Positions 1 through 64,000 of a stretch of 64,000 nt of DNA are shown piece by piece; the first letter of the stretch is position 1; every line of letters starts with the position of its first letter. The translations under genes were made by a program, and so were the position numbers. Source of the DNA: Methanomassiliicoccaceae archaeon (lineage in GTDB: Archaea > Thermoplasmatota > Thermoplasmata > Methanomassiliicoccales > Methanomethylophilaceae). The stretch spans positions 1-64,000 of the forward strand of contig JAEEOP010000040.1 in assembly GCA_016284295.1 (NCBI GenBank). The letters are read 5' to 3'. A model generated the notes under the pieces. That model saw only the letters and a list, made by a program, of their open reading frames with translations. It had not been told where the DNA came from and made no database searches.

Positions 1-306
1 GGACGATGATTCGTGCGATCTGAGCTGAAAACCGCCGAGAATGGGCATCCTTCATAGAATGTCAAGTGTGATCGGGTCCCTTTTTACATTTCGAACGAGG
101 CTGAAGACCTGACAAACCGGCAACTGTCCAATGACCTCATTCTTTCGAATTCTTCGGAAATGCCGGAAACGACCGCCGTGCAGTCGTTTCCGGATAGGTA
201 TGTTCGAAAAGCATATTTTGAAGGCAAATCCGGCTGATCCATCAAAAAGCGGCTAAAGAGGCAAAGTCAACTGTCCAAGTCAAGGTTAAGAATCGTTACC
301 GTACGG
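1..306. other. Non-coding region at the window edge
   Basis: No convincing gene is seen here. The stretch is less GC-rich than its surroundings and holds one strong hairpin (163-193). It lies downstream of the leftward methanogenesis-marker gene, so it is probably a 3' region plus the flank of a gene outside the window. Confidence 0.5.
163..193. repeat. Perfect 11-bp inverted repeat (hairpin)
   Basis: CCGGAAACGAC at 163-173 and GTCGTTTCCGG at 183-193 are exact reverse complements separated by 9 nt. No T-run follows on either strand, so a simple terminator is not certain. It could mark the 3' end of the leftward gene that ends at 307, or an RNA processing structure. Confidence 0.6.
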
Positions 307-1281
307 TCATTTCTTCGGGGCGATGCCAGTGATGATGTCCTTGCTGAAATCGAACACGACCTCGGTGTCCTTTCCGTCGGTGATCTTCAGGACACGGGAA
401 CCGTCCACCTTTCCTACAACGGCGCCCTCGCAGGACACCTCCCTGAAGATGTCGACGATCTCCTGCGAACAGGATGGGTCGCATGCTATGACGAAAGCGC
501 ACCCAAGATACGCCAGGGCCCATTCGATATCGTCCGCGAAGGATGGCTTCGGTATCTTCCTGACGTCTACGACGGCACCGGCCGAGGAGGACTCCAGCAT
601 CATGCCAAGGGTGCCTATGTGGCCTGGATTGCTCATGTCCTTGCACGCGTGTGCAAGATGCTTCTCCGCCACGACGGCGATGGCCTCCATCTGGGCCTGG
701 ACCAGCTCTGCCGACTTCATGGAAGTGGTATCGAAGGTGTACGGCACGCTGGGCGGGAACCTCCCGTCAATGTCCATGATGAAGACTATGTCATCCCCGG
801 GCATCGCGGTGCTGCTGAGGAGCACATCCTCCTTCTTCACCGTACCGATGATCGAGATATCGATGGAATCGTAATGGCAGTCAGGATGCGTATGGCCGCC
901 TACCAGCGGCACACCGAACTTCTCCACCCCGTACCTCATACCCTTGAAGAGTTCGGTGCCGGGGTTGCCGTCGGACAGCGCCAGGACATCGACCATCCCC
1001 AGGGGACGGCCGCCCATGGCGGCGATATCGTTGACGTTGACCAGGACAGCATAGTATCCTGCCAGGTAGGGGTCCGACTTGATCAGCTTCTCCATGATCC
1101 CGTCCGCAGCGAAGAGCACGCAAGTGTCCCCGCATTCCAATACGGCAGCATCCTCGCCCTCTGCCGCCACCACCTTACTGAACCCGGCGGTAGGGAACAT
1201 GTCCACCACACCGTGGATAGCGTTCTTACGGGTGACCCCGGGATGGGTCCTAATGGCCTCGGCATACTTCTTCAGATCCAT
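307..1281 (-). CDS. Methanogenesis marker protein 2 (AIR synthase-related protein)
   Basis: About 324 residues with PurM/AIR-synthase (HypE, SelD, ThiL) architecture. The N-terminal half carries the family stretch around [13 protein letters not shown], where an Asp and a Gly-rich turn bind nucleotide/Mg, and a second domain follows. The opening [19 protein letters not shown] matches what I know of methanogenesis marker 2, a family of unknown reaction found in nearly all methanogens. I chose the ATG at 1281 rather than the longer frame to 1335, because the longer start would run into the corA gene ending at 1287. It is the last gene of a leftward group. The subfamily is by recognition; the fold is clear. 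Confidence 0.82.
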
Positions 1282-1286
1282 TGCTA

Positions 1287-2240
1287 TCAACGCCACAGGC
1301 CCTTCCTGCGTAGAATATAAATCGATATGATGCACAGGACTATCATGAGCACAAGAAGGACCGCCGCCGTATACTCATAATCACCGCCCGGCAGAAGCAC
1401 ATTCATACCGTAGAAACTGGCGATCATCGTCGGTATCGATATGATCAAGGTGATCGAGGTCAGGAACTTCATGACATTCGCCAGAGAGTTGTTCAGATCC
1501 GCCTCCACCAGCTGCCTGGTACCCTTGATGATCTGGGAATAGGTCGTCGTCATCTCCAGCGCCTGGTTGGTCTCCACGATGACATCGTCGATGAGCTCCC
1601 TGTCCTCCGGGCAGGTGATGAGACGGGTCTGACGGCTGATCCTGTCGATGATCGATGAATTGACCGAAAGACTGGTCTTGAAGTAGACCAGGTTCGACTC
1701 CAGCTCGTGGAGCTCGAAGAGGTCCTCCCTTTTGGTGGCCTTGCGGATCGACTCCTCGATCGCATTGCGCTTGACCTCGATGTACTTAAGGTCGGACTGA
1801 TAGTTGATGGCGATCCTGAACAGGATCTGGAGAAGGAAGCGTGTGCGGTTGGCCACGTTCACAGTGTTGATGTTCTTGTTCATCGATGAAAGGATGTTTG
1901 TGATCGCGTACAGTGGCTGCAGACAGACGGTCACTATGGCCTTGTCCGTGAGGGTGATCGATATGGGAAAGGTCGTGAACTCCTCGTGACCGTTCCTCCA
2001 TTCCCTGGTAGGGGCGTCGACCAGGACGATCGTGTACTTCTGGGAGACCTCGGTCCTAGACCCCTCCTCGTCATCCAGAGCGGCGGTGAGGGCCTCCCTG
2101 TCTATCTGAAGGGCCTGCTGGACCAGATCTATCTCCTCGACGGTGGGATTGATCATGTTGATCCATACGTCGTCCTTGATCTCGTCGGTCTTCGCCAGCT
2201 TCCCGTTCACCATCTCGTAGATGTCTATCGTCTCTCTCAC
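1287..2240 (-). CDS. corA: CorA-family divalent cation transporter
   Basis: 317 residues. A long N-terminal cytoplasmic domain precedes two C-terminal membrane helices, and the first helix ends in the diagnostic Tyr-Gly-Met-Asn (YGMN) motif of CorA pores. The protein ends in a short basic tail. Members are homopentameric inner-membrane channels for Mg2+ (some for Co2+/Ni2+). The GTG start at 2240 has an AAGGAG element very close upstream and lies 9 nt after the upstream protease gene, so the two are probably co-transcribed. Ion specificity cannot be read from sequence. Confidence 0.93.
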   Translation of the reverse strand: MRETIDIYEMVNGKLAKTDEIKDDVWINMINPTVEEIDLVQQALQIDREALTAALDDEEGSRTEVSQKYTIVLVDAPTREWRNGHEEFTTFPISITLTDKAIVTVCLQPLYAITNILSSMNKNINTVNVANRTRFLLQILFRIAINYQSDLKYIEVKRNAIEESIRKATKREDLFELHELESNLVYFKTSLSVNSSIIDRISRQTRLITCPEDRELIDDVIVETNQALEMTTTYSQIIKGTRQLVEADLNNSLANVMKFLTSITLIISIPTMIASFYGMNVLLPGGDYEYTAAVLLVLMIVLCIISIYILRRKGLWR

Positions 2241-2249
2241 CTCTCCTTA

Positions 2250-3872
2250 TCATATTATGAATGCCAGCAGGACCAGGAAGAACATCACGAGGGTGACCGT
2301 GGAGATGGAACTGGAAATGCTTCCGGACATCTTCGCGCGCCTCTCGGCGTCCTTGATCCCCAATCTTTCCAACAACCAATTGATGCCTCCCTCGAATAAA
2401 AATCCTCCATCGAAGGGATAGGCGGGAAGGGCGTTGGATATGGCCAACAGGATGTCGAGCCAGAACAGCCAGTAGAGCATCTTGACCGTCTTCCATGTGA
2501 GGTCATCACCGGGCGCGTCATACCACCATGTGATGGAGCTCGGGATCGGGTCCAGCCCGTTGATGGGTCCAGACAGGTATCTAAGGAACTTGTCAGCGAA
2601 CTCCAACGGGGATGTCATGCCGTACAGCGGGTTGGTGGCCTGATTGAGCATGACCGTGGGGGTCGTGAACGTCAGACCGGAATCGGTGACGGCGACTCCG
2701 AGATATCCATAGCCGCTAGAACCCGTTGTGAGCGTTACCTGGGGGTGCTCCTCGATGACGACATCCCCGTCCACGGCGGTGATGGTCGCGGTCTTGACCA
2801 CGGTCAGGTCCCCGGGCAGGGTGTCCAGCATGAGGTCCCTAAAGTCGCTGCTGTTGGAGATCAGGTGCTCGACCGGTTCGGAAGAGCCTCTTGTGATCGT
2901 GATGGAATAAAGGTAGCTGAGCGCTGATAGCTCCGCCTTCGCCGCAGGGCTGTTGTTGGTGACGGTCTTGATGAGAGCACCCATCTGCAGGGGCTCCGAC
3001 TCATGGTACTGCCTGTCTTCCAACAGATACTGCAGCTGATAATGCTTCATTGGCGAGATCTCTATGTCCGATTCGAATGATATCGCGGCGGACACCACCG
3101 CCTTGACGGGATGATAGCTCGTCTCGCCGTACTCCTTGATGCCTGTGACCAGGGCGGACGTGGGGATGCCGGAATTGAATCCCGGGGAGTTCTCGTCTAT
3201 GTAATACACTCCGGGCAGGTTCGCGGCGTCCTCCTGCTCGAACTGCGCCGGGGTTATCCCTGAGCACAGAACCAGCATCAGGGCCATGGAGATCACCGCC
3301 ACGATGGTGTTGACGGAGATTCCTGCCGAATAAATGTCCATCTGCGGCCTGCGGGACATCTTACTGAGCTGTTCCTCGTTGGGCTCGCAGAAGGCTCCGA
3401 GAGGGACCACACCGTACAGGAGTCCGGTGGAATCCACATCGCAGTCGTTGGCACGGGACTGTATTCCGTGGCCCATCTCGTGGACCACCATCGCGACGAA
3501 GAGCGCGATGATACCGTATGTGAGGGGCAGCATGGGGTTGAAACCCGGGATTGCCAGGGCATACTGTATCCCTATCCCGCCCTGTCCTATCCTGGAAGGC
3601 AGCGACAGGATCGCCGAGATGAGCATGTACATCATCATCAGGAACAGGAACACCGAGATCAGCCTGGATATGAAACCGAACACGCGCCAGAAGCGGCGAT
3701 ACTTGCCCAGCTTGTCCATAGACTTGATACCGAGACGCGTCTTGATCATGATGGTGGGACCATACTTGACAAGATGGTACTTGGCGGCCTTCTCGGGACA
3801 TCTCCATACCCAGACCCAGATCGGGACGTAGATGATACAGAGAATAATCATCACAAGAATTGCCGTATCCAT
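2250..3872 (-). CDS. Site-2 protease family (M50) intramembrane metalloprotease
   Basis: About 540 residues. An N-terminal membrane segment (ILVMIILCIIYVPIWVWVW) and further helices frame the zinc motif HEMGH. A large extracytoplasmic, probably PDZ-like insert follows, then the third-ligand motif NALPAYPFDGG. That ordering is the hallmark of site-2-type proteases, which cut membrane-spanning substrates such as anti-sigma or regulatory factors; the substrate here is unknown. The ATG at 3872 has a GAGGGT element upstream and is preferred over the GTG at 3887. The gene lies between corA and mptE in the same direction. Confidence 0.9.
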   Translation of the reverse strand: MDTAILVMIILCIIYVPIWVWVWRCPEKAAKYHLVKYGPTIMIKTRLGIKSMDKLGKYRRFWRVFGFISRLISVFLFLMMMYMLISAILSLPSRIGQGGIGIQYALAIPGFNPMLPLTYGIIALFVAMVVHEMGHGIQSRANDCDVDSTGLLYGVVPLGAFCEPNEEQLSKMSRRPQMDIYSAGISVNTIVAVISMALMLVLCSGITPAQFEQEDAANLPGVYYIDENSPGFNSGIPTSALVTGIKEYGETSYHPVKAVVSAAISFESDIEISPMKHYQLQYLLEDRQYHESEPLQMGALIKTVTNNSPAAKAELSALSYLYSITITRGSSEPVEHLISNSSDFRDLMLDTLPGDLTVVKTATITAVDGDVVIEEHPQVTLTTGSSGYGYLGVAVTDSGLTFTTPTVMLNQATNPLYGMTSPLEFADKFLRYLSGPINGLDPIPSSITWWYDAPGDDLTWKTVKMLYWLFWLDILLAISNALPAYPFDGGFLFEGGINWLLERLGIKDAERRAKMSGSISSSISTVTLVMFFLVLLAFII

Positions 3873-3914
3873 GGTACCCTCGGGCACGAGTAAGCCTTCA
3901 TCGTATAAAACGAA

Positions 3915-4562
3915 TCAACTCTGTTGAACAAAGGTTCCGACTATGGTCCTGGCCCATCCGAGCTTACGCCTTTTCATCTCCGGATCGGAGCCTTCCTTGG
4001 GCATCGGATGCTCGTAATCGAAGCCGACCAGCCTTATCCTTCTGACGCCGAAATGGGCCGCGAAGCACACGGCACGGTCGCCGTCGGTGAAGCCGCCGTA
4101 ATTGAAAACGGTGTATTCCGGCGTGGACTGCGTCGTGAGCACGACCGGGCCCTTGAACAGAGGGGCGTATTGGACTATCAGGTCCTGATTGTCCCCGTGG
4201 GCGTGGATGAACGTGTAGGCCCCATGAGCGCTCACGTCAATCTGCGGACCAATGTCCCCGTCCAGATCGGTGAAGACCATGTCGGGCACGATCCCTACGA
4301 AGACCAGCCTTCCGACTGCGGATCCAGAGCACAGGACAGTGCCTGTGGTCCCTTTCGAACGGATGTCGTCCTCCAGACAGGGTGCGTTTCCTACCACGGT
4401 AACCTCGTCCTTGAGCAATTCAGCTGCATCGTCCCCCGAATGGAGATCAGAACCCATAGTCACCGCCTTCAGTATGCGCACGCTATTCTCGTCCGATTCG
4501 CGGTCGTAGCCCATATCGGCCAGTATCCTCTCATAGATGGGCTCCCACTCTGAGAACTGCAT
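3915..4562 (-). CDS. mptE: 6-hydroxymethyl-7,8-dihydropterin pyrophosphokinase MptE
   Basis: About 215 residues starting at MQFSEWEPIYERIL (ATG at 4562). The family features are VVGNAPCLEDDI, the Asp-rich VFTDLDGDI, HAHGDN and GFTDGDRAVCFAAHFG. These belong to the archaeal DUF115/MptE family, which transfers pyrophosphate from ATP to 6-hydroxymethyldihydropterin in methanopterin/folate biosynthesis. The start is 5 nt from the stop of the upstream DUF373 gene, which suggests an operon. Its presence is notable because Methanomassiliicoccales are described as lacking the methanopterin C1 branch. Confidence 0.85.
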   Translation of the reverse strand: MQFSEWEPIYERILADMGYDRESDENSVRILKAVTMGSDLHSGDDAAELLKDEVTVVGNAPCLEDDIRSKGTTGTVLCSGSAVGRLVFVGIVPDMVFTDLDGDIGPQIDVSAHGAYTFIHAHGDNQDLIVQYAPLFKGPVVLTTQSTPEYTVFNYGGFTDGDRAVCFAAHFGVRRIRLVGFDYEHPMPKEGSDPEMKRRKLGWARTIVGTFVQQS

Positions 4563-4566
4563 CGGA

Positions 4567-5676
4567 TCACTCCGGCTCCGCCGTCGGACGGTACAGCTTC
4601 TTGATGTAACTGGCGACCACCGATATGACGACACCGATGAGGACCTCCAGCACACCGATCATACCGTCACCGCCGGGGGTGAGGATGGTCTGCACGATAT
4701 CCAGCAGCCCCATGACCACCAGCCCGAGGCTGGCGAGGTTGAAGCAGTCGAACAGATTGCTGATGCAGATGATTGACTGTTCCTGCGCATCATCCATCAT
4801 GACCCCGAACACATAGACCATGATGGCTATGACGATGGGCCAGCACATCATGGACAGGTACGACGTGACAGCGACCAGCCAGGATGTGTAGAACGTGTCC
4901 ACCACCTGGTAGTAGCAGACGATTGCGCTGATGATCGCGATTCCCAGAGCGACCGAGGTCATGACGAGCCTGGTACCCCTGGACAGGATCCTCTCCTTGA
5001 CGAAGGCGCTGAAGCTGGTCCACCTGGAGGTGAAGCTGTATGCGTAGAGCAGAAGCGAGACTCCGATGACCGTGACAACGAGATCCCTCGAGATGCTCGG
5101 AAGGTAGGACACATCGTTGGTGGTGAAGAAGATGGCCAGGTCAGGGACCAGCATGAAGAGCGACAGGAACAGTATCAACGCACCGATGGGAGCGATGAAC
5201 CTCTTCCTCTTGTTCGGCTCGGACAGCATCTTGGTGAGGACGTAGAACGAGCTCTCAACCGTCGGGGCCTGCTTTACGTAGACCTTCCTGACGGAATCGA
5301 CATGCGCCCTAGAGGATATGATCGGGTAGATGTACTCATCCTCCGCTCCGTCACCTATCAGGATAACATTGTCGGGCTTGGTCTCATCCAGGACGCGCTC
5401 CAGCTCGGCAACTAACTCCAGATCGGATTTGTATCCGACCTTCTCGTCACCGCAGATGAGGGCGATCTCGGCCTGGATGCCGTCCTCCTTGCGTAATTCA
5501 GAACACGTACTGATTCCCGCGTACAGCGCATTGAGGTCCGAATCCTCCGGATCCGCGATGCCCAGGGCTGTCGCTGCGGCGATGCAGTTCTCCATCCCGA
5601 TGACAGGGGTCTCCACCTTCCCCTTGACACCGAAATCGTCATCCCTGTCCACCGCTAGAACGAGAGTACGCTTCAT
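4567..5676 (-). CDS. DUF373 family membrane protein
   Basis: 369 residues. The soluble N-terminal third has the DUF373 signature (VLAVDRDDDFG, TPVIGMENC, ADPEDSDLNALYAG) and a later ILIGDGAEDE stretch. The C-terminal two thirds contain roughly seven hydrophobic helices. DUF373 proteins are archaeal and of unknown function; the N-terminal half looks like a nucleotide- or phosphate-binding alpha/beta domain. It is first in the leftward group and has its own promoter-like sequence immediately upstream. Confidence 0.88.
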   Translation of the reverse strand: MKRTLVLAVDRDDDFGVKGKVETPVIGMENCIAAATALGIADPEDSDLNALYAGISTCSELRKEDGIQAEIALICGDEKVGYKSDLELVAELERVLDETKPDNVILIGDGAEDEYIYPIISSRAHVDSVRKVYVKQAPTVESSFYVLTKMLSEPNKRKRFIAPIGALILFLSLFMLVPDLAIFFTTNDVSYLPSISRDLVVTVIGVSLLLYAYSFTSRWTSFSAFVKERILSRGTRLVMTSVALGIAIISAIVCYYQVVDTFYTSWLVAVTSYLSMMCWPIVIAIMVYVFGVMMDDAQEQSIICISNLFDCFNLASLGLVVMGLLDIVQTILTPGGDGMIGVLEVLIGVVISVVASYIKKLYRPTAEPE

Positions 5677-5698
5677 GCATACCTAATCGAATAACGGC

Positions 5699-5708
5699 TA
5701 TTTATTTC
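5699..5708 (-). promoter_or_regulatory. Candidate TATA box for the DUF373-mptE group
   Basis: The minus strand reads GCGAAATAAATAGCC around this position, about 26 nt upstream of the ATG at 5676. The spacing predicts a leaderless or nearly leaderless transcript. Confidence 0.45.
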
Positions 5709-5812
5709 GCATCGATGCGCATTCAGAAGATGTGCGAGCAGGATGCCTGGGTGGTCGACGATGCGATACCATATGCATCGACGGGGGCCTTTGCTATCGC
5801 ACCCATTTTCTC

Positions 5813-5820
5813 TTTTAAAT
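5813..5820 (+). promoter_or_regulatory. Candidate TATA box for the MBL-fold gene
   Basis: TTTTAAAT lies about 45-50 nt before the ATG at 5864. Transcription would start near 5843, which argues against the GTG codon at 5843 being the initiator. Confidence 0.45.
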
Positions 5821-5863
5821 CCCATACTCAACGGTTATCTATGTGCCCGATGATTATGTGATT

Positions 5864-6508
5864 ATGCGTATCAGATGGCACGGCCACGCCTGTTTCGAAT
5901 TCTCGGACGGAGAGACCACGATCGTTGTAGACCCCCACGATGGGCGCTCGATCGGTCTCAGACCCCCTACGGCGACGGCCAACGTCGTCCTGATGACACA
6001 CGACCACTACGATCATCACGCCTCCCGCGTCATCAAAGGCGACCACCAGGACGTCATGATGGGCAGGGGCGAGTTCGAGGTCAAGGGCGGCATAAAGGTT
6101 ACAGGATACCCCACCTGGCACGACTACAACAAGGGATCCGAGAGGGGTCCGAACACCATCTACAAGTTCTCGATGGAGGGCATATCCCTCTGCCACTGCG
6201 GCGACCTCGGGTGCATCCCGTCGGAGGATGTGATCAAAGAGATCAAGGGAGTGGACTTCCTCTTCATACCGGTCGGCGAGGTCTACACTATGGAGCTGCC
6301 CGACGTCAAGAGGTTCATAGAGCTGGTCAACCCGCGCATCCTCGTCCCGATGCATTACATGGTCGGAGGGCTCTCCTTCAGATTGTCGTCACTGGACAAG
6401 TTCCTGGACATGATCCCCGACGAGTCCATAGACTTCATCGGCAACGAACTGGAGATATCGGAAGGCGACCTGCCGGATACCAAGAGCTGCTGGGTCTTCG
6501 ACCACTGA
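5864..6508 (+). CDS. MBL-fold metal-dependent hydrolase (UPF0173-like)
   Basis: About 214 residues beginning MRIRWHGHACFEF, a typical start for UlaG/UPF0173-type metallo-beta-lactamase-fold proteins. The complete dinuclear zinc motif THDHYDHH is present near residue 46. Further ligand positions are in CHCGDLG and in the C-terminal PMHYM stretch. The family includes lactonases and hydrolases of unspecified phosphoester or amide substrates. An in-frame GTG 21 nt upstream is a weaker alternative start. It is a single gene that converges tail to tail with aif6, with 2 nt between stop codons. Confidence 0.87.
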   Translation: MRIRWHGHACFEFSDGETTIVVDPHDGRSIGLRPPTATANVVLMTHDHYDHHASRVIKGDHQDVMMGRGEFEVKGGIKVTGYPTWHDYNKGSERGPNTIYKFSMEGISLCHCGDLGCIPSEDVIKEIKGVDFLFIPVGEVYTMELPDVKRFIELVNPRILVPMHYMVGGLSFRLSSLDKFLDMIPDESIDFIGNELEISEGDLPDTKSCWVFDH

Positions 6509-6510
6509 GC

Positions 6511-7170
6511 TCAGTATAGGGACAGTCCTTCCTCGATCTTTCCCATCTCGATGGGGGTCGTGTCGTCCCCGATCAATGCTCCTTTGGAGTTGGAGAGTAT
6601 ACCGGCCCCGAGCATGCGGACTCCGTGGTTGACGGTGGTCCTGATGGACTCGACCTTGAGTACGTCCTTGATCAGCTGGATCTGGTCGTCGGTGGTGTCC
6701 ACATGGCAGACGCAGCCGATGTTGGTGGCGCTGCAGATGGACCCAACGGTCTTGATGCCAGCGATCTCGGACGGGACGCATTCTACCCCGAGCGCATCGG
6801 AGATCAGCTTGACCTCCTCCTTAGAATAATCGGGGTTCACTATGGCGCCCTTGTCGTTGGCGAGGATGTTGTTCCCTGCCGCGTTGAGCACGCCGTCGAG
6901 GGGAGTGCAGGGCAGGCACTCACCGATGATCGAGATCTCCCTCTGATCCGAGAGCCCCGACACCACGGCACCGTTGGAATTCATGACGACGAGTGACCCG
7001 ATCACGAATGATCCGGCCACCGTCATCAATGTGGTTTTGACTTGCAATGCCTCCTCCACGTCCTTAACGAACTCGGGGGCGGCATCTCCTGCGATGAATG
7101 CGAAACTCTCGTTGACTGCCGTGAACACACCGATATTGGAACTTCCTGCGTAACGTGAGTATCTCATCAT
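6511..7170 (-). CDS. eif6: Translation initiation factor 6 (aIF6)
   Basis: About 219 residues built from five repeated alpha/beta units. This is the anti-association factor that binds the large ribosomal subunit through L14/L24e. Diagnostic stretches are SSNIGVFTAVNE near the N terminus, LPCTPLDGVLNAAGNNILAND, and GALIGDDTTPIEMGKIEEGL at the C terminus. The frame is open up to a GTG overlapping the L31e stop (7185). The ATG at 7170, with GGTGAT just upstream and the conserved MRYSRYAGSSNIG start, is the better choice. It is the last gene of the ribosomal block. Confidence 0.95.
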   Translation of the reverse strand: MMRYSRYAGSSNIGVFTAVNESFAFIAGDAAPEFVKDVEEALQVKTTLMTVAGSFVIGSLVVMNSNGAVVSGLSDQREISIIGECLPCTPLDGVLNAAGNNILANDKGAIVNPDYSKEEVKLISDALGVECVPSEIAGIKTVGSICSATNIGCVCHVDTTDDQIQLIKDVLKVESIRTTVNHGVRMLGAGILSNSKGALIGDDTTPIEMGKIEEGLSLY

Positions 7171-7181
7171 CGGTATCACCT

Positions 7182-7445
7182 TCACTCTGCGAGCGAGACT
7201 TCGACGAGCCCGTCATCGAACTTGACGGCCTTGACGGTGATCTTGTTCGGAGGGTTGCGGATTCCGTTGGCCCAGAGTTTCTCGTTGACGCTGGCGTCGA
7301 TCCAGATCTGGTCCTGCTCGGCCTTCATGTGCCTGGCGATGTTCTCCCTGAGCTCCTTGACAGCACGGTTGGTCCTGCGTGTGCGGGGTGCCTGCTTTGT
7401 CTTCCTGAGGGGGACTACGATTGTTCTCTCGATTTCATCTGCCAT
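7182..7445 (-). CDS. rpl31e: Ribosomal protein L31e
   Basis: 87 residues starting MADEIERTIVVPLRKTKQAP. The family core RRTNRAVKELRENIARHM and DASVNEKLWANGIRNPPNKI is present. L31e sits near the polypeptide exit tunnel of the archaeal/eukaryal large subunit. An in-frame upstream Met three codons earlier is less likely because the ATG at 7445 gives the usual family start. It lies 5 nt downstream of L39e. Confidence 0.97.
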   Translation of the reverse strand: MADEIERTIVVPLRKTKQAPRTRRTNRAVKELRENIARHMKAEQDQIWIDASVNEKLWANGIRNPPNKITVKAVKFDDGLVEVSLAE

Positions 7446-7450
7446 CCGAA

Positions 7451-7606
7451 TCACTCCTTGATCTTACTCATGCGCCATGACCTTCTCTTAGGGTGGCGGA
7501 GGAACTGCCTGCTAGTCCTCATCATGACCCATGCGGGGACACGGCGGTTCTGCTTGACTTTCTTGTTGAGCCTGGCTTTCATTGCGGGGGCCTTTGTACT
7601 TGACAT
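7451..7606 (-). CDS. rpl39e: Ribosomal protein L39e
   Basis: A 51-residue, very basic protein read on the minus strand from the ATG at 7604-7606 to the TGA at 7451-7453. It begins [20 protein letters not shown] and continues [15 protein letters not shown] and [14 protein letters not shown]. The Lys/Arg-rich composition with the PxWV and RRxWRxxK features is characteristic of L39e, which lines the exit tunnel. A TATCTCCT-complement Shine-Dalgarno (GGAGATAAT) precedes the start. The position between PDCD5 and L31e is the usual archaeal order. Confidence 0.96.
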
Positions 7607-7608
7607 GA

Positions 7609-7938
7609 TTATCTCCTCTCTATGGTGATCTCCCTCTTCTTGGGGGTGATCTGCCCGAGAATGTTTCTCAGCATGTTATCGTCAACGGGGACGGGGATCC
7701 TTCCGCTCTGGGCAAGCTGGACCAACTGCATCTCGATCTGCTGACCCATCTGGGGGTTGGCGAGCTTGATGTTGTTGAGCCTGTCTCTGGCCTCGGGGGT
7801 CAGGATCTGCCTCATTGCGTTCTGAAGCTGCATCTCCAGCTGTTGCTGCTGTTGCTCCTGAGCCTGCTGCTGTGCAGCCTGCTGCTGAAGCTCCTGCATG
7901 CGCCTCTGCCTCAATGCCTCTAATTCCGGATCATCCAT
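7609..7938 (-). CDS. DNA-binding protein of the PDCD5/TFAR19 family
   Basis: 109 residues starting [18 protein letters not shown] long glutamine-rich helix (repeated [11 protein letters not shown]) is followed by a compact C-terminal three-helix domain ([17 protein letters not shown]) and a basic tail. The family is conserved in archaea and eukaryotes. Archaeal members bind DNA nonspecifically and travel with rps19e. It stops with TAA, unlike its neighbours, and lies 14 nt downstream of rps19e. Confidence 0.95.
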
Positions 7939-7952
7939 GCTGATACCTCCAT

Positions 7953-8381
7953 TCAGGCCTTCATCTCGTCGTAGACCTCTTTTGCAGTGTTGTCCAGAAG
8001 GGACTGACCTGCAGGGCTGATTGCGCGGCCCTCTTTGTCCTTCGAAACCAAATATCCGGCGGCCTCGAGCTGCATCAGGCATTTCCTTGCGATGTTGCGG
8101 CTTCCCTTGACTGCCTTGTTCGGCATAGATCCCCTGTCAGCGTAACCACCGTACTCGGCGGCGAGCTTGGAGGATCCCATCGGTCCTTTGACGTACAGCT
8201 TCCTCATGATGGAGGCGGCACGAGTGTACCACCAGTCGTCCTGGGAAGGCGCTCTCTCTGTGTGCCTACCGGTCTTCACAAACTCAGCCCACTCGGGAGG
8301 GACGATCTTGTCGTTCTCCTTGAGCTTCTGGGCTGTCTTGAGTATGAGCTGCTCGGCAGGAACATCGTAGACAGTTACCAT
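7953..8381 (-). CDS. rps19e: Ribosomal protein S19e
   Basis: 142 residues. Diagnostic are VYDVPAEQLI at the N terminus, the WWYTRAASIMRKLYVKGP stretch, and a winged-helix-like C terminus (CLMQLEAAGYLVSKDKEGR). S19e is needed for small-subunit maturation. The ATG at 8381 follows GAGGTAAT. It is the first gene of the S19e-PDCD5-L39e-L31e-aIF6 operon, with a clear TATA element upstream. Confidence 0.97.
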   Translation of the reverse strand: MVTVYDVPAEQLILKTAQKLKENDKIVPPEWAEFVKTGRHTERAPSQDDWWYTRAASIMRKLYVKGPMGSSKLAAEYGGYADRGSMPNKAVKGSRNIARKCLMQLEAAGYLVSKDKEGRAISPAGQSLLDNTAKEVYDEMKA

Positions 8382-8442
8382 TTCATTACCTCGCTAATGT
8401 CCACAGAGTGGACCTAACTGGAACTTTGGTATAAGGATTTTG

Positions 8443-8450
8443 TATATAAG
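8443..8450 (-). promoter_or_regulatory. TATA box of the S19e ribosomal operon
   Basis: The minus strand reads CGCTTATATACAAAATCC. The box TTATATA with an A/C-rich flank sits about 65 nt before the S19e ATG, leaving a leader of roughly 35-40 nt with a Shine-Dalgarno. Confidence 0.6.
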
Positions 8451-8623
8451 CGTTGCTAAGAAGGGCAGTATAAAACTTGGTAATTTCGAACTCCGCACGT
8501 TCGGAACCACTCCCCCGTACGGCCTGAGGATGAAACACCCTCCACGGCAGAATCACAAAGATGACTCTGATATCCGTGAACCTGATGATGACGAAATAGT
8601 ATTTGAATATGATGGGAAAGAAG

Positions 8624-8667
8624 GATCGGGGCCGGACCGGAACTATCCGGCCCATGAGGCCCCGATC
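8624..8667 (-). terminator. Hairpin downstream of the zinc-ribbon gene
   Basis: GATCGGGGCC at 8624-8633 pairs perfectly with GGCCCCGATC at 8658-8667. A competing inner pair is GGCCGGA (8630-8636) with TCCGGCC (8646-8652). On the minus strand it follows the gene ending at 8686 and is followed by a pyrimidine-rich CTTTCTTTCC, so termination is likely. The mutually exclusive stems are unusual. Confidence 0.5.
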
Positions 8668-8685
8668 GAGGATAAATGGTTACGG

Positions 8686-9207
8686 TCAGCTGATGAACTG
8701 GTCTTCCCCTTCCTTTATCTTCAATGCGACGACCACGCCCACTATGAGCGTGATGATCAGGGGGAAAGCGAGCACGCTTGCCAGGATGCAGAGGATGAAC
8801 GCACGCTGGTTGTTGGTCCTCTTGCTGACAGACATTCCGGAAAGCAGAGCGAAGATACCGCTGAGGATCATGAGTATCGCCGGGACGCTGTAGATGGCGG
8901 CCAGTGCGGCTGCGTCGATACCAGCGTTGATCAGCTGCTGATATTCTTCAGGAGCCATGTCCTTCATCATGTTCAGGATCATATCGGCCTGAAGGGCTAT
9001 GTAGACGCAGAACAGACCGATCAGGATGGCGAACGCCGCATAGATGTAGATCAGGATGGCAACCGTGTCGAGGTTCACATTGCTGGTCCTCACAGGCTTG
9101 GATACCTGAGGTTCGCCGATATTCGCACCGCATGACGGGCAGAATACGGATCCTTCCGGCAGTTCCTGTCCGCATTTGGTACAGAAACTATACTTGTCAT
9201 CTTCCAT
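8686..9207 (-). CDS. Zinc-ribbon membrane protein (paralogue 1)
   Basis: 173 residues. An N-terminal zinc ribbon with two CxxC pairs (CTKCGQ and CPSCGA) spans about residues 9-28. A short linker and four predicted membrane helices follow, and the protein ends EGEDQFIS. Function is unknown. The same design, including the terminal Phe-hydrophobic-Ser, occurs in the divergently transcribed neighbour at 9357, so the two look like a local duplication. The zinc ribbon probably faces the cytoplasm. Confidence 0.85.
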   Translation of the reverse strand: MEDDKYSFCTKCGQELPEGSVFCPSCGANIGEPQVSKPVRTSNVNLDTVAILIYIYAAFAILIGLFCVYIALQADMILNMMKDMAPEEYQQLINAGIDAAALAAIYSVPAILMILSGIFALLSGMSVSKRTNNQRAFILCILASVLAFPLIITLIVGVVVALKIKEGEDQFIS

Positions 9208-9356
9208 AGGACAGCAATCTTATCATCGCTTAAAAACCTTGATTCGTGATTCTCATATATCCTGGCAAACGTACACAAAGTCTGTACCATTGTTGATTCG
9301 GACACGCCGATGGCCTGATGCCACAATATTATTATTGAATCCACCATCGAGGTATC

Positions 9357-9929
9357 ATGGCAGTCGATATGAAGTACTGTTACAAATGCGGTTCAGCCGT
9401 TCCGAAAGGTGCAACGTTCTGCTCCGAATGCGGTGCTTCGCTGAATCTGGAAGAGGAGAAGAGGGCCGAATACACGGCCACCAGCACCTCTGCCAGCAAC
9501 AACGCGGACCTCGGCATAGTGCCCATGATGATGATCATCTACGGGGTGTTGGCTGTGATCGGTTCTATTTTCATAATTTCTTTGGGAATGGCATTCGATC
9601 AGATGCTCCAGATGCTGAGGGAAAGCGGAATGTCCGAGGCCGACATCAGGAATGTCGAGAGCATATTCGGCGTCTTCGCCATAACGAACAAGATCTCCGC
9701 GACCGGAGCGGGACTCGTCCTCGCCATCAGTGGAATATTCGCTGTCATCGGCGGAATGAAGGCCGACAAGAGGACAGGATGGAAAGGTACCGTGCTCATC
9801 ACGTTCATCGCAGCGCTGATACCCGCTTTCGCGATACCGTTCATGCCCCTTCTGCCCCTGGTGCTCATAGCGATCGGTCTGATAGTCGCCTATTGGATCT
9901 ACAGCTCCAAGGACAAGTTCCTATCCTGA
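9357..9929 (+). CDS. Zinc-ribbon membrane protein (paralogue 2)
   Basis: 190 residues. A zinc ribbon (CYKCGS and CSECGA, about residues 8-27) is followed by a low-complexity Thr/Ser linker and about four membrane segments separated by a polar loop, ending SSKDKFLS. It mirrors the divergent gene at 8686-9207 in layout and in its C-terminal end. Function is unknown. The next gene, a UbiX-type flavin prenyltransferase, starts 4 nt after this stop and may be translationally coupled. Confidence 0.85.
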   Translation: MAVDMKYCYKCGSAVPKGATFCSECGASLNLEEEKRAEYTATSTSASNNADLGIVPMMMIIYGVLAVIGSIFIISLGMAFDQMLQMLRESGMSEADIRNVESIFGVFAITNKISATGAGLVLAISGIFAVIGGMKADKRTGWKGTVLITFIAALIPAFAIPFMPLLPLVLIAIGLIVAYWIYSSKDKFLS

Positions 9930-9933
9930 TACC

Positions 9934-10485
9934 ATGAGATACGTCGTGGCCATGACCGGGGCCTCAGGGTCCATCTACGGGATAAGGCTCCTCCAGGAGC
10001 TGGAGGGCGAGAGGATCCTGGTCATGTCGCCCACGGCTAAGGCCGTCATGGAGGCTGAGACGGATTACAAGGTCGAACAGGTCTACTCCATGGCCGACCA
10101 GGTCTTCGAGGACGATCAGATGTTCGCGTCGATCGCTTCCGGCAGCTATCGCTACGATGCGATGTTCATCGCTCCCTGCAGCGAATCATCCCTTGCGAAG
10201 ATTGCCTGCGGCATCGGGGATACGCTCATAACCCGTTCTGCGGGAGTTTGCATAAAGGAGGGCAGGAAGCTCGTCCTACTCCCCAGGGAGACACCCAAGA
10301 GCGCTATAATGCTCGAGAACGAGCTCAAACTGGCAAGACTCGGCGTCAGGATCGTCGATGCCAACCCCGGATTCTACCCTAGGCCGAAGACTGTAGATGA
10401 CCTCGTCAACATCGTGGTCGGGAGGTGCCTGGACCAGATCGGACAGGAGCATTCCCTGTACACCAGATGGGGCTCAGAGGAGTGA
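9934..10485 (+). CDS. ubiX: UbiX-type flavin prenyltransferase
   Basis: 183 residues starting MRYVVAMTGASGSIYG, the flavin-binding start of the UbiX/Pad1 family. SPTAKAVMEAE, IAPCSESSLAKIACGIGDTLITR and LLPRETPKS are further family motifs. The enzyme joins dimethylallyl phosphate to FMN, making the prenylated flavin used by UbiD-type decarboxylases. In archaea the partner is usually a UbiD protein, which is not in this window. It converges with leuS. Confidence 0.92.
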   Translation: MRYVVAMTGASGSIYGIRLLQELEGERILVMSPTAKAVMEAETDYKVEQVYSMADQVFEDDQMFASIASGSYRYDAMFIAPCSESSLAKIACGIGDTLITRSAGVCIKEGRKLVLLPRETPKSAIMLENELKLARLGVRIVDANPGFYPRPKTVDDLVNIVVGRCLDQIGQEHSLYTRWGSEE

Positions 10486-10522
10486 GCTCCGTTCCTGATT
10501 TTTCTATAATAATACAGAAGAT

Positions 10523-10555
10523 AGGTCCGAGGGGTACGTAGGCCCCAGTGGACCT
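10523..10555. terminator. Hairpin between convergent ubiX and leuS
   Basis: AGGTCC (10523-10528) pairs with GGACCT (10550-10555), and an inner GGGG (10531-10534) pairs with CCCC (10543-10546). A T-rich GATTTTTCT lies just upstream at 10495-10503, suitable as a terminator for ubiX. The hairpin can serve both directions. Confidence 0.5.
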
Positions 10556-10569
10556 TTGAAGTTTATCGA

Positions 10570-13470
10570 TCACTCGAGATAGATCGCAGGCCTTCCGGGC
10601 ACGGCTACCTTGGCCTTGCCCTGCGGGTCGTAGATGCCCTCGGCATCCGCCGAATAGACCTCGACGGGCACGCCGTTCTCCTCGGAGAGGAATGCCGCCG
10701 CATCGGTGAAGAGCCTGCACTCGTCCGTCTCGACGAGGGGCAGCTTCTGCTCCACGGTGGACCTCTGGAATTCGACGGCGACCTTCTGGGCCAGAGAGGA
10801 TACGGCCTTTCCGTTCTTCCTCAGGTCCTCCCTCGCCATGCATGCCTTGGTGAGGTCGGGGATGGTGAGCTTGCCATCCTTCAGCATGTCCAGGGCCAGG
10901 TTCATGACGTCCTTCTTCCACTGGGCGGAGGTGTACAGCACGATCTTCTTCACGTCGATGCCTGCGATCTTCCTGATCTCGGTGATGTCGGACATGGCAT
11001 CCCTGAGGAGGTTCTCTCCATACTCCGCCGCAAGGGAGATCTTGGTGGTATCCGCCTCGGGCAGCTGGTTGGAGGAGACGAGACCCTCGAAACCGGCCTG
11101 CTCCCAAAGCTCCTCGGCGATGTGCGGTGTGACCGGCATCATGCACTGGATCCAGATCTTGAGGGCCTCGGTGATGGTCTCCCTGTTGTTCCCGCCGCGC
11201 CTGTTGTACCACTTCATGTCGTTGAACATGTCGTAGTAGACGATGGTGGTCATCGCCCTGAGGTCGTTCTTGTCCATGACCTTCCTGATGTTCTGGAGGT
11301 GGTTGTTGAACCTGGAGATGAGCCAAGCGTCGATGTCCTTCTTGGGCGCATCGGACTCAGAGTTGATGAGGTCCTGGACCGCCAGCATGATCCTGTCCGC
11401 CCTCTGACGGTAGGTCATAACGGTGTCCTCGTCCCACTCGACGTCGACGAACATGGATGCCACGTTGGCGTAGTACAGCCTCATGGCGTCCACGCCGTAC
11501 TTGGCCGCGGCACCGGGGATGGGCTGAGCTCCGCCCTTGGACTTGGAGATCTTGGTGGCCTCTCCGGATTTGTCCTTCTTGCCGGTGATGTACCAATTGA
11601 CGGTGATTCCCCTGGGCCACATCTCCTCGGGGAGGATGGCCACGTGGTTCATCAGGAACGCGGGGAAGTGGACGGTCATGTGCTCCTTGCCTCCGAGGTT
11701 CAGATCAAGAGGGTACCAGTACAGGACATCCTTCCTGATCTTCTCAAGGAGCTCCGTGCTGATGCCGGTGCTATCGGACACTGATTTAGCGTCGCCCCTT
11801 CCGAGGATGACGTAGTCGAAGAAGGCCTCCGTCATCTGCTCGGGCTGGATCTGCCTCTCGTTGGCGTAGATGGATATGATGTAATAGACGGGGTAGAGCG
11901 TGGAGTCCGAGATGGCCTCGATGATCCACTTGTCGTCGTAGGGGAACTTCGTACCGAGCCAGTTCCCGAGCCTGACGCATGCCCTCTCCCTGAACCAGTC
12001 GAGGACGCCGTAGACGTTGTCGGACCACTCCGGAGGGTTGAGCTCCATGTTCTTGCAGTGATCCTTGGTCATCTGGGTGTACTTGGGGTCGGCGTAGTTG
12101 ATGAACCACTGGTCGTCGATCCTCTTGATGTGGACGCGCGCCCCGCACCTGCAGACCACTTCCTCTGTCAGATCGTAGAAGACGTCAGCCTCGCCGGCGT
12201 CGATCATGGCCTGCTTCATCTTCTCCTGCGCCTCCTGCACGCGGAGTCCAGCGAACTCACCGCAGATGTCCTTCATCTTTCCGGTGTGGAATCCGTCCTT
12301 GTAGACGATGTGCTTCGCGTCCAGCAGCTTGGGGTCGCCGGGCTGAGTTATTCCGAGCTTGTCGATGATGTCCTTCGCAGGGAACTCGCCGTATCCCTTC
12401 ATCTCGATGATGGAGATGGGGACTGTCCTGTCGAGTATCTCCTGCGAGAGTCCGTACTTAGTGATCATCTCGGGGTTCTTCTTGATGGCCTCAAGTGAAA
12501 TCCAGTCGTCGGGGGCGTCAGAAGGAACCGATGTGACCAGACCTGTACCGACGTCCGGGTTGACGAACGTTGCGGGGAACACGGGGATCTCGCGGTGGAT
12601 CATGGGTGCCTCGCACATCCAGCCGACCATGTCCTTTCCGGCGACGCTGCCGATCTCCTCCACTCCGTCCTTCTGGAGCTTGATCTTCTCGGTAGCCTGG
12701 GGGGAGATGATCCATGTCTCGCCGTTGTACCTGATCTTCCTGTACTCCGTCTCGGGATCCACCCAGAAGCAGACCTGACCGTACACGGTCTCGGGCCTGA
12801 GGGTGGCGGCGATGAGGAACTCGTCCCCGTGCCTGAACTTCAGGAGGGTGTACTCCTGCGTCTCCGCCTTTCCGCCCTTGGAGATGTCCGTCTCCGATGC
12901 ATCGACCGCGACAGGTCCGCAGTTGGGGCAGACGGGGGCGTAGTAAGGTTTCTGAATGAGCAGTCCTGCCTCGTTGAGCTTCCTGAACTGCCAATCGATG
13001 AACTTGGAATAGTCGGGATAGAGTGTGCATGTGAATCTGCGCCAGTCGGACAGGAACCCGAATCTGCGCCAGTACTCGTTCTGATATACCTTGTTGAAGA
13101 ACTCTATGACCGAAAGGGGGTCCTTCATCTTGGCAAGGTCCTCGTCGGTGCATCCGTTCCTCTTGAGGTAGTCTATGGTACCCTCATCTCCCTTGGAGAT
13201 CCTCCTGTAGAGGCTGATGCCTCCATTACCGGTGGCGTGGGTGCCCACGGGGAACAGGACATTGTATCCCGTCATACGCTTGTACCTCGCTATGGCATCG
13301 AGATATGTGTATCCTCTGAGGTGTCCGACGTGGAGGTATCCGGTCACACCGGGGTATGCGAATATCGCCATGAACTTCGGTTTGCTGTCATCCCTTTCGG
13401 ACTTGTCAAGACCCGCCTCTACCCAGCGTTCCTGCCATTTCTTCTCAATTACTCCATAATCGTACGCCAT
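10570..13470 (-). CDS. leuS: Leucyl-tRNA synthetase, archaeal type
   Basis: About 966 residues, the length of archaeal/eukaryal LeuRS. The class I signature HVGH lies at residues 47-50 (GYLHVGHLRG) and KISKS near residue 638. An editing domain is inserted in between and a C-terminal extension is present. It attaches leucine to tRNA-Leu; one acceptor, tRNA-Leu(UAG), is encoded at 20152. The ATG at 13470 (MAYDYGVIEKKWQ) is preferred over a start 15 codons upstream, because the extra residues are low complexity and atypical. Confidence 0.97.
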   Translation of the reverse strand: MAYDYGVIEKKWQERWVEAGLDKSERDDSKPKFMAIFAYPGVTGYLHVGHLRGYTYLDAIARYKRMTGYNVLFPVGTHATGNGGISLYRRISKGDEGTIDYLKRNGCTDEDLAKMKDPLSVIEFFNKVYQNEYWRRFGFLSDWRRFTCTLYPDYSKFIDWQFRKLNEAGLLIQKPYYAPVCPNCGPVAVDASETDISKGGKAETQEYTLLKFRHGDEFLIAATLRPETVYGQVCFWVDPETEYRKIRYNGETWIISPQATEKIKLQKDGVEEIGSVAGKDMVGWMCEAPMIHREIPVFPATFVNPDVGTGLVTSVPSDAPDDWISLEAIKKNPEMITKYGLSQEILDRTVPISIIEMKGYGEFPAKDIIDKLGITQPGDPKLLDAKHIVYKDGFHTGKMKDICGEFAGLRVQEAQEKMKQAMIDAGEADVFYDLTEEVVCRCGARVHIKRIDDQWFINYADPKYTQMTKDHCKNMELNPPEWSDNVYGVLDWFRERACVRLGNWLGTKFPYDDKWIIEAISDSTLYPVYYIISIYANERQIQPEQMTEAFFDYVILGRGDAKSVSDSTGISTELLEKIRKDVLYWYPLDLNLGGKEHMTVHFPAFLMNHVAILPEEMWPRGITVNWYITGKKDKSGEATKISKSKGGAQPIPGAAAKYGVDAMRLYYANVASMFVDVEWDEDTVMTYRQRADRIMLAVQDLINSESDAPKKDIDAWLISRFNNHLQNIRKVMDKNDLRAMTTIVYYDMFNDMKWYNRRGGNNRETITEALKIWIQCMMPVTPHIAEELWEQAGFEGLVSSNQLPEADTTKISLAAEYGENLLRDAMSDITEIRKIAGIDVKKIVLYTSAQWKKDVMNLALDMLKDGKLTIPDLTKACMAREDLRKNGKAVSSLAQKVAVEFQRSTVEQKLPLVETDECRLFTDAAAFLSEENGVPVEVYSADAEGIYDPQGKAKVAVPGRPAIYLE

Positions 13471-13633
13471 GCTGTATCCCTGATTATTGTGATGATGCTG
13501 GGAATATGGAGACACTTATTATACTTTCTTTATAATGAGGGAAACGAACTGGAAACGCCTGTCGGATAGTGTTCTTTCCTGTCTGACTGATTGTATGGCG
13601 TTCGGGAGACATTGTCCTCTCCTGTAAGACAGA

Positions 13634-13643
13634 TTTTAAATAC
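13634..13643 (+). promoter_or_regulatory. TATA box of the RHH / FtsZ-like pair
   Basis: TTTTAAATAC lies about 70 nt before the ATG at 13711. The predicted start of transcription (about 13665) lies downstream of the TTG that would give the longest reading frame, so the internal ATG is the more likely start. Confidence 0.5.
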
Positions 13644-13710
13644 ATGTATGACCTAGTCCTAATTGCAGCAAAGAAGGGATGGGAATACCTACAGAACTGC
13701 GAAAGGACGG

Positions 13711-14076
13711 ATGAGGATGTCGGACGACGGAACCAAGATCACGATCAGGATGGGAGCTGAGGAAATCCAGACGATGGAGGACTTCATGGCTGATCATGAC
13801 ATCGGTAACAGGTCCGACTTCATCCGTGACGCGATCAAGGGCTACATCGCCTCTATGAAGGCCGGTCAGCCCATGAACGCGGAAGGCGGGATCTTCGTCC
13901 GCCTTAGCGACGTGCAGATGGAGACCTTGGATGCCCTCGTGCAGACCGGAATAACCGTGTCGCCCGAGGAATTCATCAGGAAGTGCCTCTTGGAGAAGAT
14001 CATTCCCAAAAGCATCGAGGATGAATCCATAGAGAACGCATTCAGGGCCGCCCAGATGAAGGCCGCGTACAAGTGA
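13711..14076 (+). CDS. Ribbon-helix-helix protein
   Basis: About 121 residues (ATG at 13711, preceded by GAAAGGACGG; a second ATG is at 13717). Residues ~8-45 (TKITIRMGAEEIQTMEDFM, then NRSDFIRDAIKGYI) fit the beta-strand-helix-helix of CopG/NikR-type DNA-binding proteins. The C-terminal half (GGIFVRLSDVQMETLDALV and following) looks like a second, diverged copy of the same unit, so it may be an intramolecular RHH pair. It lies directly upstream of the FtsZ-like gene with a nested palindrome between them, consistent with autoregulation (inference). Confidence 0.8.
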   Translation: MRMSDDGTKITIRMGAEEIQTMEDFMADHDIGNRSDFIRDAIKGYIASMKAGQPMNAEGGIFVRLSDVQMETLDALVQTGITVSPEEFIRKCLLEKIIPKSIEDESIENAFRAAQMKAAYK

Positions 14077-14100
14077 AGAAAAGGATGGGAAATATGCATA

Positions 14101-14141
14101 ATCCGGTCGGGATGGGAACGGCTCTCTGAGCCGGACCGGAT
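14101..14141. promoter_or_regulatory. Nested palindrome between RHH and FtsZ-like genes
   Basis: An outer stem ATCCGGTC (14101-14108) / GACCGGAT (14134-14141) encloses an inner hairpin CGGCTC (14119-14124) / GAGCCG (14128-14133). The two stems abut on the 3' side and leave a 10-nt purine-rich bulge on the 5' side. It could be an attenuating RNA structure or, as dyad-symmetric DNA, an operator for the adjacent RHH protein. Confidence 0.55.
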
Positions 14142-14169
14142 CATGCAGTTGGAAACCGTTTAACAGGGG

Positions 14170-14850
14170 ATGCACAAAATGATGCAGGACAGCAAGAACA
14201 AAGTAGCGATCGTCGGGATCGGCGGAGCGGGATGTAACGTCGTCAGCTCCTTCACCGGATGGTGCAACATGGACACCATCGCCATCAACACCGACAAGGT
14301 CGCCCTCCACGCGGCGAAGGCCGACAAGAAGATCTACATCTGCAAGGGTGTTCTTCACGGAGAGGGAGCCCAGGGCAACGCCACCCTCGGCAAGAACTGC
14401 GCCAGCATCCACATCGAGGAGATCAGGGAGGCTGTGGCAGGATACGACAAGGTGTTCGTCGTCACAGGACTCGGAGGAGGTACCGGAACCGGTGCCGCAC
14501 CCGTTGTCATCGACGCCGCCCAGTCTCAGAACATAATGACGTTCGCGATCGCCATCAAGCCCTTCTCCTTCGAGGGAGAGGCCAGGAACGAGGTCGCGAA
14601 CAAGGGATACAACGAGATCAGGCAGATCTGTCCCTACTCCATGGCCGTCAAGAACCAGTCGATACTGGAGCAGATGGCAGACATGTCTCTGGAGGATGCC
14701 TTCGGAGCTGTCAACCAGATCATCATGCAGCTCATCGAATGCTGCCTGGTGGAATACGACTCAAACAACCTCGAAGCACACACGGGGCACAAACAGGATG
14801 GGTTCGACTCCTTCGTCAGGGAATCGCCCATCTGTGCCTTCACTGCTTGA
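14170..14850 (+). CDS. FtsZ-like protein containing only the GTPase domain
   Basis: 226 residues. The nucleotide-binding half of the FtsZ/tubulin fold is clear: GIGGAGCNVV (T1), TIAINTDK, and the tubulin signature GGGTGTG (T4) near residues 101-110. A helix-H7-like end (MSLEDAFGAVNQIIMQLIE) follows. Normal FtsZ has about 360-400 residues. Here the second domain is missing, including the catalytic T7 loop (NxDxxD) that activates GTP hydrolysis in the adjacent subunit. A T-run directly after the TGA suggests a genuine end rather than a frameshift. I infer a regulatory or capping GTP-binding protein rather than a normal division filament. The start could also be one of the ATGs at 14179/14182. 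Confidence 0.85.
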   Translation: MHKMMQDSKNKVAIVGIGGAGCNVVSSFTGWCNMDTIAINTDKVALHAAKADKKIYICKGVLHGEGAQGNATLGKNCASIHIEEIREAVAGYDKVFVVTGLGGGTGTGAAPVVIDAAQSQNIMTFAIAIKPFSFEGEARNEVANKGYNEIRQICPYSMAVKNQSILEQMADMSLEDAFGAVNQIIMQLIECCLVEYDSNNLEAHTGHKQDGFDSFVRESPICAFTA

Positions 14851-14851
14851 C

Positions 14852-14888
14852 ATTTTTTCCCCCTCGCGGGCGGCCGTCGGCCGTCCGC
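14852..14888 (+). terminator. T-run and GC-rich hairpin after the FtsZ-like gene
   Basis: ATTTTTTCC starts 2 nt after the stop codon and serves as an archaeal oligo-T terminator. A hairpin follows in which GCGGGCGGCCG (14866-14876) pairs with CGGCCGTCCGC (14878-14888), allowing one G-T pair. Confidence 0.55.
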
Positions 14889-14978
14889 ACCTCCATTTCT
14901 TCTATCAGTACAGATGAATGACACTCCCTGTCAGTCTCACATTAATACGACTAGTGATTATGAGGCCCAGGTGTTCAA

Positions 14979-15926
14979 TTGAACGATGTGAAAGCGATAG
15001 AGGTATCGCATCTCGTCAAGAGATACGGTTCCTTCACGGCCGTGTCCGACATAAGCTTCGACGTGGCCAAAGGGGAGTTCATGGGGCTCCTCGGACCGAA
15101 CGGGGCCGGCAAGAGCACGACCCTGAAGGCGGTCACCGGGCTCCTCAGACCCACCTCCGGCGAGATCCGCATCCAGGGCGTGGACATCAAGGACCACAGG
15201 AAGGCACTGGAGCATGTCGGATGCGTGATCGAGACTCCTATGCCCTACGGGGACTTCACTCCCGCCGACCTCTTGCAGCATGTCGGTCGCATCTACGGAC
15301 TCGACAAGGCAGAGATAGCGATCCGTGGACGCGACGTGCTGGAGGAGATGAAGCTCTGGGATTGGAGATACAAGAAGATAGATGGATTCTCAAAAGGTAT
15401 GAAGCAGAGGGTCGTGCTGGCGCAGGCGCTGCTGCCCAACCCCGACATCATAGTCCTCGACGAACCGACCTCCGGTCTGGATCCGAGAGGGATGGTGGAG
15501 GTCAGGGAGATCCTGAAGGGCCTGAAGAGGAAGGACAGGTCGCTGCTGATCAGCACCCATATCCTCAGCGAAATCTCCGAGCTGTGCGGTTCCGTCACGA
15601 TGATCCGCGACGGCGAGGCCATCATCTCTGGAGATGTGTCCGAACTCCTGTCAGGATCCAGGATGGGGCCGATAACGTTGGAGATCAAGATGCTGAAGAC
15701 GATAGGTCCCGAGCTGATCAGCGAGCTGGAGTCCAGCACCGGGGTCCGCGATTGCGAGCGCATGGGGGACCATGTGGTCAAGGTCAGCTTCATGGGCTCA
15801 TCTGAGGAGCAGGCGGAGATAGTCTCCAAGGCATACAACTCCGGACTGGGCCTGATGAGCGTCAACGAGAGCGGAAAGAACCTCGAGAGCCTGTACATGG
15901 AGATGACAGAGGAGGAGTCCGCATGA
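14979..15926 (+). CDS. ABC transporter ATP-binding protein
   Basis: 315 residues with a TTG start (a CCAGGTG element lies upstream). Walker A is GPNGAGKST, the signature is FSKGMKQRV (the SKGMKQR variant typical of CcmA/DrrA-type exporters), and Walker B is IIVLDEPTSGLDP. A C-terminal ~80-residue extension is seen in multi-subunit ABC-2 exporters. It energises the permease encoded next, with which it overlaps by 4 nt (ATGA). The substrate is unknown. Confidence 0.93.
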   Translation: MNDVKAIEVSHLVKRYGSFTAVSDISFDVAKGEFMGLLGPNGAGKSTTLKAVTGLLRPTSGEIRIQGVDIKDHRKALEHVGCVIETPMPYGDFTPADLLQHVGRIYGLDKAEIAIRGRDVLEEMKLWDWRYKKIDGFSKGMKQRVVLAQALLPNPDIIVLDEPTSGLDPRGMVEVREILKGLKRKDRSLLISTHILSEISELCGSVTMIRDGEAIISGDVSELLSGSRMGPITLEIKMLKTIGPELISELESSTGVRDCERMGDHVVKVSFMGSSEEQAEIVSKAYNSGLGLMSVNESGKNLESLYMEMTEEESA

Positions 15927-16879
15927 GCGATCTGTTCAAGCGCAGGGAGAGCGTTCCCGGCACGGCGCAGGAACCGGCCGAGGATGAGCGCCCCAAGGGG
16001 ACCTGGGAGGACAGCGGGTATCGCATGTCCGACGAGGAGGCCCACCGCGACACGGTCTACCACATACCGAACCAGTTCATGCAGGTCGTCGCAGTATTCA
16101 AGACGCAGATGTCCCTGTATTCCAAACGCAAGAGCATCTATCTGGTGCTCGTCGTGGCCGTGATGATCCCCATCCTGTACGTCCTTGCCAAGGACATCTT
16201 CGATTTCGGGATGGTTGCCGAGGCCAGCGGTACGGGGCTCATCGGGGCATTGCTGTCCATGCTGCCGTTCATCATGGGCATATTCACTGCCAGCCTATGC
16301 GGTTCGGTCATGCCTGCCGAATTCAACGACCGCAGCGCATACATGAACATGGCCCTGCCGATGTCGAGGACGGCATTCTGTCTCGGCAAGTACCTGGCAG
16401 GAGTGGTCATCACCATCGGTGTGTTCGTGTTCGCATACGGAATGGCGATGGCCGGATCTCTGATCACCTACAGCTTCTTCGATGAGGAAGCGCTGGCGAA
16501 ATCCTTCACAATGATGCTCCTGTCTGTGCTCGTGTACACATCGTTCACGTTCGCGATGGGCTGTTTCATTAAGCGCGGAGCCACCATCGTATCGTTCCTG
16601 ATCATAGCGATAGTCCTGCCCGTAATCGAGCTATACATGTTCATGAACTCGTACATCGATATGTCCGGTTTCATGCTCTTCCCGAACATGCTCCCTGATC
16701 TGGCCTGCCTGACCCTGGGAAGCAACATAAGCATGTCCCCGATGGGGGTGCTTAACATGCTGGTGCACATAGTCAACCCGGCCTCGATGGACCTTCTGCT
16801 GTCTGCGGTCATCTCGGCCGCATGGAGCGTGGCATTCCTGGTGCTGGGAATAATCGCCATCGAGAGGAGGGAGATGTGA
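15923..16879 (+). CDS. ABC-2 type transporter permease
   Basis: 318 residues. A charged N-terminal ~65-residue cytoplasmic stretch precedes six predicted membrane helices, and the protein ends ERREM. The family features are weak apart from the ABC-2 helix pattern and gene order. It overlaps the ATPase by 4 nt and the next gene by 1 nt (TGATG), so all three are translationally coupled. Confidence 0.87.
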   Translation: MSDLFKRRESVPGTAQEPAEDERPKGTWEDSGYRMSDEEAHRDTVYHIPNQFMQVVAVFKTQMSLYSKRKSIYLVLVVAVMIPILYVLAKDIFDFGMVAEASGTGLIGALLSMLPFIMGIFTASLCGSVMPAEFNDRSAYMNMALPMSRTAFCLGKYLAGVVITIGVFVFAYGMAMAGSLITYSFFDEEALAKSFTMMLLSVLVYTSFTFAMGCFIKRGATIVSFLIIAIVLPVIELYMFMNSYIDMSGFMLFPNMLPDLACLTLGSNISMSPMGVLNMLVHIVNPASMDLLLSAVISAAWSVAFLVLGIIAIERREM

Positions 16880-17595
16880 TGAGGAAGACGATCATCGCTT
16901 TGACCATCCTTTCGATAATGCTGCTGTCCGTATCGATGGCCGCTGTCGATTCCGACGGGGATGCCGCTTCCCAGTACAGATGGACTGACAGAACGCTCTA
17001 CCATGCGACCTGCGTGGCGAAAACATCCGCCTCTACCGAGGATACGGAATGGGTCTACCCTATTGGCATGGATGGTTCCATGAAGGAATACATCGAGAAC
17101 CCCAAGACCGCCAAGCAACCCGACCAGGGACTGTCCCATGTGGTGGCCGGTCAGACCTATGAGGTGTACTTCTTCGATATATCAGGTACATTCGATATGA
17201 CCAAGCGCGACATGGCTTTGGAATCGGATCCTATCAAGCTCTACGTGGAGCCCCAATCCGTAGGGAAGCTCACTGTGAACTCGTTCACCGTGTTCACGAA
17301 GACTAACGCGGTCTCCATGCCCGCATACCTGCTCAGGGAGATGAGTGAGAGTTGGGGCGGCTCGCCGTCACTGCATTTCATCGGGGACGTGGCCAACCTG
17401 AACTACAGGGAGGGTACCTACTACACTATCGACATGCAGGGGTCCATGACAGCCCTGTTCTACGAGATGGATGCGGACGTGGTCATCAAGACCTTCACCG
17501 GGTCGCCATACCTGTACATCGGAATCTGCATCGTGATCACTGCGCTTGTCGCCGTGACCATCGCAGTATGCGGAAGAAGGCCCAAGTTCGATTGA
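16879..17595 (+). CDS. Secreted, C-terminally membrane-anchored protein of an ABC operon
   Basis: 238 residues. A signal peptide (MRKTIIALTILSIMLLSVSMA) is followed by an extracytoplasmic domain of about 180 residues. One membrane helix follows (LYIGICIVITALVAVTIAVC) with the basic tail GRRPKF. No catalytic motif is recognised. It is the third gene of the ABC operon and could be a substrate-handling or assembly partner of the exporter (inference from coupling only). Confidence 0.8.
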   Translation: MRKTIIALTILSIMLLSVSMAAVDSDGDAASQYRWTDRTLYHATCVAKTSASTEDTEWVYPIGMDGSMKEYIENPKTAKQPDQGLSHVVAGQTYEVYFFDISGTFDMTKRDMALESDPIKLYVEPQSVGKLTVNSFTVFTKTNAVSMPAYLLREMSESWGGSPSLHFIGDVANLNYREGTYYTIDMQGSMTALFYEMDADVVIKTFTGSPYLYIGICIVITALVAVTIAVCGRRPKFD

Positions 17596-17613
17596 TATCG
17601 AAAACAACTTAAC

Positions 17614-17645
17614 GGGGGCGGGCAAAAGCCCGTTCCCCAGTTTTT
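17614..17645 (+). terminator. Strong hairpin plus T5 terminator
   Basis: A stem of about 10 bp (17614-17623 with 17628-17637, two G-T pairs) has an AAAA loop. CAG and TTTTT follow at 17641-17645. It ends the ABC operon and lies between convergent genes. Confidence 0.7.
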
Positions 17646-17656
17646 GAAAATGATCC

Positions 17657-18247
17657 TCACGAAGACATCGCGGAATATCCCATCTCGAAGGCCTTGACGT
17701 TGAGGTCCCTGAACTTCTCCGGGACCTGGTCCATGAGGCTCTTAAGCAGAGCATCCTTCGGTATGGGGAATCCCTTCATCGCTGCGACGGCTCCGATCAT
17801 CACCGCATTGGCGGCGACGGCCTTTCCGGCCTCAATTGCGATCTTGGTGGCGTCGAGGGTGTACAGGTTCTTGTTCACCGCAGATACCGCGCCAGTGAGT
17901 GATTCGATATCAGGATATTCCTCGAACCCTGCTGCGACCATGGACGGCAGGACGGGGTCCAGGTTCATCAGGACGACCGTGTCCTTGTTGCCCAGGGGCA
18001 GGTTCCTGCAAGTCTCCGCAGGCTCGAATCCCATGATCAGGTCAGCGGAACCGGCGGCCTCCAGCGGACTGATTACATCGTCGCCGAAACGGAGTGTGGA
18101 CAGCACGCTGCCTCCCCTCTGGGCCATACCGTGGACCTCGCTCATCACGACCTTGTATCCCTGCTCCATGGCGGCGTTACCGAGCACCATGGATGCGAGG
18201 AGGACTCCCTGTCCTCCGACTCCCACGATCTGAACTGTGTATTTCAT
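17657..18247 (-). CDS. iorB: Indolepyruvate:ferredoxin oxidoreductase, beta subunit
   Basis: 196 residues starting MKYTVQIVGVGGQGVLLAS, the nucleotide/CoA-binding start of the gamma/beta-type oxidoreductase subunit. SEVHGMAQRGGSVLSTLRFG is the matching family motif. It pairs with IorA to convert aryl 2-oxo acids and CoA into arylacyl-CoA, CO2 and reduced ferredoxin, or the reverse. Its ATG overlaps the iorA stop as ATGA. Confidence 0.95.
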   Translation of the reverse strand: MKYTVQIVGVGGQGVLLASMVLGNAAMEQGYKVVMSEVHGMAQRGGSVLSTLRFGDDVISPLEAAGSADLIMGFEPAETCRNLPLGNKDTVVLMNLDPVLPSMVAAGFEEYPDIESLTGAVSAVNKNLYTLDATKIAIEAGKAVAANAVMIGAVAAMKGFPIPKDALLKSLMDQVPEKFRDLNVKAFEMGYSAMSS

Positions 18248-20058
18248 TTCCTCACCTCTATCGCTCCGGTGGGACATACGTTGGCGCACATTCCGCACCC
18301 GATGCACTGGGTCGGGTCGGTCGTGATGGCCCCTTCCTTCTTGAAGAGGGCGGGGCATGCGATCGTCCTGACGCAGTTGTAGCATTTGACGCACTTGTCC
18401 TGGTCCACATCCACCGCCCTGATGACGAGCTGCTTCTGCTTCTTGAGTTCAAGCGGGCAGGGGCATTTGGATATGACGACGGCGACGCCGTCGAAGTCGA
18501 GAGCATCCTTCATGACCTTGGTGGCGGCCTTGACGTCGTAGGGGTTGATCTCCCTGACGAACTTCACGCCCACTCCCTCGACCAGGGACTTGATGTCGAT
18601 GGCATCGGTGCTGACCCCGCCGAAGTCCCTTCCGGTACCGGGGTTGGGCTGATGGCCGGTCATGGCCGTGGTGCGGTTGTCCAGCACAACGATGACGACC
18701 TTGTGGTTGTTGAACAGGGCGTTGATCATCGGCGGGATGCCGGCGTGGAAGAATGTGGAATCTCCCATGAATGCGATGGCCTTCTGATCGGTGGACTGTG
18801 CGAATCCGCCTGCGGCCCCGGCGCCTCCTCCCATGCAGATGATGAAATCGGCGGCCTGGAACGGGGGCTGCACTCCCAAGGTGTAGCATCCGATATCGGA
18901 ACAGTAGATGACATCCGAGCTGCCTGCAGCCTTCTTGGCTGCAGCGAACATTCCCCTGTGGGGACAACCAGCGCAGAGTGTCGGGGGCCTGCTGGGAAGC
19001 TGAACGGTGACCTTGGGCAGAGGCTGCTTGAACTCCTCGACCTCCACTAGCTTCCTGATTCCGCTGAGCGTGTCGGGGGAGAACTCCCACTGCCTGGGGA
19101 GGTGTCCAGACCTCTTCCCGTATACCGGGACGCTGAGACCGTTCTGGGCGCAGATCCTGAGGACCTGGTCCTCCACGAAGGGCTCCAGCTCCTCCACGAC
19201 TATGATGGACTTCTTTCCCTTGATGAAATCCGCGATCTTCTTCTCCGGGAGGGGGTTGGTGAATCCGAGCTTGAGTATGGATGCTCCCTTGACGAACTCG
19301 CGGACGTATGTGTAGGATACTCCTGATGTGATGATGCCCACATCCCCGGAACCCTCTGTGAAGTTCAGAGGGGATTTCTCGGAGAGCTCCTGCGCCTTGG
19401 CGTAGAGGTCGAGGAGCCTGACCCTGTTCTGCTTGGCGTATGCAGGGATGTTCACGAAGCGTGCGACATCCTTGTCGAAGTGGCCGACCTTCTTGGCCTC
19501 GGCCTTCTGGCCCATCTCGACAACGCCGCGGGCGTGGTTGACCCTTGTAGTGGTCCTGAATATCAGCGGAAGCGAGAGCTCCTCGGAGACCCTGTACGCC
19601 TCCTTGACCATGTCCTTGGCCTCCTGGGGAGTGGAAGGCTCCATCATGGGCAGCAAAGCGAGCGTCGAATAGTAACGGTTGTCCTGCTCGTTCTGTGAGC
19701 TGTGGCACGAGGGGTCGTCGGCGGACATTATGAGCATTCCTCCCCTGACGCCTGCGTAGGCCAGGGTCATCATGGGATCCGCTGCGACGTTGAGGCCCAC
19801 GTGCTTCATGAAGACGAACGACCTGACACCGGACGATGCCGCTGCGGCGGACACCTCCATGGCCACCTTCTCGTTGGTGGAGAACTCGAAATACATGCCC
19901 GCATCGGACGATATCTTCTCCAGGATGTTCCCGACCTCGGAGGACGGGGTCCCCGGATATGTGGAAGCGAAACCTACTCCGGCCTCGATCAGGCCCCTGG
20001 TAATCGCCTCGTTTCCGAGAAGGAGCTGTCTGCCCCCTTCTGCAAGTAGATCTGGCAT
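18244..20058 (-). CDS. iorA: Indolepyruvate:ferredoxin oxidoreductase, alpha subunit
   Basis: About 604 residues starting MPDLLAEGGRQLLLGNEAI. A pyrimidine-binding domain (TYPGTPSSEV near residue 30) comes first. The TPP-binding domain follows, with CAGCPHRG and the GDSTFFHAGI region. A C-terminal ferredoxin domain has two [4Fe-4S] Cys clusters (CVKCYNC and CIGCGMC). It oxidises indole-, phenyl- and hydroxyphenylpyruvate; methanogens also run it reductively to use aryl acids. The ATG at 20058 follows AAAGGTG and is preferred to the start at 20088. Confidence 0.95.
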   Translation of the reverse strand: MPDLLAEGGRQLLLGNEAITRGLIEAGVGFASTYPGTPSSEVGNILEKISSDAGMYFEFSTNEKVAMEVSAAAASSGVRSFVFMKHVGLNVAADPMMTLAYAGVRGGMLIMSADDPSCHSSQNEQDNRYYSTLALLPMMEPSTPQEAKDMVKEAYRVSEELSLPLIFRTTTRVNHARGVVEMGQKAEAKKVGHFDKDVARFVNIPAYAKQNRVRLLDLYAKAQELSEKSPLNFTEGSGDVGIITSGVSYTYVREFVKGASILKLGFTNPLPEKKIADFIKGKKSIIVVEELEPFVEDQVLRICAQNGLSVPVYGKRSGHLPRQWEFSPDTLSGIRKLVEVEEFKQPLPKVTVQLPSRPPTLCAGCPHRGMFAAAKKAAGSSDVIYCSDIGCYTLGVQPPFQAADFIICMGGGAGAAGGFAQSTDQKAIAFMGDSTFFHAGIPPMINALFNNHKVVIVVLDNRTTAMTGHQPNPGTGRDFGGVSTDAIDIKSLVEGVGVKFVREINPYDVKAATKVMKDALDFDGVAVVISKCPCPLELKKQKQLVIRAVDVDQDKCVKCYNCVRTIACPALFKKEGAITTDPTQCIGCGMCANVCPTGAIEVRK

Positions 20059-20070
20059 TTGAACACCTTT

Positions 20071-20086
20071 GATTGCCACGGCAATC
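20071..20086. promoter_or_regulatory. Palindrome at the iorAB transcription start
   Basis: GATTGCC at 20071-20077 and GGCAATC at 20080-20086 form a 7-bp dyad with a 2-bp centre. It lies between the iorA TATA box and its Shine-Dalgarno, where a bound repressor would block initiation. The regulator is unknown. Confidence 0.45.
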
Positions 20087-20096
20087 AACTATTCGG

Positions 20097-20105
20097 ATTT
20101 TATAC
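20097..20105 (-). promoter_or_regulatory. TATA box of iorAB
   Basis: The minus strand reads GGTATAAAATCC. It lies about 42 nt before the iorA ATG and places the transcript start near 20072, on the palindrome. Confidence 0.55.
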
Positions 20106-20151
20106 CTGATGGGAGCAAACCTAATAATCTGGTTGCGGATAACTCGGACAG

Positions 20152-20238
20152 GCGAGGGTTGCCGAGCTAGGTCAAAGACGCAGGACTTAGGATCCTGTCC
20201 TTAGTGGTTCAAGGGTTCGAATCCCTTCCCTCGCACCA
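20152..20238 (+). tRNA. tRNA-Leu (anticodon UAG), CCA encoded
   Basis: 87 nt. The acceptor stem is GCGAGGG (20152-20158) with CCCTCGC (20228-20234), followed by discriminator A and an encoded CCA. The anticodon loop CTTAGGA sits between GGA and TCC, with UAG at 20188-20190. A long class II variable arm and a T arm (AAGGG TTCGAAT CCCTT) are present. No intron is seen. It reads CUA/CUN leucine codons; this anticodon is for leucine and does not read UAG. A TATA-like CTAATAATC lies at 20121-20129, about 25 nt upstream. Confidence 0.97.
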
Positions 20239-20245
20239 ATCGATG

Positions 20246-20251
20246 TTTTTT
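20246..20251 (+). terminator. Oligo-T terminator of tRNA-Leu
   Basis: A run of six T begins 8 nt after the encoded CCA, as expected for archaeal termination. Confidence 0.6.
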
Positions 20252-20258
20252 AAGAATG

Positions 20259-20280
20259 CCGGAGAGGTCGCCCTCTCCGG
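20259..20280 (-). terminator. Hairpin after carB
   Basis: CCGGAGAGG (20259-20267) and CCTCTCCGG (20272-20280) form a perfect 9-bp stem with a 4-nt loop. It starts 10 nt downstream of the carB stop on the minus strand and ends the carAB transcript. Confidence 0.6.
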
Positions 20281-20290
20281 AATGGTTTGA

Positions 20291-23200
20291 TCAGTTCACG
20301 AGTCTGTGGAACTCGGTGAGGCTTCTGACCCTGGTGTTGCCGTGCCTGGCCACCTTGATGGCCCCGACGGTCATCTCCGCACCCTGGACCGTGGTCACGA
20401 TGGGGATCTGCAGCTCGACCGCGAGTCTCCTCATGGCCGCTCCGTCCCTAATGGCACCGGACTTCTGGGTCGGGGTGTTGATGATCATCTGGATGCGTCC
20501 CTCCCTCATGGCGCTCATCGCGTTGGGTGCCATGTTCTCGCTGACCTTGTACAGGGTTGCGGCGGGCACTCCGTTCTCGATGAGGTACTTGGCGGTCCCC
20601 TTGGTAGCGTAGATGGTGAATCCGAGCTCGTCCAGGGCCTGCGCCGAAGGAAGGATCCTCTCCTTGTCGTTGTCGTTCACCGTGATGTATACTCCTCCGG
20701 ACTCGACGGGGTAGTTGCATCCCGCCGCGACCTGGGCCTTGTAGCATGCGGCGTAGAAGTCCTCGTCGATTCCCATGACCTCTCCGGTGGATTTCATCTC
20801 GGGGGTCAGGATGCTGTCGACTCCGGGCAGCTTGAGGAACGGGAAGACGACCTCCTTCACAGCGTAGTGGTCCAGCTGCTTGTAGCCGGTGAGGCCGAAG
20901 TCCTTGAGCTTCTTTCCGAGCATGATCTTGGTGGCGATCTTCGCCATCTGGATTCCGGTGGCCTTGGATATGAAGGGCACCGTCCTGGATGCCCTGGGGT
21001 TGGCCTCGATCATGTAGATGTCCTTGCCCTTGACGGCCAGCTGGAGGTTCATGAGACCCTTGATGTGCAATGCAAGAGCGACCCTCTTGGTGATGTCCAG
21101 GATCTCCTCGACGGTGTCCTGTCCGATCATCTTCGGGGGCATGACCATGGTGGCGTCTCCGGAGTGGCATCCGGCGTATTCCACATGCTCCAGGATACCT
21201 CCGACGTAGACGTCCTCTCCGTCCGACACGCAGTCGACATCGATCTCGATGGCATCCGTCAGATACTTGTCGATGAGGATCGGGTGGTTCCTGGAGACCT
21301 TGACGGCGCTCTCGACGTACATCCTGAGGTCCTCGGTGGAGTAGACGATCTCCATCGCCCTTCCTCCAAGGACGTAGGAGGGCCTGACGATGACCGGGTA
21401 ACCGATCTCCTCGGCGATCTGCTTGGCCTCCTCGAAGGAGTATCCGGTGCCCGATGCGGGCTGGTTGATGTTCAGCTCGTCCATGAGCTTGGAGAACCTG
21501 CGCCTGTCCTCGGCAACATCCATGTCGTCGGGAGTGGTGCCCAGGATCTTCGTCTTGGTGCCTTTGAGGGCCTTCTCCAGGTCCACGGCGAGGTTGACGG
21601 ACGTCTGTCCTCCGTACTGGCAGATGACACCGTCGGCATCCTCTGCCTCTATCACGTTGAGGACGTCGCCCAGTGCGAGGGGCTCGAAGTAGAGCCTGTC
21701 GGACATATCGAAGTCTGTGGATACGGTCTCGGGGTTGTTGTTGACGATGACCGCGTCGACGCCTTCCTCCTGGAGGGCCATGACTCCGTGGACGCAGCAA
21801 TAGTCGAACTCGATTCCCTGTCCGATCCTGATGGGGCCTCCGCCGACGATGACGACCTTCTTCTTATCCTCGACCTTCACGGACTCGGACTGCTTGCCCT
21901 TGTATGTGGAGTAGAAGTAAGGGGTCTTTGCCTCGAACTCACCTGCGCAGGTGTCGACCATCTTGTAGACGGGGATCAGACCCTGCTTCTTCCTGGCCGC
22001 GCGGATGTCCATTGGCTCGCCGCCGCAGAGCTCCGCGATGGATTCGTCGGAGAATCCCATGAGCTTGGCCTCCTTGAGGACCTCGGGGGTGAGCCCGGCC
22101 TTGATCTTGTATTCCATGTTGATGATGTTCCTGAGCTTCCTGATGAAGAACACATCCCAGTGGGAGAGCTCTGCGATCTTCTCGGGCGTCCAGCCTCTCC
22201 TGAGAGCCTCTCCCATGACGAAGATGCGCTGGTCCGTGGCGTTCTTCAGCAGGCCCTCGATGTCCTTGTCCAGGACGTCGAAGCGGTCCAGTCCGTTGAC
22301 GCCGATCTCCAGGGACCTGAGTCCCTTGAGGAGGGCCTCCTCGAACGACCTTCCGATAGCCATCGTCTCACCGGTGGACTTCATCTGCGTTCCGAGATGC
22401 CTGTCCACTGTGCGGAACTTGTCGAAGGGCCACCTGGCGATCTTCAGCACGACGTAGTCCACAGAGGGCTCGAAGGCCGACATCGTCGTTCCGGTGACCT
22501 TGTTGGGGATCTCGTCAAGGGTGTATCCGAGACCGATCTTCATCGACACCCTTGCGATGGGGTATCCGGTGGCCTTGGATGCCAGGGCAGATGAACGGGA
22601 CACACGGGGGTTGACCTCGATGAGCCTGTAGTCCCCGTTGGCTGGGTTGAAGGCGAACTGTACGTTGCATCCTCCCTCGATGTTGAGCTCCCTCATGACC
22701 TTGATGGCGGAGTTCCTGAGCTTGTCCACGTCCTTCTCTGACAGGGTCAGGATTGGTGCGCAGACTATGCTCTCACCGGTGTGGATTCCCATGGGGTCGA
22801 TGTTCTCCATGTTACAGATGATGATACAGCTGTCGTTGGAATCCCTCATGACCTCGAACTCGATCTCCTTCCAGCCGAGGACGGACTCCTCGATAAGGAC
22901 CTGGTGGATACGGGAGTATGCGAGACCGTGGGCGGTGATCTCCTTCAGCTCCTCCTCGTTGTATGCGATACCTCCTCCGGTACCTCCGAGGGTGAATGCG
23001 GGCCTGATGAGGACAGGATATGTTCCGATCTCCCTGACCGCCTGCAGCGCCTCGTCGATGGAGTTGACGCTGGCGGACTTGGGGATGGGCTCGCCGATCT
23101 TGATCATGGCCTCCTTGAACAACTCCCTGTCCTCGGACTTGGCGATCGCGTCGGGCTGTGTTCCGATGAGCTCGCAGTTGAGCCTGTCCAGGGTCCCGTT

Positions 23201-23506
23201 CTCGGCCAGTTCCGAACAGATGTTGAGTCCGGTCTGACCACCCATTCCGGAGACCACTCCGTCGATTCCCTCCTTCTCGATGATCTTGGCGACCGTCTCG
23301 GCGTTGAGGGGCTCGATGTAGACCGCGTCCGCGGTCTCGGTGTCCGTCTGGATGGTTGCGGGGTTGGAGTTCACGAGGACGGTCTTATAGCCTTCCTCCC
23401 TGAGCGAACGGCAGGCCTGGGTTCCGGAGAAATCGAACTCCGCCGCCTGACCGATGACTATGGGTCCGGAACCGATGACCAGGACCTTCTTGTAATCCTT
23501 CTTCAT
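20291..23506 (-). CDS. carB: Carbamoyl-phosphate synthase, large subunit
   Basis: 1071 residues, full length. It has two homologous ATP-grasp halves (GSGPIVIGQAAEFDFSG near the N terminus and GGGPIRIGQGIEFDYCC in the second half). An oligomerisation segment lies in between, and a C-terminal MGS-like regulatory domain starts about residue 935. It makes carbamoyl phosphate from bicarbonate, ATP and ammonia for pyrimidines and arginine. It overlaps carA by 4 nt. Because the partner CarA has an inactive-looking glutaminase site, this subunit is predicted to use free ammonia. Confidence 0.97.
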   Translation of the reverse strand: MKKDYKKVLVIGSGPIVIGQAAEFDFSGTQACRSLREEGYKTVLVNSNPATIQTDTETADAVYIEPLNAETVAKIIEKEGIDGVVSGMGGQTGLNICSELAENGTLDRLNCELIGTQPDAIAKSEDRELFKEAMIKIGEPIPKSASVNSIDEALQAVREIGTYPVLIRPAFTLGGTGGGIAYNEEELKEITAHGLAYSRIHQVLIEESVLGWKEIEFEVMRDSNDSCIIICNMENIDPMGIHTGESIVCAPILTLSEKDVDKLRNSAIKVMRELNIEGGCNVQFAFNPANGDYRLIEVNPRVSRSSALASKATGYPIARVSMKIGLGYTLDEIPNKVTGTTMSAFEPSVDYVVLKIARWPFDKFRTVDRHLGTQMKSTGETMAIGRSFEEALLKGLRSLEIGVNGLDRFDVLDKDIEGLLKNATDQRIFVMGEALRRGWTPEKIAELSHWDVFFIRKLRNIINMEYKIKAGLTPEVLKEAKLMGFSDESIAELCGGEPMDIRAARKKQGLIPVYKMVDTCAGEFEAKTPYFYSTYKGKQSESVKVEDKKKVVIVGGGPIRIGQGIEFDYCCVHGVMALQEEGVDAVIVNNNPETVSTDFDMSDRLYFEPLALGDVLNVIEAEDADGVICQYGGQTSVNLAVDLEKALKGTKTKILGTTPDDMDVAEDRRRFSKLMDELNINQPASGTGYSFEEAKQIAEEIGYPVIVRPSYVLGGRAMEIVYSTEDLRMYVESAVKVSRNHPILIDKYLTDAIEIDVDCVSDGEDVYVGGILEHVEYAGCHSGDATMVMPPKMIGQDTVEEILDITKRVALALHIKGLMNLQLAVKGKDIYMIEANPRASRTVPFISKATGIQMAKIATKIMLGKKLKDFGLTGYKQLDHYAVKEVVFPFLKLPGVDSILTPEMKSTGEVMGIDEDFYAACYKAQVAAGCNYPVESGGVYITVNDNDKERILPSAQALDELGFTIYATKGTAKYLIENGVPAATLYKVSENMAPNAMSAMREGRIQMIINTPTQKSGAIRDGAAMRRLAVELQIPIVTTVQGAEMTVGAIKVARHGNTRVRSLTEFHRLVN

Positions 23507-24579
23507 TGGGATGCCCCCTTGATCAAGTTGAGGAAGTCGTCATAGAGGAACACCGTGTCTCCCTGGCCGGTGCCGCCTTCTGGGTTGTATTCGAAACCGC
23601 AGACCGACTTCTCCTTGTGAGCGAAACCTTCGATGACCTCGTCGTTGAGGTTCGTCTGTGTGATTATGATACCGGCCGCCTCGACGGATGACGGGACGAT
23701 ACAGTAATCCTGCGACTGTGTTGTCATGCAGATGCGGCCGTTGATCTTGACAGGCTGGTTGCATCCGTGGTGGCCCAGCTTCATGGGCTCCAGCTTGGCG
23801 CCCAGGGCGATGGCGAGGATCTCGGATCCCAGCGACACACCCATGACCGGCAGCTTGGATGTCAGCTCCCTGACGATCTCCACCGTGGGCTCCAGGCACT
23901 TGTCGCAGGGACAGCCCGGACCGTTGGAGACGATGACTCCCTTGACACCCTCCTTGAGGATCGCATCCGCCTTGGTGTCGTAGGGGAACTTGATGACGTT
24001 GAACCTTTCCGCAAGGGCCTCGTAGAATCCGAAGCCGCTGCCGCAGTCGATGACTCCGACCGTGACCTCCTTGCCGTTGTTGATCTTCGTGACCTGCTTG
24101 GGGGACACATCTTTCACGGACATGTCTATGGCCTCGTCCTTGAGGGATTTCACGACCTTATCGATGTCCACTCCCTCCTTCACGATCTTTCCCTTCATCT
24201 TTCCGTTCTTACGGAGAAGAAGGGTCAGCTCGCGGGTGTCGACCCCCTGGATTCCCACGGCTCCTTTCTCCGCCATGAAATCAGCGAGAAGGGCCCCGTT
24301 ATAGTAGGGGGACGGCTCGGAACAGACCTCGCACACCACGATGCCGCTCACATGGACCCTGTCCGATTCGTTGAACTGGTCGGACACGCCGTAATTGCCC
24401 ACGAGAGGGTAGGTGAGAACCAAGATCTTACCTTTGTTCGAGGGGTTGGTGATCATCTCCTGATATCCGTCGACCCCTCCGGTCGAAAACACTACTTCTC
24501 CAGCTTTCTCGATGTCAGCACCGAAAAGCTCGCCGTCGAATACGGTCCCGTTTTCCAGGACCAGGTAGCCTCCTGTCAT
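23503..24579 (-). CDS. carA: Carbamoyl-phosphate synthase, small subunit with degenerate glutaminase site
   Basis: 358 residues, normal length. The N-terminal CarA domain has VFSTGGVDGYQEMITNPS and GIQGVDTRELTLLLR. The C-terminal class I amidotransferase domain is intact in fold, but the nucleophile elbow reads GVSLGSE instead of GICLGHQ: Ser249 replaces the catalytic Cys and Ser252 the His. The usual HPE reads NPE, with Asn332 in place of the catalytic His. The Cys-to-Ser change is the one known in ammonia-dependent CPS I of ureotelic vertebrates. I predict a structural or regulatory subunit without glutaminase activity. The frame is intact and overlaps carB by 4 nt. Confidence 0.93.
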   Translation of the reverse strand: MTGGYLVLENGTVFDGELFGADIEKAGEVVFSTGGVDGYQEMITNPSNKGKILVLTYPLVGNYGVSDQFNESDRVHVSGIVVCEVCSEPSPYYNGALLADFMAEKGAVGIQGVDTRELTLLLRKNGKMKGKIVKEGVDIDKVVKSLKDEAIDMSVKDVSPKQVTKINNGKEVTVGVIDCGSGFGFYEALAERFNVIKFPYDTKADAILKEGVKGVIVSNGPGCPCDKCLEPTVEIVRELTSKLPVMGVSLGSEILAIALGAKLEPMKLGHHGCNQPVKINGRICMTTQSQDYCIVPSSVEAAGIIITQTNLNDEVIEGFAHKEKSVCGFEYNPEGGTGQGDTVFLYDDFLNLIKGASQ

Positions 24580-24604
24580 CGAGATGGAATTGATTGACGT
24601 GCTG

Positions 24605-24610
24605 TATATA
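24605..24610 (-). promoter_or_regulatory. TATA box of carAB (near-leaderless)
   Basis: The minus strand reads GGAATTATATACAGC. The TATATA core is 26-31 nt from the carA ATG at 24579, so the transcript should begin at or a few nt before the start codon. Confidence 0.55.
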
Positions 24611-24636
24611 ATTCCTTGTCAGTAACTATGACACCC

Positions 24637-24675
24637 AAAAATCGTGTTTGTCGGATTTCGGACAAAACGATTTTT
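24637..24675. repeat. Long A/T-flanked inverted repeat upstream of carA
   Basis: A 16-nt arm (24637-24652, AAAAATCGTGTTTGTC) faces a 15-nt arm (24661-24675, GACAAAACGATTTTT). They are reverse complements except for a one-base bulge, with an 8-nt spacer. It lies upstream of the carAB TATA box, so it is not part of the carA leader. It could be an operator in the carAB/pelA divergent region or the terminator of a short unannotated transcript. Confidence 0.6.
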
Positions 24676-24824
24676 CCTACATTCCGGCCCTTTATCGCAG
24701 CGGTAAGGATTCTGTTTCTACCCTTATAAAAACGAATTTAGGGAAACGGTCCGATGATATAAGCCAGCGTATCCTGCGTTCGTGCCTCCGGACAGCGGCT
24801 TTCGCATGAAGGTGTTGCCAACAA

Positions 24825-24833
24825 TTCTATAAG
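24825..24833 (+). promoter_or_regulatory. TATA box of pelA
   Basis: TTCTATAAG lies about 25 nt before the ATG at 24854, which again predicts a leaderless transcript. Confidence 0.45.
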
Positions 24834-24853
24834 ACTAATCCATAGGGTGGTGC

Positions 24854-25891
24854 ATGCGCATATTAGGTGAGGATGCCGGAAACAACAGCATCAGGGTCCA
24901 GGTCGAGACCGACGAGGACCTCTGGCATCTGTACAACATAATCGAGACGGAGGATCTCGTAACCGCATCCACCACCAGGCGCGAGGAGAAGTCCGCGGAC
25001 AAGCTCAGGGCCGAGAAGATGGAGAAGAAGCGCATGACCCTGGGGATCCGCATCAAGAAGATCGAGTTCTCGGAGGACGACCTCCGCCTGAAGCTGCTGG
25101 GCACCATCGAGACGGGTCCGCAGGACATCGGCCAGCACCACACCCTCATCTTCGAGAACGGCGACTCTCTGACGATACAGAAGGCGAAATGGAGAGCGAC
25201 ACAGATAGAAAGGGTGCAGAGGGCCGTCAGCGAGTCCAAGAAGCCCCGCATCGTCTTCGTGTCCCTGGACCAGGACGAGGCCACCATCGCCGTCCTCAGG
25301 CAGTTCGGACTGAAGGAGATCGCCACCGTCCGCTCCGGGAGATCCGGGAAGCAGTACGAGGAGAAGCCTTCCGTAGACGGATACCACGGGGAGATCCACT
25401 CCAAGCTGAAGTTCCTGCTGGAGCCCAACATGCCCCTTGTCCTGCTCGGACCGGGATTCGAGAAGGAGACGCTCGCAGAGGACCTGAAGAAGATAGATCC
25501 TGATGCGTACAAGAAGATCTACGTCTACCACACGGGGCAGTCCGGAATGGTCGGCATCAACGAGCTCATGAAGGCCGGAATGGGTGCAGACGTCCTCAGG
25601 GAATCCTCGGTGGGGGTGGAGATAGAGGCCGTGGAGCAACTTATGACCGAGATCGCCAAGAACGGCCTAGGGACGTACGGTCCCAAGGAGGTCATGGGTG
25701 CTGCACTGTCCGGTGCGGTGGATAAACTGCTGATTCTAGATTCGAAGCTCCGCGAGACGGATATGGACAACATAGTCCGCGCCGTCGAATCGCAGAAGGG
25801 TTCCGTCATCGTCGTCTCCGGACAGCACGATGGAGGCAAGGAATTGGCCGCTTTAGGCGGAATGGGCGCGATTTTACGTTATCACATATAA
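24854..25891 (+). CDS. pelA: mRNA surveillance protein pelota
   Basis: 345 residues, the usual archaeal length. It starts MRILGEDAGNNSIRVQVE with the N-terminal Sm-like domain, followed by the central domain and an L7Ae-like C-terminal domain. Pelota (Dom34) recognises stalled ribosomes with an aEF1A-type GTPase and releases them. It lacks the GGQ motif of its relative aRF1, as expected. It stops with TAA. Confidence 0.94.
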   Translation: MRILGEDAGNNSIRVQVETDEDLWHLYNIIETEDLVTASTTRREEKSADKLRAEKMEKKRMTLGIRIKKIEFSEDDLRLKLLGTIETGPQDIGQHHTLIFENGDSLTIQKAKWRATQIERVQRAVSESKKPRIVFVSLDQDEATIAVLRQFGLKEIATVRSGRSGKQYEEKPSVDGYHGEIHSKLKFLLEPNMPLVLLGPGFEKETLAEDLKKIDPDAYKKIYVYHTGQSGMVGINELMKAGMGADVLRESSVGVEIEAVEQLMTEIAKNGLGTYGPKEVMGAALSGAVDKLLILDSKLRETDMDNIVRAVESQKGSVIVVSGQHDGGKELAALGGMGAILRYHI

Positions 25892-25983
25892 AGGAAGCAG
25901 TTCTTTTCGGTTTTTGTTTTAATTTTTAGAACCTAAATCTTAGTGGTGCTACCTTATTTACTTGTTCGAATGCTTAGGGTATC

Positions 25984-26322
25984 ATGACTGAGAATCTAGT
26001 CACAAACACACTGCTTAGTGAGAAGAACGTAGTAAGCATCCTGGTCTGTCTGTACATCCTAGGCCCGAAGACGAGGACAGAACTGTACAAGATGATCTCC
26101 ACCAACCCGCGCATGCCCAAGAAGCTCTCATTGCTCCAGGAGCATGGCCTGATCAAACCTTTTGAGATGATGTCCGGACGCAAGACCCTCGCACTCACAG
26201 AGCTCGGGACCAAGTACGCCGTCACCCTCTGCAACCTGGAGAAGATGCTTGGCGGCAACGTGGAGCAGTACAAGTGGAACCTCCTCAGGGAGATCATCGA
26301 CGGCCACACCATAAAAGCGTGA
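25984..26322 (+). CDS. Winged-helix transcriptional regulator
   Basis: 112 residues. A winged-helix fold is seen: LGPKTRTELYKMISTNP (first helices), MPKKLSLLQEHGLIKPFEMMSGRKT (recognition helix and wing), then ALTELGTKYAVTLCNLEKML (dimerisation-type helix). It resembles small archaeal MarR/PadR-like regulators. The target is unknown. It lies alone between pelA and the convergent paaK gene. Confidence 0.75.
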   Translation: MTENLVTNTLLSEKNVVSILVCLYILGPKTRTELYKMISTNPRMPKKLSLLQEHGLIKPFEMMSGRKTLALTELGTKYAVTLCNLEKMLGGNVEQYKWNLLREIIDGHTIKA

Positions 26323-26332
26323 AACCACAAAT

Positions 26333-26347
26333 GGGGGCATTGCCCCC
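26333..26347. terminator. Bidirectional hairpin between winged-helix gene and paaK
   Basis: GGGGGC (26333-26338), an ATT loop and GCCCCC (26342-26347) form a compact 6-bp GC stem. It lies between two convergent stop codons only 26 nt apart. Confidence 0.6.
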
Positions 26348-26348
26348 G

Positions 26349-27650
26349 TCAATCATAGTTGCGGTTGTCAGTGACGTGGTTGGCCTTGCCCTCGAACCTC
26401 GGAAGCGTTCCGGGGAGGCAGAGCTTGACATCCGCCTTGATGTTGAGGACATCCTTGAGCCTTCTGGAAAGCTCTGCGGACATCTTGTTGAGCTTGACCA
26501 TGTCATCTGTGAGGGACTCTTCCGTGAGCTCGACCTCGACCAGCATGGAATCCATGTAGTTGGCGTTGGTCAGGGTGAGGTGGTAGAACGGCGAGAGCCA
26601 CGGGATCTCCCCGATGACGCTCTCGATCTGGCTGGGGAACACGTTGACACCGCGAACGACCAGCATGTCGTCGGTCCTTCCGGATATCCTCATGAGCCTT
26701 GGGTGGGTCCTTCCGCACTTGCAGGGGGTCCAGTCGATGGCGGAGATGTCCCCGATCCTGTACCTGATGAGCGGGAATGCCTCCTTCTGGAGCATTGTGA
26801 TTACGATCGCTCCCCTCTCGCCCTCCTTGCAGGGCTGGTCGTTCTCGTCGAGGATCTCGACGTATGCGAGGTCGGCCCAGAGGTGGAGTCCGTTCTGCTC
26901 CTCGCATTCCAGGAACATGGGGCCGTAGAACTCGCTTGCCCCGTAGCAGTTGTATGTCTTGATCCCGGTACGATCCTCGAGCTTCTTCCTCATGCTCTCG
27001 GACCAGGGCTCTCCTCCGGCGATACCCTTCCTGACCTTGGTGTCCTTCCTGATGTCGACGCCCATCTGGTCGCAGACGTCGGCGATATGGAAGTAGTAGG
27101 ACGGCGTCCCTGCCAGGGCGGTCACCGGAAGGTCTTGCATGAGCTGGATCTGCCTGTTGGTATTGCCGGTGCTTATGGGGAGGACGGTGGCGCCGATCCT
27201 CTCGGCACCGTAATGGACACCGAGACCTCCGGTGAACAATCCGTATCCGTGCATGTTCTGGACCATGTCCTTCTTGGACAGGCCGAAGGAGGTCATACCC
27301 CTTGCGAGAGCCTCGGTCCAGTTGTCAAGGTCCTTCTTGGTGTATCCGACGACGGTGGGCTTCCCTGTGGTCCCCGACGAGACGTGTATCCTGACTATGT
27401 CGTCATAGGGGACGACGAACAGCTTGTCGGGATAGTTGTCGCGGAGATCGATCTTCTTCATGAACGGGACCCTTCTGAAGTCCTCGAAACTGTTGATATC
27501 CTCCGGTTTCACGCCGGCCTCATCCATCCTCTTGCGGAAGAATGCGGACTTGCCATACATCTCCGTGACCTTCTCCTTCAGAAGGCGGAGTTGCATCTTC
27601 TCGAGTTCCTCGCGGGGCATCGTTTCGATCTCTTCGTTCCAGAAAGCCAT
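26349..27650 (-). CDS. paaK: Phenylacetate-CoA ligase-type enzyme 1
   Basis: About 433 residues starting MAFWNEEIETMPREELEKMQ. The AMP-binding P-loop SSGTTGKPT lies near residue 88, the A5-type YGASEFYGP and RISGRTDDMLVVRGVNVFPSQ follow, and the PaaK C-terminal domain ends at DVKLCLPGTLPRFEGKA. PaaK-type ligases make aryl-CoA from an aryl acid, CoA and ATP. It is about 45% identical by eye to the gene at 29227. With IorAB it could supply arylacetyl-CoA for reductive carboxylation. The ATG at 27650 is preferred to the GTG at 27659. Confidence 0.9.
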   Translation of the reverse strand: MAFWNEEIETMPREELEKMQLRLLKEKVTEMYGKSAFFRKRMDEAGVKPEDINSFEDFRRVPFMKKIDLRDNYPDKLFVVPYDDIVRIHVSSGTTGKPTVVGYTKKDLDNWTEALARGMTSFGLSKKDMVQNMHGYGLFTGGLGVHYGAERIGATVLPISTGNTNRQIQLMQDLPVTALAGTPSYYFHIADVCDQMGVDIRKDTKVRKGIAGGEPWSESMRKKLEDRTGIKTYNCYGASEFYGPMFLECEEQNGLHLWADLAYVEILDENDQPCKEGERGAIVITMLQKEAFPLIRYRIGDISAIDWTPCKCGRTHPRLMRISGRTDDMLVVRGVNVFPSQIESVIGEIPWLSPFYHLTLTNANYMDSMLVEVELTEESLTDDMVKLNKMSAELSRRLKDVLNIKADVKLCLPGTLPRFEGKANHVTDNRNYD

Positions 27651-27670
27651 GTCGAACACCAGTGATGTAT

Positions 27671-27683
27671 GCTATCATATAGC
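27671..27683 (-). promoter_or_regulatory. Palindromic TATA region of paaK 1
   Basis: GCTAT CAT ATAGC is a 5-bp dyad that includes the TATA-like GCTATATGA read on the minus strand. It lies about 25 nt from the ATG at 27650, giving a near-leaderless start. Confidence 0.4.
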
Positions 27684-27795
27684 ACGGTAAGTCCCCTATT
27701 ATAAAACAGGGCATATAAGCCTATCCCAAATCGATGCGGTCTTCGAGAGGATTCGGTTCGATGAGATGTACGAACACCAGCAATAGAATGATGAT

Positions 27796-27818
27796 GGGCA
27801 GGGCGCGAGCCCTGACCC
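27796..27818 (-). terminator. Hairpin after the EF-like gene
   Basis: GGGCAGGGC (27796-27804) pairs with GCCCTG-A-CCC (27809-27818). This gives about 9 bp with one bulged A and a GCGA tetraloop. It lies 20 nt downstream of the stop at 27838 on the minus strand. Confidence 0.55.
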
Positions 27819-27837
27819 AATGAATTGTTTCGATCCT

Positions 27838-28800
27838 TCAAGGAAGGACGATGGATCCTGCCACCCTGAGCTTTCCGCCCTCGAGGTACATGATGATTGC
27901 TTTGTCTCCAGGCTTGTGGATCATGTCGTCGTCCATCTCGAAGGTGACCTGTGCGGACCTGAAGTCGTCGCCGTTGTCGACGGATGTGATCCTGCACGGG
28001 ACCATCTGCATCCAGTGGCCGATGTGGACGACCATGCCCTCCTTTAGAGGGGACGACCAGAACTTGACCAGCGAGACCTTACCGGACACGGAGCGGCTCA
28101 TCTTGACCGAAGGATCGGTCGTGACGACGAATCCCCTGTCGAGTTCCTCGGATTCGATGCCCCTGAGGGCCAGTCCGACGTGGTCTCCCTTGATACCGTC
28201 CTGTGCATCGATGTCGTGCTTCTGGATGGACTTGAGGATGACCTCCTTCTTGGTAGGGAAAACGGTCATCTTGTCGTGGACCTTGAAGTAACCGTCTATG
28301 ACGGATCCGAGGACGACGGTCCCGACCCCTTTGACGTTGAAGTGGCTGTCGACCGGGCAGGAACCGCAGGAGCCGTCGCCGGCGGTCTTGGCCTGGGATT
28401 TGGCCATTCCGATGAGCTCCTCCCTCAGCTTGATGGGGTCGTCGTCGCGGAGCTCGTAGTGCTCCAGGGACGTGCCCGCCAGGAGGGGCGAGAGCTGCTC
28501 AGGCTGGATGTAGTTCTGGAGGACGACAAAGCCCTTGTCGATCCCGAGGGAGTCGACCATGACGATGGTCTCCCCCAGGAACGAGTCGATCTTGTCGACC
28601 ACCAGGACCACGAACTCCGACATCGCGACCGAGTAGAACAGGGATGACAGCTTCTCGGGGAACTTGGATGGCTCTATGAGCGTGAACGAATCGTGCCCGT
28701 CCTTGTACTCGTAGAAGGTCATGTCGGTGACGGTGCCCTTCTTCCCGATCTTGCCTGCGTAATCCTTTGCTCCCAGTACTGCGATGTTGAGGTTCCCCAT
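27838..28800 (-). CDS. Elongation-factor-like protein without a P-loop
   Basis: 320 residues. The C-terminal two thirds match beta-barrel domains of EF-Tu/EF1A/SelB-type factors (TVVLGSVIDGYFKVHDKMTVFPT, then HDIDAQDGIKGDHVGLALRGIESEELDRG). The N-terminal region keeps the order of a G domain (NIAVLGAKDYAGKIGKKGT, VVLVVDKIDSFL), but GHVDHGKT is replaced by GAKDYAGKIGKK and the switch and NKxD motifs are not intact. GTP binding is therefore doubtful. Last gene of the paaK2-ACT-EF-like group. Such SelB-like paralogues occur in methanogens; function unknown. Confidence 0.75.
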   Translation of the reverse strand: MGNLNIAVLGAKDYAGKIGKKGTVTDMTFYEYKDGHDSFTLIEPSKFPEKLSSLFYSVAMSEFVVLVVDKIDSFLGETIVMVDSLGIDKGFVVLQNYIQPEQLSPLLAGTSLEHYELRDDDPIKLREELIGMAKSQAKTAGDGSCGSCPVDSHFNVKGVGTVVLGSVIDGYFKVHDKMTVFPTKKEVILKSIQKHDIDAQDGIKGDHVGLALRGIESEELDRGFVVTTDPSVKMSRSVSGKVSLVKFWSSPLKEGMVVHIGHWMQMVPCRITSVDNGDDFRSAQVTFEMDDDMIHKPGDKAIIMYLEGGKLRVAGSIVLP

Positions 28801-28804
28801 TTAA

Positions 28805-29227
28805 TCAAATCTCCGAATCGGACACCATCTTGATGCCCTGTTTACTGATGACATCGACGGCCTTCTCGGGGTCATCGACCCTGATGAAGAAGATCGCCTT
28901 GTCCTTGTAGGAATAGGCGTATCCATACTCTATGTTTATATTTGCCTTTCCCAGGACGTCCGCGGCCTGGAACAGGGCTCCGGGAGTGTCCTGGAGATAG
29001 ACGCCTATGACGTCGGTCTTCTTGACGATGATACCCTTCTGCCTCAGGAGGTCGTAGGAGTTGTCCGGGTCGTCGACTATCGCCCTGAGTATGCCGAACT
29101 CGGTGGACTCGGCGAGGTTGAACGCCCTCATGTTCACTCCGCATTCCTTCAGGACGGACGAGATGTGGGCCAGACGGCCGGGCTCGTTGTTCACGAATAT
29201 AGACAGCTGCTTGATTATGTTGGACAT
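28805..29227 (-). CDS. Tandem ACT-domain protein
   Basis: 140 residues made of two ACT domains: KQLSIFVNNEPGRLAHISSVL, then DVIGVYLQDTPGALFQAADVL. Each has the Gly at the ligand-binding turn (EPGRL, TPGAL). Stand-alone ACT proteins bind amino acids and control enzymes or transcription. Its ATG overlaps the TGA of paaK2 by 1 nt (TGATG). This pairing of PaaK and ACT protein is common in archaea and suggests an amino-acid-derived ligand, probably aromatic or branched. Confidence 0.88.
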   Translation of the reverse strand: MSNIIKQLSIFVNNEPGRLAHISSVLKECGVNMRAFNLAESTEFGILRAIVDDPDNSYDLLRQKGIIVKKTDVIGVYLQDTPGALFQAADVLGKANINIEYGYAYSYKDKAIFFIRVDDPEKAVDVISKQGIKMVSDSEI

Positions 29228-30525
29228 CAGATCACCCTGTTGTCGATTACCCTCTTGGCCTTTCCTTCGAACCTGGGGAGTTCTCCGGGAGCCTTGAGTT
29301 CCACTTTGACCGCGATATTGAGGTATTTCTTTAAAGCGGATTCGATGTGCGCCCTCAGCTTCAACATGTCCTCCATGTTGTCGCTGAACGCCTCCGCCTT
29401 GATCTCGACCTGGATGACCATGTTGTCGAGGGCTCCGTCCCTTGTGACGTAGATCATGTACTGGTCCCCGACCTCCGGGATCTGCATGAGGGTGTACTCG
29501 ATCTGGCTGGGGAACACGTTGATTCCGCGGATGATGAGCATGTCATCGGACCTTCCGGTGATCCTGGCGATCCTGGGGGACGTCCTTCCGCACTCGCAGG
29601 GCTCGGTGATGATCTCGGTCATGTCCTTGATGCGGTACCTGACGAGGGGGAAGGCCTCCTTCTTGAGCATGGTGACGACGAGCTCACCCTTCTGTCCGGG
29701 CGGGAGGATCTCCTCCGTGTCGGGGTCGATGACCTCGATGTACATGATATCGGCGGAGATGTGAATACCCTTGTGGCAGGGGCAGTCGGTGAACATGGGT
29801 CCGCCCTGCTCGGAGGTACCGTAGATATCGAACGTCTCGATGCCGGTCTCGTCCTCGATCTTCTTCTTCATGGATTCGGACCAGGGCTCGGCCCCGAGGA
29901 ACGCGATCCTCAGCTTGGTGTCGTTCTTCAGGCTGACGCCCATCTTCTTGGCCACATCCATGAGGTGGATGAAATATGAGGGGGTGCAGGCGATGGCAGT
30001 CACACCCAGATCCATCATGAGCTCGATCTGCCTCTCGGAGTTGCCGGTGCTGGACGGGAGGACGGTGGCTCCGACCTTCTCTCCTCCGTAGTGGAGTCCG
30101 AGACCGCCGGTGAACAGGCCGTATCCGTAGCAGACCTGGAGGACGTCGTCGGTGCCGAGTCCCGCGGAGGTCAGCGACCTTGCCAAGGCCTCGGTCCAGT
30201 AGTCCAGGTCCCCCCTGGTGTATCCGACGAGGGTGGGCTTGCCGGTGGTACCGGAGGACACATGGTACCTCACGACCTGGTTGTTGGGCACGGTGAACAT
30301 CTTCGTGGGATAGTTGTCGCGGAGGTCCTGCTTGTACATGAAGGGCAGCTTGGAGATGTCCTCGATGCAGGTGATGTCTTTAGGCTTCACCCCGTGGGCC
30401 TCCATCCTGTCATGATAGAACTGATTGGACTCATAGAGCTTGGTCACGAGGGACTTTAATTCATCATACTGGAGCTTCTTCAAATCCTCCACAGGCATGC
30501 ATTCAATCTTCGGATTCCAGAACAT
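29227..30525 (-). CDS. paaK: Phenylacetate-CoA ligase-type enzyme 2
   Basis: 432 residues starting MFWNPKIECMPVEDLKKLQ. The P-loop SSGTTGKPT lies near residue 88, and YGTSEQGGP and RITGRSDDMLIIRGINVFPSQ follow, then the PaaK C-terminal domain. It activates aryl acids (phenylacetate, indoleacetate or similar) to CoA esters via an acyl-AMP. It heads an operon with the ACT and EF-like genes. The duplicate at 26349 in a separate transcript suggests different substrates. Confidence 0.9.
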   Translation of the reverse strand: MFWNPKIECMPVEDLKKLQYDELKSLVTKLYESNQFYHDRMEAHGVKPKDITCIEDISKLPFMYKQDLRDNYPTKMFTVPNNQVVRYHVSSGTTGKPTLVGYTRGDLDYWTEALARSLTSAGLGTDDVLQVCYGYGLFTGGLGLHYGGEKVGATVLPSSTGNSERQIELMMDLGVTAIACTPSYFIHLMDVAKKMGVSLKNDTKLRIAFLGAEPWSESMKKKIEDETGIETFDIYGTSEQGGPMFTDCPCHKGIHISADIMYIEVIDPDTEEILPPGQKGELVVTMLKKEAFPLVRYRIKDMTEIITEPCECGRTSPRIARITGRSDDMLIIRGINVFPSQIEYTLMQIPEVGDQYMIYVTRDGALDNMVIQVEIKAEAFSDNMEDMLKLRAHIESALKKYLNIAVKVELKAPGELPRFEGKAKRVIDNRVI

Positions 30526-30570
30526 GTTCTACCGTCCTATGTTGATATATGAATCTCAGATTGAACCCTA

Positions 30571-30578
30571 TTATATAA
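30571..30578 (-). promoter_or_regulatory. TATA box of the paaK2-ACT-EF operon
   Basis: The minus strand reads GCATTATATAATAGGG. It lies about 48 nt before the ATG at 30525. Confidence 0.5.
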
Positions 30579-30723
30579 TGCGTATCCAACAATAGAACTG
30601 GTAGTTGCTACTGCGAAATCCGTAGCAATGATCAAAATTATACATCAACGGCCCCTCCAACTGAAGATCTGACAGCCGTTCCGCGAGGGTCCGAACGCAT
30701 CCAACCGACCAAGATACGATATA

Positions 30724-32130
30724 ATGGCAATCAGTATCGCGGACATGGACCTTCTCCTCAACAAGAACAAGGTGAACACGCTGATGCAGCTCCAGCATCA
30801 GCTTTACGACAGGGATATGGCGACCGTTATCCTCTTCGAGGGTTCCGGCGGGATGCCGATGTCGCACATCGTCAATCAGATCATAGCGGCATTCGAGCCG
30901 AGGAACATCTCTTACAATACGATCAGCAACTCTTCGGAGCACTGGATAAAGTACTGCTTCACCCACATCGCGCCCAACGGGAGGATCTCCTTCTTCGACA
31001 GGGGCTGGTACAGCGGGATCCTCTGCGACGATGAGTCCAAGACGAACATCTACGCGAATTTCGTCAACGAGTTCGAGAGGTACCTGCACAACAACCGGAC
31101 CAACGTGGTCAAGTTCTATCTGAACATCGAAGAGGAAGCCCTCAAGAAGCACAAGAAATCCTTCCCGGTGGAACTGGATGGGGAGAGCAAGGTGTTCAAC
31201 GACGAGGGTAAACTGAAGGACTTCTCCATATCCAAGAACAGGATCTCGGACCTCATCAGCCACACCAACACGAAGTACGCACCGTGGGATGTCATCGAGG
31301 TCGGGGACTTCGAGAAGACGATCGACAAGATCGCCGATATGCTCATCATGAGACTGTCCAACCTGGTCAGGTCCCCCATCGAGCCGGAGAGGTTCGAGAT
31401 CTTGGAGATCTATCCGAACCCCAGGCTCGACAACGATTTCAGCGAGTCCATGGACAAGGACGAGTACAAGGAGAAGCTCGCGAAGCTCCAGAGGAAGCTG
31501 GCCGAGATGCAGATCAAGCTTGCCAACAGCGACAGGAGCCTGGTTCTGGTGTTCGAGGGCTGGGATGCGGCCGGGAAGGGAGGCATAATCAAGAGGCTGA
31601 CGCAGGCCCTGAACCCCCGCGGATACGATACCTATCCCACACCTGCGCCAACCCCGGAGGAGAAGTCCCACACCCACCTCTGGCGGTTCGCCAAGAACAT
31701 GCCAGCCCCTGGACACATCGCAATCTTCGACAGGAGCTGGTACGGTAGGATGATGGTGGAGCCCATCGAGGGATTCTGCACCGACCTGGAGTACTCCCGC
31801 GCCGCCAGCGAGATCAACCTATTCGAGGCCGCGATGCAGTACGGTCGCACGATCGTGCTGAAGTTCTGGATCGACATCACCAAGGATGTGCAGCTGGAGA
31901 GGTTCAACGACCGTGCGGCGGACCCCATGAAGCAGTGGAAGCTGACCGACGAGGATTGGCGCAACAGGGAGAAATGGGAGATCTACGAGAAGTACATCAA
32001 CAGCATGATACAGCAGACGAACACCCCGTTCGCCCCCTGGATAGACATCGAGAACAACGACAAGAGATACGGCAGGATCAAGGTCCTGCAGACCATCGTC
32101 GACGTCTTGAAGAAGGAACTAGACGAATGA
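30724..32130 (+). CDS. PPK2-family polyphosphate kinase, two-domain (polyphosphate:AMP phosphotransferase-like)
   Basis: 468 residues containing two PPK2 units. The C-terminal unit is intact: Walker A EGWDAAGKGG near residue 280, lid and Walker B-type FDRSWYGR near residue 338. The N-terminal unit is degenerate: EGSGGMPMS replaces the P-loop, though FDRGWYSG is kept. The fused arrangement is that of polyphosphate:AMP phosphotransferases (class II PPK2, about 500 residues), which make ADP from AMP and polyP. It converges with ppk1. Confidence 0.88.
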   Translation: MAISIADMDLLLNKNKVNTLMQLQHQLYDRDMATVILFEGSGGMPMSHIVNQIIAAFEPRNISYNTISNSSEHWIKYCFTHIAPNGRISFFDRGWYSGILCDDESKTNIYANFVNEFERYLHNNRTNVVKFYLNIEEEALKKHKKSFPVELDGESKVFNDEGKLKDFSISKNRISDLISHTNTKYAPWDVIEVGDFEKTIDKIADMLIMRLSNLVRSPIEPERFEILEIYPNPRLDNDFSESMDKDEYKEKLAKLQRKLAEMQIKLANSDRSLVLVFEGWDAAGKGGIIKRLTQALNPRGYDTYPTPAPTPEEKSHTHLWRFAKNMPAPGHIAIFDRSWYGRMMVEPIEGFCTDLEYSRAASEINLFEAAMQYGRTIVLKFWIDITKDVQLERFNDRAADPMKQWKLTDEDWRNREKWEIYEKYINSMIQQTNTPFAPWIDIENNDKRYGRIKVLQTIVDVLKKELDE

Positions 32131-32135
32131 TAAAA

Positions 32136-32155
32136 TGACGGGGAATCCCCCGTCA
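32136..32155. terminator. Bidirectional hairpin between PPK2 and ppk1
   Basis: TGACGGGG (32136-32143) and CCCCGTCA (32148-32155) form a perfect 8-bp stem with an AATC loop. It lies between convergent stop codons 37 nt apart. Confidence 0.6.
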
Positions 32156-32166
32156 GAATATCGAAA

Positions 32167-34224
32167 TCATTTGAGCTGCCAGCAGCCGTTGTGCTCGATG
32201 AACCACTGCTGGGAGCGGAGGGGCTTCCCCTCCTTCTTCACCGGTACGTAAGTACCGTCCTCCCTGAGCTCCTTCGCCTTGACGTTATCGGCGAAATGGA
32301 TGTCCAGGATGTTCTCCTTTATCGACTTCATCAGTTCCTTGTCCAATACAGGGAACAGCACCTCGATCCTTGCCAGGAGGTTCCTCGGCATCATGTCCGA
32401 AGACCCCATGTACATCTCCGGGTCGCCGTTGTTGTGGAAGTAGTAGATCCTCGAGTGCTCCAGGAACCTGTCCACTATGCTGATCACGCGGATGTTCTTG
32501 GAGACATCCGGGATGCCCGGACGCAGACAGCAGAGTCCTCTGATGTTCAGGTCCACCTTCACGCCTGCGATGGAGGCTTTGTACAGCTCAGCGATTATAT
32601 CCTGGTCCACCAGACCGTTGGCCTTCATCATGATGTGCCCGTTGCCGTGAGCCTCGTGCATCTTGATCTCATTGTCGATCTTCTTGATGAGGGACTTCTT
32701 GAGCGTTACAGGTGCTACCAGCAGATGCCTGTACTTTCTCACGCCGTAGTAGCCGGTCAGCGCGTTGAACAGTTCAGATACATCCTCCCCAATCTCCTTG
32801 TTGACGGTCAGGAACGATATGTCGCCGTACTGCTTGGCGGTGCTGACGTTGTAGTTGCCTGAGCTCATATGCGTGTATGTCACAAGATGGCCACTCTCCA
32901 GCCTGACGACCTGCAGGAGCTTGGAATGCACCTTGAGGTTCACCGGACCGTACACGACGTGGACCCCGATGGCCTCCAGGTCCTTCGCCCATCTGATGTT
33001 GCGGTCCTCGTCGAACTTCGCGCGCAGCTCCATCAGGACGGATACGCTCTTGCCGTTCATCCTGGCTGTCTTCAGCGCGTCAAATATAGATGGATCGGTT
33101 CCCAACCTGTAAAGGCAGATCTTGATGCTCTGGACGTTCGGGTCCGTGGCGGACTGCCTCATGAAACGGACGATGTTCCCGAAGGACTCGTACGGGTGGT
33201 AGAGGATCCTGTCCCTCTTCTTGATCCACTCGAATATGTCGCCGTCCTCCTGGAGGTCTATCGGCGTGGACTGTATGAGCGGCTTCTCTTTCAGGGACGG
33301 ACGGTCGAGCCCGTAGAGCTGCCAGAGGCTCGACAGGGATATGGCATCCTTTGTGGAGATCACCTGCTCCTCGGAGAGGCTCAGGTTCTTGAGGAACTTC
33401 GCACGCATGTTCTTGGGCATTGATGAATCCACGATCATCGCCACGGGGTATCCCATGTCCCTGCCGTTGATGCTCTCCTCCACGGCATCCATCAGGTCGC
33501 ATGCCTCGTCGATGGTGATCTTGACGTCGGCGTTCCTGATTATGCAGAAAGAATACGCACCGAGGATGGTCATTCCCGGGAACAGCAGATGGCCGGAGTC
33601 CTTGATGATGTCCTCGATGAGGACGTATTCGCACTTGCTCTTCCCTCCCGGGACGCGCACGAACCTGTCCAACGTGTCGGGGACCTTGACCCTTGCATAC
33701 ACCACCCCGTTCTCCTCGCCCTTCATCCTGAATGCGACGTTCAGGGAGTTGTTGGATATGAACGGGAACGGATGGGATATGTCCAATGCGAGAGGGGTCA
33801 GCAGGATGTGTACCCTCTCCTTGTAGTACTTCCTGATGCACTCCTGCTGGTCCTTCGAGAGCTCCTCCATCTTCCTGATGTGTATCTTCTCCTTGGCCAG
33901 GAGCTTCCTGAGGTTCTTCCAGCATACCTCGTAATCAGCGTACAGGCGGTTCATCCTCTCGGACACCATCACCAGGTTCTTGTCCGCCTGGATGTAATCG
34001 GGTGCGGTCTGCGCCAGGGACGGCGTGTTGCTGATGATCCCCGGCATGCGTATCATGAGGAACTCGTTGAGATTATTGTAACAAATCGCCAGGAACTTGA
34101 CCCTCTCCAATACCGGATTCTCAACATTGTTGGCCTCGTCCAGGCACCTCTGGTTGAATTCCAACCATGACAGTTCCCTGTTGATGTAGTATTTCTTGTC
34201 GCTCAGATCGACCTTGGTAGACAT
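32167..34224 (-). CDS. ppk1: Polyphosphate kinase 1
   Basis: 685 residues, normal length. N domain YINRELSWLEFNQRCLDEA; ATP-binding and catalytic C domains include RPPHxY-equivalent YHPYESF. The autophosphorylated histidine motif VHSKLLQV and the second conserved His in EHSRIYYFHN are present, with MYMGSSDMMPRNL near the end. It reversibly polymerises the ATP gamma-phosphate into polyphosphate. Together with the convergent PPK2 it gives a local polyP synthesis and use pair. A TATA-like TTTATTTA lies at about 34266-34273 on the minus strand. Confidence 0.96.
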   Translation of the reverse strand: MSTKVDLSDKKYYINRELSWLEFNQRCLDEANNVENPVLERVKFLAICYNNLNEFLMIRMPGIISNTPSLAQTAPDYIQADKNLVMVSERMNRLYADYEVCWKNLRKLLAKEKIHIRKMEELSKDQQECIRKYYKERVHILLTPLALDISHPFPFISNNSLNVAFRMKGEENGVVYARVKVPDTLDRFVRVPGGKSKCEYVLIEDIIKDSGHLLFPGMTILGAYSFCIIRNADVKITIDEACDLMDAVEESINGRDMGYPVAMIVDSSMPKNMRAKFLKNLSLSEEQVISTKDAISLSSLWQLYGLDRPSLKEKPLIQSTPIDLQEDGDIFEWIKKRDRILYHPYESFGNIVRFMRQSATDPNVQSIKICLYRLGTDPSIFDALKTARMNGKSVSVLMELRAKFDEDRNIRWAKDLEAIGVHVVYGPVNLKVHSKLLQVVRLESGHLVTYTHMSSGNYNVSTAKQYGDISFLTVNKEIGEDVSELFNALTGYYGVRKYRHLLVAPVTLKKSLIKKIDNEIKMHEAHGNGHIMMKANGLVDQDIIAELYKASIAGVKVDLNIRGLCCLRPGIPDVSKNIRVISIVDRFLEHSRIYYFHNNGDPEMYMGSSDMMPRNLLARIEVLFPVLDKELMKSIKENILDIHFADNVKAKELREDGTYVPVKKEGKPLRSQQWFIEHNGCWQLK

Positions 34225-34457
34225 CCCATCACCTGCTCTGATTCGGCATTAATAGGGGATACGAGATAAATAAAGGTGATTGCTTAAATTGAGGTCTCAG
34301 TATTCTGGTGGATGAGATGAATGCTTCATAGGCAAGGCAGTCTATCGGTGTTTTGGCTAGCAAAGCGGCCGTTCGAAAGCATCTGGAACCGACAATTGGT
34401 TGTAAAGACTTGATAATCGTTCTGATTTGACCAATTTCGGTTTTCCTAAGAGAATCA

Positions 34458-34497
34458 TATATAATATTGTCAAGATGCCGAATCGGATAATATATCC
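34458..34497 (+). promoter_or_regulatory. Promoter and operator-like dyad of the ABC importer operon
   Basis: The TATA box TATATAAT is at 34458-34465. The dyad GGATA (34485-34489), ATA, TATCC (34493-34497) lies at the expected transcription start, 11 nt before the ATG at 34508. A metal- or cofactor-responsive repressor site is plausible for an iron/corrinoid importer; the regulator is not identified. Confidence 0.5.
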
Positions 34498-34507
34498 AAG
34501 TGATTAA

Positions 34508-35680
34508 ATGGATAACAAATCGCATTTGATGATGATAGTGGTCATCGCTATCCTGGTCGTCGCCGCCGTCGCCGTGGCAGTAGTGGTCACCAGCAACAAC
34601 GGTAGTAACCAGACTCCCACGACCGATGATGGGGGCAATACCGAACCCACACCGGAGCTGAAAGGATTCTACAGCTGGTCCCCCACGATGATAAGGGTCA
34701 ACAGCAGCTACAGCGCATGCACGCCTGCGTTCATGAGCATCGTCGAGACCGGTTACAAGGCCGTCTACGGCGACATACCCGATTACAAGAACGTCAAGCG
34801 CGCAGACATACCCTCGAAGTACCTCTATCCCTACACGGATTTCACCAGGGTCGACAGCAACGGAAAGCTTGTCATCAAGACTTTCGACAACACCTCCGAC
34901 GGAAAGAAGGAGGCCTACCTCGACAAGACCCTCGACTTCACCCCCACCAAGATCATCAGCTACATGGATGCCAATATCGACACCATCTACAGGATCCTGT
35001 GCGACTACTACGGAGAGACCCCCTACGCCGCAGGCAACACCGCGGACACCAAGCTCTGGGAGCTCATTCCCGCCATGACCAGCACCGTGAAGACCAACCT
35101 AGAGAAAAACTACTCCCTCAAGGTCCCCGACACGGTCACCATCTTCGGCACCAGCCAGGAGGACCTCACGAACTTCTGCGGAAACCTCGACCCCAAGGAG
35201 AAGGTCGTGATCTTCATGTCCGAATACAACATCCGTTCCACCAACAAGAGCACGTGGTGGGGAACCAACACCGCGATCACCGAGGCCAACCCCAACATCC
35301 AGTTCGTTTACACCCTGTCCAACAGCCCGTCCATGATCCTCTCCACGATGGAGATGATGGGCAAGATCATCGGATTCGAGAACACCGAGTCCATGATGAC
35401 CAAGATCCTGGCGGAGATCTACGTCATGCAGAAGGCCATCGATGCAAGCGGAAAGAAGATCTCGTTCTATGCGGAGACCAACGCCAAGAAGGCGGTCGCG
35501 TCCAACACCAACATGGGCGGTATGTTCACATACATCCTCAAGATGGACAACATCGTCACCGGCGACAACCTCATGAACGGAACCCTCAGCGATGAGAAGA
35601 TCATCGAGGCGCAGCCGGACCTCCTTGTGTTCTACCAGAACGACAGCCGTTCCGACGATGAATGCATGAGAGCCGCTTGA
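34508..35680 (+). CDS. ABC transporter substrate-binding protein (metal-chelate/corrinoid type)
   Basis: 390 residues. An N-terminal membrane anchor (MMIVVIAILVVAAVAVAVVV) is followed by a Thr/Pro-rich linker and a two-lobed binding domain of the helical-backbone (FepB/BtuF) kind. The binding-protein assignment rests mainly on the adjacent FecCD permease and ATPase genes; the fold is diverged. The likely ligand is an iron chelate or cobamide. B12-dependent methyltransferases and the B12-dependent NrdJ make cobamide uptake plausible. Confidence 0.78.
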   Translation: MDNKSHLMMIVVIAILVVAAVAVAVVVTSNNGSNQTPTTDDGGNTEPTPELKGFYSWSPTMIRVNSSYSACTPAFMSIVETGYKAVYGDIPDYKNVKRADIPSKYLYPYTDFTRVDSNGKLVIKTFDNTSDGKKEAYLDKTLDFTPTKIISYMDANIDTIYRILCDYYGETPYAAGNTADTKLWELIPAMTSTVKTNLEKNYSLKVPDTVTIFGTSQEDLTNFCGNLDPKEKVVIFMSEYNIRSTNKSTWWGTNTAITEANPNIQFVYTLSNSPSMILSTMEMMGKIIGFENTESMMTKILAEIYVMQKAIDASGKKISFYAETNAKKAVASNTNMGGMFTYILKMDNIVTGDNLMNGTLSDEKIIEAQPDLLVFYQNDSRSDDECMRAA

Positions 35681-35702
35681 GAACAACAGAGGTCCGACGG
35701 AT

Positions 35703-36761
35703 ATGGCCGAGGATAAGCGCAAGGAGGCGTGGGACAGCGACATCAGGAGGCGCAGGCGCGCACTGATCATACTGGCGGTTCTCATCGTATCTGTGTTCGC
35801 ATGCTACCTTCTGTGCATATCCATCGGATCCTCAAGGATACCTCTGGACCGTGTCTGGGACGCGATCCTGGGGCATCCCCACGGATGGAGCGACGACATG
35901 ATCGTCAACCAGATGAGGGCTCCCCGCGTGATGGCGGCCGCTATAGTGGGCGCCGCCCTTTCCCTGGGAGGAATGGCCATGCAGGCCCTCTTCAGGAACC
36001 CGATGGCTTCGCCCTCGGTCCTGGGAATCTCCTCTGGATCGTCGTTCGGTGCCGCGTTCTATCTGGCGATCGGCGTCTCCGTCTGGATGAGCAGCTGGGG
36101 AACGGTGCTGTTCTCCTTCATTACCGCTCTCGGCACCCTGCTGCTCGTTTACTTTTTGGCGTACAGCAAGCACGGCGGTACACAGACAACGGTTCTGCTC
36201 CTGGCCGGAATGGCCGTGAGCGCCATGTTCTCCGGACTGACGTCCATGGTGGAGTTCTTCTCCGATGCCGACACCGTCCAGGCGATAGTGTTCTGGATGC
36301 TCGGCAGCTTCGACGGGATGACCTGGGCGGATGACACCACGATGATCATTCCTGTTGCAATCGGTGCTCTGCTCATCTGCGTCAACCTCAGGGAGCTGAA
36401 TCTGCTGACCGCCGGAGAGGCGAAGGCCCGCAACCTCGGAGTGAACGTGGCGAGAGTGAGACTGATGCTCCTGCTCGGCTCCGCCCTGCTGGTGGCAGGC
36501 ACCGTAGCATTCTGCGGAGTGATAGGCTTCGTCGGACTGATCATCCCCCATGCATTCCGTTCATTGGTGGGCCCGGAGCACAAGCGCCTCGCCCCCATCT
36601 GCATACTGGGAGGAGCGATCTTCCTGATGGTGATAGACACGTTCGCCCGCTCCGCCATGCCACCCTACGAGCTTCCGGTCGGGACGGTCACAGCGATAAT
36701 AGGTGCGCCCTTCTTCCTGTGGATCCTGCGTTCCAGGAAAAACATGCTCTGGAGGACCTGA
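35703..36761 (+). CDS. FecCD/BtuC-type ABC permease
   Basis: 352 residues with about ten membrane helices. The BtuC family motifs are MRAPRVMAAAIVGAALSLGGMAMQALFRNPMASPSVLGISSG (begins near residue 75; quoted as a feature, read as several adjacent motifs) and the C-terminal GVIGFVGLIIPH. It forms the homodimeric channel for siderophore, heme or cobamide import. It lies 22 nt after the binding-protein gene and 1 nt before the ATPase gene. Confidence 0.93.
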   Translation: MAEDKRKEAWDSDIRRRRRALIILAVLIVSVFACYLLCISIGSSRIPLDRVWDAILGHPHGWSDDMIVNQMRAPRVMAAAIVGAALSLGGMAMQALFRNPMASPSVLGISSGSSFGAAFYLAIGVSVWMSSWGTVLFSFITALGTLLLVYFLAYSKHGGTQTTVLLLAGMAVSAMFSGLTSMVEFFSDADTVQAIVFWMLGSFDGMTWADDTTMIIPVAIGALLICVNLRELNLLTAGEAKARNLGVNVARVRLMLLLGSALLVAGTVAFCGVIGFVGLIIPHAFRSLVGPEHKRLAPICILGGAIFLMVIDTFARSAMPPYELPVGTVTAIIGAPFFLWILRSRKNMLWRT

Positions 36762-36762
36762 C

Positions 36763-37599
36763 ATGGTGGAACTCAAAGTCGATTCGGTGAGATTCTCCCA
36801 CAGGACCAAGGAGATCCTGCACGGCATCGACCTCGACGTCCATGACGGAGAGGTCGTCGGCATCCTTGGGCAGAACGGGTCCGGCAAGACCACGCTGCTG
36901 AATTGCATAAACACAACTTACAGACAGTCATCCGGTTCCATAGCCGTGGCGGACTTCTCCAAGGATGCGTTCGACCCTAGGAGGAGGAACATGGAGGCCG
37001 TGATGGACATCCGCTCCTTCTCTGACACAGAGAGGTCCAGGATCGTCGCCACCGTGGAGCAGAACTCCAACCTGTCGTTCCCGTTCACCGTGATGGACAC
37101 GGTCCGCATGGGAAGATACTCCAGATCGGGCATCCTAGATGAGAGCGATGAGGAGGAGATGCAGAAGATCCTCAACTGCCTTGAAGAAACGGGGCTCATG
37201 GACTTCGCATCCCGCAACGTATCCGAACTCTCAGGAGGCGAATGGAGGCGCGTGATGATCGCCCAGGCGCTGGCCCAGGAGCCTGAGATACTTCTCCTGG
37301 ATGAACCCACGCTGCATTTGGACATCAACCATCAGTTCGACCTCATGGACCTGTGCAGGCGCATATCCTCCAGAGGCGGGATCCTGGTTGTGATCGTCAC
37401 TCACGACCTGCAGCTGGCCGCGCGCTACTGCGACCGTATCATCGTCATGAAGGAAGGCGACATAATCGCCAACGGCCCTGCAAGGGAGATCATCAACGAG
37501 GAGATGATAGCCGACGTGTTCAGCATGAGGTCCAGGGTTTCCTGGGATGACGATATAGGCGGCATGTCGGTGTTCCTCATCGGGAAGATAGACAAGTGA
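36763..37599 (+). CDS. FepC/BtuD-type ABC ATPase
   Basis: 278 residues starting MVELKVDSVRFSHRTKEIL. Walker A is GQNGSGKTT near residue 36, the Q-loop is VEQNSNLSFPF, the signature is LSGGEWRRV, Walker B is ILLLDEPTLHLD, and the switch His is in VTHDLQ. It powers the preceding permease. The ATG lies 1 nt after the permease stop, so translation is coupled. Confidence 0.94.
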   Translation: MVELKVDSVRFSHRTKEILHGIDLDVHDGEVVGILGQNGSGKTTLLNCINTTYRQSSGSIAVADFSKDAFDPRRRNMEAVMDIRSFSDTERSRIVATVEQNSNLSFPFTVMDTVRMGRYSRSGILDESDEEEMQKILNCLEETGLMDFASRNVSELSGGEWRRVMIAQALAQEPEILLLDEPTLHLDINHQFDLMDLCRRISSRGGILVVIVTHDLQLAARYCDRIIVMKEGDIIANGPAREIINEEMIADVFSMRSRVSWDDDIGGMSVFLIGKIDK

Positions 37600-37646
37600 T
37601 CCCCTGATGCTTCTACCCCGTATTCTCGCATAGGCGCGACCGACAA

Positions 37647-37662
37647 GTATGAAAAATCATAC
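37647..37662. promoter_or_regulatory. GTATGA-N4-TCATAC dyad upstream of the B12-domain gene
   Basis: A perfect 6+6 palindrome with an AAAA centre lies 15 nt before the ATG at 37678 and downstream of the ABC operon stop. It could be an operator or a small hairpin. Confidence 0.45.
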
Positions 37663-37677
37663 GCCGATGACGTCCCC

Positions 37678-38193
37678 ATGGACACCGGAACGGACATCTC
37701 GCAGCTTCTGGACGATTTCGAGCACGGCAGGGTGCCCCTTCTGGAATTCATGAGAACAGCTTGCAGGCTCAGGGAGGAATCCGGCATGGAGCCGATGCCC
37801 GAGCTCGGAACAGCGGTAGTTGCCTGCTTCGGACGCCACACCGAGGGAAGGGACCTAATGACCTGCATCCTGGAGATTGAGGGATTCAGGGTCATCAAGG
37901 CCGACCGCGATTCCACGGTTCAGAAGACGGTGGAGATGTGCAGGGATCCAAACGTCACCGTCCTGTGCTATTCCGTCCAGACGACCTATGACTGCCCGGA
38001 CCTGATGAACGTGTCCGAGCTTCTCGAGGAGGAAGGCATCAGGGAGCGCATAATCCTCAACATCGGCGGCTCCCCCATCACACCCGGCCTTGCAGAGAGG
38101 ATGGGGTGCGACGTGTACGCTCCGACGGCGGTCCAGTCGGTCAGGGCTATGAAATCGGAGGTCCTCCGCCGCAAGGCCGGACGGCCTCAATAA
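37678..38193 (+). CDS. Small cobalamin-binding-domain protein with altered Co-ligand motif
   Basis: 171 residues. A short N-terminal helical part (about 40 residues) is followed by a Rossmann-like B12 domain. The DxHxxG motif of methyltransferase corrinoid proteins reads GRHTEG here: the His and Gly are kept, the Asp is not. Later family positions are LCYSVQTTY and NIGGSPITPGLAERMGCDVYAPTA (two motifs, about residues 128-150). The GxSxxTP-like part is typical of B12 domains. It lies just after a possible corrinoid importer, so it could be a cobamide sensor or carrier. Stop TAA. Confidence 0.8.
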   Translation: MDTGTDISQLLDDFEHGRVPLLEFMRTACRLREESGMEPMPELGTAVVACFGRHTEGRDLMTCILEIEGFRVIKADRDSTVQKTVEMCRDPNVTVLCYSVQTTYDCPDLMNVSELLEEEGIRERIILNIGGSPITPGLAERMGCDVYAPTAVQSVRAMKSEVLRRKAGRPQ

Positions 38194-38217
38194 ATACCCA
38201 TAACGATTCTTCCAGAC

Positions 38218-38847
38218 GTGAACTCGGTCACCGACGAATTGAACATCTTCATCGATGGCGTTGGCTCGATGATAGAGGACGTGGAGAACCACTTCGCCAA
38301 CAGGCAGAACGATTTCCGCGCCATGTGCTTCTACAACATCTACAACAGGGGCATCCTCACAAGGGAAATGATCACCCTGCTGGAGAAATCCGTGAGGCCC
38401 TTCCAGGAGGGCGATGCGGAGGCCCAGGAGATGGAGAGGGTCATGATCGTCACCAGGGGGCTCTTCTCCGATACCGTGTCCTCGATCGAGAAGGCGGCCA
38501 AGGACTGCCTCAAGGCGTACTGGATGAACGACATCAAGGAGAAGGCCCTCGAGAAGAGCAGCTACCTCTACCTGAGATACATCATCTACGCCTCGGCCGA
38601 GAAGGGGCTTGTCTCCGAAATACAACTGAAGGAATGGGACTCCATACTCCTGATGAGGAACCTGGTCATCCACAACAACTCCGAATCCGACAGGTCGATG
38701 GTATTCGAACTGGACGACCTCAGGATATCCATGCGCCCCGACAGGATGATGAAGGGTCCGCCTACCACCTTCATCAAACTGTCGGAGAAGGCGGTGGAGC
38801 TCTTCTACGAATGGCTGAAGGCCGTGAACGAGGTATACAAGAGATGA
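38218..38847 (+). CDS. HEPN-like helical protein of unknown function
   Basis: 209 residues, almost entirely helical, with a GTG start at 38218. Near residues 143-150 it reads LLMRNLVIHNN, an Arg-Asn-x3-His arrangement that fits the R-x4-6-H active-site motif of HEPN RNases. No other family is recognised. Its stop overlaps the ATG of a SAM methyltransferase (ATGA), so the two are translated together. A HEPN protein normally pairs with an MNT antitoxin; a methyltransferase partner is unusual. The HEPN call is tentative. Confidence 0.6.
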   Translation: MNSVTDELNIFIDGVGSMIEDVENHFANRQNDFRAMCFYNIYNRGILTREMITLLEKSVRPFQEGDAEAQEMERVMIVTRGLFSDTVSSIEKAAKDCLKAYWMNDIKEKALEKSSYLYLRYIIYASAEKGLVSEIQLKEWDSILLMRNLVIHNNSESDRSMVFELDDLRISMRPDRMMKGPPTTFIKLSEKAVELFYEWLKAVNEVYKR

Positions 38848-39410
38848 GACAGGAGGAGCTTTGGGACAGGCTCTACTCCGGCAACTCGGTGACCTGGAGG
38901 GGGAGCTCGCAGATACCGGTCCCGAACACAGGGGACGCCCTAGACCTTGGATGCGGCAACGGGAAGACGGTCATCGGCCTGAGGGAGAGCGGCTACCGCG
39001 TCACGGGGATAGACTTCTCAGAGGTCGCCATCGACTACTGCAAAAGGACATTTCCCGATTCCGAGTTCAGGGTGGCATCCGTTACCGACATCCCCTTCGA
39101 GGACGGTTCGTTCGACTATGTCACGGCGGTGCATGTCCTGGAGCATCTGAACGACGAGGAGCTGGAGAGGACCGTGGAGGAGATCCGCCGCGTCCTCAGG
39201 CCGGATGGATACGTCTTCGTCCGCTTCTTCACCGTGAACGACATGAGGTCCGCCAAGAGGGCCGAATCCGACATCTTCTACAGATTCTACGACGAATCCA
39301 GCATTTCGGCCGCATTCAGGAGGTTCGATATCATCGAGATCACCAGGATCGAGGAGCCCACCAGGTTCGGCACGCTGAGGTCCAGGGTGGAAGCCCTGAT
39401 GAAACCCTAA
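38844..39410 (+). CDS. Class I SAM-dependent methyltransferase
   Basis: 188 residues. Motif I is LDLGCGNGK near residue 36, motif II is the acidic GIDFSEVAID, and motif IV/post is FDYVTAVHVLEHL. This is a small UbiE/type-11-like methyltransferase. The substrate is not evident. The ATG overlaps the preceding HEPN-like gene by 4 nt. Longer upstream in-frame sequence up to 38106 is out of frame with the neighbour and is rejected. Confidence 0.9.
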   Translation: MRQEELWDRLYSGNSVTWRGSSQIPVPNTGDALDLGCGNGKTVIGLRESGYRVTGIDFSEVAIDYCKRTFPDSEFRVASVTDIPFEDGSFDYVTAVHVLEHLNDEELERTVEEIRRVLRPDGYVFVRFFTVNDMRSAKRAESDIFYRFYDESSISAAFRRFDIIEITRIEEPTRFGTLRSRVEALMKP

Positions 39411-39435
39411 TATTGGTGCAGTCAATCATCCATTC

Positions 39436-39783
39436 ATGAAATGCTCGAAATGCGGTTTCGACAACCCGGAGAATGCGATATTCTGCGAGAAATGCGATTG
39501 GAAGCTCAGCGAGACGTATTTCCCTGAGATGAGGCTGAACCGCGGCATATTCTCCATAGCTGCTTTGGTCCTCGGGATCATATCGGTCTGCCTGGTGGTC
39601 TTCGACGTGTCATCCATCGCGGCCATCGTCCTTGGAGCGATCGGACTCATGCTGGGAGGATACTCGTTCAACTACAGCAGGCTAGCCAACATGCCGAACA
39701 AGAACGCCTATCTGGCCTGCAGTGCCATCGGACTCATCGCCAGCGTCGCAGGATTCATGTTCGGATTCGTAGATGTGATCTGA
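39436..39783 (+). CDS. Zinc-ribbon membrane protein (small, DUF4190-like)
   Basis: 115 residues. A zinc ribbon CSKCGF...CEKCDW lies at residues 3-20. A short link and three hydrophobic segments with a GAIGLMLGG turn follow. It resembles the two zinc-ribbon membrane proteins near 9 kb in plan but is shorter. Its stop overlaps the next ATG (TGATGG). Confidence 0.82.
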   Translation: MKCSKCGFDNPENAIFCEKCDWKLSETYFPEMRLNRGIFSIAALVLGIISVCLVVFDVSSIAAIVLGAIGLMLGGYSFNYSRLANMPNKNAYLACSAIGLIASVAGFMFGFVDVI

Positions 39784-40319
39784 TGGCGATATACCGCGGA
39801 AAGTACATCCTGGACGGTCTCGACGAAATAACTCCCGAGATGGAGCACAACCTCGACATCGCATACGAGATATGCATGTCGTACAGGGACAACTTTCCGT
39901 GCGAGATGTGCGGCAGATGCTGCCATCAGCCCAACATCATCGTCATGCCGGAGGAGATCGACCGTGTGGCCAACGCCGCCGGCATCCCTCCGTTCATGTT
40001 CCGCAGGAACTACATCGTCGAGATGCCCGACGGGAGGTTCCTGATAAACAAGCAGAACGACGGACCCTGCCCGTTCCTCGGCGAGGACAAGAGATGCACC
40101 GTGTGGAAGGACAGGCCCCAGATCTGCGACGATTTCCCTTATGCGGTCTCGATGTTCATGTCCAGGGTGTACCTGGCGCTGACCAATCCCGATGCGGATA
40201 TCATGAAACTAACTGCCTACATGGATATGAAATGGCCCTGCACGAAAGTAATCAGAAGGACCATAAAGAAGAAGATAGAGGAGCGCAGGGAGGATGTGAT
40301 CCTCCCCGGAGCTCACTGA
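39783..40319 (+). CDS. YkgJ-type Cys-cluster protein
   Basis: 178 residues. The Cys pattern is CEMCGRCC near residue 40, then GPCPFLGEDKRCTVWKDRP and ICDDFP. This is the UPF0153/YkgJ arrangement thought to bind Zn or an Fe-S cluster. A basic C-terminal helix follows. It is coupled to the preceding zinc-ribbon gene and overlaps the convergent acyl-CoA ligase by 7 nt at the 3' end. Function is unknown. Confidence 0.87.
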   Translation: MAIYRGKYILDGLDEITPEMEHNLDIAYEICMSYRDNFPCEMCGRCCHQPNIIVMPEEIDRVANAAGIPPFMFRRNYIVEMPDGRFLINKQNDGPCPFLGEDKRCTVWKDRPQICDDFPYAVSMFMSRVYLALTNPDADIMKLTAYMDMKWPCTKVIRRTIKKKIEERREDVILPGAH

Positions 40320-41998
40320 TTGTTCTGTTTTTTCTCGGCCTCTGCCTTGTCCTTGTTGCGGATGTCGACACGCTTGATCTTACCGCTGATGGACTTGGGC
40401 AGTTCGGTCACGAATTCAATCGCCCTGGGGTACTTGTAAGGGGCGGTCTCGTTCTTGACGTACGTCTGGAGCTCCTTTTTGAGCTCCTCGGTGCCCTCGT
40501 AACCGTCCCTGAGGACGATGGTGGCCTTGACTATCTGTCCCCTGACGGGGTCGGGAACGCCTGTGATCGCGCATTCGAGACAGCAGGGGTGCTTCAGGAG
40601 CACGGACTCGATCTCGAACGGGCTGATCCTGTATCCGGAGGACTTGATCACATCGTCGTTCCTTCCGACATACCAGAAGTAGCCGTCCTCGTCCTTCCAT
40701 GCGAGGTCCCCTGTGTGGTGGAAGCCTCCGAAGAGCGTGGCCCTGGTCTTCTGCCTATCGTGCAGGTATCCGACGAATATTCCGGCCGGGTGCGGGTCGA
40801 TGCCCACGACGATCTCGCCGACTACGCTGGGCGGGCATGATTTGCCGTCCTCGTCGACGATGTCGACATGGTACTGAGGCGACGGCTTTCCCATGGATCC
40901 AGGCTTGGGGGTCATCCCTTTCAGGTTCCCGACGAGCACGGTGGTCTCGGACTGTCCGAATCCCTCCATGAGCTTCAGGCCCGTGGCGGCGTACCACTTG
41001 TCGAATGTATCGGAGTTCAGCGCCTCTCCGGCGATGTTGGTGTTCGTCAGTGAGGAAAGGTCGTGTCCCTCGAGTCCGGCGTTGCAGTACATCCTGAACA
41101 TGGTCGGGGGGCAGCAGAACGTTGTGATCCTGTACTTCTCGATCAGGTTCAGCACGGCGACGGGGTCGAACTTGTTGTGCTCGTAGACGAACAGCCCAGC
41201 CTCCATGATCCACTGGCCGTACAGCTTCCCCCAGGCGTTCTTGGCCCATCCGGTCTCCGCGACGGTCCAATGCAGCCCGTCGGGCACGACGCAATGCCAA
41301 TGCTTCGCCGTCAGTATGTGGCCGATCGGGTAGGAATGGTCGTGGACGGCCATCTTGGGGTTGCCCGAGGTACCCGATGTGAAGTAGATCAGCATCATGT
41401 CCCTCACATGGGTGGGGACGCGCTTCCACTCCTCGGGGGCGGCCTCGACTCCCTCGTCGAAGTCCTCCCATCCGGGCGGACAGGGGCCGTTGTACTGGGA
41501 GTTGGTCATGCATTTGAACTTCAGGCTGGGGATGTCCTCCGCCTTGTCGAACTCCTGCCAGACAGGGGCGTCGGATGTCACGATTGCAGCCTTGATCGAC
41601 GCCGAGTTGATACGGTACTCGATGTCGTGCTTCTTCAGCATGAAGGTGGCCGGGATGAGGACGGCGCCCATCTTGTGCAATGCTATGGAAACATACCAGA
41701 ACTGGTAGTTGTGCTTCAGGACGACGAGGACCATGTCCCCCTTCCTGATGCCTTTGGACGTCAGGTAGTTGGCGGTCTTGTCGGACATGCGCTTGATGTC
41801 CGCGAAAGTGAACATCCTCTCGTGCCCCCTGTCGTCGCACCACATGAGGGCGCGCCTGTCGGGGTCGTTTATCGCTATGTCGTCCACGATATCGTATCCG
41901 AAGTTGAAGTTGTCCGGGTAATGGACCTTGTACGTCTTCAGGAGACCCTTCTCGTCGTACGTCTCGTCGACGTAGCGCAGGTTGATGTCCCTGGTCAT
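40313..41998 (-). CDS. AMP-forming acyl-CoA synthetase A
   Basis: 561 residues starting MTRDINLRYVDETYDEKG. The P-loop is YFTSGTSGNPKM near residue 205, A5 is EGFGQSETT, A7/A8 is YFWYVGRNDDVIKSSGYRISPFE, and the adenylation Lys motif is LPKSISGKIKRVDIR near the C terminus. It is closest in kind to medium/short-chain acyl-CoA synthetases (MACS/ACSM). It forms acyl-AMP, then acyl-CoA. It is very similar to synthetase B at 44005, which points to a duplication. It is the last gene of the seven-gene leftward cluster, overlapping cupin regulator A by 4 nt. Confidence 0.93.
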   Translation of the reverse strand: MTRDINLRYVDETYDEKGLLKTYKVHYPDNFNFGYDIVDDIAINDPDRRALMWCDDRGHERMFTFADIKRMSDKTANYLTSKGIRKGDMVLVVLKHNYQFWYVSIALHKMGAVLIPATFMLKKHDIEYRINSASIKAAIVTSDAPVWQEFDKAEDIPSLKFKCMTNSQYNGPCPPGWEDFDEGVEAAPEEWKRVPTHVRDMMLIYFTSGTSGNPKMAVHDHSYPIGHILTAKHWHCVVPDGLHWTVAETGWAKNAWGKLYGQWIMEAGLFVYEHNKFDPVAVLNLIEKYRITTFCCPPTMFRMYCNAGLEGHDLSSLTNTNIAGEALNSDTFDKWYAATGLKLMEGFGQSETTVLVGNLKGMTPKPGSMGKPSPQYHVDIVDEDGKSCPPSVVGEIVVGIDPHPAGIFVGYLHDRQKTRATLFGGFHHTGDLAWKDEDGYFWYVGRNDDVIKSSGYRISPFEIESVLLKHPCCLECAITGVPDPVRGQIVKATIVLRDGYEGTEELKKELQTYVKNETAPYKYPRAIEFVTELPKSISGKIKRVDIRNKDKAEAEKKQNNQ

Positions 41999-42570
41999 CT
42001 CTTGGCACCTCCCTTGATCACGACGGAGAGATACACGCATCCGTCCTTACTCGTGGCGGACACCCCGTGCATCTTGGACGAGTCGAAGTAGACGGAATCC
42101 CCTGCGATGAGGTTCTCCTCGTGCTCCTCGTAGACGAACCTGAGGCTTCCCGACACCACATAGATGAACTCCTGGCCCTCCTGCGAGGACATGGGGATGT
42201 CAGAATCCTGCTCGGCCTCCACATAAGGCGCGTTGACGAGGAACGGCTCCGCCATCTTGTTCTTGAAGTTGGAAGCCAGATGGTTGTACTCGAAGCCACC
42301 GCGCCTCCTGATGGGAAGGCCCATCCCGTCGTGGACGATGGAATAGTCCGAAAGACGGGGGTTCTCGCCCGTGATGAGCTCCACCATGTCCACTCCGAGC
42401 CTGTCGGCGCATTTGTAGAGGAAAGTGAAGGGTATGTCGAGCTGTCCCGTCTCGTATTTGATGTACTCCTCGACCGGCACCTCAGTGGCCTCGGACATGT
42501 CCTCGACCGAGAGCCCGCAAAGATCGCGCATCGAGCCTATGCGTGTGGAAATCTCTGTTGAATTGTACAT
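41995..42570 (-). CDS. HTH-cupin regulator A
   Basis: 191 residues. An XRE-type helix-turn-helix lies at about residues 8-62 (LCGLSVEDMSEATEVPVEEY). A C-terminal cupin barrel spans about 115-190. The cupin metal motif is altered: SSQEGQEF replaces the HxH/HEGxE element seen in the two paralogues, though MHG is kept. Such proteins regulate the neighbouring gene in response to a small acid or CoA ester; here it overlaps synthetase A by 4 nt. Start ATG at 42570. Confidence 0.92.
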   Translation of the reverse strand: MYNSTEISTRIGSMRDLCGLSVEDMSEATEVPVEEYIKYETGQLDIPFTFLYKCADRLGVDMVELITGENPRLSDYSIVHDGMGLPIRRRGGFEYNHLASNFKNKMAEPFLVNAPYVEAEQDSDIPMSSQEGQEFIYVVSGSLRFVYEEHEENLIAGDSVYFDSSKMHGVSATSKDGCVYLSVVIKGGAKR

Positions 42571-42574
42571 TTGA

Positions 42575-44008
42575 TCACAGCTCCTTGATGTTGCCGTGGC
42601 CGCCGCAGACGATCATTCCCTTCCTGCCTACGGAATCCATCAGCTTCCCGAGCTTGGAGCGGGTGTCGGTCAGGGCCTCGAGGTCGCCGTCCTTGGTGAC
42701 GTACGGTGCGATCTGGTTGAACTCCGCCCTCTCGGGGGTGAGGTCCTTGTTGTTGGAGTAGATGTCTCCGGTGAAGAGCAGCCTGGGCTCCCTGGAGATC
42801 ATGACGGTCTCGCCCTTGGATGTGACCCCGGGGCCCTCGTAGACCTCCAGCTCCACATCCCCGATCCTGACCTTGTCCAGGAGGACGAAGTCGTCATGGT
42901 CCTCGGGGACGTTCTCCCCGATGATGCGGATGCGGTCCTTCTCCGGCGGGACGTAGTCGGTGATGATCCTGCTCAGGCGACCGTAGGAGTAGTCGTACGC
43001 GTCGGAGTCGACGTTGGGCCTGGCCATGTTGAACAGCCCCTTCTCCGCCCTCCTGCTTACGATGATCTCCGCGTTCTCGATGACCGACAGCAGACCGCAG
43101 TGGTCCGATACCGCGTGGGTGACGAGCATCCTCTTGTTCATGCTGAAGAACGCAGGGAACATCTCCCTGAGCTCCGTGACCATCTCGTCCGAGAATATTC
43201 CCATTCCGGAGTCGATGAACAGCAGGTCGTCGCCGTTCCTGAGCACATAGGTGTTGCTGCCGCAGGGCGGCTCGATGACCACCAGGGTGGTCTCCTCGGT
43301 GATCTGGTGCTGCGTCATCCTCGGCTTGAAGTTGAGGTCCCTGTGGTAGGCGATGAAGTTGGCCAGCTCCAGGATCTTGTCGAACACGACCTTGGGGTCC
43401 TGGCCCCTCTCCATCAGGATGTCGGAGACCGACCTGCTCTCCGAGATGAACTCTATGACCTTCTCGTCGGGGAGGCTGAACAGCTTCTGGATTATGTTCG
43501 CCAGCCTGATGTACTCCACGGTGCAGTCCAGCAGGTCGTAGTTGCCGTTGTACTGGACGACGTTCAGGAGGTAGATCTCCGAGACCTCGTCCAGTATCTT
43601 CTTCGAGACCTGGGGGTCGCTAACCTCCATTCCGATCTTGAAGTACTGGTAGTTCCTGTTGTCCGCCCTGGAGTTCAGGTACGATATGTTGACGTCGTAC
43701 TTGTCGATGATGTTGAGCACCGGGTACAGAGAGCCGGGGGTGTCTGTTATCTTGACCTCCATGACCAGGATGGTCGGTTCCCTCGGAGTGTAGTCCACAT
43801 AGGAGATCTCGCTGAGACCCTTCTCTATGGCGTTCAGCTGGGCCTTGGTGGCCTGGACCTCGATGAAGAGGTTCAGACCGCCCCTCTTGTAACTGACACG
43901 GGTGATGTTGCCGCCCTGCTCCATGATCACCTTGCAGGCGAGCATGAACGCTCCGGGCTTATCGGGCGTCCTCGTGGTGAAAGTGCGCTTCATCGATGCA
44001 TCTGTCAT
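42575..44008 (-). CDS. ACT-domain / metallo-beta-lactamase-fold fusion protein
   Basis: 477 residues. Two ACT domains occupy about residues 8-160 (TPDKPGAFMLACKVI, TDTPGSLYPVLNIID). A helical linker leads to an MBL-fold domain from about 235. Its metal motif reads THAVSDHCG near residue 297, so the middle His of HxHxDH is Val; other ligands (FTGDIYSN, GGHGN) are present. This fusion suggests an allosterically controlled hydrolase, possibly a thioesterase, but the altered motif weakens that. It lies between synthetase B (4-nt overlap) and cupin A. Confidence 0.85.
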   Translation of the reverse strand: MTDASMKRTFTTRTPDKPGAFMLACKVIMEQGGNITRVSYKRGGLNLFIEVQATKAQLNAIEKGLSEISYVDYTPREPTILVMEVKITDTPGSLYPVLNIIDKYDVNISYLNSRADNRNYQYFKIGMEVSDPQVSKKILDEVSEIYLLNVVQYNGNYDLLDCTVEYIRLANIIQKLFSLPDEKVIEFISESRSVSDILMERGQDPKVVFDKILELANFIAYHRDLNFKPRMTQHQITEETTLVVIEPPCGSNTYVLRNGDDLLFIDSGMGIFSDEMVTELREMFPAFFSMNKRMLVTHAVSDHCGLLSVIENAEIIVSRRAEKGLFNMARPNVDSDAYDYSYGRLSRIITDYVPPEKDRIRIIGENVPEDHDDFVLLDKVRIGDVELEVYEGPGVTSKGETVMISREPRLLFTGDIYSNNKDLTPERAEFNQIAPYVTKDGDLEALTDTRSKLGKLMDSVGRKGMIVCGGHGNIKEL

Positions 44009-45645
44009 TGGCTATCCTTCTTCCTTATAGCCCCACGCTGTATTTTACCGTTAACGGTCTTGGGGAGCTCCTTGACGAAGTCTAGAGCCCTCGGATACTT
44101 GTACGGGGCCGTCTCGTGCTTGACGAAGTTCTGGAGCTCCTTCTTGAGCTCCTCGGTGCCCTCGTATCCTTCCCTGAGGACGACGGTGGCCTTGACCAGC
44201 TGTCCCCTGACGGGATCGGGTATCCCCGTGACGGCGCATTCCAGGACCGCGGGGTGGGTGACCAGCACGGATTCGATCTCGAAGGGGCTGATCTTGTAAC
44301 CGGAGGACTTGATGACGTCGTCGTTCCTTCCGACATACCAGTAGTATCCGTCCTCGTCCTTCCATGCGACATCCCCGGTGTGATACCATCCGTCGTGCAT
44401 GGCCTTCTTGGTCTTCTCCTCGTCGCGGTAGTAGCACATCATGAGTCCCGGAGGCTTCGGCTCGTATGAGATGACGATCTCACCTTCGGTACCCGCGGGG
44501 CACTCGTTGCCGTCCTCGTCAACGATCTTCACGTTATACTGAGGGGAAGGTTTACCCATGGAACTGGGCTTGGGCTCCATTCCCACGATGTTGCATACTG
44601 TACAGGTCGTCTCGGTCTGGCCGAATCCCTCCATCAGCTTGATGCCTGTGGCGGCGTACCAGCTGTTGAACACGTCGGGGTTGAGCGCCTCTCCCGCGAT
44701 ACAGCAGTACTTCAGGGACGAGAGGTCGTGCTGCTCCAGGCCGGCGTTGATGAACATCCTGAACATGGTCGGGGGGCAGCACAGGGATGTGATCCTGTAC
44801 TTCTCCACGATGTTGAGGATCTCGTGGGGCTCGAACTTGTCGTAGTCGTACACGAACACGGCGGCCTCCATATGCCACTGTCCGTACAGCTTTCCCCAGA
44901 CGGCCTTTCCCCATCCGGTGTCGGCGATCGTGAGGTGGATTCCTTCGGGATCCACGTTCTGCCAGTACTTTGCGGTGGACAGGTGTCCGAGGCTGTACAG
45001 GTGGTCGTGGAGGACCATCTTGGGGTATCCGGAGGTTCCCGACGAAAAGTACATCAGCATCGGCTCCTTGACATTGGTCTCGATCCTTTCCAGCTTGTCG
45101 GATGCCGCCTCGACGCCCTCGTCGAACTGCAGCCAGCTGTCCCTCTTTCCGTTGACGACCATCTTGATCCGCAGAGTGGGGATGTCCTCCGCAGAGTCCA
45201 CGGCGTCGCAGACACCGTTCATGTTCGTGCAGATCGCTGCCTTGATGGAGGCGGACCTGACCCTGTACTCCACATCGCCCTTGGTGAGCATGAACGTGGC
45301 CGGGACGATGACCGCTCCGATCTTGTGCAGGGCGACAATCGTGTACCAGAACTGGTAGTGGCGCTTCAGGATGACCATGACCATGTCGCCCCTGCCGATT
45401 CCCTGTGAGAGCAGGTAGTTGGCGGTCTTGTCAGACATCCTCTTGATGTCACCGAACGTGTACCTCCTCTCCTCCCCGGCGGGGTTGGTCCAGATCATGG
45501 CGAGACGGTCGGGCTCCTCCCGGGCGATCTCGTCCACGACATCATAGCCGAAGTTGTAGTCGTCGGGATAGTGGTACTCGACATGCTTGAGGATACCGTC
45601 CTCGCCGTACTGCTCGTCGACGTATCTTAGGTTGAGGTTCCTCAT
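44005..45645 (-). CDS. AMP-forming acyl-CoA synthetase B
   Basis: 546 residues starting MRNLNLRYVDEQYGEDG. The P-loop is YFSSGTSGYPKM near residue 196, then EGFGQTETT, YYWYVGRNDDVIKSSGYKISPFE and LPKTVNGKIQRGAIR. It is the close paralogue of synthetase A; substrate pockets cannot be compared without alignment. The start at 45645 overlaps the stop of cupin regulator B (ATGA). The longer open frame up to 46044 is rejected because it lies inside the regulator gene. Confidence 0.93.
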   Translation of the reverse strand: MRNLNLRYVDEQYGEDGILKHVEYHYPDDYNFGYDVVDEIAREEPDRLAMIWTNPAGEERRYTFGDIKRMSDKTANYLLSQGIGRGDMVMVILKRHYQFWYTIVALHKIGAVIVPATFMLTKGDVEYRVRSASIKAAICTNMNGVCDAVDSAEDIPTLRIKMVVNGKRDSWLQFDEGVEAASDKLERIETNVKEPMLMYFSSGTSGYPKMVLHDHLYSLGHLSTAKYWQNVDPEGIHLTIADTGWGKAVWGKLYGQWHMEAAVFVYDYDKFEPHEILNIVEKYRITSLCCPPTMFRMFINAGLEQHDLSSLKYCCIAGEALNPDVFNSWYAATGIKLMEGFGQTETTCTVCNIVGMEPKPSSMGKPSPQYNVKIVDEDGNECPAGTEGEIVISYEPKPPGLMMCYYRDEEKTKKAMHDGWYHTGDVAWKDEDGYYWYVGRNDDVIKSSGYKISPFEIESVLVTHPAVLECAVTGIPDPVRGQLVKATVVLREGYEGTEELKKELQNFVKHETAPYKYPRALDFVKELPKTVNGKIQRGAIRKKDSQ

Positions 45646-46217
45646 TGATCTCCCCTCTTCATGACGGAGGCTATGAACCTGCAGCCGTTCTTCGACGTCG
45701 CGTACATGCCATGGGGCATGCCGCTGTTGTAGTAGACGGAGTCCCCGGGCCCGAGGTCGTAGTAGTGTCCGGCGTGGACGAACCTCATGGTGCCCTCCAG
45801 CACGTAATCGAACTCGTTGCCCTCGTGCTGCGACAGGTGGACGTTCTCGTCGTTGTCCCCCTCTATGTACGGGGCTATTACGACGAACGTCTCGGACAGC
45901 CTGTCCTTCATGGTGTACCCCAGGTGCTGGTATTCGAATCCCAGGCGCCTCTTCATCGGGAGGCCCCTTCCGTTCTTCACGAAGGTGCACTCTCCCAGAT
46001 GGGGCTTTCCGCCGGTGAGGAGCTCGACCATGTCGACCCCGCACCTCTCAGCGATCTTGTAAAGGAATGTGAACGAGAAGTCCATCTCCCCGGTCTCGTA
46101 GACCTTGTATTCCTCGGGGGTCTTTCCGACCACCTCTGCCATCTCTTCGACTGATATGTCGCACATCTCGCGCAGAGCCTTTATACGCTCCGCTACCTCT
46201 GAAACTATTGGTTCCAT
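45642..46217 (-). CDS. HTH-cupin regulator B
   Basis: About 191 residues starting MEPIVSEVAERIKALR. An XRE-type HTH lies at about 8-60 and the cupin at about 110-185. The metal motif SQHEGNEFDYVLEG and the later MPHGM are intact. The ATG at 46217 follows GAGGTGTATGAA and is preferred to the ATG at 46235, which lies within the end of synthetase C. It shares the residue pattern KRRLGFEYQHL with regulator A (RRRGGFEYNHL), a likely ligand-pocket element. Confidence 0.92.
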   Translation of the reverse strand: MEPIVSEVAERIKALREMCDISVEEMAEVVGKTPEEYKVYETGEMDFSFTFLYKIAERCGVDMVELLTGGKPHLGECTFVKNGRGLPMKRRLGFEYQHLGYTMKDRLSETFVVIAPYIEGDNDENVHLSQHEGNEFDYVLEGTMRFVHAGHYYDLGPGDSVYYNSGMPHGMYATSKNGCRFIASVMKRGDQ

Positions 46218-46227
46218 TTCATACACC

Positions 46228-47892
46228 TCATGCATCGGGCCAGAGCTTATGGGCCATTTCCCTGAGTTCGTATTTTAAGATCTTTCCTGCGGCGTTCATC
46301 GGGAAGTCATCCACGAATGCCACGTATTTAGGGGTCTTGTACCACGCGATCTTACCGCGGCAGTAGTCCAGGACATCCTGCTCGGTCATATCGTCGTAAC
46401 CCGCATGTTTGATTATGAAAGCGCCGGGCTGCTCGCCGTACTTCTTGCTGGGGACACCGACCACCTGGACATCCTTGATCCCGGGACACTTGTAGAGGAA
46501 GTCCTCCACCTCCTTGGGGTAGATGTTCTCCCCTCCGCGGATGATCATGTCCTTGATCCTGCCGGTGACGTAGAAGTACCCGTCCGAATCCCTGTATCCA
46601 AGGTCCCCGGAGTGGAGATAGCCGTTCTTGTCGATGACCTTGGCCGTCTCCTCGGGCATCTTGTAGTACCCTTTCATGACGTTGTATCCCTTGCAGCAGA
46701 ACTCGCCGATGACACCGTCAGGGCAGGGCTCGTAGGTATCGGGGTCGAGGATGACCGTGTCGACACCCTGCAGCTTCTTTCCGACGGAGGAGCACTTCTT
46801 CTCGAGGGAAGGCTCGTCGTAGGTGGTCTGCGTCATGCCGGGCGACGCCTCGGTCAGGCCGTAGACGATGGTGATCTCCTTCATGTTCATCTTGTCCACG
46901 ACCTCCTGCATAGCGGAGATGGGACAGGGGGATCCGGCCATGATACCCGTCCTCAGGGACGAGAAATCGAACTTGTTGAACAGCTTGTGGTTCAGGATGT
47001 TGATGAACATCGTCGGCACACCGTACACGGACGTGCACTTCTCCTCCTCGATGGTCGTCATGACCTTGATCGGGTCGAAGACCTCGCAGAAGCACATGGT
47101 CACGCAGTGATTTATGCATGCCATGACACCTAGTACGCATCCGAAGCAGTGGAACAGGGGCACGTTGATGCACAGGCGGTCGGTGGGGCCGTAGTTCATG
47201 TTGGCTCCCAGCCAGTACCCGTCGTTGGCGATGTTGAAGTGCGTGAGCATGACACCCTTGGGGAAACCGGTGGTACCGGAGGTGTACTGCATCATGGTGA
47301 CGTCATGGACGTCGACAGAGTCCTTTCTCTTCTGATACTCGTCCTCGCTGACCGTGACCGCCAGGGACTTGACCTCGCTCATGGAGTACATTCCGCGGTG
47401 CTTGACCGGACCGAGGAAGACGACCTTCTTCAGGTACGGGTACGTCTCGCTGTGGAAGTTCTCCCTGGGCATGGTCTTGAGCTCGGGGACGAGGTCGTAG
47501 ACAGTCTGCACGTAATCGGTGTCCCTGACCCCGTCGATGAGGAACAGGACATCCATGTCGGACTGCTTCAGGACGTAGTCCAGCTCTGCCGCCTGGTAGT
47601 TCGTGTTGATCGTGAGCAGGATCGCGCCGATCTTCGCCGTGGCGAACATGAGTGTGATCCAATCGGGGACGTTCGTCGCCCAGACGGCGACCTTCATGCC
47701 CTTCTCGACGCCCATGGACATGAGGCCCTTGGCGACGCGGTCGACCTCCTGGCCCCACTGGGTCCATGAGAGGCGGAGCTCTCTGTCCACGTAGACGATG
47801 GCGTCGTTGTCGGGATGCTCCCTTATGCACTTGTCGAGCAGGTCACCTAACCTCTCGTCACTGGTGATGTTCTTTCTTGGAACGCAGACCAA
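46228..47892 (-). CDS. AMP-forming acyl-CoA synthetase C
   Basis: 554 residues with a TTG start preceded by GAGGTGAT. The P-loop is YTSGTTGFPKGV near residue 204, then VYGLTEASPGMTQ, LHSGDLGYRDSDGYFYVTGR, and the FPMNAAGKILKYELRE Lys motif. It is of the FadD/AcsF-type rather than the A/B type, so it probably takes a different acid (medium/short chain). It lies between HTH-cupin regulators C and B. Confidence 0.93.
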   Translation of the reverse strand: MVCVPRKNITSDERLGDLLDKCIREHPDNDAIVYVDRELRLSWTQWGQEVDRVAKGLMSMGVEKGMKVAVWATNVPDWITLMFATAKIGAILLTINTNYQAAELDYVLKQSDMDVLFLIDGVRDTDYVQTVYDLVPELKTMPRENFHSETYPYLKKVVFLGPVKHRGMYSMSEVKSLAVTVSEDEYQKRKDSVDVHDVTMMQYTSGTTGFPKGVMLTHFNIANDGYWLGANMNYGPTDRLCINVPLFHCFGCVLGVMACINHCVTMCFCEVFDPIKVMTTIEEEKCTSVYGVPTMFINILNHKLFNKFDFSSLRTGIMAGSPCPISAMQEVVDKMNMKEITIVYGLTEASPGMTQTTYDEPSLEKKCSSVGKKLQGVDTVILDPDTYEPCPDGVIGEFCCKGYNVMKGYYKMPEETAKVIDKNGYLHSGDLGYRDSDGYFYVTGRIKDMIIRGGENIYPKEVEDFLYKCPGIKDVQVVGVPSKKYGEQPGAFIIKHAGYDDMTEQDVLDYCRGKIAWYKTPKYVAFVDDFPMNAAGKILKYELREMAHKLWPDA

Positions 47893-47901
47893 GGTATCAC
47901 C

Positions 47902-48456
47902 TCAGAGGGGCGTGTACAGGACCGCGTATATCTCCGCGGGTCCGTCGATTGCTCCCACGTAGTGGGGGACGACTGAATTGTAATAGGCGCTGTCTCCGGG
48001 CTCGAGGATCTTCTTCTCCTTTCCGTAGATGAACAGGATCTTCCCTGTCACGACGACGATGAACTCCTCGCCCTCGTGGGTGCTGAGTTCGGGAGTGTCC
48101 TCCACACCGACGCGGATGAACATGGGCTCCATGTGCCTGTCGGTCTTTCCTTTTCCGAGGGGGAAGTACGTGTAGTCTCCCTTGTCCCCGTGGGATGATG
48201 CCTCGGGTTCCCTCTCGTTGAGCCTGACGACGATCGGATCGGGGTTGAACTGGTCGTCCGTGAATGTCCCGACCCTCTGACCGAGAGAACGGGAAAGCCT
48301 AATCAAAGAACCGATCGGAGGATATGCGATACCTTCTTCGTACTCTTTGATGGAATCCAAGCTAATGCCAGAGTTAATGGACAGCTGCTCTTGTGTGAGC
48401 TCCATTTGTTCCCTGTACTTGCGGATTCTCTTTCCTACTTTGTTCATGTCGGCCAT
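47902..48456 (-). CDS. HTH-cupin regulator C
   Basis: 184 residues. The XRE HTH is clear (VGKRIRKYREQMELTQEQL, SGISLDSIKEYEEG). The cupin at about 105-180 has STHEGEEFIVVVTG and a VPHYV His. It heads the leftward cluster and would be transcribed from the divergent promoter region at 48457-48546. It is a natural candidate for the pathway-level regulator of both divergent operons. Confidence 0.92.
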   Translation of the reverse strand: MADMNKVGKRIRKYREQMELTQEQLSINSGISLDSIKEYEEGIAYPPIGSLIRLSRSLGQRVGTFTDDQFNPDPIVVRLNEREPEASSHGDKGDYTYFPLGKGKTDRHMEPMFIRVGVEDTPELSTHEGEEFIVVVTGKILFIYGKEKKILEPGDSAYYNSVVPHYVGAIDGPAEIYAVLYTPL

Positions 48457-48546
48457 AATATTGCCTCGGAAATCCGTATTGAGCCCGTATAATAAACGTT
48501 TGCGTCCTACTATTTGTTAAAATAATGCTACGGATATTGCCAGCAT
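48457..48546. promoter_or_regulatory. Divergent promoter between the ligase/cupin cluster and the oxidoreductase operon
   Basis: Leftward TATA: minus strand CGTTTATTATACGG, box at 48489-48496, about 33-40 nt before regulator C. Rightward TATA: GTTAAAATAATG, box at 48517-48524, about 25 nt before the ATG at 48547, so that transcript is predicted leaderless. The whole 90-bp region is AT-rich. Confidence 0.5.
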
Positions 48547-49248
48547 ATGCGTTTCTTAGACAGGAGAGTGACCGTCATCTGTGGCCACTACGGCACCGGG
48601 AAGACGAATCTCTCCATCAATCTGGCGCTGGACTGTGCCAGGGAAGGGGACGAGGTCACCCTTATCGACATGGATGTGGTCAACCCCTACTTCAGGTCCT
48701 CCGACTACTCGGATGTACTGACCCGCGAGGGCGTCAGGGTGCTCGGACCCAATTTCGCCAACTCGAACCTGGACACGCCGTCGCTGCCCGCCGCTATCGG
48801 GGATACCATTTCGGACGGCCAGAAGGTCATAATCGATGTGGGCGGGGACGATGCCGGCGCCACTGCCCTGGGAGTGTACAGCAGGAAGCTGGCCGAGGCG
48901 GACCCCGATGTCCTGTATGTCATCAACAAATACAGGTCCCAGACCACTGCTGCGGACGAGGCCGCCGTAATACTGACGGAGATAGAGCGTGCGGCGAGGA
49001 TCAAGGCCACCGGGATCGTCAACAACTCCCATCTGAAGGACCTGACCGATGCGGACACCATCCTGGAGTCGGTGCCCTTCGCCGAGGAGGTGTCTAGGCT
49101 CACTGGACTCCCCGTAAGATTCACAACCGCCCCGGATTATGTTGACCTCTTAAATAAAATACCAATGATGTACCAAGTGCGTGTCTACGTGAAGGCACCT
49201 TGGGAAAAGGCAGGTAATCGAATTGCCAAAGATAATCGTCGACAATAA
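48547..49248 (+). CDS. P-loop ATPase associated with 2-oxoacid oxidoreductase
   Basis: 233 residues. Walker A is CGHYGTGKTN near residue 12, then TLIDMDVVNPYFRS (Walker A' / switch I region with Asp) and VIIDVGGDDAG (Walker B-like). This is the MinD/SIMIBI class. Similar ATPases precede KOR/VOR genes in other archaea and may help metal-cluster or cofactor insertion; that role is inferred. Its 3' end overlaps the TTG start of the ferredoxin gene by 26 nt. Confidence 0.85.
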   Translation: MRFLDRRVTVICGHYGTGKTNLSINLALDCAREGDEVTLIDMDVVNPYFRSSDYSDVLTREGVRVLGPNFANSNLDTPSLPAAIGDTISDGQKVIIDVGGDDAGATALGVYSRKLAEADPDVLYVINKYRSQTTAADEAAVILTEIERAARIKATGIVNNSHLKDLTDADTILESVPFAEEVSRLTGLPVRFTTAPDYVDLLNKIPMMYQVRVYVKAPWEKAGNRIAKDNRRQ

Positions 49249-49432
49249 CAGATGCAAGGGCTGTGAGATGTGCGTCATCGCATGCCCGAAGAAGATCCTG
49301 GAACTGGATCATTCAGTGACCAACAGCAAGGGATACCATCCCGCGCACGTGACCGACGCCGCCGCATGTATCGGATGCGGCTCGTGCACGATCATGTGCC
49401 CCGACTGCGCCATAAGGGTCGAGGTGGAGTGA
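49223..49432 (+). CDS. korD: 2-oxoacid:ferredoxin oxidoreductase, delta (ferredoxin) subunit
   Basis: 69 residues, TTG start with CAGGTAAT upstream. Two [4Fe-4S] motifs are present: CKGCEMCVIACP and CIGCGSCTIMCP. It carries electrons between the TPP site and soluble ferredoxin. It is followed directly by the alpha subunit (stop TGA, then ATG with no gap). Confidence 0.93.
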   Translation: MPKIIVDNNRCKGCEMCVIACPKKILELDHSVTNSKGYHPAHVTDAAACIGCGSCTIMCPDCAIRVEVE

Positions 49433-50494
49433 ATGTCAGACAAGGTATTGATGAAAGGCAACGAGGCCATCGCAGAGGCCGCCATCGCGGCCGGATGCAG
49501 GCACTTCTTCGGATACCCCATCACCCCCCAGACGGAGGTTGCGGCGTACATGTCGAAGAGGATGCCCAAGATCGGAGGAGTGTACCTCCAAGCGGAATCC
49601 GAGGTCGCATCGATCAACATGGTCCTCGGAGCGGGCGCCGCAGGCGTCAGGGTCATGACGTCCACATCGTCCCCCGGAATCAGCCTGATGTCCGAGGGGA
49701 TCTCATACATCGCAGGATCCGACGTGCCCTGCCTCATAGTCAACGTCGAGAGGGGAGGACCCGGACTCGGAGGAATCCAGCCCTCCCAGTCGGACTACTT
49801 CCAGGCGACAAAAGCCACCGGACATGGGGACTTCCACATGCTGGTCTTCGCACCTTCCACCGTCCAGGAGACTGTCGACCTCATCTCCGATGCGTTCGAC
49901 CTCGGTGACAAGTACAGGATGCCCACGATGATCCTGTCGGACGGTCTGCTCGGACAGATGATGGAGCCCGTGGTCCTCCCGGAGGCGAAGGACCCCACCG
50001 ACAACAAGGAATGGGCGGTCAAGGGCCACCAGGGCAAGAGGGCGCACAACGTAGTCAACTCCCTGTACATAGACCCCAAGGAGCTCGAGGACCTCAACAT
50101 CGCGAGGTTCGAGAAGTACAAGAAGATCATGGAGACGGAGCAGAGGGCCGAGGAGTACCTCGTCGACGATGCGGACATCGTCCTCGTCGCGTTCGGAGCA
50201 TCCTCCAGGATAGCCCACTCCGCAGTAGACATGGCGAGGAAGCAGGGCATCAAGGCCGGACTCATCAGGCCCATCACGCTCTGGCCGTTCCCCGAGAAGA
50301 CGATTAAGAAGCACATCGACCACGCAAAGGTGTTCCTGTCCGTCGAGATGAACATGGGACAGATGGTCGAGGATGTCAGGCTCACGGTCCAGGACAAGAA
50401 GCCGGTCCATTTCTTCGGACGCACCGGAGGAATGGTCCCCACACCCAAGGAGGTCCTGGAACAGATAGTCAAGCTCAACGGAGGCGAATGCTGA
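49433..50494 (+). CDS. korA: 2-oxoacid:ferredoxin oxidoreductase, alpha subunit
   Basis: 353 residues. It starts with VLMKGNEAIAEAAIAAGC, and the FFGYPITPQTE pyrimidine-domain motif is near residue 24. ERGGPGLGGIQPSQSDYFQ is the family region for the CoA/TPP interface. With the delta-alpha-beta-gamma order, this is of the KOR/VOR type rather than the PorABCD fusion type. Likely substrates are 2-oxoglutarate or branched-chain 2-oxo acids; the neighbouring acyl-CoA ligases favour the latter. Confidence 0.93.
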   Translation: MSDKVLMKGNEAIAEAAIAAGCRHFFGYPITPQTEVAAYMSKRMPKIGGVYLQAESEVASINMVLGAGAAGVRVMTSTSSPGISLMSEGISYIAGSDVPCLIVNVERGGPGLGGIQPSQSDYFQATKATGHGDFHMLVFAPSTVQETVDLISDAFDLGDKYRMPTMILSDGLLGQMMEPVVLPEAKDPTDNKEWAVKGHQGKRAHNVVNSLYIDPKELEDLNIARFEKYKKIMETEQRAEEYLVDDADIVLVAFGASSRIAHSAVDMARKQGIKAGLIRPITLWPFPEKTIKKHIDHAKVFLSVEMNMGQMVEDVRLTVQDKKPVHFFGRTGGMVPTPKEVLEQIVKLNGGEC

Positions 50495-51249
50495 TGTCCA
50501 AGGTAATGGGAGAGAGGCCCAAGGCGCTGCTCGATGTACCGCTCCACTACTGCCCCGGATGCACGCACGGTATCGTGCACAGGCTGGTCGCGGAGGTCAT
50601 CGACGAGCTCGGCATCGAGGGCAAGACCGTAGGAGTAGCCTCGGTCGGCTGCTCGGTGTTCACATACAACTACTTCGGCTGCGACATGGTGCAGGCGCCG
50701 CACGGACGTGCCCCTGCAGTCGCCACTGGTGTCAAGAGGGCGAGGCCCGACAACGTGGTCTTCACCTACCAGGGGGACGGCGACCTCGCCGCCATCGGAA
50801 TGGGCGAGACCGTCCATGCCGCGGCAAGGGGAGAGAACATCGTCGCCATCTTCATCAACAACGCCATCTACGGAATGACCGGAGGCCAGATGGCACCCAC
50901 CACCCTTCCCGGACAGGTCACACAGACCACCCCCTACGGAAGGGACACGTCCGTCGCAGGGAACCCCATCAGGGTCTGCGAGCTGCTCTCGTCCGTCAAG
51001 GGCGTGGCGCTGGCGGAGCGCGTGACCGTCGACTGCGTGAAGAACGTCAAGGCGGCCAAGAAGGCGATCAAGAAGGCCTTCGAATACCAGATGGCCGGAA
51101 AGGGATACTGCATCGTCGAGGTCGTTTCCACCTGCCCCACCAACTGGGGTATGGCTCCCGGAGAGGCCCTCCAGTGGCTCAGGGACAACATGCTTCCCTA
51201 CTATCCGCTCGGAGTCTACAAGGACGTCGGAGAGGAGGGAGAGCAATGA
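50494..51249 (+). CDS. korB: 2-oxoacid:ferredoxin oxidoreductase, beta subunit
   Basis: 251 residues from the ATG at 50494, which overlaps the korA stop by one base (TGATG). YCPGCTHGIVHRL near residue 20 and the TPP motif YQGDGDLAAIGMGETVHAA are diagnostic, as is NNAIYGMTGGQMAPT. This subunit binds thiamine diphosphate. The gene overlaps korC by 4 nt. Confidence 0.94.
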   Translation: MSKVMGERPKALLDVPLHYCPGCTHGIVHRLVAEVIDELGIEGKTVGVASVGCSVFTYNYFGCDMVQAPHGRAPAVATGVKRARPDNVVFTYQGDGDLAAIGMGETVHAAARGENIVAIFINNAIYGMTGGQMAPTTLPGQVTQTTPYGRDTSVAGNPIRVCELLSSVKGVALAERVTVDCVKNVKAAKKAIKKAFEYQMAGKGYCIVEVVSTCPTNWGMAPGEALQWLRDNMLPYYPLGVYKDVGEEGEQ

Positions 51250-51779
51250 ACGACCTGAACATCCTCCTGGCCGGATTCGGGGGACAGGGCATCCTGTTCA
51301 CCGGAAAGGTCATCGCCTATGCAGGGCTGATGGAGGGCAAGGAGGTCTCATGGCTTCCGTCCTACGGCCCCGAGATGCGCGGAGGAACCGCGAACTGCAG
51401 CGTCTGCCTGTCCGAGAACAAGATCGGATCGCCCCTGGTCACCAACCCCGATGTCCTCGTGGCGATGAACCTCCCCTCGCTGGAGAAGTTCGAGAATGAC
51501 GTCGTCCCTGGAGGGATCATCATCGTCGACTCCTCGATCATCGCTAAGAAGGTCCAGCGCACGGATGTCAAGACCATCTACATCCCCGCATCGGAGATCG
51601 CAGAGGAGAACGGCATCAAGGGAGCCGCCAACATGGTCATCCTGGGCAAGCTGTTCAAGGAGACCTGCTTCTGCTCCGAGGAGAACCTGGACAAGGGGCT
51701 CCAGAAGACCATCCCTCCGAAGAAGATGGACCTGCTCGACAAGAACAGGCTCTGCATCAAACTCGGAAGGGAGAACTGA
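51246..51779 (+). CDS. korC: 2-oxoacid:ferredoxin oxidoreductase, gamma subunit
   Basis: 177 residues starting [20 protein letters not shown], with [19 protein letters not shown], the gamma-domain signature. It completes the four-subunit enzyme. The ATG overlaps the korB stop (ATGA). It is the last gene of the rightward operon. Confidence 0.94.
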
Positions 51780-51824
51780 AAACCGATGAATGCCGGTCCG
51801 GAGGACATCCGGGCTGGCCAACTT

Positions 51825-52100
51825 CTTATAATGTTATACAAAGGCTGGACCCACTTAGAGCGAGCCTCTCATTGTTCTGCTTGTTGTTACCTCTCGGACC
51901 CCTGTGGAGACCATGAGGAAGATCGTCGCGCCTCAGCCAATCGGGGTTGATGTGCAAGAGACATTTTTCTCACTGATAAACAAGGTCCTTCGAGTACGTT
52001 GGAGCGACTAAGAACCTGCCGGAACACCATAGGCCTTGACGAACTAATCAAGAAGAAGGGTACCGGGGGACTACCACCTTCCCCCGGCTAAGTCGTTTTT
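51825..52100 (+). ncRNA. Unassigned region with a possible stable RNA
   Basis: No protein of credible length is seen between korC and the permease. A TATA-like CTTATAAT lies at 51825-51832. A 7-bp GC hairpin follows, CCGGGGG (52063-52069) / CCCCCGG (52081-52087), with TTTTT at 52096-52100. Together they would bound a transcript of about 245 nt. ACTTAG near the 5' end can pair with CTAAGT after the hairpin. I looked for SRP, RNase P and 5S features and found none convincing. A 30-codon TTG frame ends in the hairpin but uses codons rare in the neighbours. Confidence 0.3.
52063..52100 (+). terminator. Hairpin plus T5
   Basis: A perfect 7-bp stem with an 11-nt loop is followed after 8 nt by five T. 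On the plus strand it would end whatever is transcribed from 51825. On the minus strand it lies just downstream of the permease gene. Confidence 0.55.
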
Positions 52101-52125
52101 AGAGGTTAGAGTATGACATTACATC

Positions 52126-54021
52126 TTACTCTGTGTCAGACGATTTGCTGACCGTGATTTTCTTGGAGGTGACTCCAATGGCCTGCATCGCGAGGAGGAC
52201 GGCCGAGAGCACCAGTCCGCACACCGCGATGAAGAACGATCCGTCGAGTCCGGGGGCCCATGCAGCGAATACGACTGCGAGGACGAGACCGACGACCGTG
52301 ATGATCATGGATGCGAACGAGATCGCCTTGGAGGTCCTTCCGGGTATGAAGAAGTTGACCGACTGCAGGACGGCGACGAGGACTCCGATTGCGCAGATGA
52401 TCACGGGGATCATGGCCTCAAACGCGGTGCTGGTGCTCATGAGGTCGAGTCCGGTGACTCCCATGGACCAGTCTCCCATGACGGCCAGGAAGGTAATGCA
52501 GGCTCCAACGATTGCCAGGACTCCGTACAGCTTGGGCTTGGGGTTGGCATCCTTAGAGAACACCATACCGGCGACCATCTCGGGGTGGACCTGGGTGTTC
52601 CACCACTGCAGGACCATCCAGCAGGGGATGTACAGCAGGCTGGCCGCGATACCGATGAACACGTATGCGACTCCCATGAGGTCGTTGACGTAATAGAGCA
52701 GACCGGGGATCATGAAGAAGAACTCGAAGATCGCCATGAAGATGGCTCCGGGATATGCCCAGCGGGGCGCCTTGTAGACCCTCTCCACATCCTTGAAGCG
52801 GGAGTCGTGCCTGGACTTGACGAAGGCGAGCATGCACATTCCGATTGCGATGGAGAATCCGAGAGCGGATACCGCCAGGATCTGGGAGGCTGTGATGCCG
52901 GTCAGGATGATGACGAATCCGATGAAGACCTCGAAGTACATGGCGACCATGGGGACACCGTACGAGTTGGTCTTCGCGAACATCATGGGCAGGTTTCCAT
53001 CCTTCGCCATGATCTGGATGGTCCTCGCGGATCCCAGGAAGGCGGTCTGGATGATCATGACCATTCCTGCGATGAGCAGGATGACCGCGACTGCTCCTCC
53101 GATCTCTCCGAAATCGCTCTTGGCGATGGGGATGAGGGTGGCGGCTCCGGCCTCCTCGATGCCTGCGATACCGAGGGTCCCGTACATGAAGAACGAAATC
53201 ACGAAGTACATGAACAGACAGAGGAGTCCGCATGCGATGAGTGCCTTGGGGACGTCCTTTCCGGGGTTCTTGTACTCTGCTCCGTAAGTGGCGGCCGTCT
53301 CCCATCCGACTGCGCTCCACTGTGCGACAGTGAAGCATCCGAGGATCATCAGGATGGCGTTGGCATCCCACTGCCAGCCGGCCGGGACCATCTCGGATGT
53401 GATGGTCTCCATGTGGAACTGGCCGTTGAGGAGCGGCACGAACACGATGATGAGGATGGGGATGATCGTGATTATGGCGAGGATGAGCTGCGCCTTCGCG
53501 CCTCCCTCCAGACCCTTCCTTCCTGTCAGGATGATGAATCCGTAGATGAGTGCTCCGAGGAGGAGATAGAACAGGGTCTTGGTGAAGCCTTCGATGCCTG
53601 CGAAGGCCTGGAAATAACCGAACAGATAATCGCCGGTCATGATGGTGAAAATCGGGATGACGGGGACCCATGTGGCGAAATACGCCCAGGCTCCGAACGA
53701 ACCTATGAGACGGCCGGTGTTGATCTTCTTCCCTTTATACTTCTCATCGTCCCTGAAGACGTGCTGGATCGAACCTCCGATACCGGCGACTCCGAACGTG
53801 GCACAGAGCTCTCCGAGGGGAATGTTGATCAGGAAGCCCGAGAGGACCGAGAACGTCCATATGAGGATGGACATGGCCCAGAGGCTGACGGAAAGGTCGC
53901 AGAGGGAGGGCACGATGAGGATCGGTATCCCCATGGCGATGATGAGCCCCTGCTTCCAATCGATGTTACGAACCAGCTCATTCCCCGAGTTGGGTGTGCC
54001 GGTCTGAGATTCGCTTGTCAT
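52126..54021 (-). CDS. APC-superfamily amino acid/amine permease
   Basis: 631 residues with about 14 hydrophobic helices. The N-terminal GLIIAMGIPILIVPSLCDL is an APC-like opening helix. A helix-8 stretch (GSARTIQIMAKDGNLP) and a KAPRWAYPGAIFM loop are typical of APC (AAT/YfnA-like) permeases. The protein is long, with an extra helix pair at the C terminus. In methylotrophic methanogens related permeases are encoded with methylamine methyltransferases; none of those genes are here, so the substrate is open. Stop TAA. An unusually AT-rich region lies upstream. Confidence 0.9.
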   Translation of the reverse strand: MTSESQTGTPNSGNELVRNIDWKQGLIIAMGIPILIVPSLCDLSVSLWAMSILIWTFSVLSGFLINIPLGELCATFGVAGIGGSIQHVFRDDEKYKGKKINTGRLIGSFGAWAYFATWVPVIPIFTIMTGDYLFGYFQAFAGIEGFTKTLFYLLLGALIYGFIILTGRKGLEGGAKAQLILAIITIIPILIIVFVPLLNGQFHMETITSEMVPAGWQWDANAILMILGCFTVAQWSAVGWETAATYGAEYKNPGKDVPKALIACGLLCLFMYFVISFFMYGTLGIAGIEEAGAATLIPIAKSDFGEIGGAVAVILLIAGMVMIIQTAFLGSARTIQIMAKDGNLPMMFAKTNSYGVPMVAMYFEVFIGFVIILTGITASQILAVSALGFSIAIGMCMLAFVKSRHDSRFKDVERVYKAPRWAYPGAIFMAIFEFFFMIPGLLYYVNDLMGVAYVFIGIAASLLYIPCWMVLQWWNTQVHPEMVAGMVFSKDANPKPKLYGVLAIVGACITFLAVMGDWSMGVTGLDLMSTSTAFEAMIPVIICAIGVLVAVLQSVNFFIPGRTSKAISFASMIITVVGLVLAVVFAAWAPGLDGSFFIAVCGLVLSAVLLAMQAIGVTSKKITVSKSSDTE

Positions 54022-54133
54022 TGTATACTCATCCTTGGCACGTCCCTGTCGGGTGGTTTGCCGACCGGTTCAACAGTTTTATTGACGTGCCTGTAAATTT
54101 GTTGCAACATCAACAATATTAATATAAAAATAT

Positions 54134-54272
54134 ATTCAATTTTATAGGTGTTACAATATTTAAAATTATTTGTAAATACACAATTAGTATATAAACTGAC
54201 TAAGTTTAGTATATAAATGTACCTTTTGTTGGATATCTAGTTTATTATGTACATTTTCCTATAAAATTGAAT
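54134..54272. repeat. 15-bp perfect inverted repeat pair, 109 bp apart
   Basis: ATTCAATTTTATAGG at 54134-54148 and its exact reverse complement CCTATAAAATTGAAT at 54258-54272. They bracket the two TTAGTATATAAA copies. The arrangement looks like the termini of a small element or paired protein-binding sites. Confidence 0.65.
54184..54217. repeat. Tandem TTAGTATATAAA elements
   Basis: Identical 12-mers at 54184-54195 and 54206-54217, with start-to-start spacing of 22 nt (two helical turns). Each contains a TATATAAA core on the plus strand and TTTATATA on the minus strand, so they could be duplicate promoters for either direction or operator repeats. Confidence 0.6.
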
Positions 54273-54586
54273 TATTTTATTGAATAATAGACAAAAATAC
54301 ACAACATATATCAAAATTGTAGGCAGAATGATCCCGATTAGAAACAATCCCCGTCAATAGCCGTATTGCATTGGGTTAAGTTCAAATACTGGCCAAAATC
54401 GACTAGGTTCTATATTTAAAAATGATGGATTATACTTTTATTGAGTTCTCAATAATTTTATTGAACAAAACATGAAATCAAAAATCAGAGACGATATCCA
54501 TAGGATTTCGGGTTGCGATGAAATTGTGGTGAGAATGATGGTCGCAGACGATCGGAACCGCCTGCGACCTGTAAGTGAATCGGGTT

Positions 54587-55372
54587 TCAGTTGCCCATCT
54601 TGTTATCGGACAGGTGCTTCTTCAGGGCATCCACATAGAGGTCGGGTGAGATTGTGTGTCCCTCTCCCGGGATCTCGATGTACCTGCAGTCAGGGATGGA
54701 TTTAGCGATGGCCCTTCCCTTCAGCGGCTCGACCATGATATCCATTCCTCCGTGGACAACCAGCGTGGGCGCCTTGATGTTCTGCGTCTTGTCGGTGGTG
54801 TCGAACTTGTCCATGGACATCATCTGCTTCAGGAGCTCCTCTGGCTTCTCAGGATGCCTGGGGATCGGCATGATCGTGCCTTTCCTGGCGAATGCCTCGA
54901 AGGTGCTCTCGGGGAAGCAGAACGAGTTGAACAGGATGTTGACCTGGTCCACGGTGCACTGTCCGTCCACGGCGGACTTCGCCATCATGTACATGAAGTA
55001 TGCGGACCTGTGGGGCCTGAACTGGTACGATGATACGAGCGTGAGGGTCTGGACCCTGTCGGCGTATCTGAGCCCGAGGGACTGCGCCACGAGGGACCCC
55101 ATGGACCATCCCACGATGTGGGCCTTGTAGATATGGAGGTAATCCATCAGGTGGATCACATCGTCCGCCAGAATATCGATCTGAATGTCGCCCTTGTATT
55201 CGGTCTGTCCGACACCGCGGTTGTCAAGGGTGATTACCCTATATCCTTTCAGCAGCGGGACCATACCCTTCCAGAAGCGGTGGTTGGCTCCGATGCCCGC
55301 GATGAGGATCACTGGTTCCCCAGTGCCTTCCTCTTCGTAATACATCTTCACATCCTGAAGTTCAGCGAACAT
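54587..55372 (-). CDS. Alpha/beta-hydrolase
   Basis: 261 residues starting MFAELQDVKMYYEEEGTGE. The oxyanion-region motif is VILIAGIGANHRFW, the nucleophile elbow is GWSMGS (Ser near residue 93), the acid is in VVHGGMDIMV, and the catalytic His is in GEGHTIS. The substrate is unknown; the fold covers esterases, lactonases and thioesterases. The ATG at 55372 lies about 25 nt from a TTTTTATGC TATA-like box, suggesting a leaderless transcript; an ATG six codons upstream is the alternative. Confidence 0.88.
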   Translation of the reverse strand: MFAELQDVKMYYEEEGTGEPVILIAGIGANHRFWKGMVPLLKGYRVITLDNRGVGQTEYKGDIQIDILADDVIHLMDYLHIYKAHIVGWSMGSLVAQSLGLRYADRVQTLTLVSSYQFRPHRSAYFMYMMAKSAVDGQCTVDQVNILFNSFCFPESTFEAFARKGTIMPIPRHPEKPEELLKQMMSMDKFDTTDKTQNIKAPTLVVHGGMDIMVEPLKGRAIAKSIPDCRYIEIPGEGHTISPDLYVDALKKHLSDNKMGN

Positions 55373-55443
55373 AGAACCCCCATTTTGCATTTAGCATAAA
55401 AAGCAATCACCGATAACAACGGATATTACAAAAGCTTTCGCTA

Positions 55444-55489
55444 TCTGGGATTCGCCCTGGCACAGGCTGCATGGGGCCTGATTCCCAGA
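55444..55489 (-). terminator. Two-tier hairpin after the pilin-like genes
   Basis: Outer arms TCTGGGA (55444-55450) / TCCCAGA (55483-55489) and inner arms CAGGC (55463-55467) / GCCTG (55476-55480). It starts 5 nt after the stop at 55494 on the minus strand. Confidence 0.45.
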
Positions 55490-55493
55490 ATCG

Positions 55494-55922
55494 TCAGCGT
55501 ATGCCGAGATGGACGCTCAAGTCCCCGCCTGTGGAGACCTTCATCGTCCTTTCGCTGGATGTGGGATAGAATCCCCCGGGATCGCCTATGGTCTTTTCGG
55601 ATCCGCCGTACTCGTAGCGGAGGCAGTACCTGTTATCGCCGAACAACGAGTCCAACACCGACTTCAAATATCCTTCTACAGCGCACTCGTGGTTCAGGGA
55701 ATACGCCATGATGTCCGAAACGTATGACAGGGAATCGTCTTGGATGTCGGTCATGTCCGACAGCCTTATCTCCACGGAGGACAGACCAGCGAGGAAGTCA
55801 TCCGGATTGGGGCCGTCGTCGGCACCACTATAGGAGGTCGCGATGCCCACGGATATCGCCATCATTATGACGATCAGGAATATCATCGCGTCCAGGAAGG
55901 CGGTCAGTCCTCTGCGGTTCAT
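55494..55922 (-). CDS. Type IV pilin-like protein 2
   Basis: 142 residues starting MNRRGLTAFLDAMIFLIVIM. The short basic N terminus ending RRG just before a hydrophobic helix fits a class III (prepilin) signal peptide. A small extracytoplasmic domain follows, with two Cys (HECAVEG and RYCLRYEY) that could form a disulfide. The ATG overlaps the stop of the preceding pilin-like gene (ATGA). The assembly ATPase and TadC-like genes at 58902-61996 are the probable partners. Confidence 0.7.
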   Translation of the reverse strand: MNRRGLTAFLDAMIFLIVIMMAISVGIATSYSGADDGPNPDDFLAGLSSVEIRLSDMTDIQDDSLSYVSDIMAYSLNHECAVEGYLKSVLDSLFGDNRYCLRYEYGGSEKTIGDPGGFYPTSSERTMKVSTGGDLSVHLGIR

Positions 55923-56311
55923 ATGTATGATACCACCTCGATGACCGCAGGGATGTGCCTCCCGTTCTCGTACTCCAGGACTTCTGAGAAACGCTTGGAC
56001 GAGCTGATGTCCGAGACCTTGCCGACCATGAATGAGTGCTCCTCTTCTGAGAAATACGGTATCGTGACCGTGACCTGCATCCCCACGATGTCGAATTCGC
56101 CGAGACAGCTGTACATATACGATTCCGATACCTTGACGCCGTCTGAGATGTCCACATCGAGCGATCCCGGATCCATGTCCTCCAGCGGATCGTATGCCGC
56201 TACGGAGGATGATGCGAGGAACGCCATGTACATCCCGAGCACGGCTATGACCGCCATCAGAGATATCATGGCCTCCATGAAACCCATGTCCGCATGCCTG
56301 TCGCTGATCAT
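55919..56311 (-). CDS. Type IV pilin-like / TadE-like protein 1
   Basis: 130 residues. A short N-terminal segment ends in DMGF, followed by one long hydrophobic helix (MEAMISLMAVIAVLGMYMAF) and a beta-rich domain. This is the plan of minor pilins and TadE-like proteins, but the residue before the Gly is Met, so prepilin processing is less certain than for its partner. A TTTTAATG TATA-like element about 25 nt upstream predicts a leaderless transcript. Confidence 0.65.
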   Translation of the reverse strand: MISDRHADMGFMEAMISLMAVIAVLGMYMAFLASSSVAAYDPLEDMDPGSLDVDISDGVKVSESYMYSCLGEFDIVGMQVTVTIPYFSEEEHSFMVGKVSDISSSKRFSEVLEYENGRHIPAVIEVVSYI

Positions 56312-56366
56312 GCCCGTCCTTTCGCGGGCTGGACATTAAAACGTGACTGTTGCAGGCAACACTGCG

Positions 56367-58265
56367 TCAGACCTTGCGGGCGTACAGGCCGCGGGTGGTG
56401 GTGCCCCCGCACATCTGCTTCAGCCTCGCCCTCAGCTTCTCGTCCGGCTCCCTGCACATCCTGCCGACGGCCTTCACCAAAGCGGATGGCCTCTTCCTCA
56501 GGTCCAGGCCGACCGATGCGACCCCCGACCTTCCGAGCTCCGGGATCAGGTCCAGCAGATCGAGGTCCACGGAGTTGAGGATGTGAGAGAATCCCCTAGA
56601 ATCCTTGTACACCGGGAAGGATGCGCCGGTCTCGTCCGTGAGGGAGCCGTTGTCCATCGCGGGATCCCTGGTGTACATCAGCTCCGTCCTCCCGAAGGCC
56701 ATGACCTCGGTCCTGCCGGGATAGTATGCCATGAGATTGGAGACCTCGTTCCTGGAGAGCTCCACGGACAACGTGGTCTGGTAGAGCGGCATCGGGAACG
56801 ACGAGTTGAACATGTTCATCAGATTGCTCCCGTAGATCCTGGGGGCATCCTTGCAGGCCCTGTACTGGCCGGGATTGTTCACCATCACCGGGCGGTCGTT
56901 GAACGAGAACTCGTCCAGAGCATCGAACCTGGGGAGCAATGCGACGCATTCCACATCGCCGACGGCCTCCATGGCCTCGTCGATGCGGTCCATGTTGTCG
57001 AAGTATATCCTGTCCGCGTACGGCAACGCCGCTTCCAGGTTCTTGATGGAGCTCACATAGAATGACAGTTCTGGATCCAGGTCGCGCACGGGCTGCTTCT
57101 CCAGCTTCACGCGGGCCTCCGGCCTCGGAGTGTCCCCCCTGAACCTGGGAGTGTTCCCGATCTCGTTCTTGATCACATCTATACGGGGGTCGTAGGTCCT
57201 GTAGATCTGGTAGTCCCCATCCTTGATCTTGAACGGCACGTGGATGGGATCCAGGTCCATGACCTTGAATCCTCCGATCTTCTCGTCGCCGCTGAAAATG
57301 GAGAGCCCGTCCTTGATCCCCACGGGCTCGTCGAACTCCGTGACGATGGCTCCGTTACGGATCCTGACGTCCGCTATGTAGAATCCCCTGTTGTCCGGGT
57401 ACAGCGACTGCACCGGGGAGACCACTCCTCCTAGGTATCCGTCGCAGGTGCCCCTGTTGAACACCGTTCTGAGAAGCTCGAGGATCTCGTCAAACTCCTC
57501 CCCCTTCTCGCCTTCCATCGCCATGGAGTACGCCTTGGATGCCAGGTACGTGTATGGCGGGGACCTCATGCGCCCCTCGATCTTCAGGGATGTGACGCCC
57601 AGCTTGTCCAGGTCCTCCAAGTACTTCATGCCGTAGATGTCCGCGCAGCTCATGAAATATCCCTGCTCGCCGTCGCGGATGTAGCGCTTCCTGCAGGGCT
57701 GGGCGCAGGAACCTCTGTTCCCGCTGCGTCCGCCGATGAAACTTGAGAGAAGGCATCCTCCCGACATGCAGTAGCAGAGCGCACCCTGGATGAACACCTC
57801 GGTCTCTATGGGCGATTCGGGGATTATCCTCCCCAGTTCCTCCATGGTGAGCTCCCTGGCCAGGACCACGCGGTCCAGACCGTGCTCGGCGCACCACTCT
57901 ATGCCCTTGAGGGAATGGATCTGCATCTGCGTGGAAGCATGCTTGGGGATGTCCACGCTTGTGAGGTTCTTGAGAAGGCCCAGGTCCTGGATGATGATCG
58001 CATCCGCATCTATGTCCTTAAGGAACTTGACGAAGGCCACTGCCTCCTCCATCTCGGAGTTCTTGATCAGGGTGTTCACCGTGACGTGGACCTTCACGTC
58101 ATGGTCGTGGGCGTAGGCTATGGCCCCTTCGAGCTCGCCGTCGCTGAAATTGCCTGCGAATGCGCGGGCCCCGAAACTCTTACCCGCTAGGTACACTGCG
58201 TCACATCCGCCCTTGATCGCAGCCACGAGGCTGTCGGGCGATCCTGCCGGCGATAGTATCTCCAT
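56367..58265 (-). CDS. U32 peptidase-family protein
   Basis: 632 residues starting MEILSPAGSPDSLVAAIKGGCDAVYLAG. A TIM-barrel-like N-terminal U32 domain carries the Cys signature CYCMSGGCLLSS, then GNRGSCAQPCRKRY and CADIYGM. A long C-terminal part of DUF3656 kind follows. Bacterial relatives (RlhA, TrhP) hydroxylate rRNA or tRNA rather than cut peptides, so an RNA-modification role with an Fe-S or metal centre is possible. It is a single gene dividing the pilus-type genes. Confidence 0.9.
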   Translation of the reverse strand: MEILSPAGSPDSLVAAIKGGCDAVYLAGKSFGARAFAGNFSDGELEGAIAYAHDHDVKVHVTVNTLIKNSEMEEAVAFVKFLKDIDADAIIIQDLGLLKNLTSVDIPKHASTQMQIHSLKGIEWCAEHGLDRVVLARELTMEELGRIIPESPIETEVFIQGALCYCMSGGCLLSSFIGGRSGNRGSCAQPCRKRYIRDGEQGYFMSCADIYGMKYLEDLDKLGVTSLKIEGRMRSPPYTYLASKAYSMAMEGEKGEEFDEILELLRTVFNRGTCDGYLGGVVSPVQSLYPDNRGFYIADVRIRNGAIVTEFDEPVGIKDGLSIFSGDEKIGGFKVMDLDPIHVPFKIKDGDYQIYRTYDPRIDVIKNEIGNTPRFRGDTPRPEARVKLEKQPVRDLDPELSFYVSSIKNLEAALPYADRIYFDNMDRIDEAMEAVGDVECVALLPRFDALDEFSFNDRPVMVNNPGQYRACKDAPRIYGSNLMNMFNSSFPMPLYQTTLSVELSRNEVSNLMAYYPGRTEVMAFGRTELMYTRDPAMDNGSLTDETGASFPVYKDSRGFSHILNSVDLDLLDLIPELGRSGVASVGLDLRKRPSALVKAVGRMCREPDEKLRARLKQMCGGTTTRGLYARKV

Positions 58266-58387
58266 GATCTAACTCCATCCTCAAGATAGAGGGTTCACCT
58301 ATATTATTGATGGTCGGTCCAGGATAGCGCAACATCTGGCGCTGTTACGGTACAGGTTCGCTTTTTATTACGCCGGCCGACGAACAC

Positions 58388-58897
58388 ATGTCCATGGATG
58401 AAAGAATCGGGAGACTGATATCAGGTCTCCACAAGGATAAAGGCGACGTGGAATGTTCGGTCGAGGGAAACGCTATGATCATAGACTGCTCCGGATGCGA
58501 TCTGATGCCGGAGCCCGGTACGCCGGAATGCATGAGATGTATGGTCGACAGGATGAGCGGGTGCGGAGGCACCGAACGGATAATCCTGAGGACCGGGAAG
58601 GATCTTGAGATATCCGGCAATTCCGCCAGGGCCATCAGGGGCATAGCATCCCTGAAGAGATGGTCCGTGCCCCTAAAGGAACGCGACAGGAGATGCAGAA
58701 GATGCGGAACGTCCAGGACCAAGGTGATGAACGTGGTCTGGGAGTCCTTCCCCGATCCCGGATTCCATTCCGCGAAGGAACTGCTTGGAACGGCATCAAA
58801 GGATGAATCGTGCGCGTCCTGCCTCAGGCTCACCGCCAGGGCGCTCGAACAGCTGGAGTCCGACCTCGAGAGGGTGAGGCTGGAGCTGCTGGGGTGA
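58388..58897 (+). CDS. Cys-rich protein preceding a secretion ATPase
   Basis: 169 residues. It contains four Cys-x2-Cys-like pairs: CSGCD, CMRCM, CRRCG and CASCL, with further Cys at CGG. This suggests two zinc sites or an Fe-S site. The C-terminal helix is charged. No family recognised. The stop is 4 nt before the ATPase ATG, so they share a transcript. A TTTTTATTA box about 22 nt upstream predicts a leaderless mRNA. Confidence 0.78.
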   Translation: MSMDERIGRLISGLHKDKGDVECSVEGNAMIIDCSGCDLMPEPGTPECMRCMVDRMSGCGGTERIILRTGKDLEISGNSARAIRGIASLKRWSVPLKERDRRCRRCGTSRTKVMNVVWESFPDPGFHSAKELLGTASKDESCASCLRLTARALEQLESDLERVRLELLG

Positions 58898-58901
58898 TGG
58901 G

Positions 58902-60629
58902 ATGAAGGCGGATACAGCCTCGTTCAAACTGTCGGACCTGAAACCGGTCAGGATCCCCGACCTCGCCGAGGTCCTGCCGCAGGACGACCTGAAGTCGATG
59001 TTCTCCAAGCTGGTCGTGTCCGATATCAGGATGAAGCCGTCCTACACGGACTGCTGGGTGATGAACCAGACCGACAGCGTCCGCACAATAGCCACCTACC
59101 GCACCAAGTACTGCGGGATAACCATCGGCGCCTGCCCTGACGGGGAGATGGAATACTACATGCTGCCGCTGGAATACGCCTATCCCGACGGGCTCAGCGC
59201 CATAGTGCTGAGGATAATCGACAGGATCCGCTCCGACTACAGGGCCAACGGCGGACGCCTGGACAGAGATACCGTCACCGGGCTCACCAGAGGCCTGGTC
59301 GTGGAGGAACTGTCTGCGATAGAGGAGGTCTGCGGACCCGAGATCGATGCCGAAGGACTGATAGACGACATCTGCAGCATAGCCTACAGGTACTCCGTCG
59401 GCGCAGGGATATTCGAGATCCTGCTCACCGACCAGCATATCGAGGATGTGTACATAGATGCGCCTTGCAACAAGAACAGGATCTACGTCACGCTGAACGG
59501 TGTGGAGGGACTGAACTCCCACATAAGATGCCGCACCAACCTCATGGTGGAGGAGAAGGAGGTGCTGAACCTCATCAACATCCTCAAGAGGGAGAGCGGT
59601 CTGAGATTCTCGCAGTCCAACCCGGTGCTGGAGACGGATTTCCCCGAATTCGATGCCAGGGCTACCGTCATAGGCTATCCTATGAGCCCGGAGGGAAATG
59701 CGGTAGCGATCAGAAAGCACTCGATAAGACCGTGGACCCTCAGCAGGCTGGTCTTCAACGGCACGGTGGACCCAAAGGCCGCGGGCATACTGTCGTTCCT
59801 GGTGGACAACAGGAGCACGTTCCTCATCTGCGGCCCGAGGGGAGCCGGCAAGAGCTCCCTGCTGTCCGCGCTGATGTTCGAGTTCCCCAAGGAACAGCGC
59901 ATACTGACCATAGAAGACACGATAGAGCTCCCCAGCGAGATGATGCGCAGGATGGGGTACAAGGTGCAGACGATACTAGTGGACGACAGGATGAAAGGTG
60001 ACCAGCAGTCCAGGTCGGACGAGGCGCTCAGAGTATCTCTGAGGATGGGCGAATCCGCCATCATCCTGGGAGAGGTCCGCGGGGAGGAGGCCAAGACCCT
60101 CTACCAGAGCATGAGAGCCGGCCGTGCCGGGAGCTCCATCATGGGGACCATACACGGCGATTCCGCCGAATCGGTCTACCAGAGGGTGGTGTTCGACATG
60201 GGCGTGTCCCCGGAGGCGTTCATGGCCACGGACGTGGTCATCACCCTCGGAACGGTCAAGGACAGACGCTCGGGACGTCTGATCAGGAGGATGAATGAGA
60301 TGGTCGCCACCGGTTCGGAGCCCGGCTCCTTCGTGGACATATCCGATACCGACAAACTGCTGTCCGCACCGGTGATGAAGCGTGCGATAAGGACATCGCA
60401 GCTCGGCAAGAGGGACGTCGCCAAGGAGATAAGGGCCAGAGCGATGATGAGGACGCTGCTGGCCGAGGCCGGGAAGACCGATGAGAAGTACCTCGGTCCG
60501 GAGTGGATCCTGATCGCCAACGACATACTCTCGAAGAGCGGGAGAGATGCGACCGCCGAAACGGTGTGCAACACACTGCGCAAGCGCATCGGACTGAAGG
60601 AGTTGAACCGATGGACCACAGGAGACTGA
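58902..60629 (+). CDS. Type II/IV secretion ATPase (GspE/TadA/PilB family)
   Basis: 575 residues. An N-terminal domain of about 250 residues precedes the core. Walker A is GPRGAGKSS near residue 312, Walker B-type ILGEVRGEEAKTLYQSMRAG follows, and the His box is MGTIHGDSAESVYQRV. A C-terminal extension follows. This hexameric ATPase powers pilin assembly. It is coupled to the TadC-like membrane gene, whose ATG overlaps its stop (TGATG). Confidence 0.93.
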   Translation: MKADTASFKLSDLKPVRIPDLAEVLPQDDLKSMFSKLVVSDIRMKPSYTDCWVMNQTDSVRTIATYRTKYCGITIGACPDGEMEYYMLPLEYAYPDGLSAIVLRIIDRIRSDYRANGGRLDRDTVTGLTRGLVVEELSAIEEVCGPEIDAEGLIDDICSIAYRYSVGAGIFEILLTDQHIEDVYIDAPCNKNRIYVTLNGVEGLNSHIRCRTNLMVEEKEVLNLINILKRESGLRFSQSNPVLETDFPEFDARATVIGYPMSPEGNAVAIRKHSIRPWTLSRLVFNGTVDPKAAGILSFLVDNRSTFLICGPRGAGKSSLLSALMFEFPKEQRILTIEDTIELPSEMMRRMGYKVQTILVDDRMKGDQQSRSDEALRVSLRMGESAIILGEVRGEEAKTLYQSMRAGRAGSSIMGTIHGDSAESVYQRVVFDMGVSPEAFMATDVVITLGTVKDRRSGRLIRRMNEMVATGSEPGSFVDISDTDKLLSAPVMKRAIRTSQLGKRDVAKEIRARAMMRTLLAEAGKTDEKYLGPEWILIANDILSKSGRDATAETVCNTLRKRIGLKELNRWTTGD

Positions 60630-61996
60630 TGAACGAGTGCCCTGCAATCATTGGGATTATCACATCCACCCTGCAGTCCGGGGGATCCATCGACACCGCG
60701 ATAAGGACGGTCGCGGAGAACGGCCCGAGACTGTCCAGGAAAGTGTTCACAGATACCGTCAGGATGGCGGACACCAAAGGGTCCGGGTCCCTCCCGAGAT
60801 GCCTGACGGACCGCATATCCATGCTCCCTGCGGAAGCTGCAGGATACTCCAGAGCGGTGCTAATGGCGCTGTCCGCCGCAGAATCATCTGATGCCGACAT
60901 GAGGGACAGGATGCTGAGGGACTCCGCAGACATCGCCTTGGAATCCGTCAGAGAGATGGGCGAATCCTACGGAGCATCGCTCACCACACCGTGCATGACC
61001 GTGTTCGGGATAGGCATAATGGTCCCGATGATCCTAATGAGCGTCCTTCCCATGCTCAGCATCGGCGGGGTGTTCGGATCCAGGACCATCGACCAGGGGA
61101 TGATCATGCTGATCACGCTGGTGGCGATACCCTGCGCAATACTCCTGCTGTCCATCCGCCTCAGGAACCGCAACCCTTTCCTGACAAGGAATGCAGACCT
61201 TGACGAGCTGAGATATGCGCTGCCAATACTCCTGGCCGTCCCGATGGCCTTCGCCTATTCGTCGATGACCGATGACCGGGACGGGATATTCGTGTTCTCG
61301 CTGGCCCCTGCGTGCATCGCCGCCGTCATACTGATGGCGGATGTCGTCCGCCGTGAGAGGAAGAGGCGCATTTGCGAGCAGTCTCTGATGGATTCCGTAT
61401 TCGATCTCGGCAACAGGATGCTGTCGGGGACCAACTTCGAGACCGCCACGGCGGATGCGATGTCCGGCCGCAAAGGGAGCGCAGAGCTGTCCGATTCGTT
61501 CAGGAGGGAATGCGTCCTATGCAGGGGCGACCTGTACTCGGCGATCTCCAGATCGGTGGAACCCATATCAGGCGAGATGTCCCTGGCCCTGAGGAACATC
61601 TGCCTGTGCTCCGAGAACGACAGCGACGATGCCGGAAGACTGGCGGTCACACTGGGGAAGCAGTTCCAGAATCGGAACGTCACCAGGAGGTCCCTCGAAT
61701 ACAGGCTGAAATCCACCACGGACATGATGATGGGCACCGCCATGGTGTTCGCCCCGCTGGTGCTGGGGATGAGCGTATCCATGTTGGAGCCCCTGTCGAG
61801 GATATCCGGGTATGTGTCCCTCGAGGGCACCTCCACGATCCTGGGCGCGTACCTGATAGAGCTTAGCGCCCTGATCTCCGTCCTGGTGTCGAGCCTGGGC
61901 GACGGCGAGGGGATATCCCGCATGATATGGAGGTTCTGCCTGATGTGCCCCATATCCCTGATTGTCTTCGCTGTCAGCTGCAACATTTCGCTCTAA
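60629..61996 (+). CDS. TadC/FlaJ-like pilus assembly membrane protein
   Basis: 455 residues from the ATG at 60629 (AGGAG lies upstream and the ATG overlaps the ATPase stop); an ATG at 60611 is possible. Two type II secretion F domains are separated by membrane helices (MVPMILMSVLPMLSIGGVFG, then YALPILLAVPMAFAYSS), and further helices close the protein. FlaJ/TadC proteins form the platform for the ATPase. Stop TAA. Confidence 0.88.
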   Translation: MNECPAIIGIITSTLQSGGSIDTAIRTVAENGPRLSRKVFTDTVRMADTKGSGSLPRCLTDRISMLPAEAAGYSRAVLMALSAAESSDADMRDRMLRDSADIALESVREMGESYGASLTTPCMTVFGIGIMVPMILMSVLPMLSIGGVFGSRTIDQGMIMLITLVAIPCAILLLSIRLRNRNPFLTRNADLDELRYALPILLAVPMAFAYSSMTDDRDGIFVFSLAPACIAAVILMADVVRRERKRRICEQSLMDSVFDLGNRMLSGTNFETATADAMSGRKGSAELSDSFRRECVLCRGDLYSAISRSVEPISGEMSLALRNICLCSENDSDDAGRLAVTLGKQFQNRNVTRRSLEYRLKSTTDMMMGTAMVFAPLVLGMSVSMLEPLSRISGYVSLEGTSTILGAYLIELSALISVLVSSLGDGEGISRMIWRFCLMCPISLIVFAVSCNISL

Positions 61997-62040
61997 AACT
62001 GCATAGGAACCATGATATTCGAGCGAGAAGATGATATCAT

Positions 62041-62550
62041 GTGATCCAAGACACCGTGCTGAGAGGGCTTACCATCGCAGCATCCGTCCTCATGCTCCTG
62101 TTCGTGACGGCGCCGTACGCCTTCCCCTATGGGACGTTCGTCAGCCTGGACGGAGCACCTTCGGTGCTGGACCATGACTGGCCCTCCTACGGCCCGATGG
62201 GCCTGGTGTATGCGCTGGGGGACATCCTCTGCCATCAGGAGTTCGACAGGAGCTTCATCCTCAACGGGTCGCAGATGCCAATCTGCATGCGCGACCTGGC
62301 GCTGCTGGCGGGGTCGATCGTGGGTCTTGTGGTATGCCTGTGGATCAGGGATGTGCTGAACGACCGCAGGTACCTCTTCGTCGGGATACTTCTGCTTGTC
62401 CCCACAGCAGTGGAATGGGTGGCCGAGCACATGTTCTCGATGGATTCCCCCGAGTTGCGCATCATACTCGGAATAGTGTCGGGGATAGGCGCGGCGCTGA
62501 TTGTCGGCCATGCCCTCTTCAGAAACGGATCCGGGGCCGAAGCCCCGTAA
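62041..62550 (+). CDS. DUF2085 family membrane protein
   Basis: 169 residues, GTG start. Four membrane helices. The DUF2085 signature LCHQEFDRSFILNGSQMPICMRDLAL is present as two adjacent parts (LCHQ and MPICMRD) near residues 62-83. The family is of unknown function; conserved Cys/His residues might bind a metal. It stops 15 nt before the convergent nrdJ stop. Confidence 0.9.
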   Translation: MIQDTVLRGLTIAASVLMLLFVTAPYAFPYGTFVSLDGAPSVLDHDWPSYGPMGLVYALGDILCHQEFDRSFILNGSQMPICMRDLALLAGSIVGLVVCLWIRDVLNDRRYLFVGILLLVPTAVEWVAEHMFSMDSPELRIILGIVSGIGAALIVGHALFRNGSGAEAP

Positions 62551-62564
62551 GAATCTTTTCGCGA

Positions 62565-64000
62565 TCACTCGCACTTGGTCCATCCGCAGGACTTGCAGAC
62601 ATTGCATCCGCCCTGGAACTCCAGTTCGGCACCGCATTTGGGACAGGGGTTGATGATCTGCCTCTTGGGCTCCTCGGGCTCCTCTGTCTTGACACCTTTG
62701 ATCTGCGCCTGCATCTCCTTGTACATGTCGGTGAGCGCCCATCCGACCGCCATCGGACAGCAGGATCCCATGCTGGTGTCCCTCTTGGTGTGTGTCCTGA
62801 CGACATACGAAGGACAGGAACCTGTGGACTTGAGCTGATCGACGATCGCCTCGATTCCGCATCCGGACCTGGCCGCCAGGGAGATCATCCTCGACAGACC
62901 GACCATAAAGTTGTTGCACCCTCCGGTGGATCCCTTGTTGAGATATGCCTCCACAAGCTCTCCGGTGACGGGGTTGAAGAACGCCGTGCAGTGCAGGGAA
63001 CCGCAACCTGTCATCAGCTTCCTCTTCTTTCCGATGACGTTATCGTCGACGACCTCTACAACTCCTCTCTTCTCCTCCTTAGGCTCGGAGGAATCCTCCT
63101 TCTTGCTCTCTTTAGTGGAGAGGATACCGAGACGCTTGCATCCGTCGCGGAACACGGTGATTCCTTTGCATCCGGACTCCCACGCGTACATGTAGATGTC
63201 ATAGACGTCCTTCTCGGGGAACTGCTCGGGCAGGTTGACAGTTGAGGATATGGAAGCATCGATGTGCTTCTGCCAGGTGGCCTGCATGTCGATCCTCTTC
63301 CTGTAGTCCAGGCTCTGCGCGGTGATGAACCTCTCGGGGAGCTGGCTCTCGTCGGTGATGTCCAGGTGCTTGTTCATGTACTCCTGGACGATCGGGGTGT
63401 AGACCTTGTAGTACTTGTCCTGGTCGCCGTTGAGGGATGTGGTCCTCCTCTCGTAGGAGAGGGCGAAGATCGGCTCGATGCCTCCGGAGATCCCCAGCAT
63501 GGTGGAGAGGGTCCCGGTGGGGGCGATGGTCAGGAGCTGCGAGTTCCTGAGACCGTACTTCTTCACGAGCTCGGTGGTCTCGGGGGACGCGTTCAGCTTG
63601 AAATAGGGGGATGCGACGATCTGCTCGGGGACGCACTTCTCGAACATTCCGTACTCCTTGGCCAGAAGGGCGGACTCGTTCAGGGCGGTGTCGGCCATGA
63701 GCTTTCCGAGCTTGTCACAGAACACGAGGGACTCCTCGGAACCGAACGTGTATCCGAGGTCGATGAGCATGTCGGCCAGACCCATGATCCCGAGTCCGAT
63801 CTGCCTCCACTGCCTGACGGAATCCCTCTGCTCCTGGAGCGGGTGGAGAGGAAGTCCCTCGTCGAGGACGTCGTTGAGGGCGCGGACGCAGATCCTCACG
63901 GCCTCCACGAACTCGTCGTTCAGGAACTTTCCGTCCTTGACGAACATCGCCAGGTTCATACTTCCGAGGAGACAGCTTCCTCCGGCGGGGAGGGGCTCCT
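62565..64000 (-). CDS. nrdJ: Adenosylcobalamin-dependent ribonucleotide reductase, C-terminal part (cut by window)
   Basis: The reading frame continues past 64000. The 5' part in the window encodes LPAGGSCLLGSMNLAMF, which contains the RNR catalytic-site region. Then follow PTGTLSTMLGISGGIEPIFA (class II substrate loop), the conserved TGCGSLHCTAFFNP and STGGCNN regions, and a C-terminal CPKC...CKSCGW zinc/thiol domain. It converts ribonucleotides to deoxyribonucleotides using B12. At least 478 residues lie in the window; the full protein is usually 750-1000. Confidence 0.94.
   Translation of the reverse strand, partial: EPLPAGGSCLLGSMNLAMFVKDGKFLNDEFVEAVRICVRALNDVLDEGLPLHPLQEQRDSVRQWRQIGLGIMGLADMLIDLGYTFGSEESLVFCDKLGKLMADTALNESALLAKEYGMFEKCVPEQIVASPYFKLNASPETTELVKKYGLRNSQLLTIAPTGTLSTMLGISGGIEPIFALSYERRTTSLNGDQDKYYKVYTPIVQEYMNKHLDITDESQLPERFITAQSLDYRKRIDMQATWQKHIDASISSTVNLPEQFPEKDVYDIYMYAWESGCKGITVFRDGCKRLGILSTKESKKEDSSEPKEEKRGVVEVVDDNVIGKKRKLMTGCGSLHCTAFFNPVTGELVEAYLNKGSTGGCNNFMVGLSRMISLAARSGCGIEAIVDQLKSTGSCPSYVVRTHTKRDTSMGSCCPMAVGWALTDMYKEMQAQIKGVKTEEPEEPKRQIINPCPKCGAELEFQGGCNVCKSCGWTKCE

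Follow-up and report, generated by a model that had tools for sequence, protein, structure and literature searches.

A candidate branched-chain acid assimilation locus with HTH-cupin and acyl-CoA ligase gene pairs in Methanomassiliicoccales

The window analyzed here, a 64,000-nucleotide stretch of DNA from a Methanomassiliicoccaceae archaeon, contains a cluster of seven leftward genes that encode three HTH-cupin proteins, three acyl-CoA ligases and an ACT-MBL fusion and that stand divergent from an ATPase-korDABC operon (Table 1). The open reading frames lie where the initial annotation had placed them, and Pfam confirmed the domains of the ten locus proteins scanned; korB and korC take their names from NCBIfam matches only. 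Overlaps of 4 nt join cupB to ligB, ligB to the ACT-MBL gene and cupC to ligC, and gaps of 4 and 9 nt separate ACT-MBL from cupC and cupA from ligA, respectively. The ligA and cupB genes overlap by 8 nt, or are parted by a short gap if an inner ATG is the start of cupB. Linkage of the ligases to their cupins had been described as mostly by 4-nt overlaps, which is what we found at two of the three cupin-ligase junctions (cupB-ligB and cupC-ligC). The same gene order recurs in seven related loci (L034, L035, L037, L038, L040, L041 and L090) and, as far as its contig reaches, in an eighth (L036). This conservation excludes a chance arrangement.

Table 1. Features of the locus and of neighboring parts of the window
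Feature	Coordinates	Strand	Basis or remarks
PaaK-like ligase	26349-27659		
PaaK-like ligase	29227-30525		
Ligase C, MbcS-like AMP-forming acyl-CoA ligase	40313..41998	-	MbcS model, 493 bits
HTH-cupin C, 191 aa	41995..42570	-	Pfam; Gln in place of the first metal His; HTH acidic
ACT-MBL fusion	42575..44008	-	Pfam ACT_4 + Lactamase_B
Ligase B, MacsMa/MbcS-like AMP-forming acyl-CoA ligase	44005..45645	-	3etc, 660 bits
HTH-cupin B, 197 aa	45642..46235	-	Pfam; complete metal triad; HTH acidic
Ligase A, FadD-like AMP-forming acyl-CoA ligase, 554 aa	46228..47892	-	Pfam AMP-binding
HTH-cupin A, 184 aa	47902..48456	-	Pfam HTH_3 + Cupin_2; H-E-H triad intact; HTH charge +2
90-bp divergent space	48457..48546	.	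TTTATT(A/T) TATA-like element towards cupA conserved; block at ATPase start partly conserved
CbiA/ParA-type P-loop ATPase	48547..49248	+	Pfam CbiA
korD, ferredoxin-like, two 4Fe-4S motifs	49223..49432	+	Pfam Fer4 families
korA, VorB-type alpha subunit (2-oxoisovalerate ferredoxin oxidoreductase)	49433..50494	+	NF005507
korB, beta subunit	50488..51249	+	TIGR02177, 117.6 bits, under cut-off 261.9
korC, gamma subunit	51246..51779	+	NF006323, 116 bits, under cut-off 235
APC-type transporter	52126-54021		Adjoins the operon

The pairing of cupin and ligase genes first noted in the window is conserved in neighbor genomes: an acyl-CoA ligase gene of the A, B or C type directly follows 69 of the 70 HTH-cupin genes examined in context across Methanomassiliicoccales. 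Viewed from the ligase side, among genes of Methanomassiliicoccales read in context, a cupin lies directly upstream of 67 of 78 A/B/C-type ligases, and all of the exceptions are second ligases placed behind one cupin (11 ligases in 11 loci). These ligases share their upstream cupin with another ligase, which rules out a strict one-cupin-one-ligase rule; the "one sensor per ligase" of the initial annotation is therefore not general.

In the window, as in the syntenic loci, the rightward operon begins with the ATPase gene. Behind it, korDABC provides a complete four-subunit VOR set (ferredoxin-like, alpha, beta and gamma), of which the beta and gamma subunits fall short of the cut-offs of their matching models. 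The alpha subunit reaches 562 bits against the VorB model, above its cut-off of 399, and korDABC is predicted from sequence to form a VorB-type oxidoreductase acting on branched 2-oxo acids. Aryl acids were rejected as the main substrate of the locus: korA is of the VorB type and falls far under the IOR cut-off, and the window has PaaK-like ligases for these acids at two sites apart from the locus.

The ligases provide further indications of substrate. Among solved structures, ligase B is closest to 3etc (match over positions 23-545; next best structure, 377 bits), which we take to be MacsMa, a medium-chain acyl-CoA synthetase of Methanosarcina acetivorans. Ligases B and C, which are 65 percent identical, both keep the Trp of the AKYW/AKHW motif, presumably Trp259 of MacsMa, and the Gly of FGQ(T/S)ET. 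A distinction from MacsMa is that the operon in the window carries two ligases of this type, both preceded by a cupin. According to passages of PMC10455477, the acid preferred by MacsMa is 2-methylbutyrate. The nearest NCBIfam equivalog for both ligases is MbcS of Staphylococcus aureus (NF047394, cut-off 850), against which ligase B scores 486 bits and ligase C falls similarly short; we therefore speak of MbcS likeness, not membership. Excerpts of PMC10026030 describe MbcS as activating 2-methylbutyrate and isobutyrate while using isovalerate poorly, and its product as feeding fatty acid synthesis in S. aureus. Ligase A scores 681 bits against NF009233, under the cut-off of 832, and has no close solved relative, the best being 8weu at 266 bits. 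We propose isovalerate as its acid.

The expanded locus occurs in 9 of the 31 genomes of the genus. IlvB is absent from 8 of the 9 and from none of the other 22 (Fisher p 1.1e-6, not corrected for shared ancestry), and IlvD from 8 of 9 versus 3 of 22 (Fisher p 1.7e-4, likewise uncorrected for shared ancestry). The same eight genomes lack both genes; G024 has the expanded locus, yet keeps both. In G013, G024 and G041, IlvB sits beside a GAPDH-like gene. G007 and G042, which are without IlvB/IlvD, are single contigs with 98 percent completeness. A LeuA-type gene, its identity checked on the G013 copy only, was found in 0 of 9 expanded-locus genomes versus 11 of 22 others; since half of the others also miss it, its lack does not set the expanded form apart. 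In five genomes with the de novo pathway (G013, G014, G015, G019 and G041), a distance of 3.6-4.7 kb separates the LeuA-type gene from the VOR operon. A class IV aminotransferase, a family wider than branched-chain aminotransferase, is present in G000 and in 38 of 41 genomes; none was found in the expanded-locus genome G011. The window's genome retains IlvC and CimA, neither of which is needed by the assimilation scheme set out below. PanE (PF08546) was not found in 31 of 31 genomes by a search that also missed it in M. jannaschii and M. acetivorans, and a role of IlvC as ketopantoate reductase would fit this absence.

Because korA is of the VorB type, ligase B resembles MacsMa, and IlvB and IlvD are absent from most and the LeuA-type gene from all genomes with the expanded form, we consider the locus most likely to be a route from branched-chain acids to branched-chain amino acids that has replaced de novo synthesis in most of these genomes. 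Of the earlier description as a modular acid-sensing and assimilation locus, the assimilation part is supported by these data; the general one-sensor-per-ligase arrangement and the DNA-binding cupin sensors, as stated, are not. In the pathway that we infer, including its ligase-acid assignments, reaction direction, ligands and mode of regulation, external isobutyrate, 2-methylbutyrate and isovalerate from neighboring microbes would be converted to CoA esters by the three AMP-forming ligases. The VorB-type ferredoxin oxidoreductase would then reductively carboxylate these esters, yielding the 2-oxo acid precursors of valine, isoleucine and leucine, and a branched-chain aminotransferase encoded elsewhere in the genome would complete the synthesis. 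Each ligase would be co-produced with a metal-binding HTH-cupin as sensor of the acid or of the corresponding CoA ester, acting most likely by DNA binding in the case of A and likely on the ligase in the case of B and C.

Parts of PMC10658910 and PMC2812497 report that rumen methanogens of other orders need or are stimulated by such acids. The chemistry that we propose (external branched acid, CoA ester, reductive carboxylation, transamination) is that of the reductive carboxylation of branched-chain volatile fatty acids in rumen microbes, cited in PMC2812497 for 2-methylbutyrate to isoleucine in Methanobrevibacter ruminantium; passages of that paper name the route without giving a ligase or oxidoreductase gene. 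Here, by comparison, a dedicated cluster unites three ligases and paired HTH-cupins with a VOR operon and coincides with the absence of IlvB, IlvD and the LeuA-type gene. The locus would thus supply genes for an old rumen observation, the use of branched short acids by methanogens, in the little-cultured Methanomassiliicoccales. In the open-licence PMC literature, we found no article joining Methanomassiliicoccales, auxotrophy and branched-chain amino acids, and none joining an HTH-cupin regulator, acyl-CoA synthetase and methanogen; the main text of the ISO4-H5 genome paper contains no word starting with leucine, branched or acyl-CoA. Species dependent on acids from other microbes may become predictable, a dependence relevant to rumen methane, and isobutyrate, 2-methylbutyrate and isovalerate suggest themselves for defined enrichment media.

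Two other accounts of the route deserve consideration. The VOR reaction can run either way, with Pyrococcus using it oxidatively, and an APC-type transporter adjoins the operon, as might be expected if the oxidoreductase oxidized imported amino acids to CoA esters that were then converted to free acids, the mode of peptide-fermenting archaea. We regard this catabolic direction as very unlikely. The ligases are AMP-forming and spend ATP, and are not of the NDP-forming type of peptide fermenters (the subject of PMC3942289, according to the opening of its abstract); isolates of the lineage live by methyl-reducing methanogenesis, according to sections of PMC10658910; and catabolism gives no reason for the link to IlvB/IlvD absence. 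Also improbable is that the hosts simply import branched-chain amino acids, with the loss of IlvB/IlvD unrelated to the locus and the acids activated for other use. IlvB is also missing from G167 and G312, members of the family that have no cupin match, so that its loss can accompany something else, such as amino-acid uptake. Moreover, the nine expanded-locus genomes are closely related, and the losses may therefore be one or few events: on a tree of joined locus genes, which leaves out G011 (its contig covers the locus incompletely), the fewest changes for IlvB/IlvD loss are 3, and a single loser clade without G024 is not rejected (p-AU 0.061). However, IlvB is kept in every genome of the genus outside the expanded-locus set, and the VorB assignment and MacsMa likeness point to branched acids. 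As for other uses, archaeal lipids do not draw on fatty acid synthesis and need no acyl-CoA.

Besides the mode of action set out above, the HTH-cupins can be read in two further ways. The initial annotation took them for classical promoter-binding repressors or activators of nearby genes, which we judge to be a real possibility, if somewhat short of probable. Pfam HTH_3 is above cut-off in cupins A, B and C, 22 of 70 cupin genes stand directly opposite the ATPase-kor operon, and the mean HTH net charge of cupA (+2.4, n=31) resembles those of SinR (+1) and 1y9q (+3), the latter an HTH_3-cupin transcriptional regulator of Vibrio cholerae. In a fold search, 1y9q also surpassed the enzyme HppE (hydroxypropylphosphonic acid epoxidase, 1zz6) in TM-score (0.58 versus 0.47, the HppE match having a large rmsd). 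Against promoter binding, the HTHs of cupB (mean -7.0, n=24) and cupC (-5.8, n=12) are acidic like that of HppE (-4), in a comparison that comprises three reference proteins only. Three regulators within one operon would be odd, the second ligases described above have no cupin of their own, and an alignment of the 90-bp space from related loci revealed no shared operator; the palindrome CGGATTTCCG, present there in the window, is absent from the other five aligned rows.

The cupin family profile matches HppE (E 1.2e-13) and 1y9q over both domains with equal full-length score. In HppE the H-x3-E...H residues are aligned, and the triad presumably corresponds to its metal-site residues; 1y9q shows an alignment gap at the first His. 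With classes assigned by best-hit label, the H-E-H triad is intact in 31/31 cupA, 24/24 cupB and 5/12 cupC proteins. HppE is an oxidizing iron enzyme and Methanomassiliicoccales hosts are strict anaerobes, which makes an HppE-type epoxidase reaction unlikely for the HTH-cupins. We speculate, as a tentative and rather doubtful alternative to promoter binding, that they are metal-binding ligase partners of HppE make, one kind per ligase kind, with the HTHs of B and C turned from DNA to protein contact. If so, ligase-specific metallo-cupin partners would represent a new way of gating acid activation in archaea. The large set of HTH-cupin/ligase pairs offers material for deciding between regulator and partner.

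For the ACT-MBL fusion, an ordinary active MBL enzyme was rejected on its departure from the HxHxDH metal motif in a five-sequence alignment. This motif reads HAVSDH in the window, HADADH in L034 and L041, HADVDH in L050 and HADADR in L037, and as the last MBL motif L034 has GQG, the remaining four GHG. No solved sequence relative was found at E 0.01, and a structure model (pLDDT 74.8) gave only general MBL-fold matches. The fusion is probably a sensor of the amino-acid product.

Open reading frames and their domain and family matches bear out the gene positions of the initial annotation. The window is part of contig 44 in a genome of 1.86 Mb. Genes for HTH-cupin A, ligase A, HTH-cupin B, ligase B, an ACT-MBL fusion protein, HTH-cupin C, and ligase C run leftward in this order (cupA to ligC; the expanded locus). 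Junctions in this run all lie within 9 bases, with 4-base overlaps at cupB-ligB, ligB-ACT-MBL, and cupC-ligC; a P-loop ATPase gene and korDABC (the VOR operon) run rightward 90 bp away. Gene content and gene loss lend good support to the earlier reading of the region as an acid assimilation locus. The pathway itself is known chemistry. In the portions of the literature available to our search, we met no account of the cluster, the cupin-ligase rule, or a linked absence of IlvB and IlvD.

The VOR operon encodes a putative 2-oxoisovalerate ferredoxin oxidoreductase, with korA exceeding the VorB cut-off. Among solved proteins, ligase B scores best against 3etc, read as Methanosarcina MacsMa (660 bits; runner-up, 377), for which one report gives 2-methylbutyrate as the preferred acid (PMC10455477). 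The nearest model for ligases B and C is the Staphylococcus aureus ligase MbcS, at scores under its cut-off; MbcS is described as active on 2-methylbutyrate and isobutyrate and hardly at all on isovalerate (PMC10026030). Ligase A is FadD-like, and by exclusion its acid would be isovalerate. Elsewhere in the window, two PaaK-like ligases, separated by an unnamed 140-aa ORF and an EF-Tu/SelB-like ORF, are a likely aryl-acid arm, and an APC-type transporter beside the operon is possibly an acid or amino-acid importer.

Additional features in the window and in related or associated stretches
Feature	Location	Strand	Remarks
PaaK-like phenylacetate-CoA ligase	window 26349-27659	minus	472 bits (under TIGR02155 cut-off of 646)
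PaaK-like phenylacetate-CoA ligase	window 29227-30525	minus	489 bits (under TIGR02155 cut-off of 646)
Polyphosphate kinase	window 32167-34224	minus	four PP_kinase domain matches
CxxCxxCC protein (PF03692)	window 39783-40319	plus	convergent with ligase C
APC-type transporter	window 52126-54021	minus	weak TMAO permease model match, 159 bits (cut-off 690)
IlvC	L079:10874-11860		window's genome
CimA	L096:1625-3196		window's genome
cupC-like orphan	L152:8756-9316 (G019 contig 38)		no adjoining ligase

Conservation of the ligase-cupin pairing in neighboring genomes was confirmed. By best-hit labels, a ligase of type A, B, or C directly follows the cupin on the same strand for 69 of 70 cupin genes (those above 150 bits with downstream sequence present), some of whose loci were chosen through ligase matches; the sole exception is a cupC-like orphan. 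In a set driven by the cupin profile, independent of ligase choice, a ligase is next in 48/49 cases (context rows paired by hand with profile matches). These 49 genes occur in 26 genomes, all of the window's own order, among 292 searched (E 1e-25) and drawn evenly across the phylum. The family name Methanomethylophilaceae, carried by one ACT-MBL relative, identifies this order as Methanomassiliicoccales. Conversely, a cupin lies directly upstream of 67 of 78 ligases scoring above 600 bits. The remaining 11 are all the second ligase in a cupB-ligB-ligC run; the pairing is therefore conserved but not, as had been proposed, strictly one cupin per ligase.

The modules are variously arranged. The window's clade (L034, L035, L037, L038, L040, L041, L090) has the full set of seven genes facing the VOR operon. 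In a second group of the same genus (e.g., L042, L043, L046, L049), one cupB-ligB-ligC run faces it, and cupA-ligA forms a separate convergent unit. An intermediate form, cupA-ligA-cupB-ligB, occurs in G185, from another genus of the window's family. A different kor operon, with subunits 39-54% identical (59% for one short piece), precedes a codirectional cupA-ligA by 158-276 bp at 10 loci; these belong to families f2 and f6 and to G104, itself from another genus within the family of the window. Elsewhere, cupA-ligA stands alone in several genomes, and a cupin-ligC pair occurs without kor in the stretch covered in three genomes of the genus (G020, G008, and G021; L048, L051, L052). The ATPase-kor operon is directly faced by 22/70 cupins and the other kor operon precedes 10/70; thus, both kinds of cupin are repeatedly linked to kor, but not in all cases.

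The expanded locus, marked by ACT-MBL at ≥68% identity (31-33% paralogs in 8 other genomes uncounted), occurs in 9 of 31 genomes of the genus. IlvB of de novo branched-chain amino acid synthesis is absent from 8 of these 9 and from 0/22 others; IlvD is absent from the same 8 and from 3/22 others, these three being only 76-85% complete. Fisher p-values for these losses (1.1e-6, 1.7e-4) ignore shared ancestry. Among the 17 genomes at least 90% complete, IlvB is absent from 6/7 with the expanded locus versus 0/10 without. A LeuA-type synthase (≥464 bits to LEU1_arch; identity checked on the G013 copy) is present in 0/9 versus 11/22, so its absence extends beyond the expanded form. Outside the genus, 27/29 genomes have an IlvB match (25 above cut-off); the other two, G167 and G312, have neither an IlvB nor a cupin match. 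Among the nine expanded-locus genomes the exception is G024, which also carries IlvB and IlvD. Its IlvB looks retained rather than regained, because it is flanked by the same genes as in G013 and G041, which by sight are GAPDH-like, NTPase-like, Bud32-like, and RadB-like.

IlvC and CimA are kept in the window's genome despite the missing IlvB, IlvD, and LeuA-type enzymes. IlvC is present in 38 of 41 genomes, including all seven of that set with the expanded locus (G000, G003, G007, G011, G012, G018, G024). The copies of five IlvB/IlvD-less genomes are only 67-78% identical to that of G024, compared with 82% for G013 from the other group and 79-90% for two IlvC-neighbor genes between G024 and the same five. 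This divergence is in keeping with a relaxed or altered role for IlvC, for which ketopantoate reduction would be a guess. In ACT-MBL, modeled at medium quality, conservation is strong in the ACT part but does not extend to the MBL metal motif, making a sensor of amino-acid products likelier than an enzyme.

The cupins may be acid-specific DNA-binding sensors, as initially proposed. The family profile matches both domains of HppE (1zz6; E 1.2e-13) and of the HTH_3 regulator 1y9q (E 2.2e-13). With a cupB model (pLDDT 73.4, pTM 0.56), fold search ranks HppE first and 1y9q third by E-value, but TM-score favors 1y9q (0.58 versus 0.47). The aligned H-E-H triad, which in HppE binds iron, is intact in 31/31 cupA, 24/24 cupB, and 5/12 cupC (three G042 cupins left out); the seven cupC lacking the first His all belong to expanded loci, where only G043, among eight in the set, keeps it. 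Mean HTH net charge is +2.4 for cupA, −7.0 for cupB, and −5.8 for cupC, against only three references (SinR +1, 1y9q +3, HppE −4). Judged by these charges, DNA binding is plausible for cupA and doubtful for cupB and cupC.

In the cupin tree, the window clade's cupB branches together with the lone cupin found in the second group of the genus (100/99), with cupC outside. The ligase tree unites the clade's B with both C sets (100/99), leaving the other group's B outside; its root lies on very long outgroups, and its branching does not fix duplication order. A joined-gene tree puts G185 near the clade base and G024 at no resolved position within the clade; these placements are compatible with more than one count of IlvB/IlvD losses and would allow locus transfer between genera. 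L134, from G185, is 91% (ligA), 83% (cupA), and 76% (ligB) identical to the window, exceeding the 85-87%, 65-68%, and 65-68% seen in the second group within the same genus as the window, a possible sign of horizontal transfer. The CxxCxxCC protein adjoins the locus in several clade relatives and lies about 1 kb or less from cupA-ligA in L131, L133, and L138, from two other genera. ACT-MBL relatives also occur in named records (5 loci), the metagenome-assembled genomes Thermoplasmata archaeon SIG3, SIG4, SIG8, and SIG9 and RGIG4496, a Candidatus Methanomethylophilaceae archaeon from roe deer omasum.
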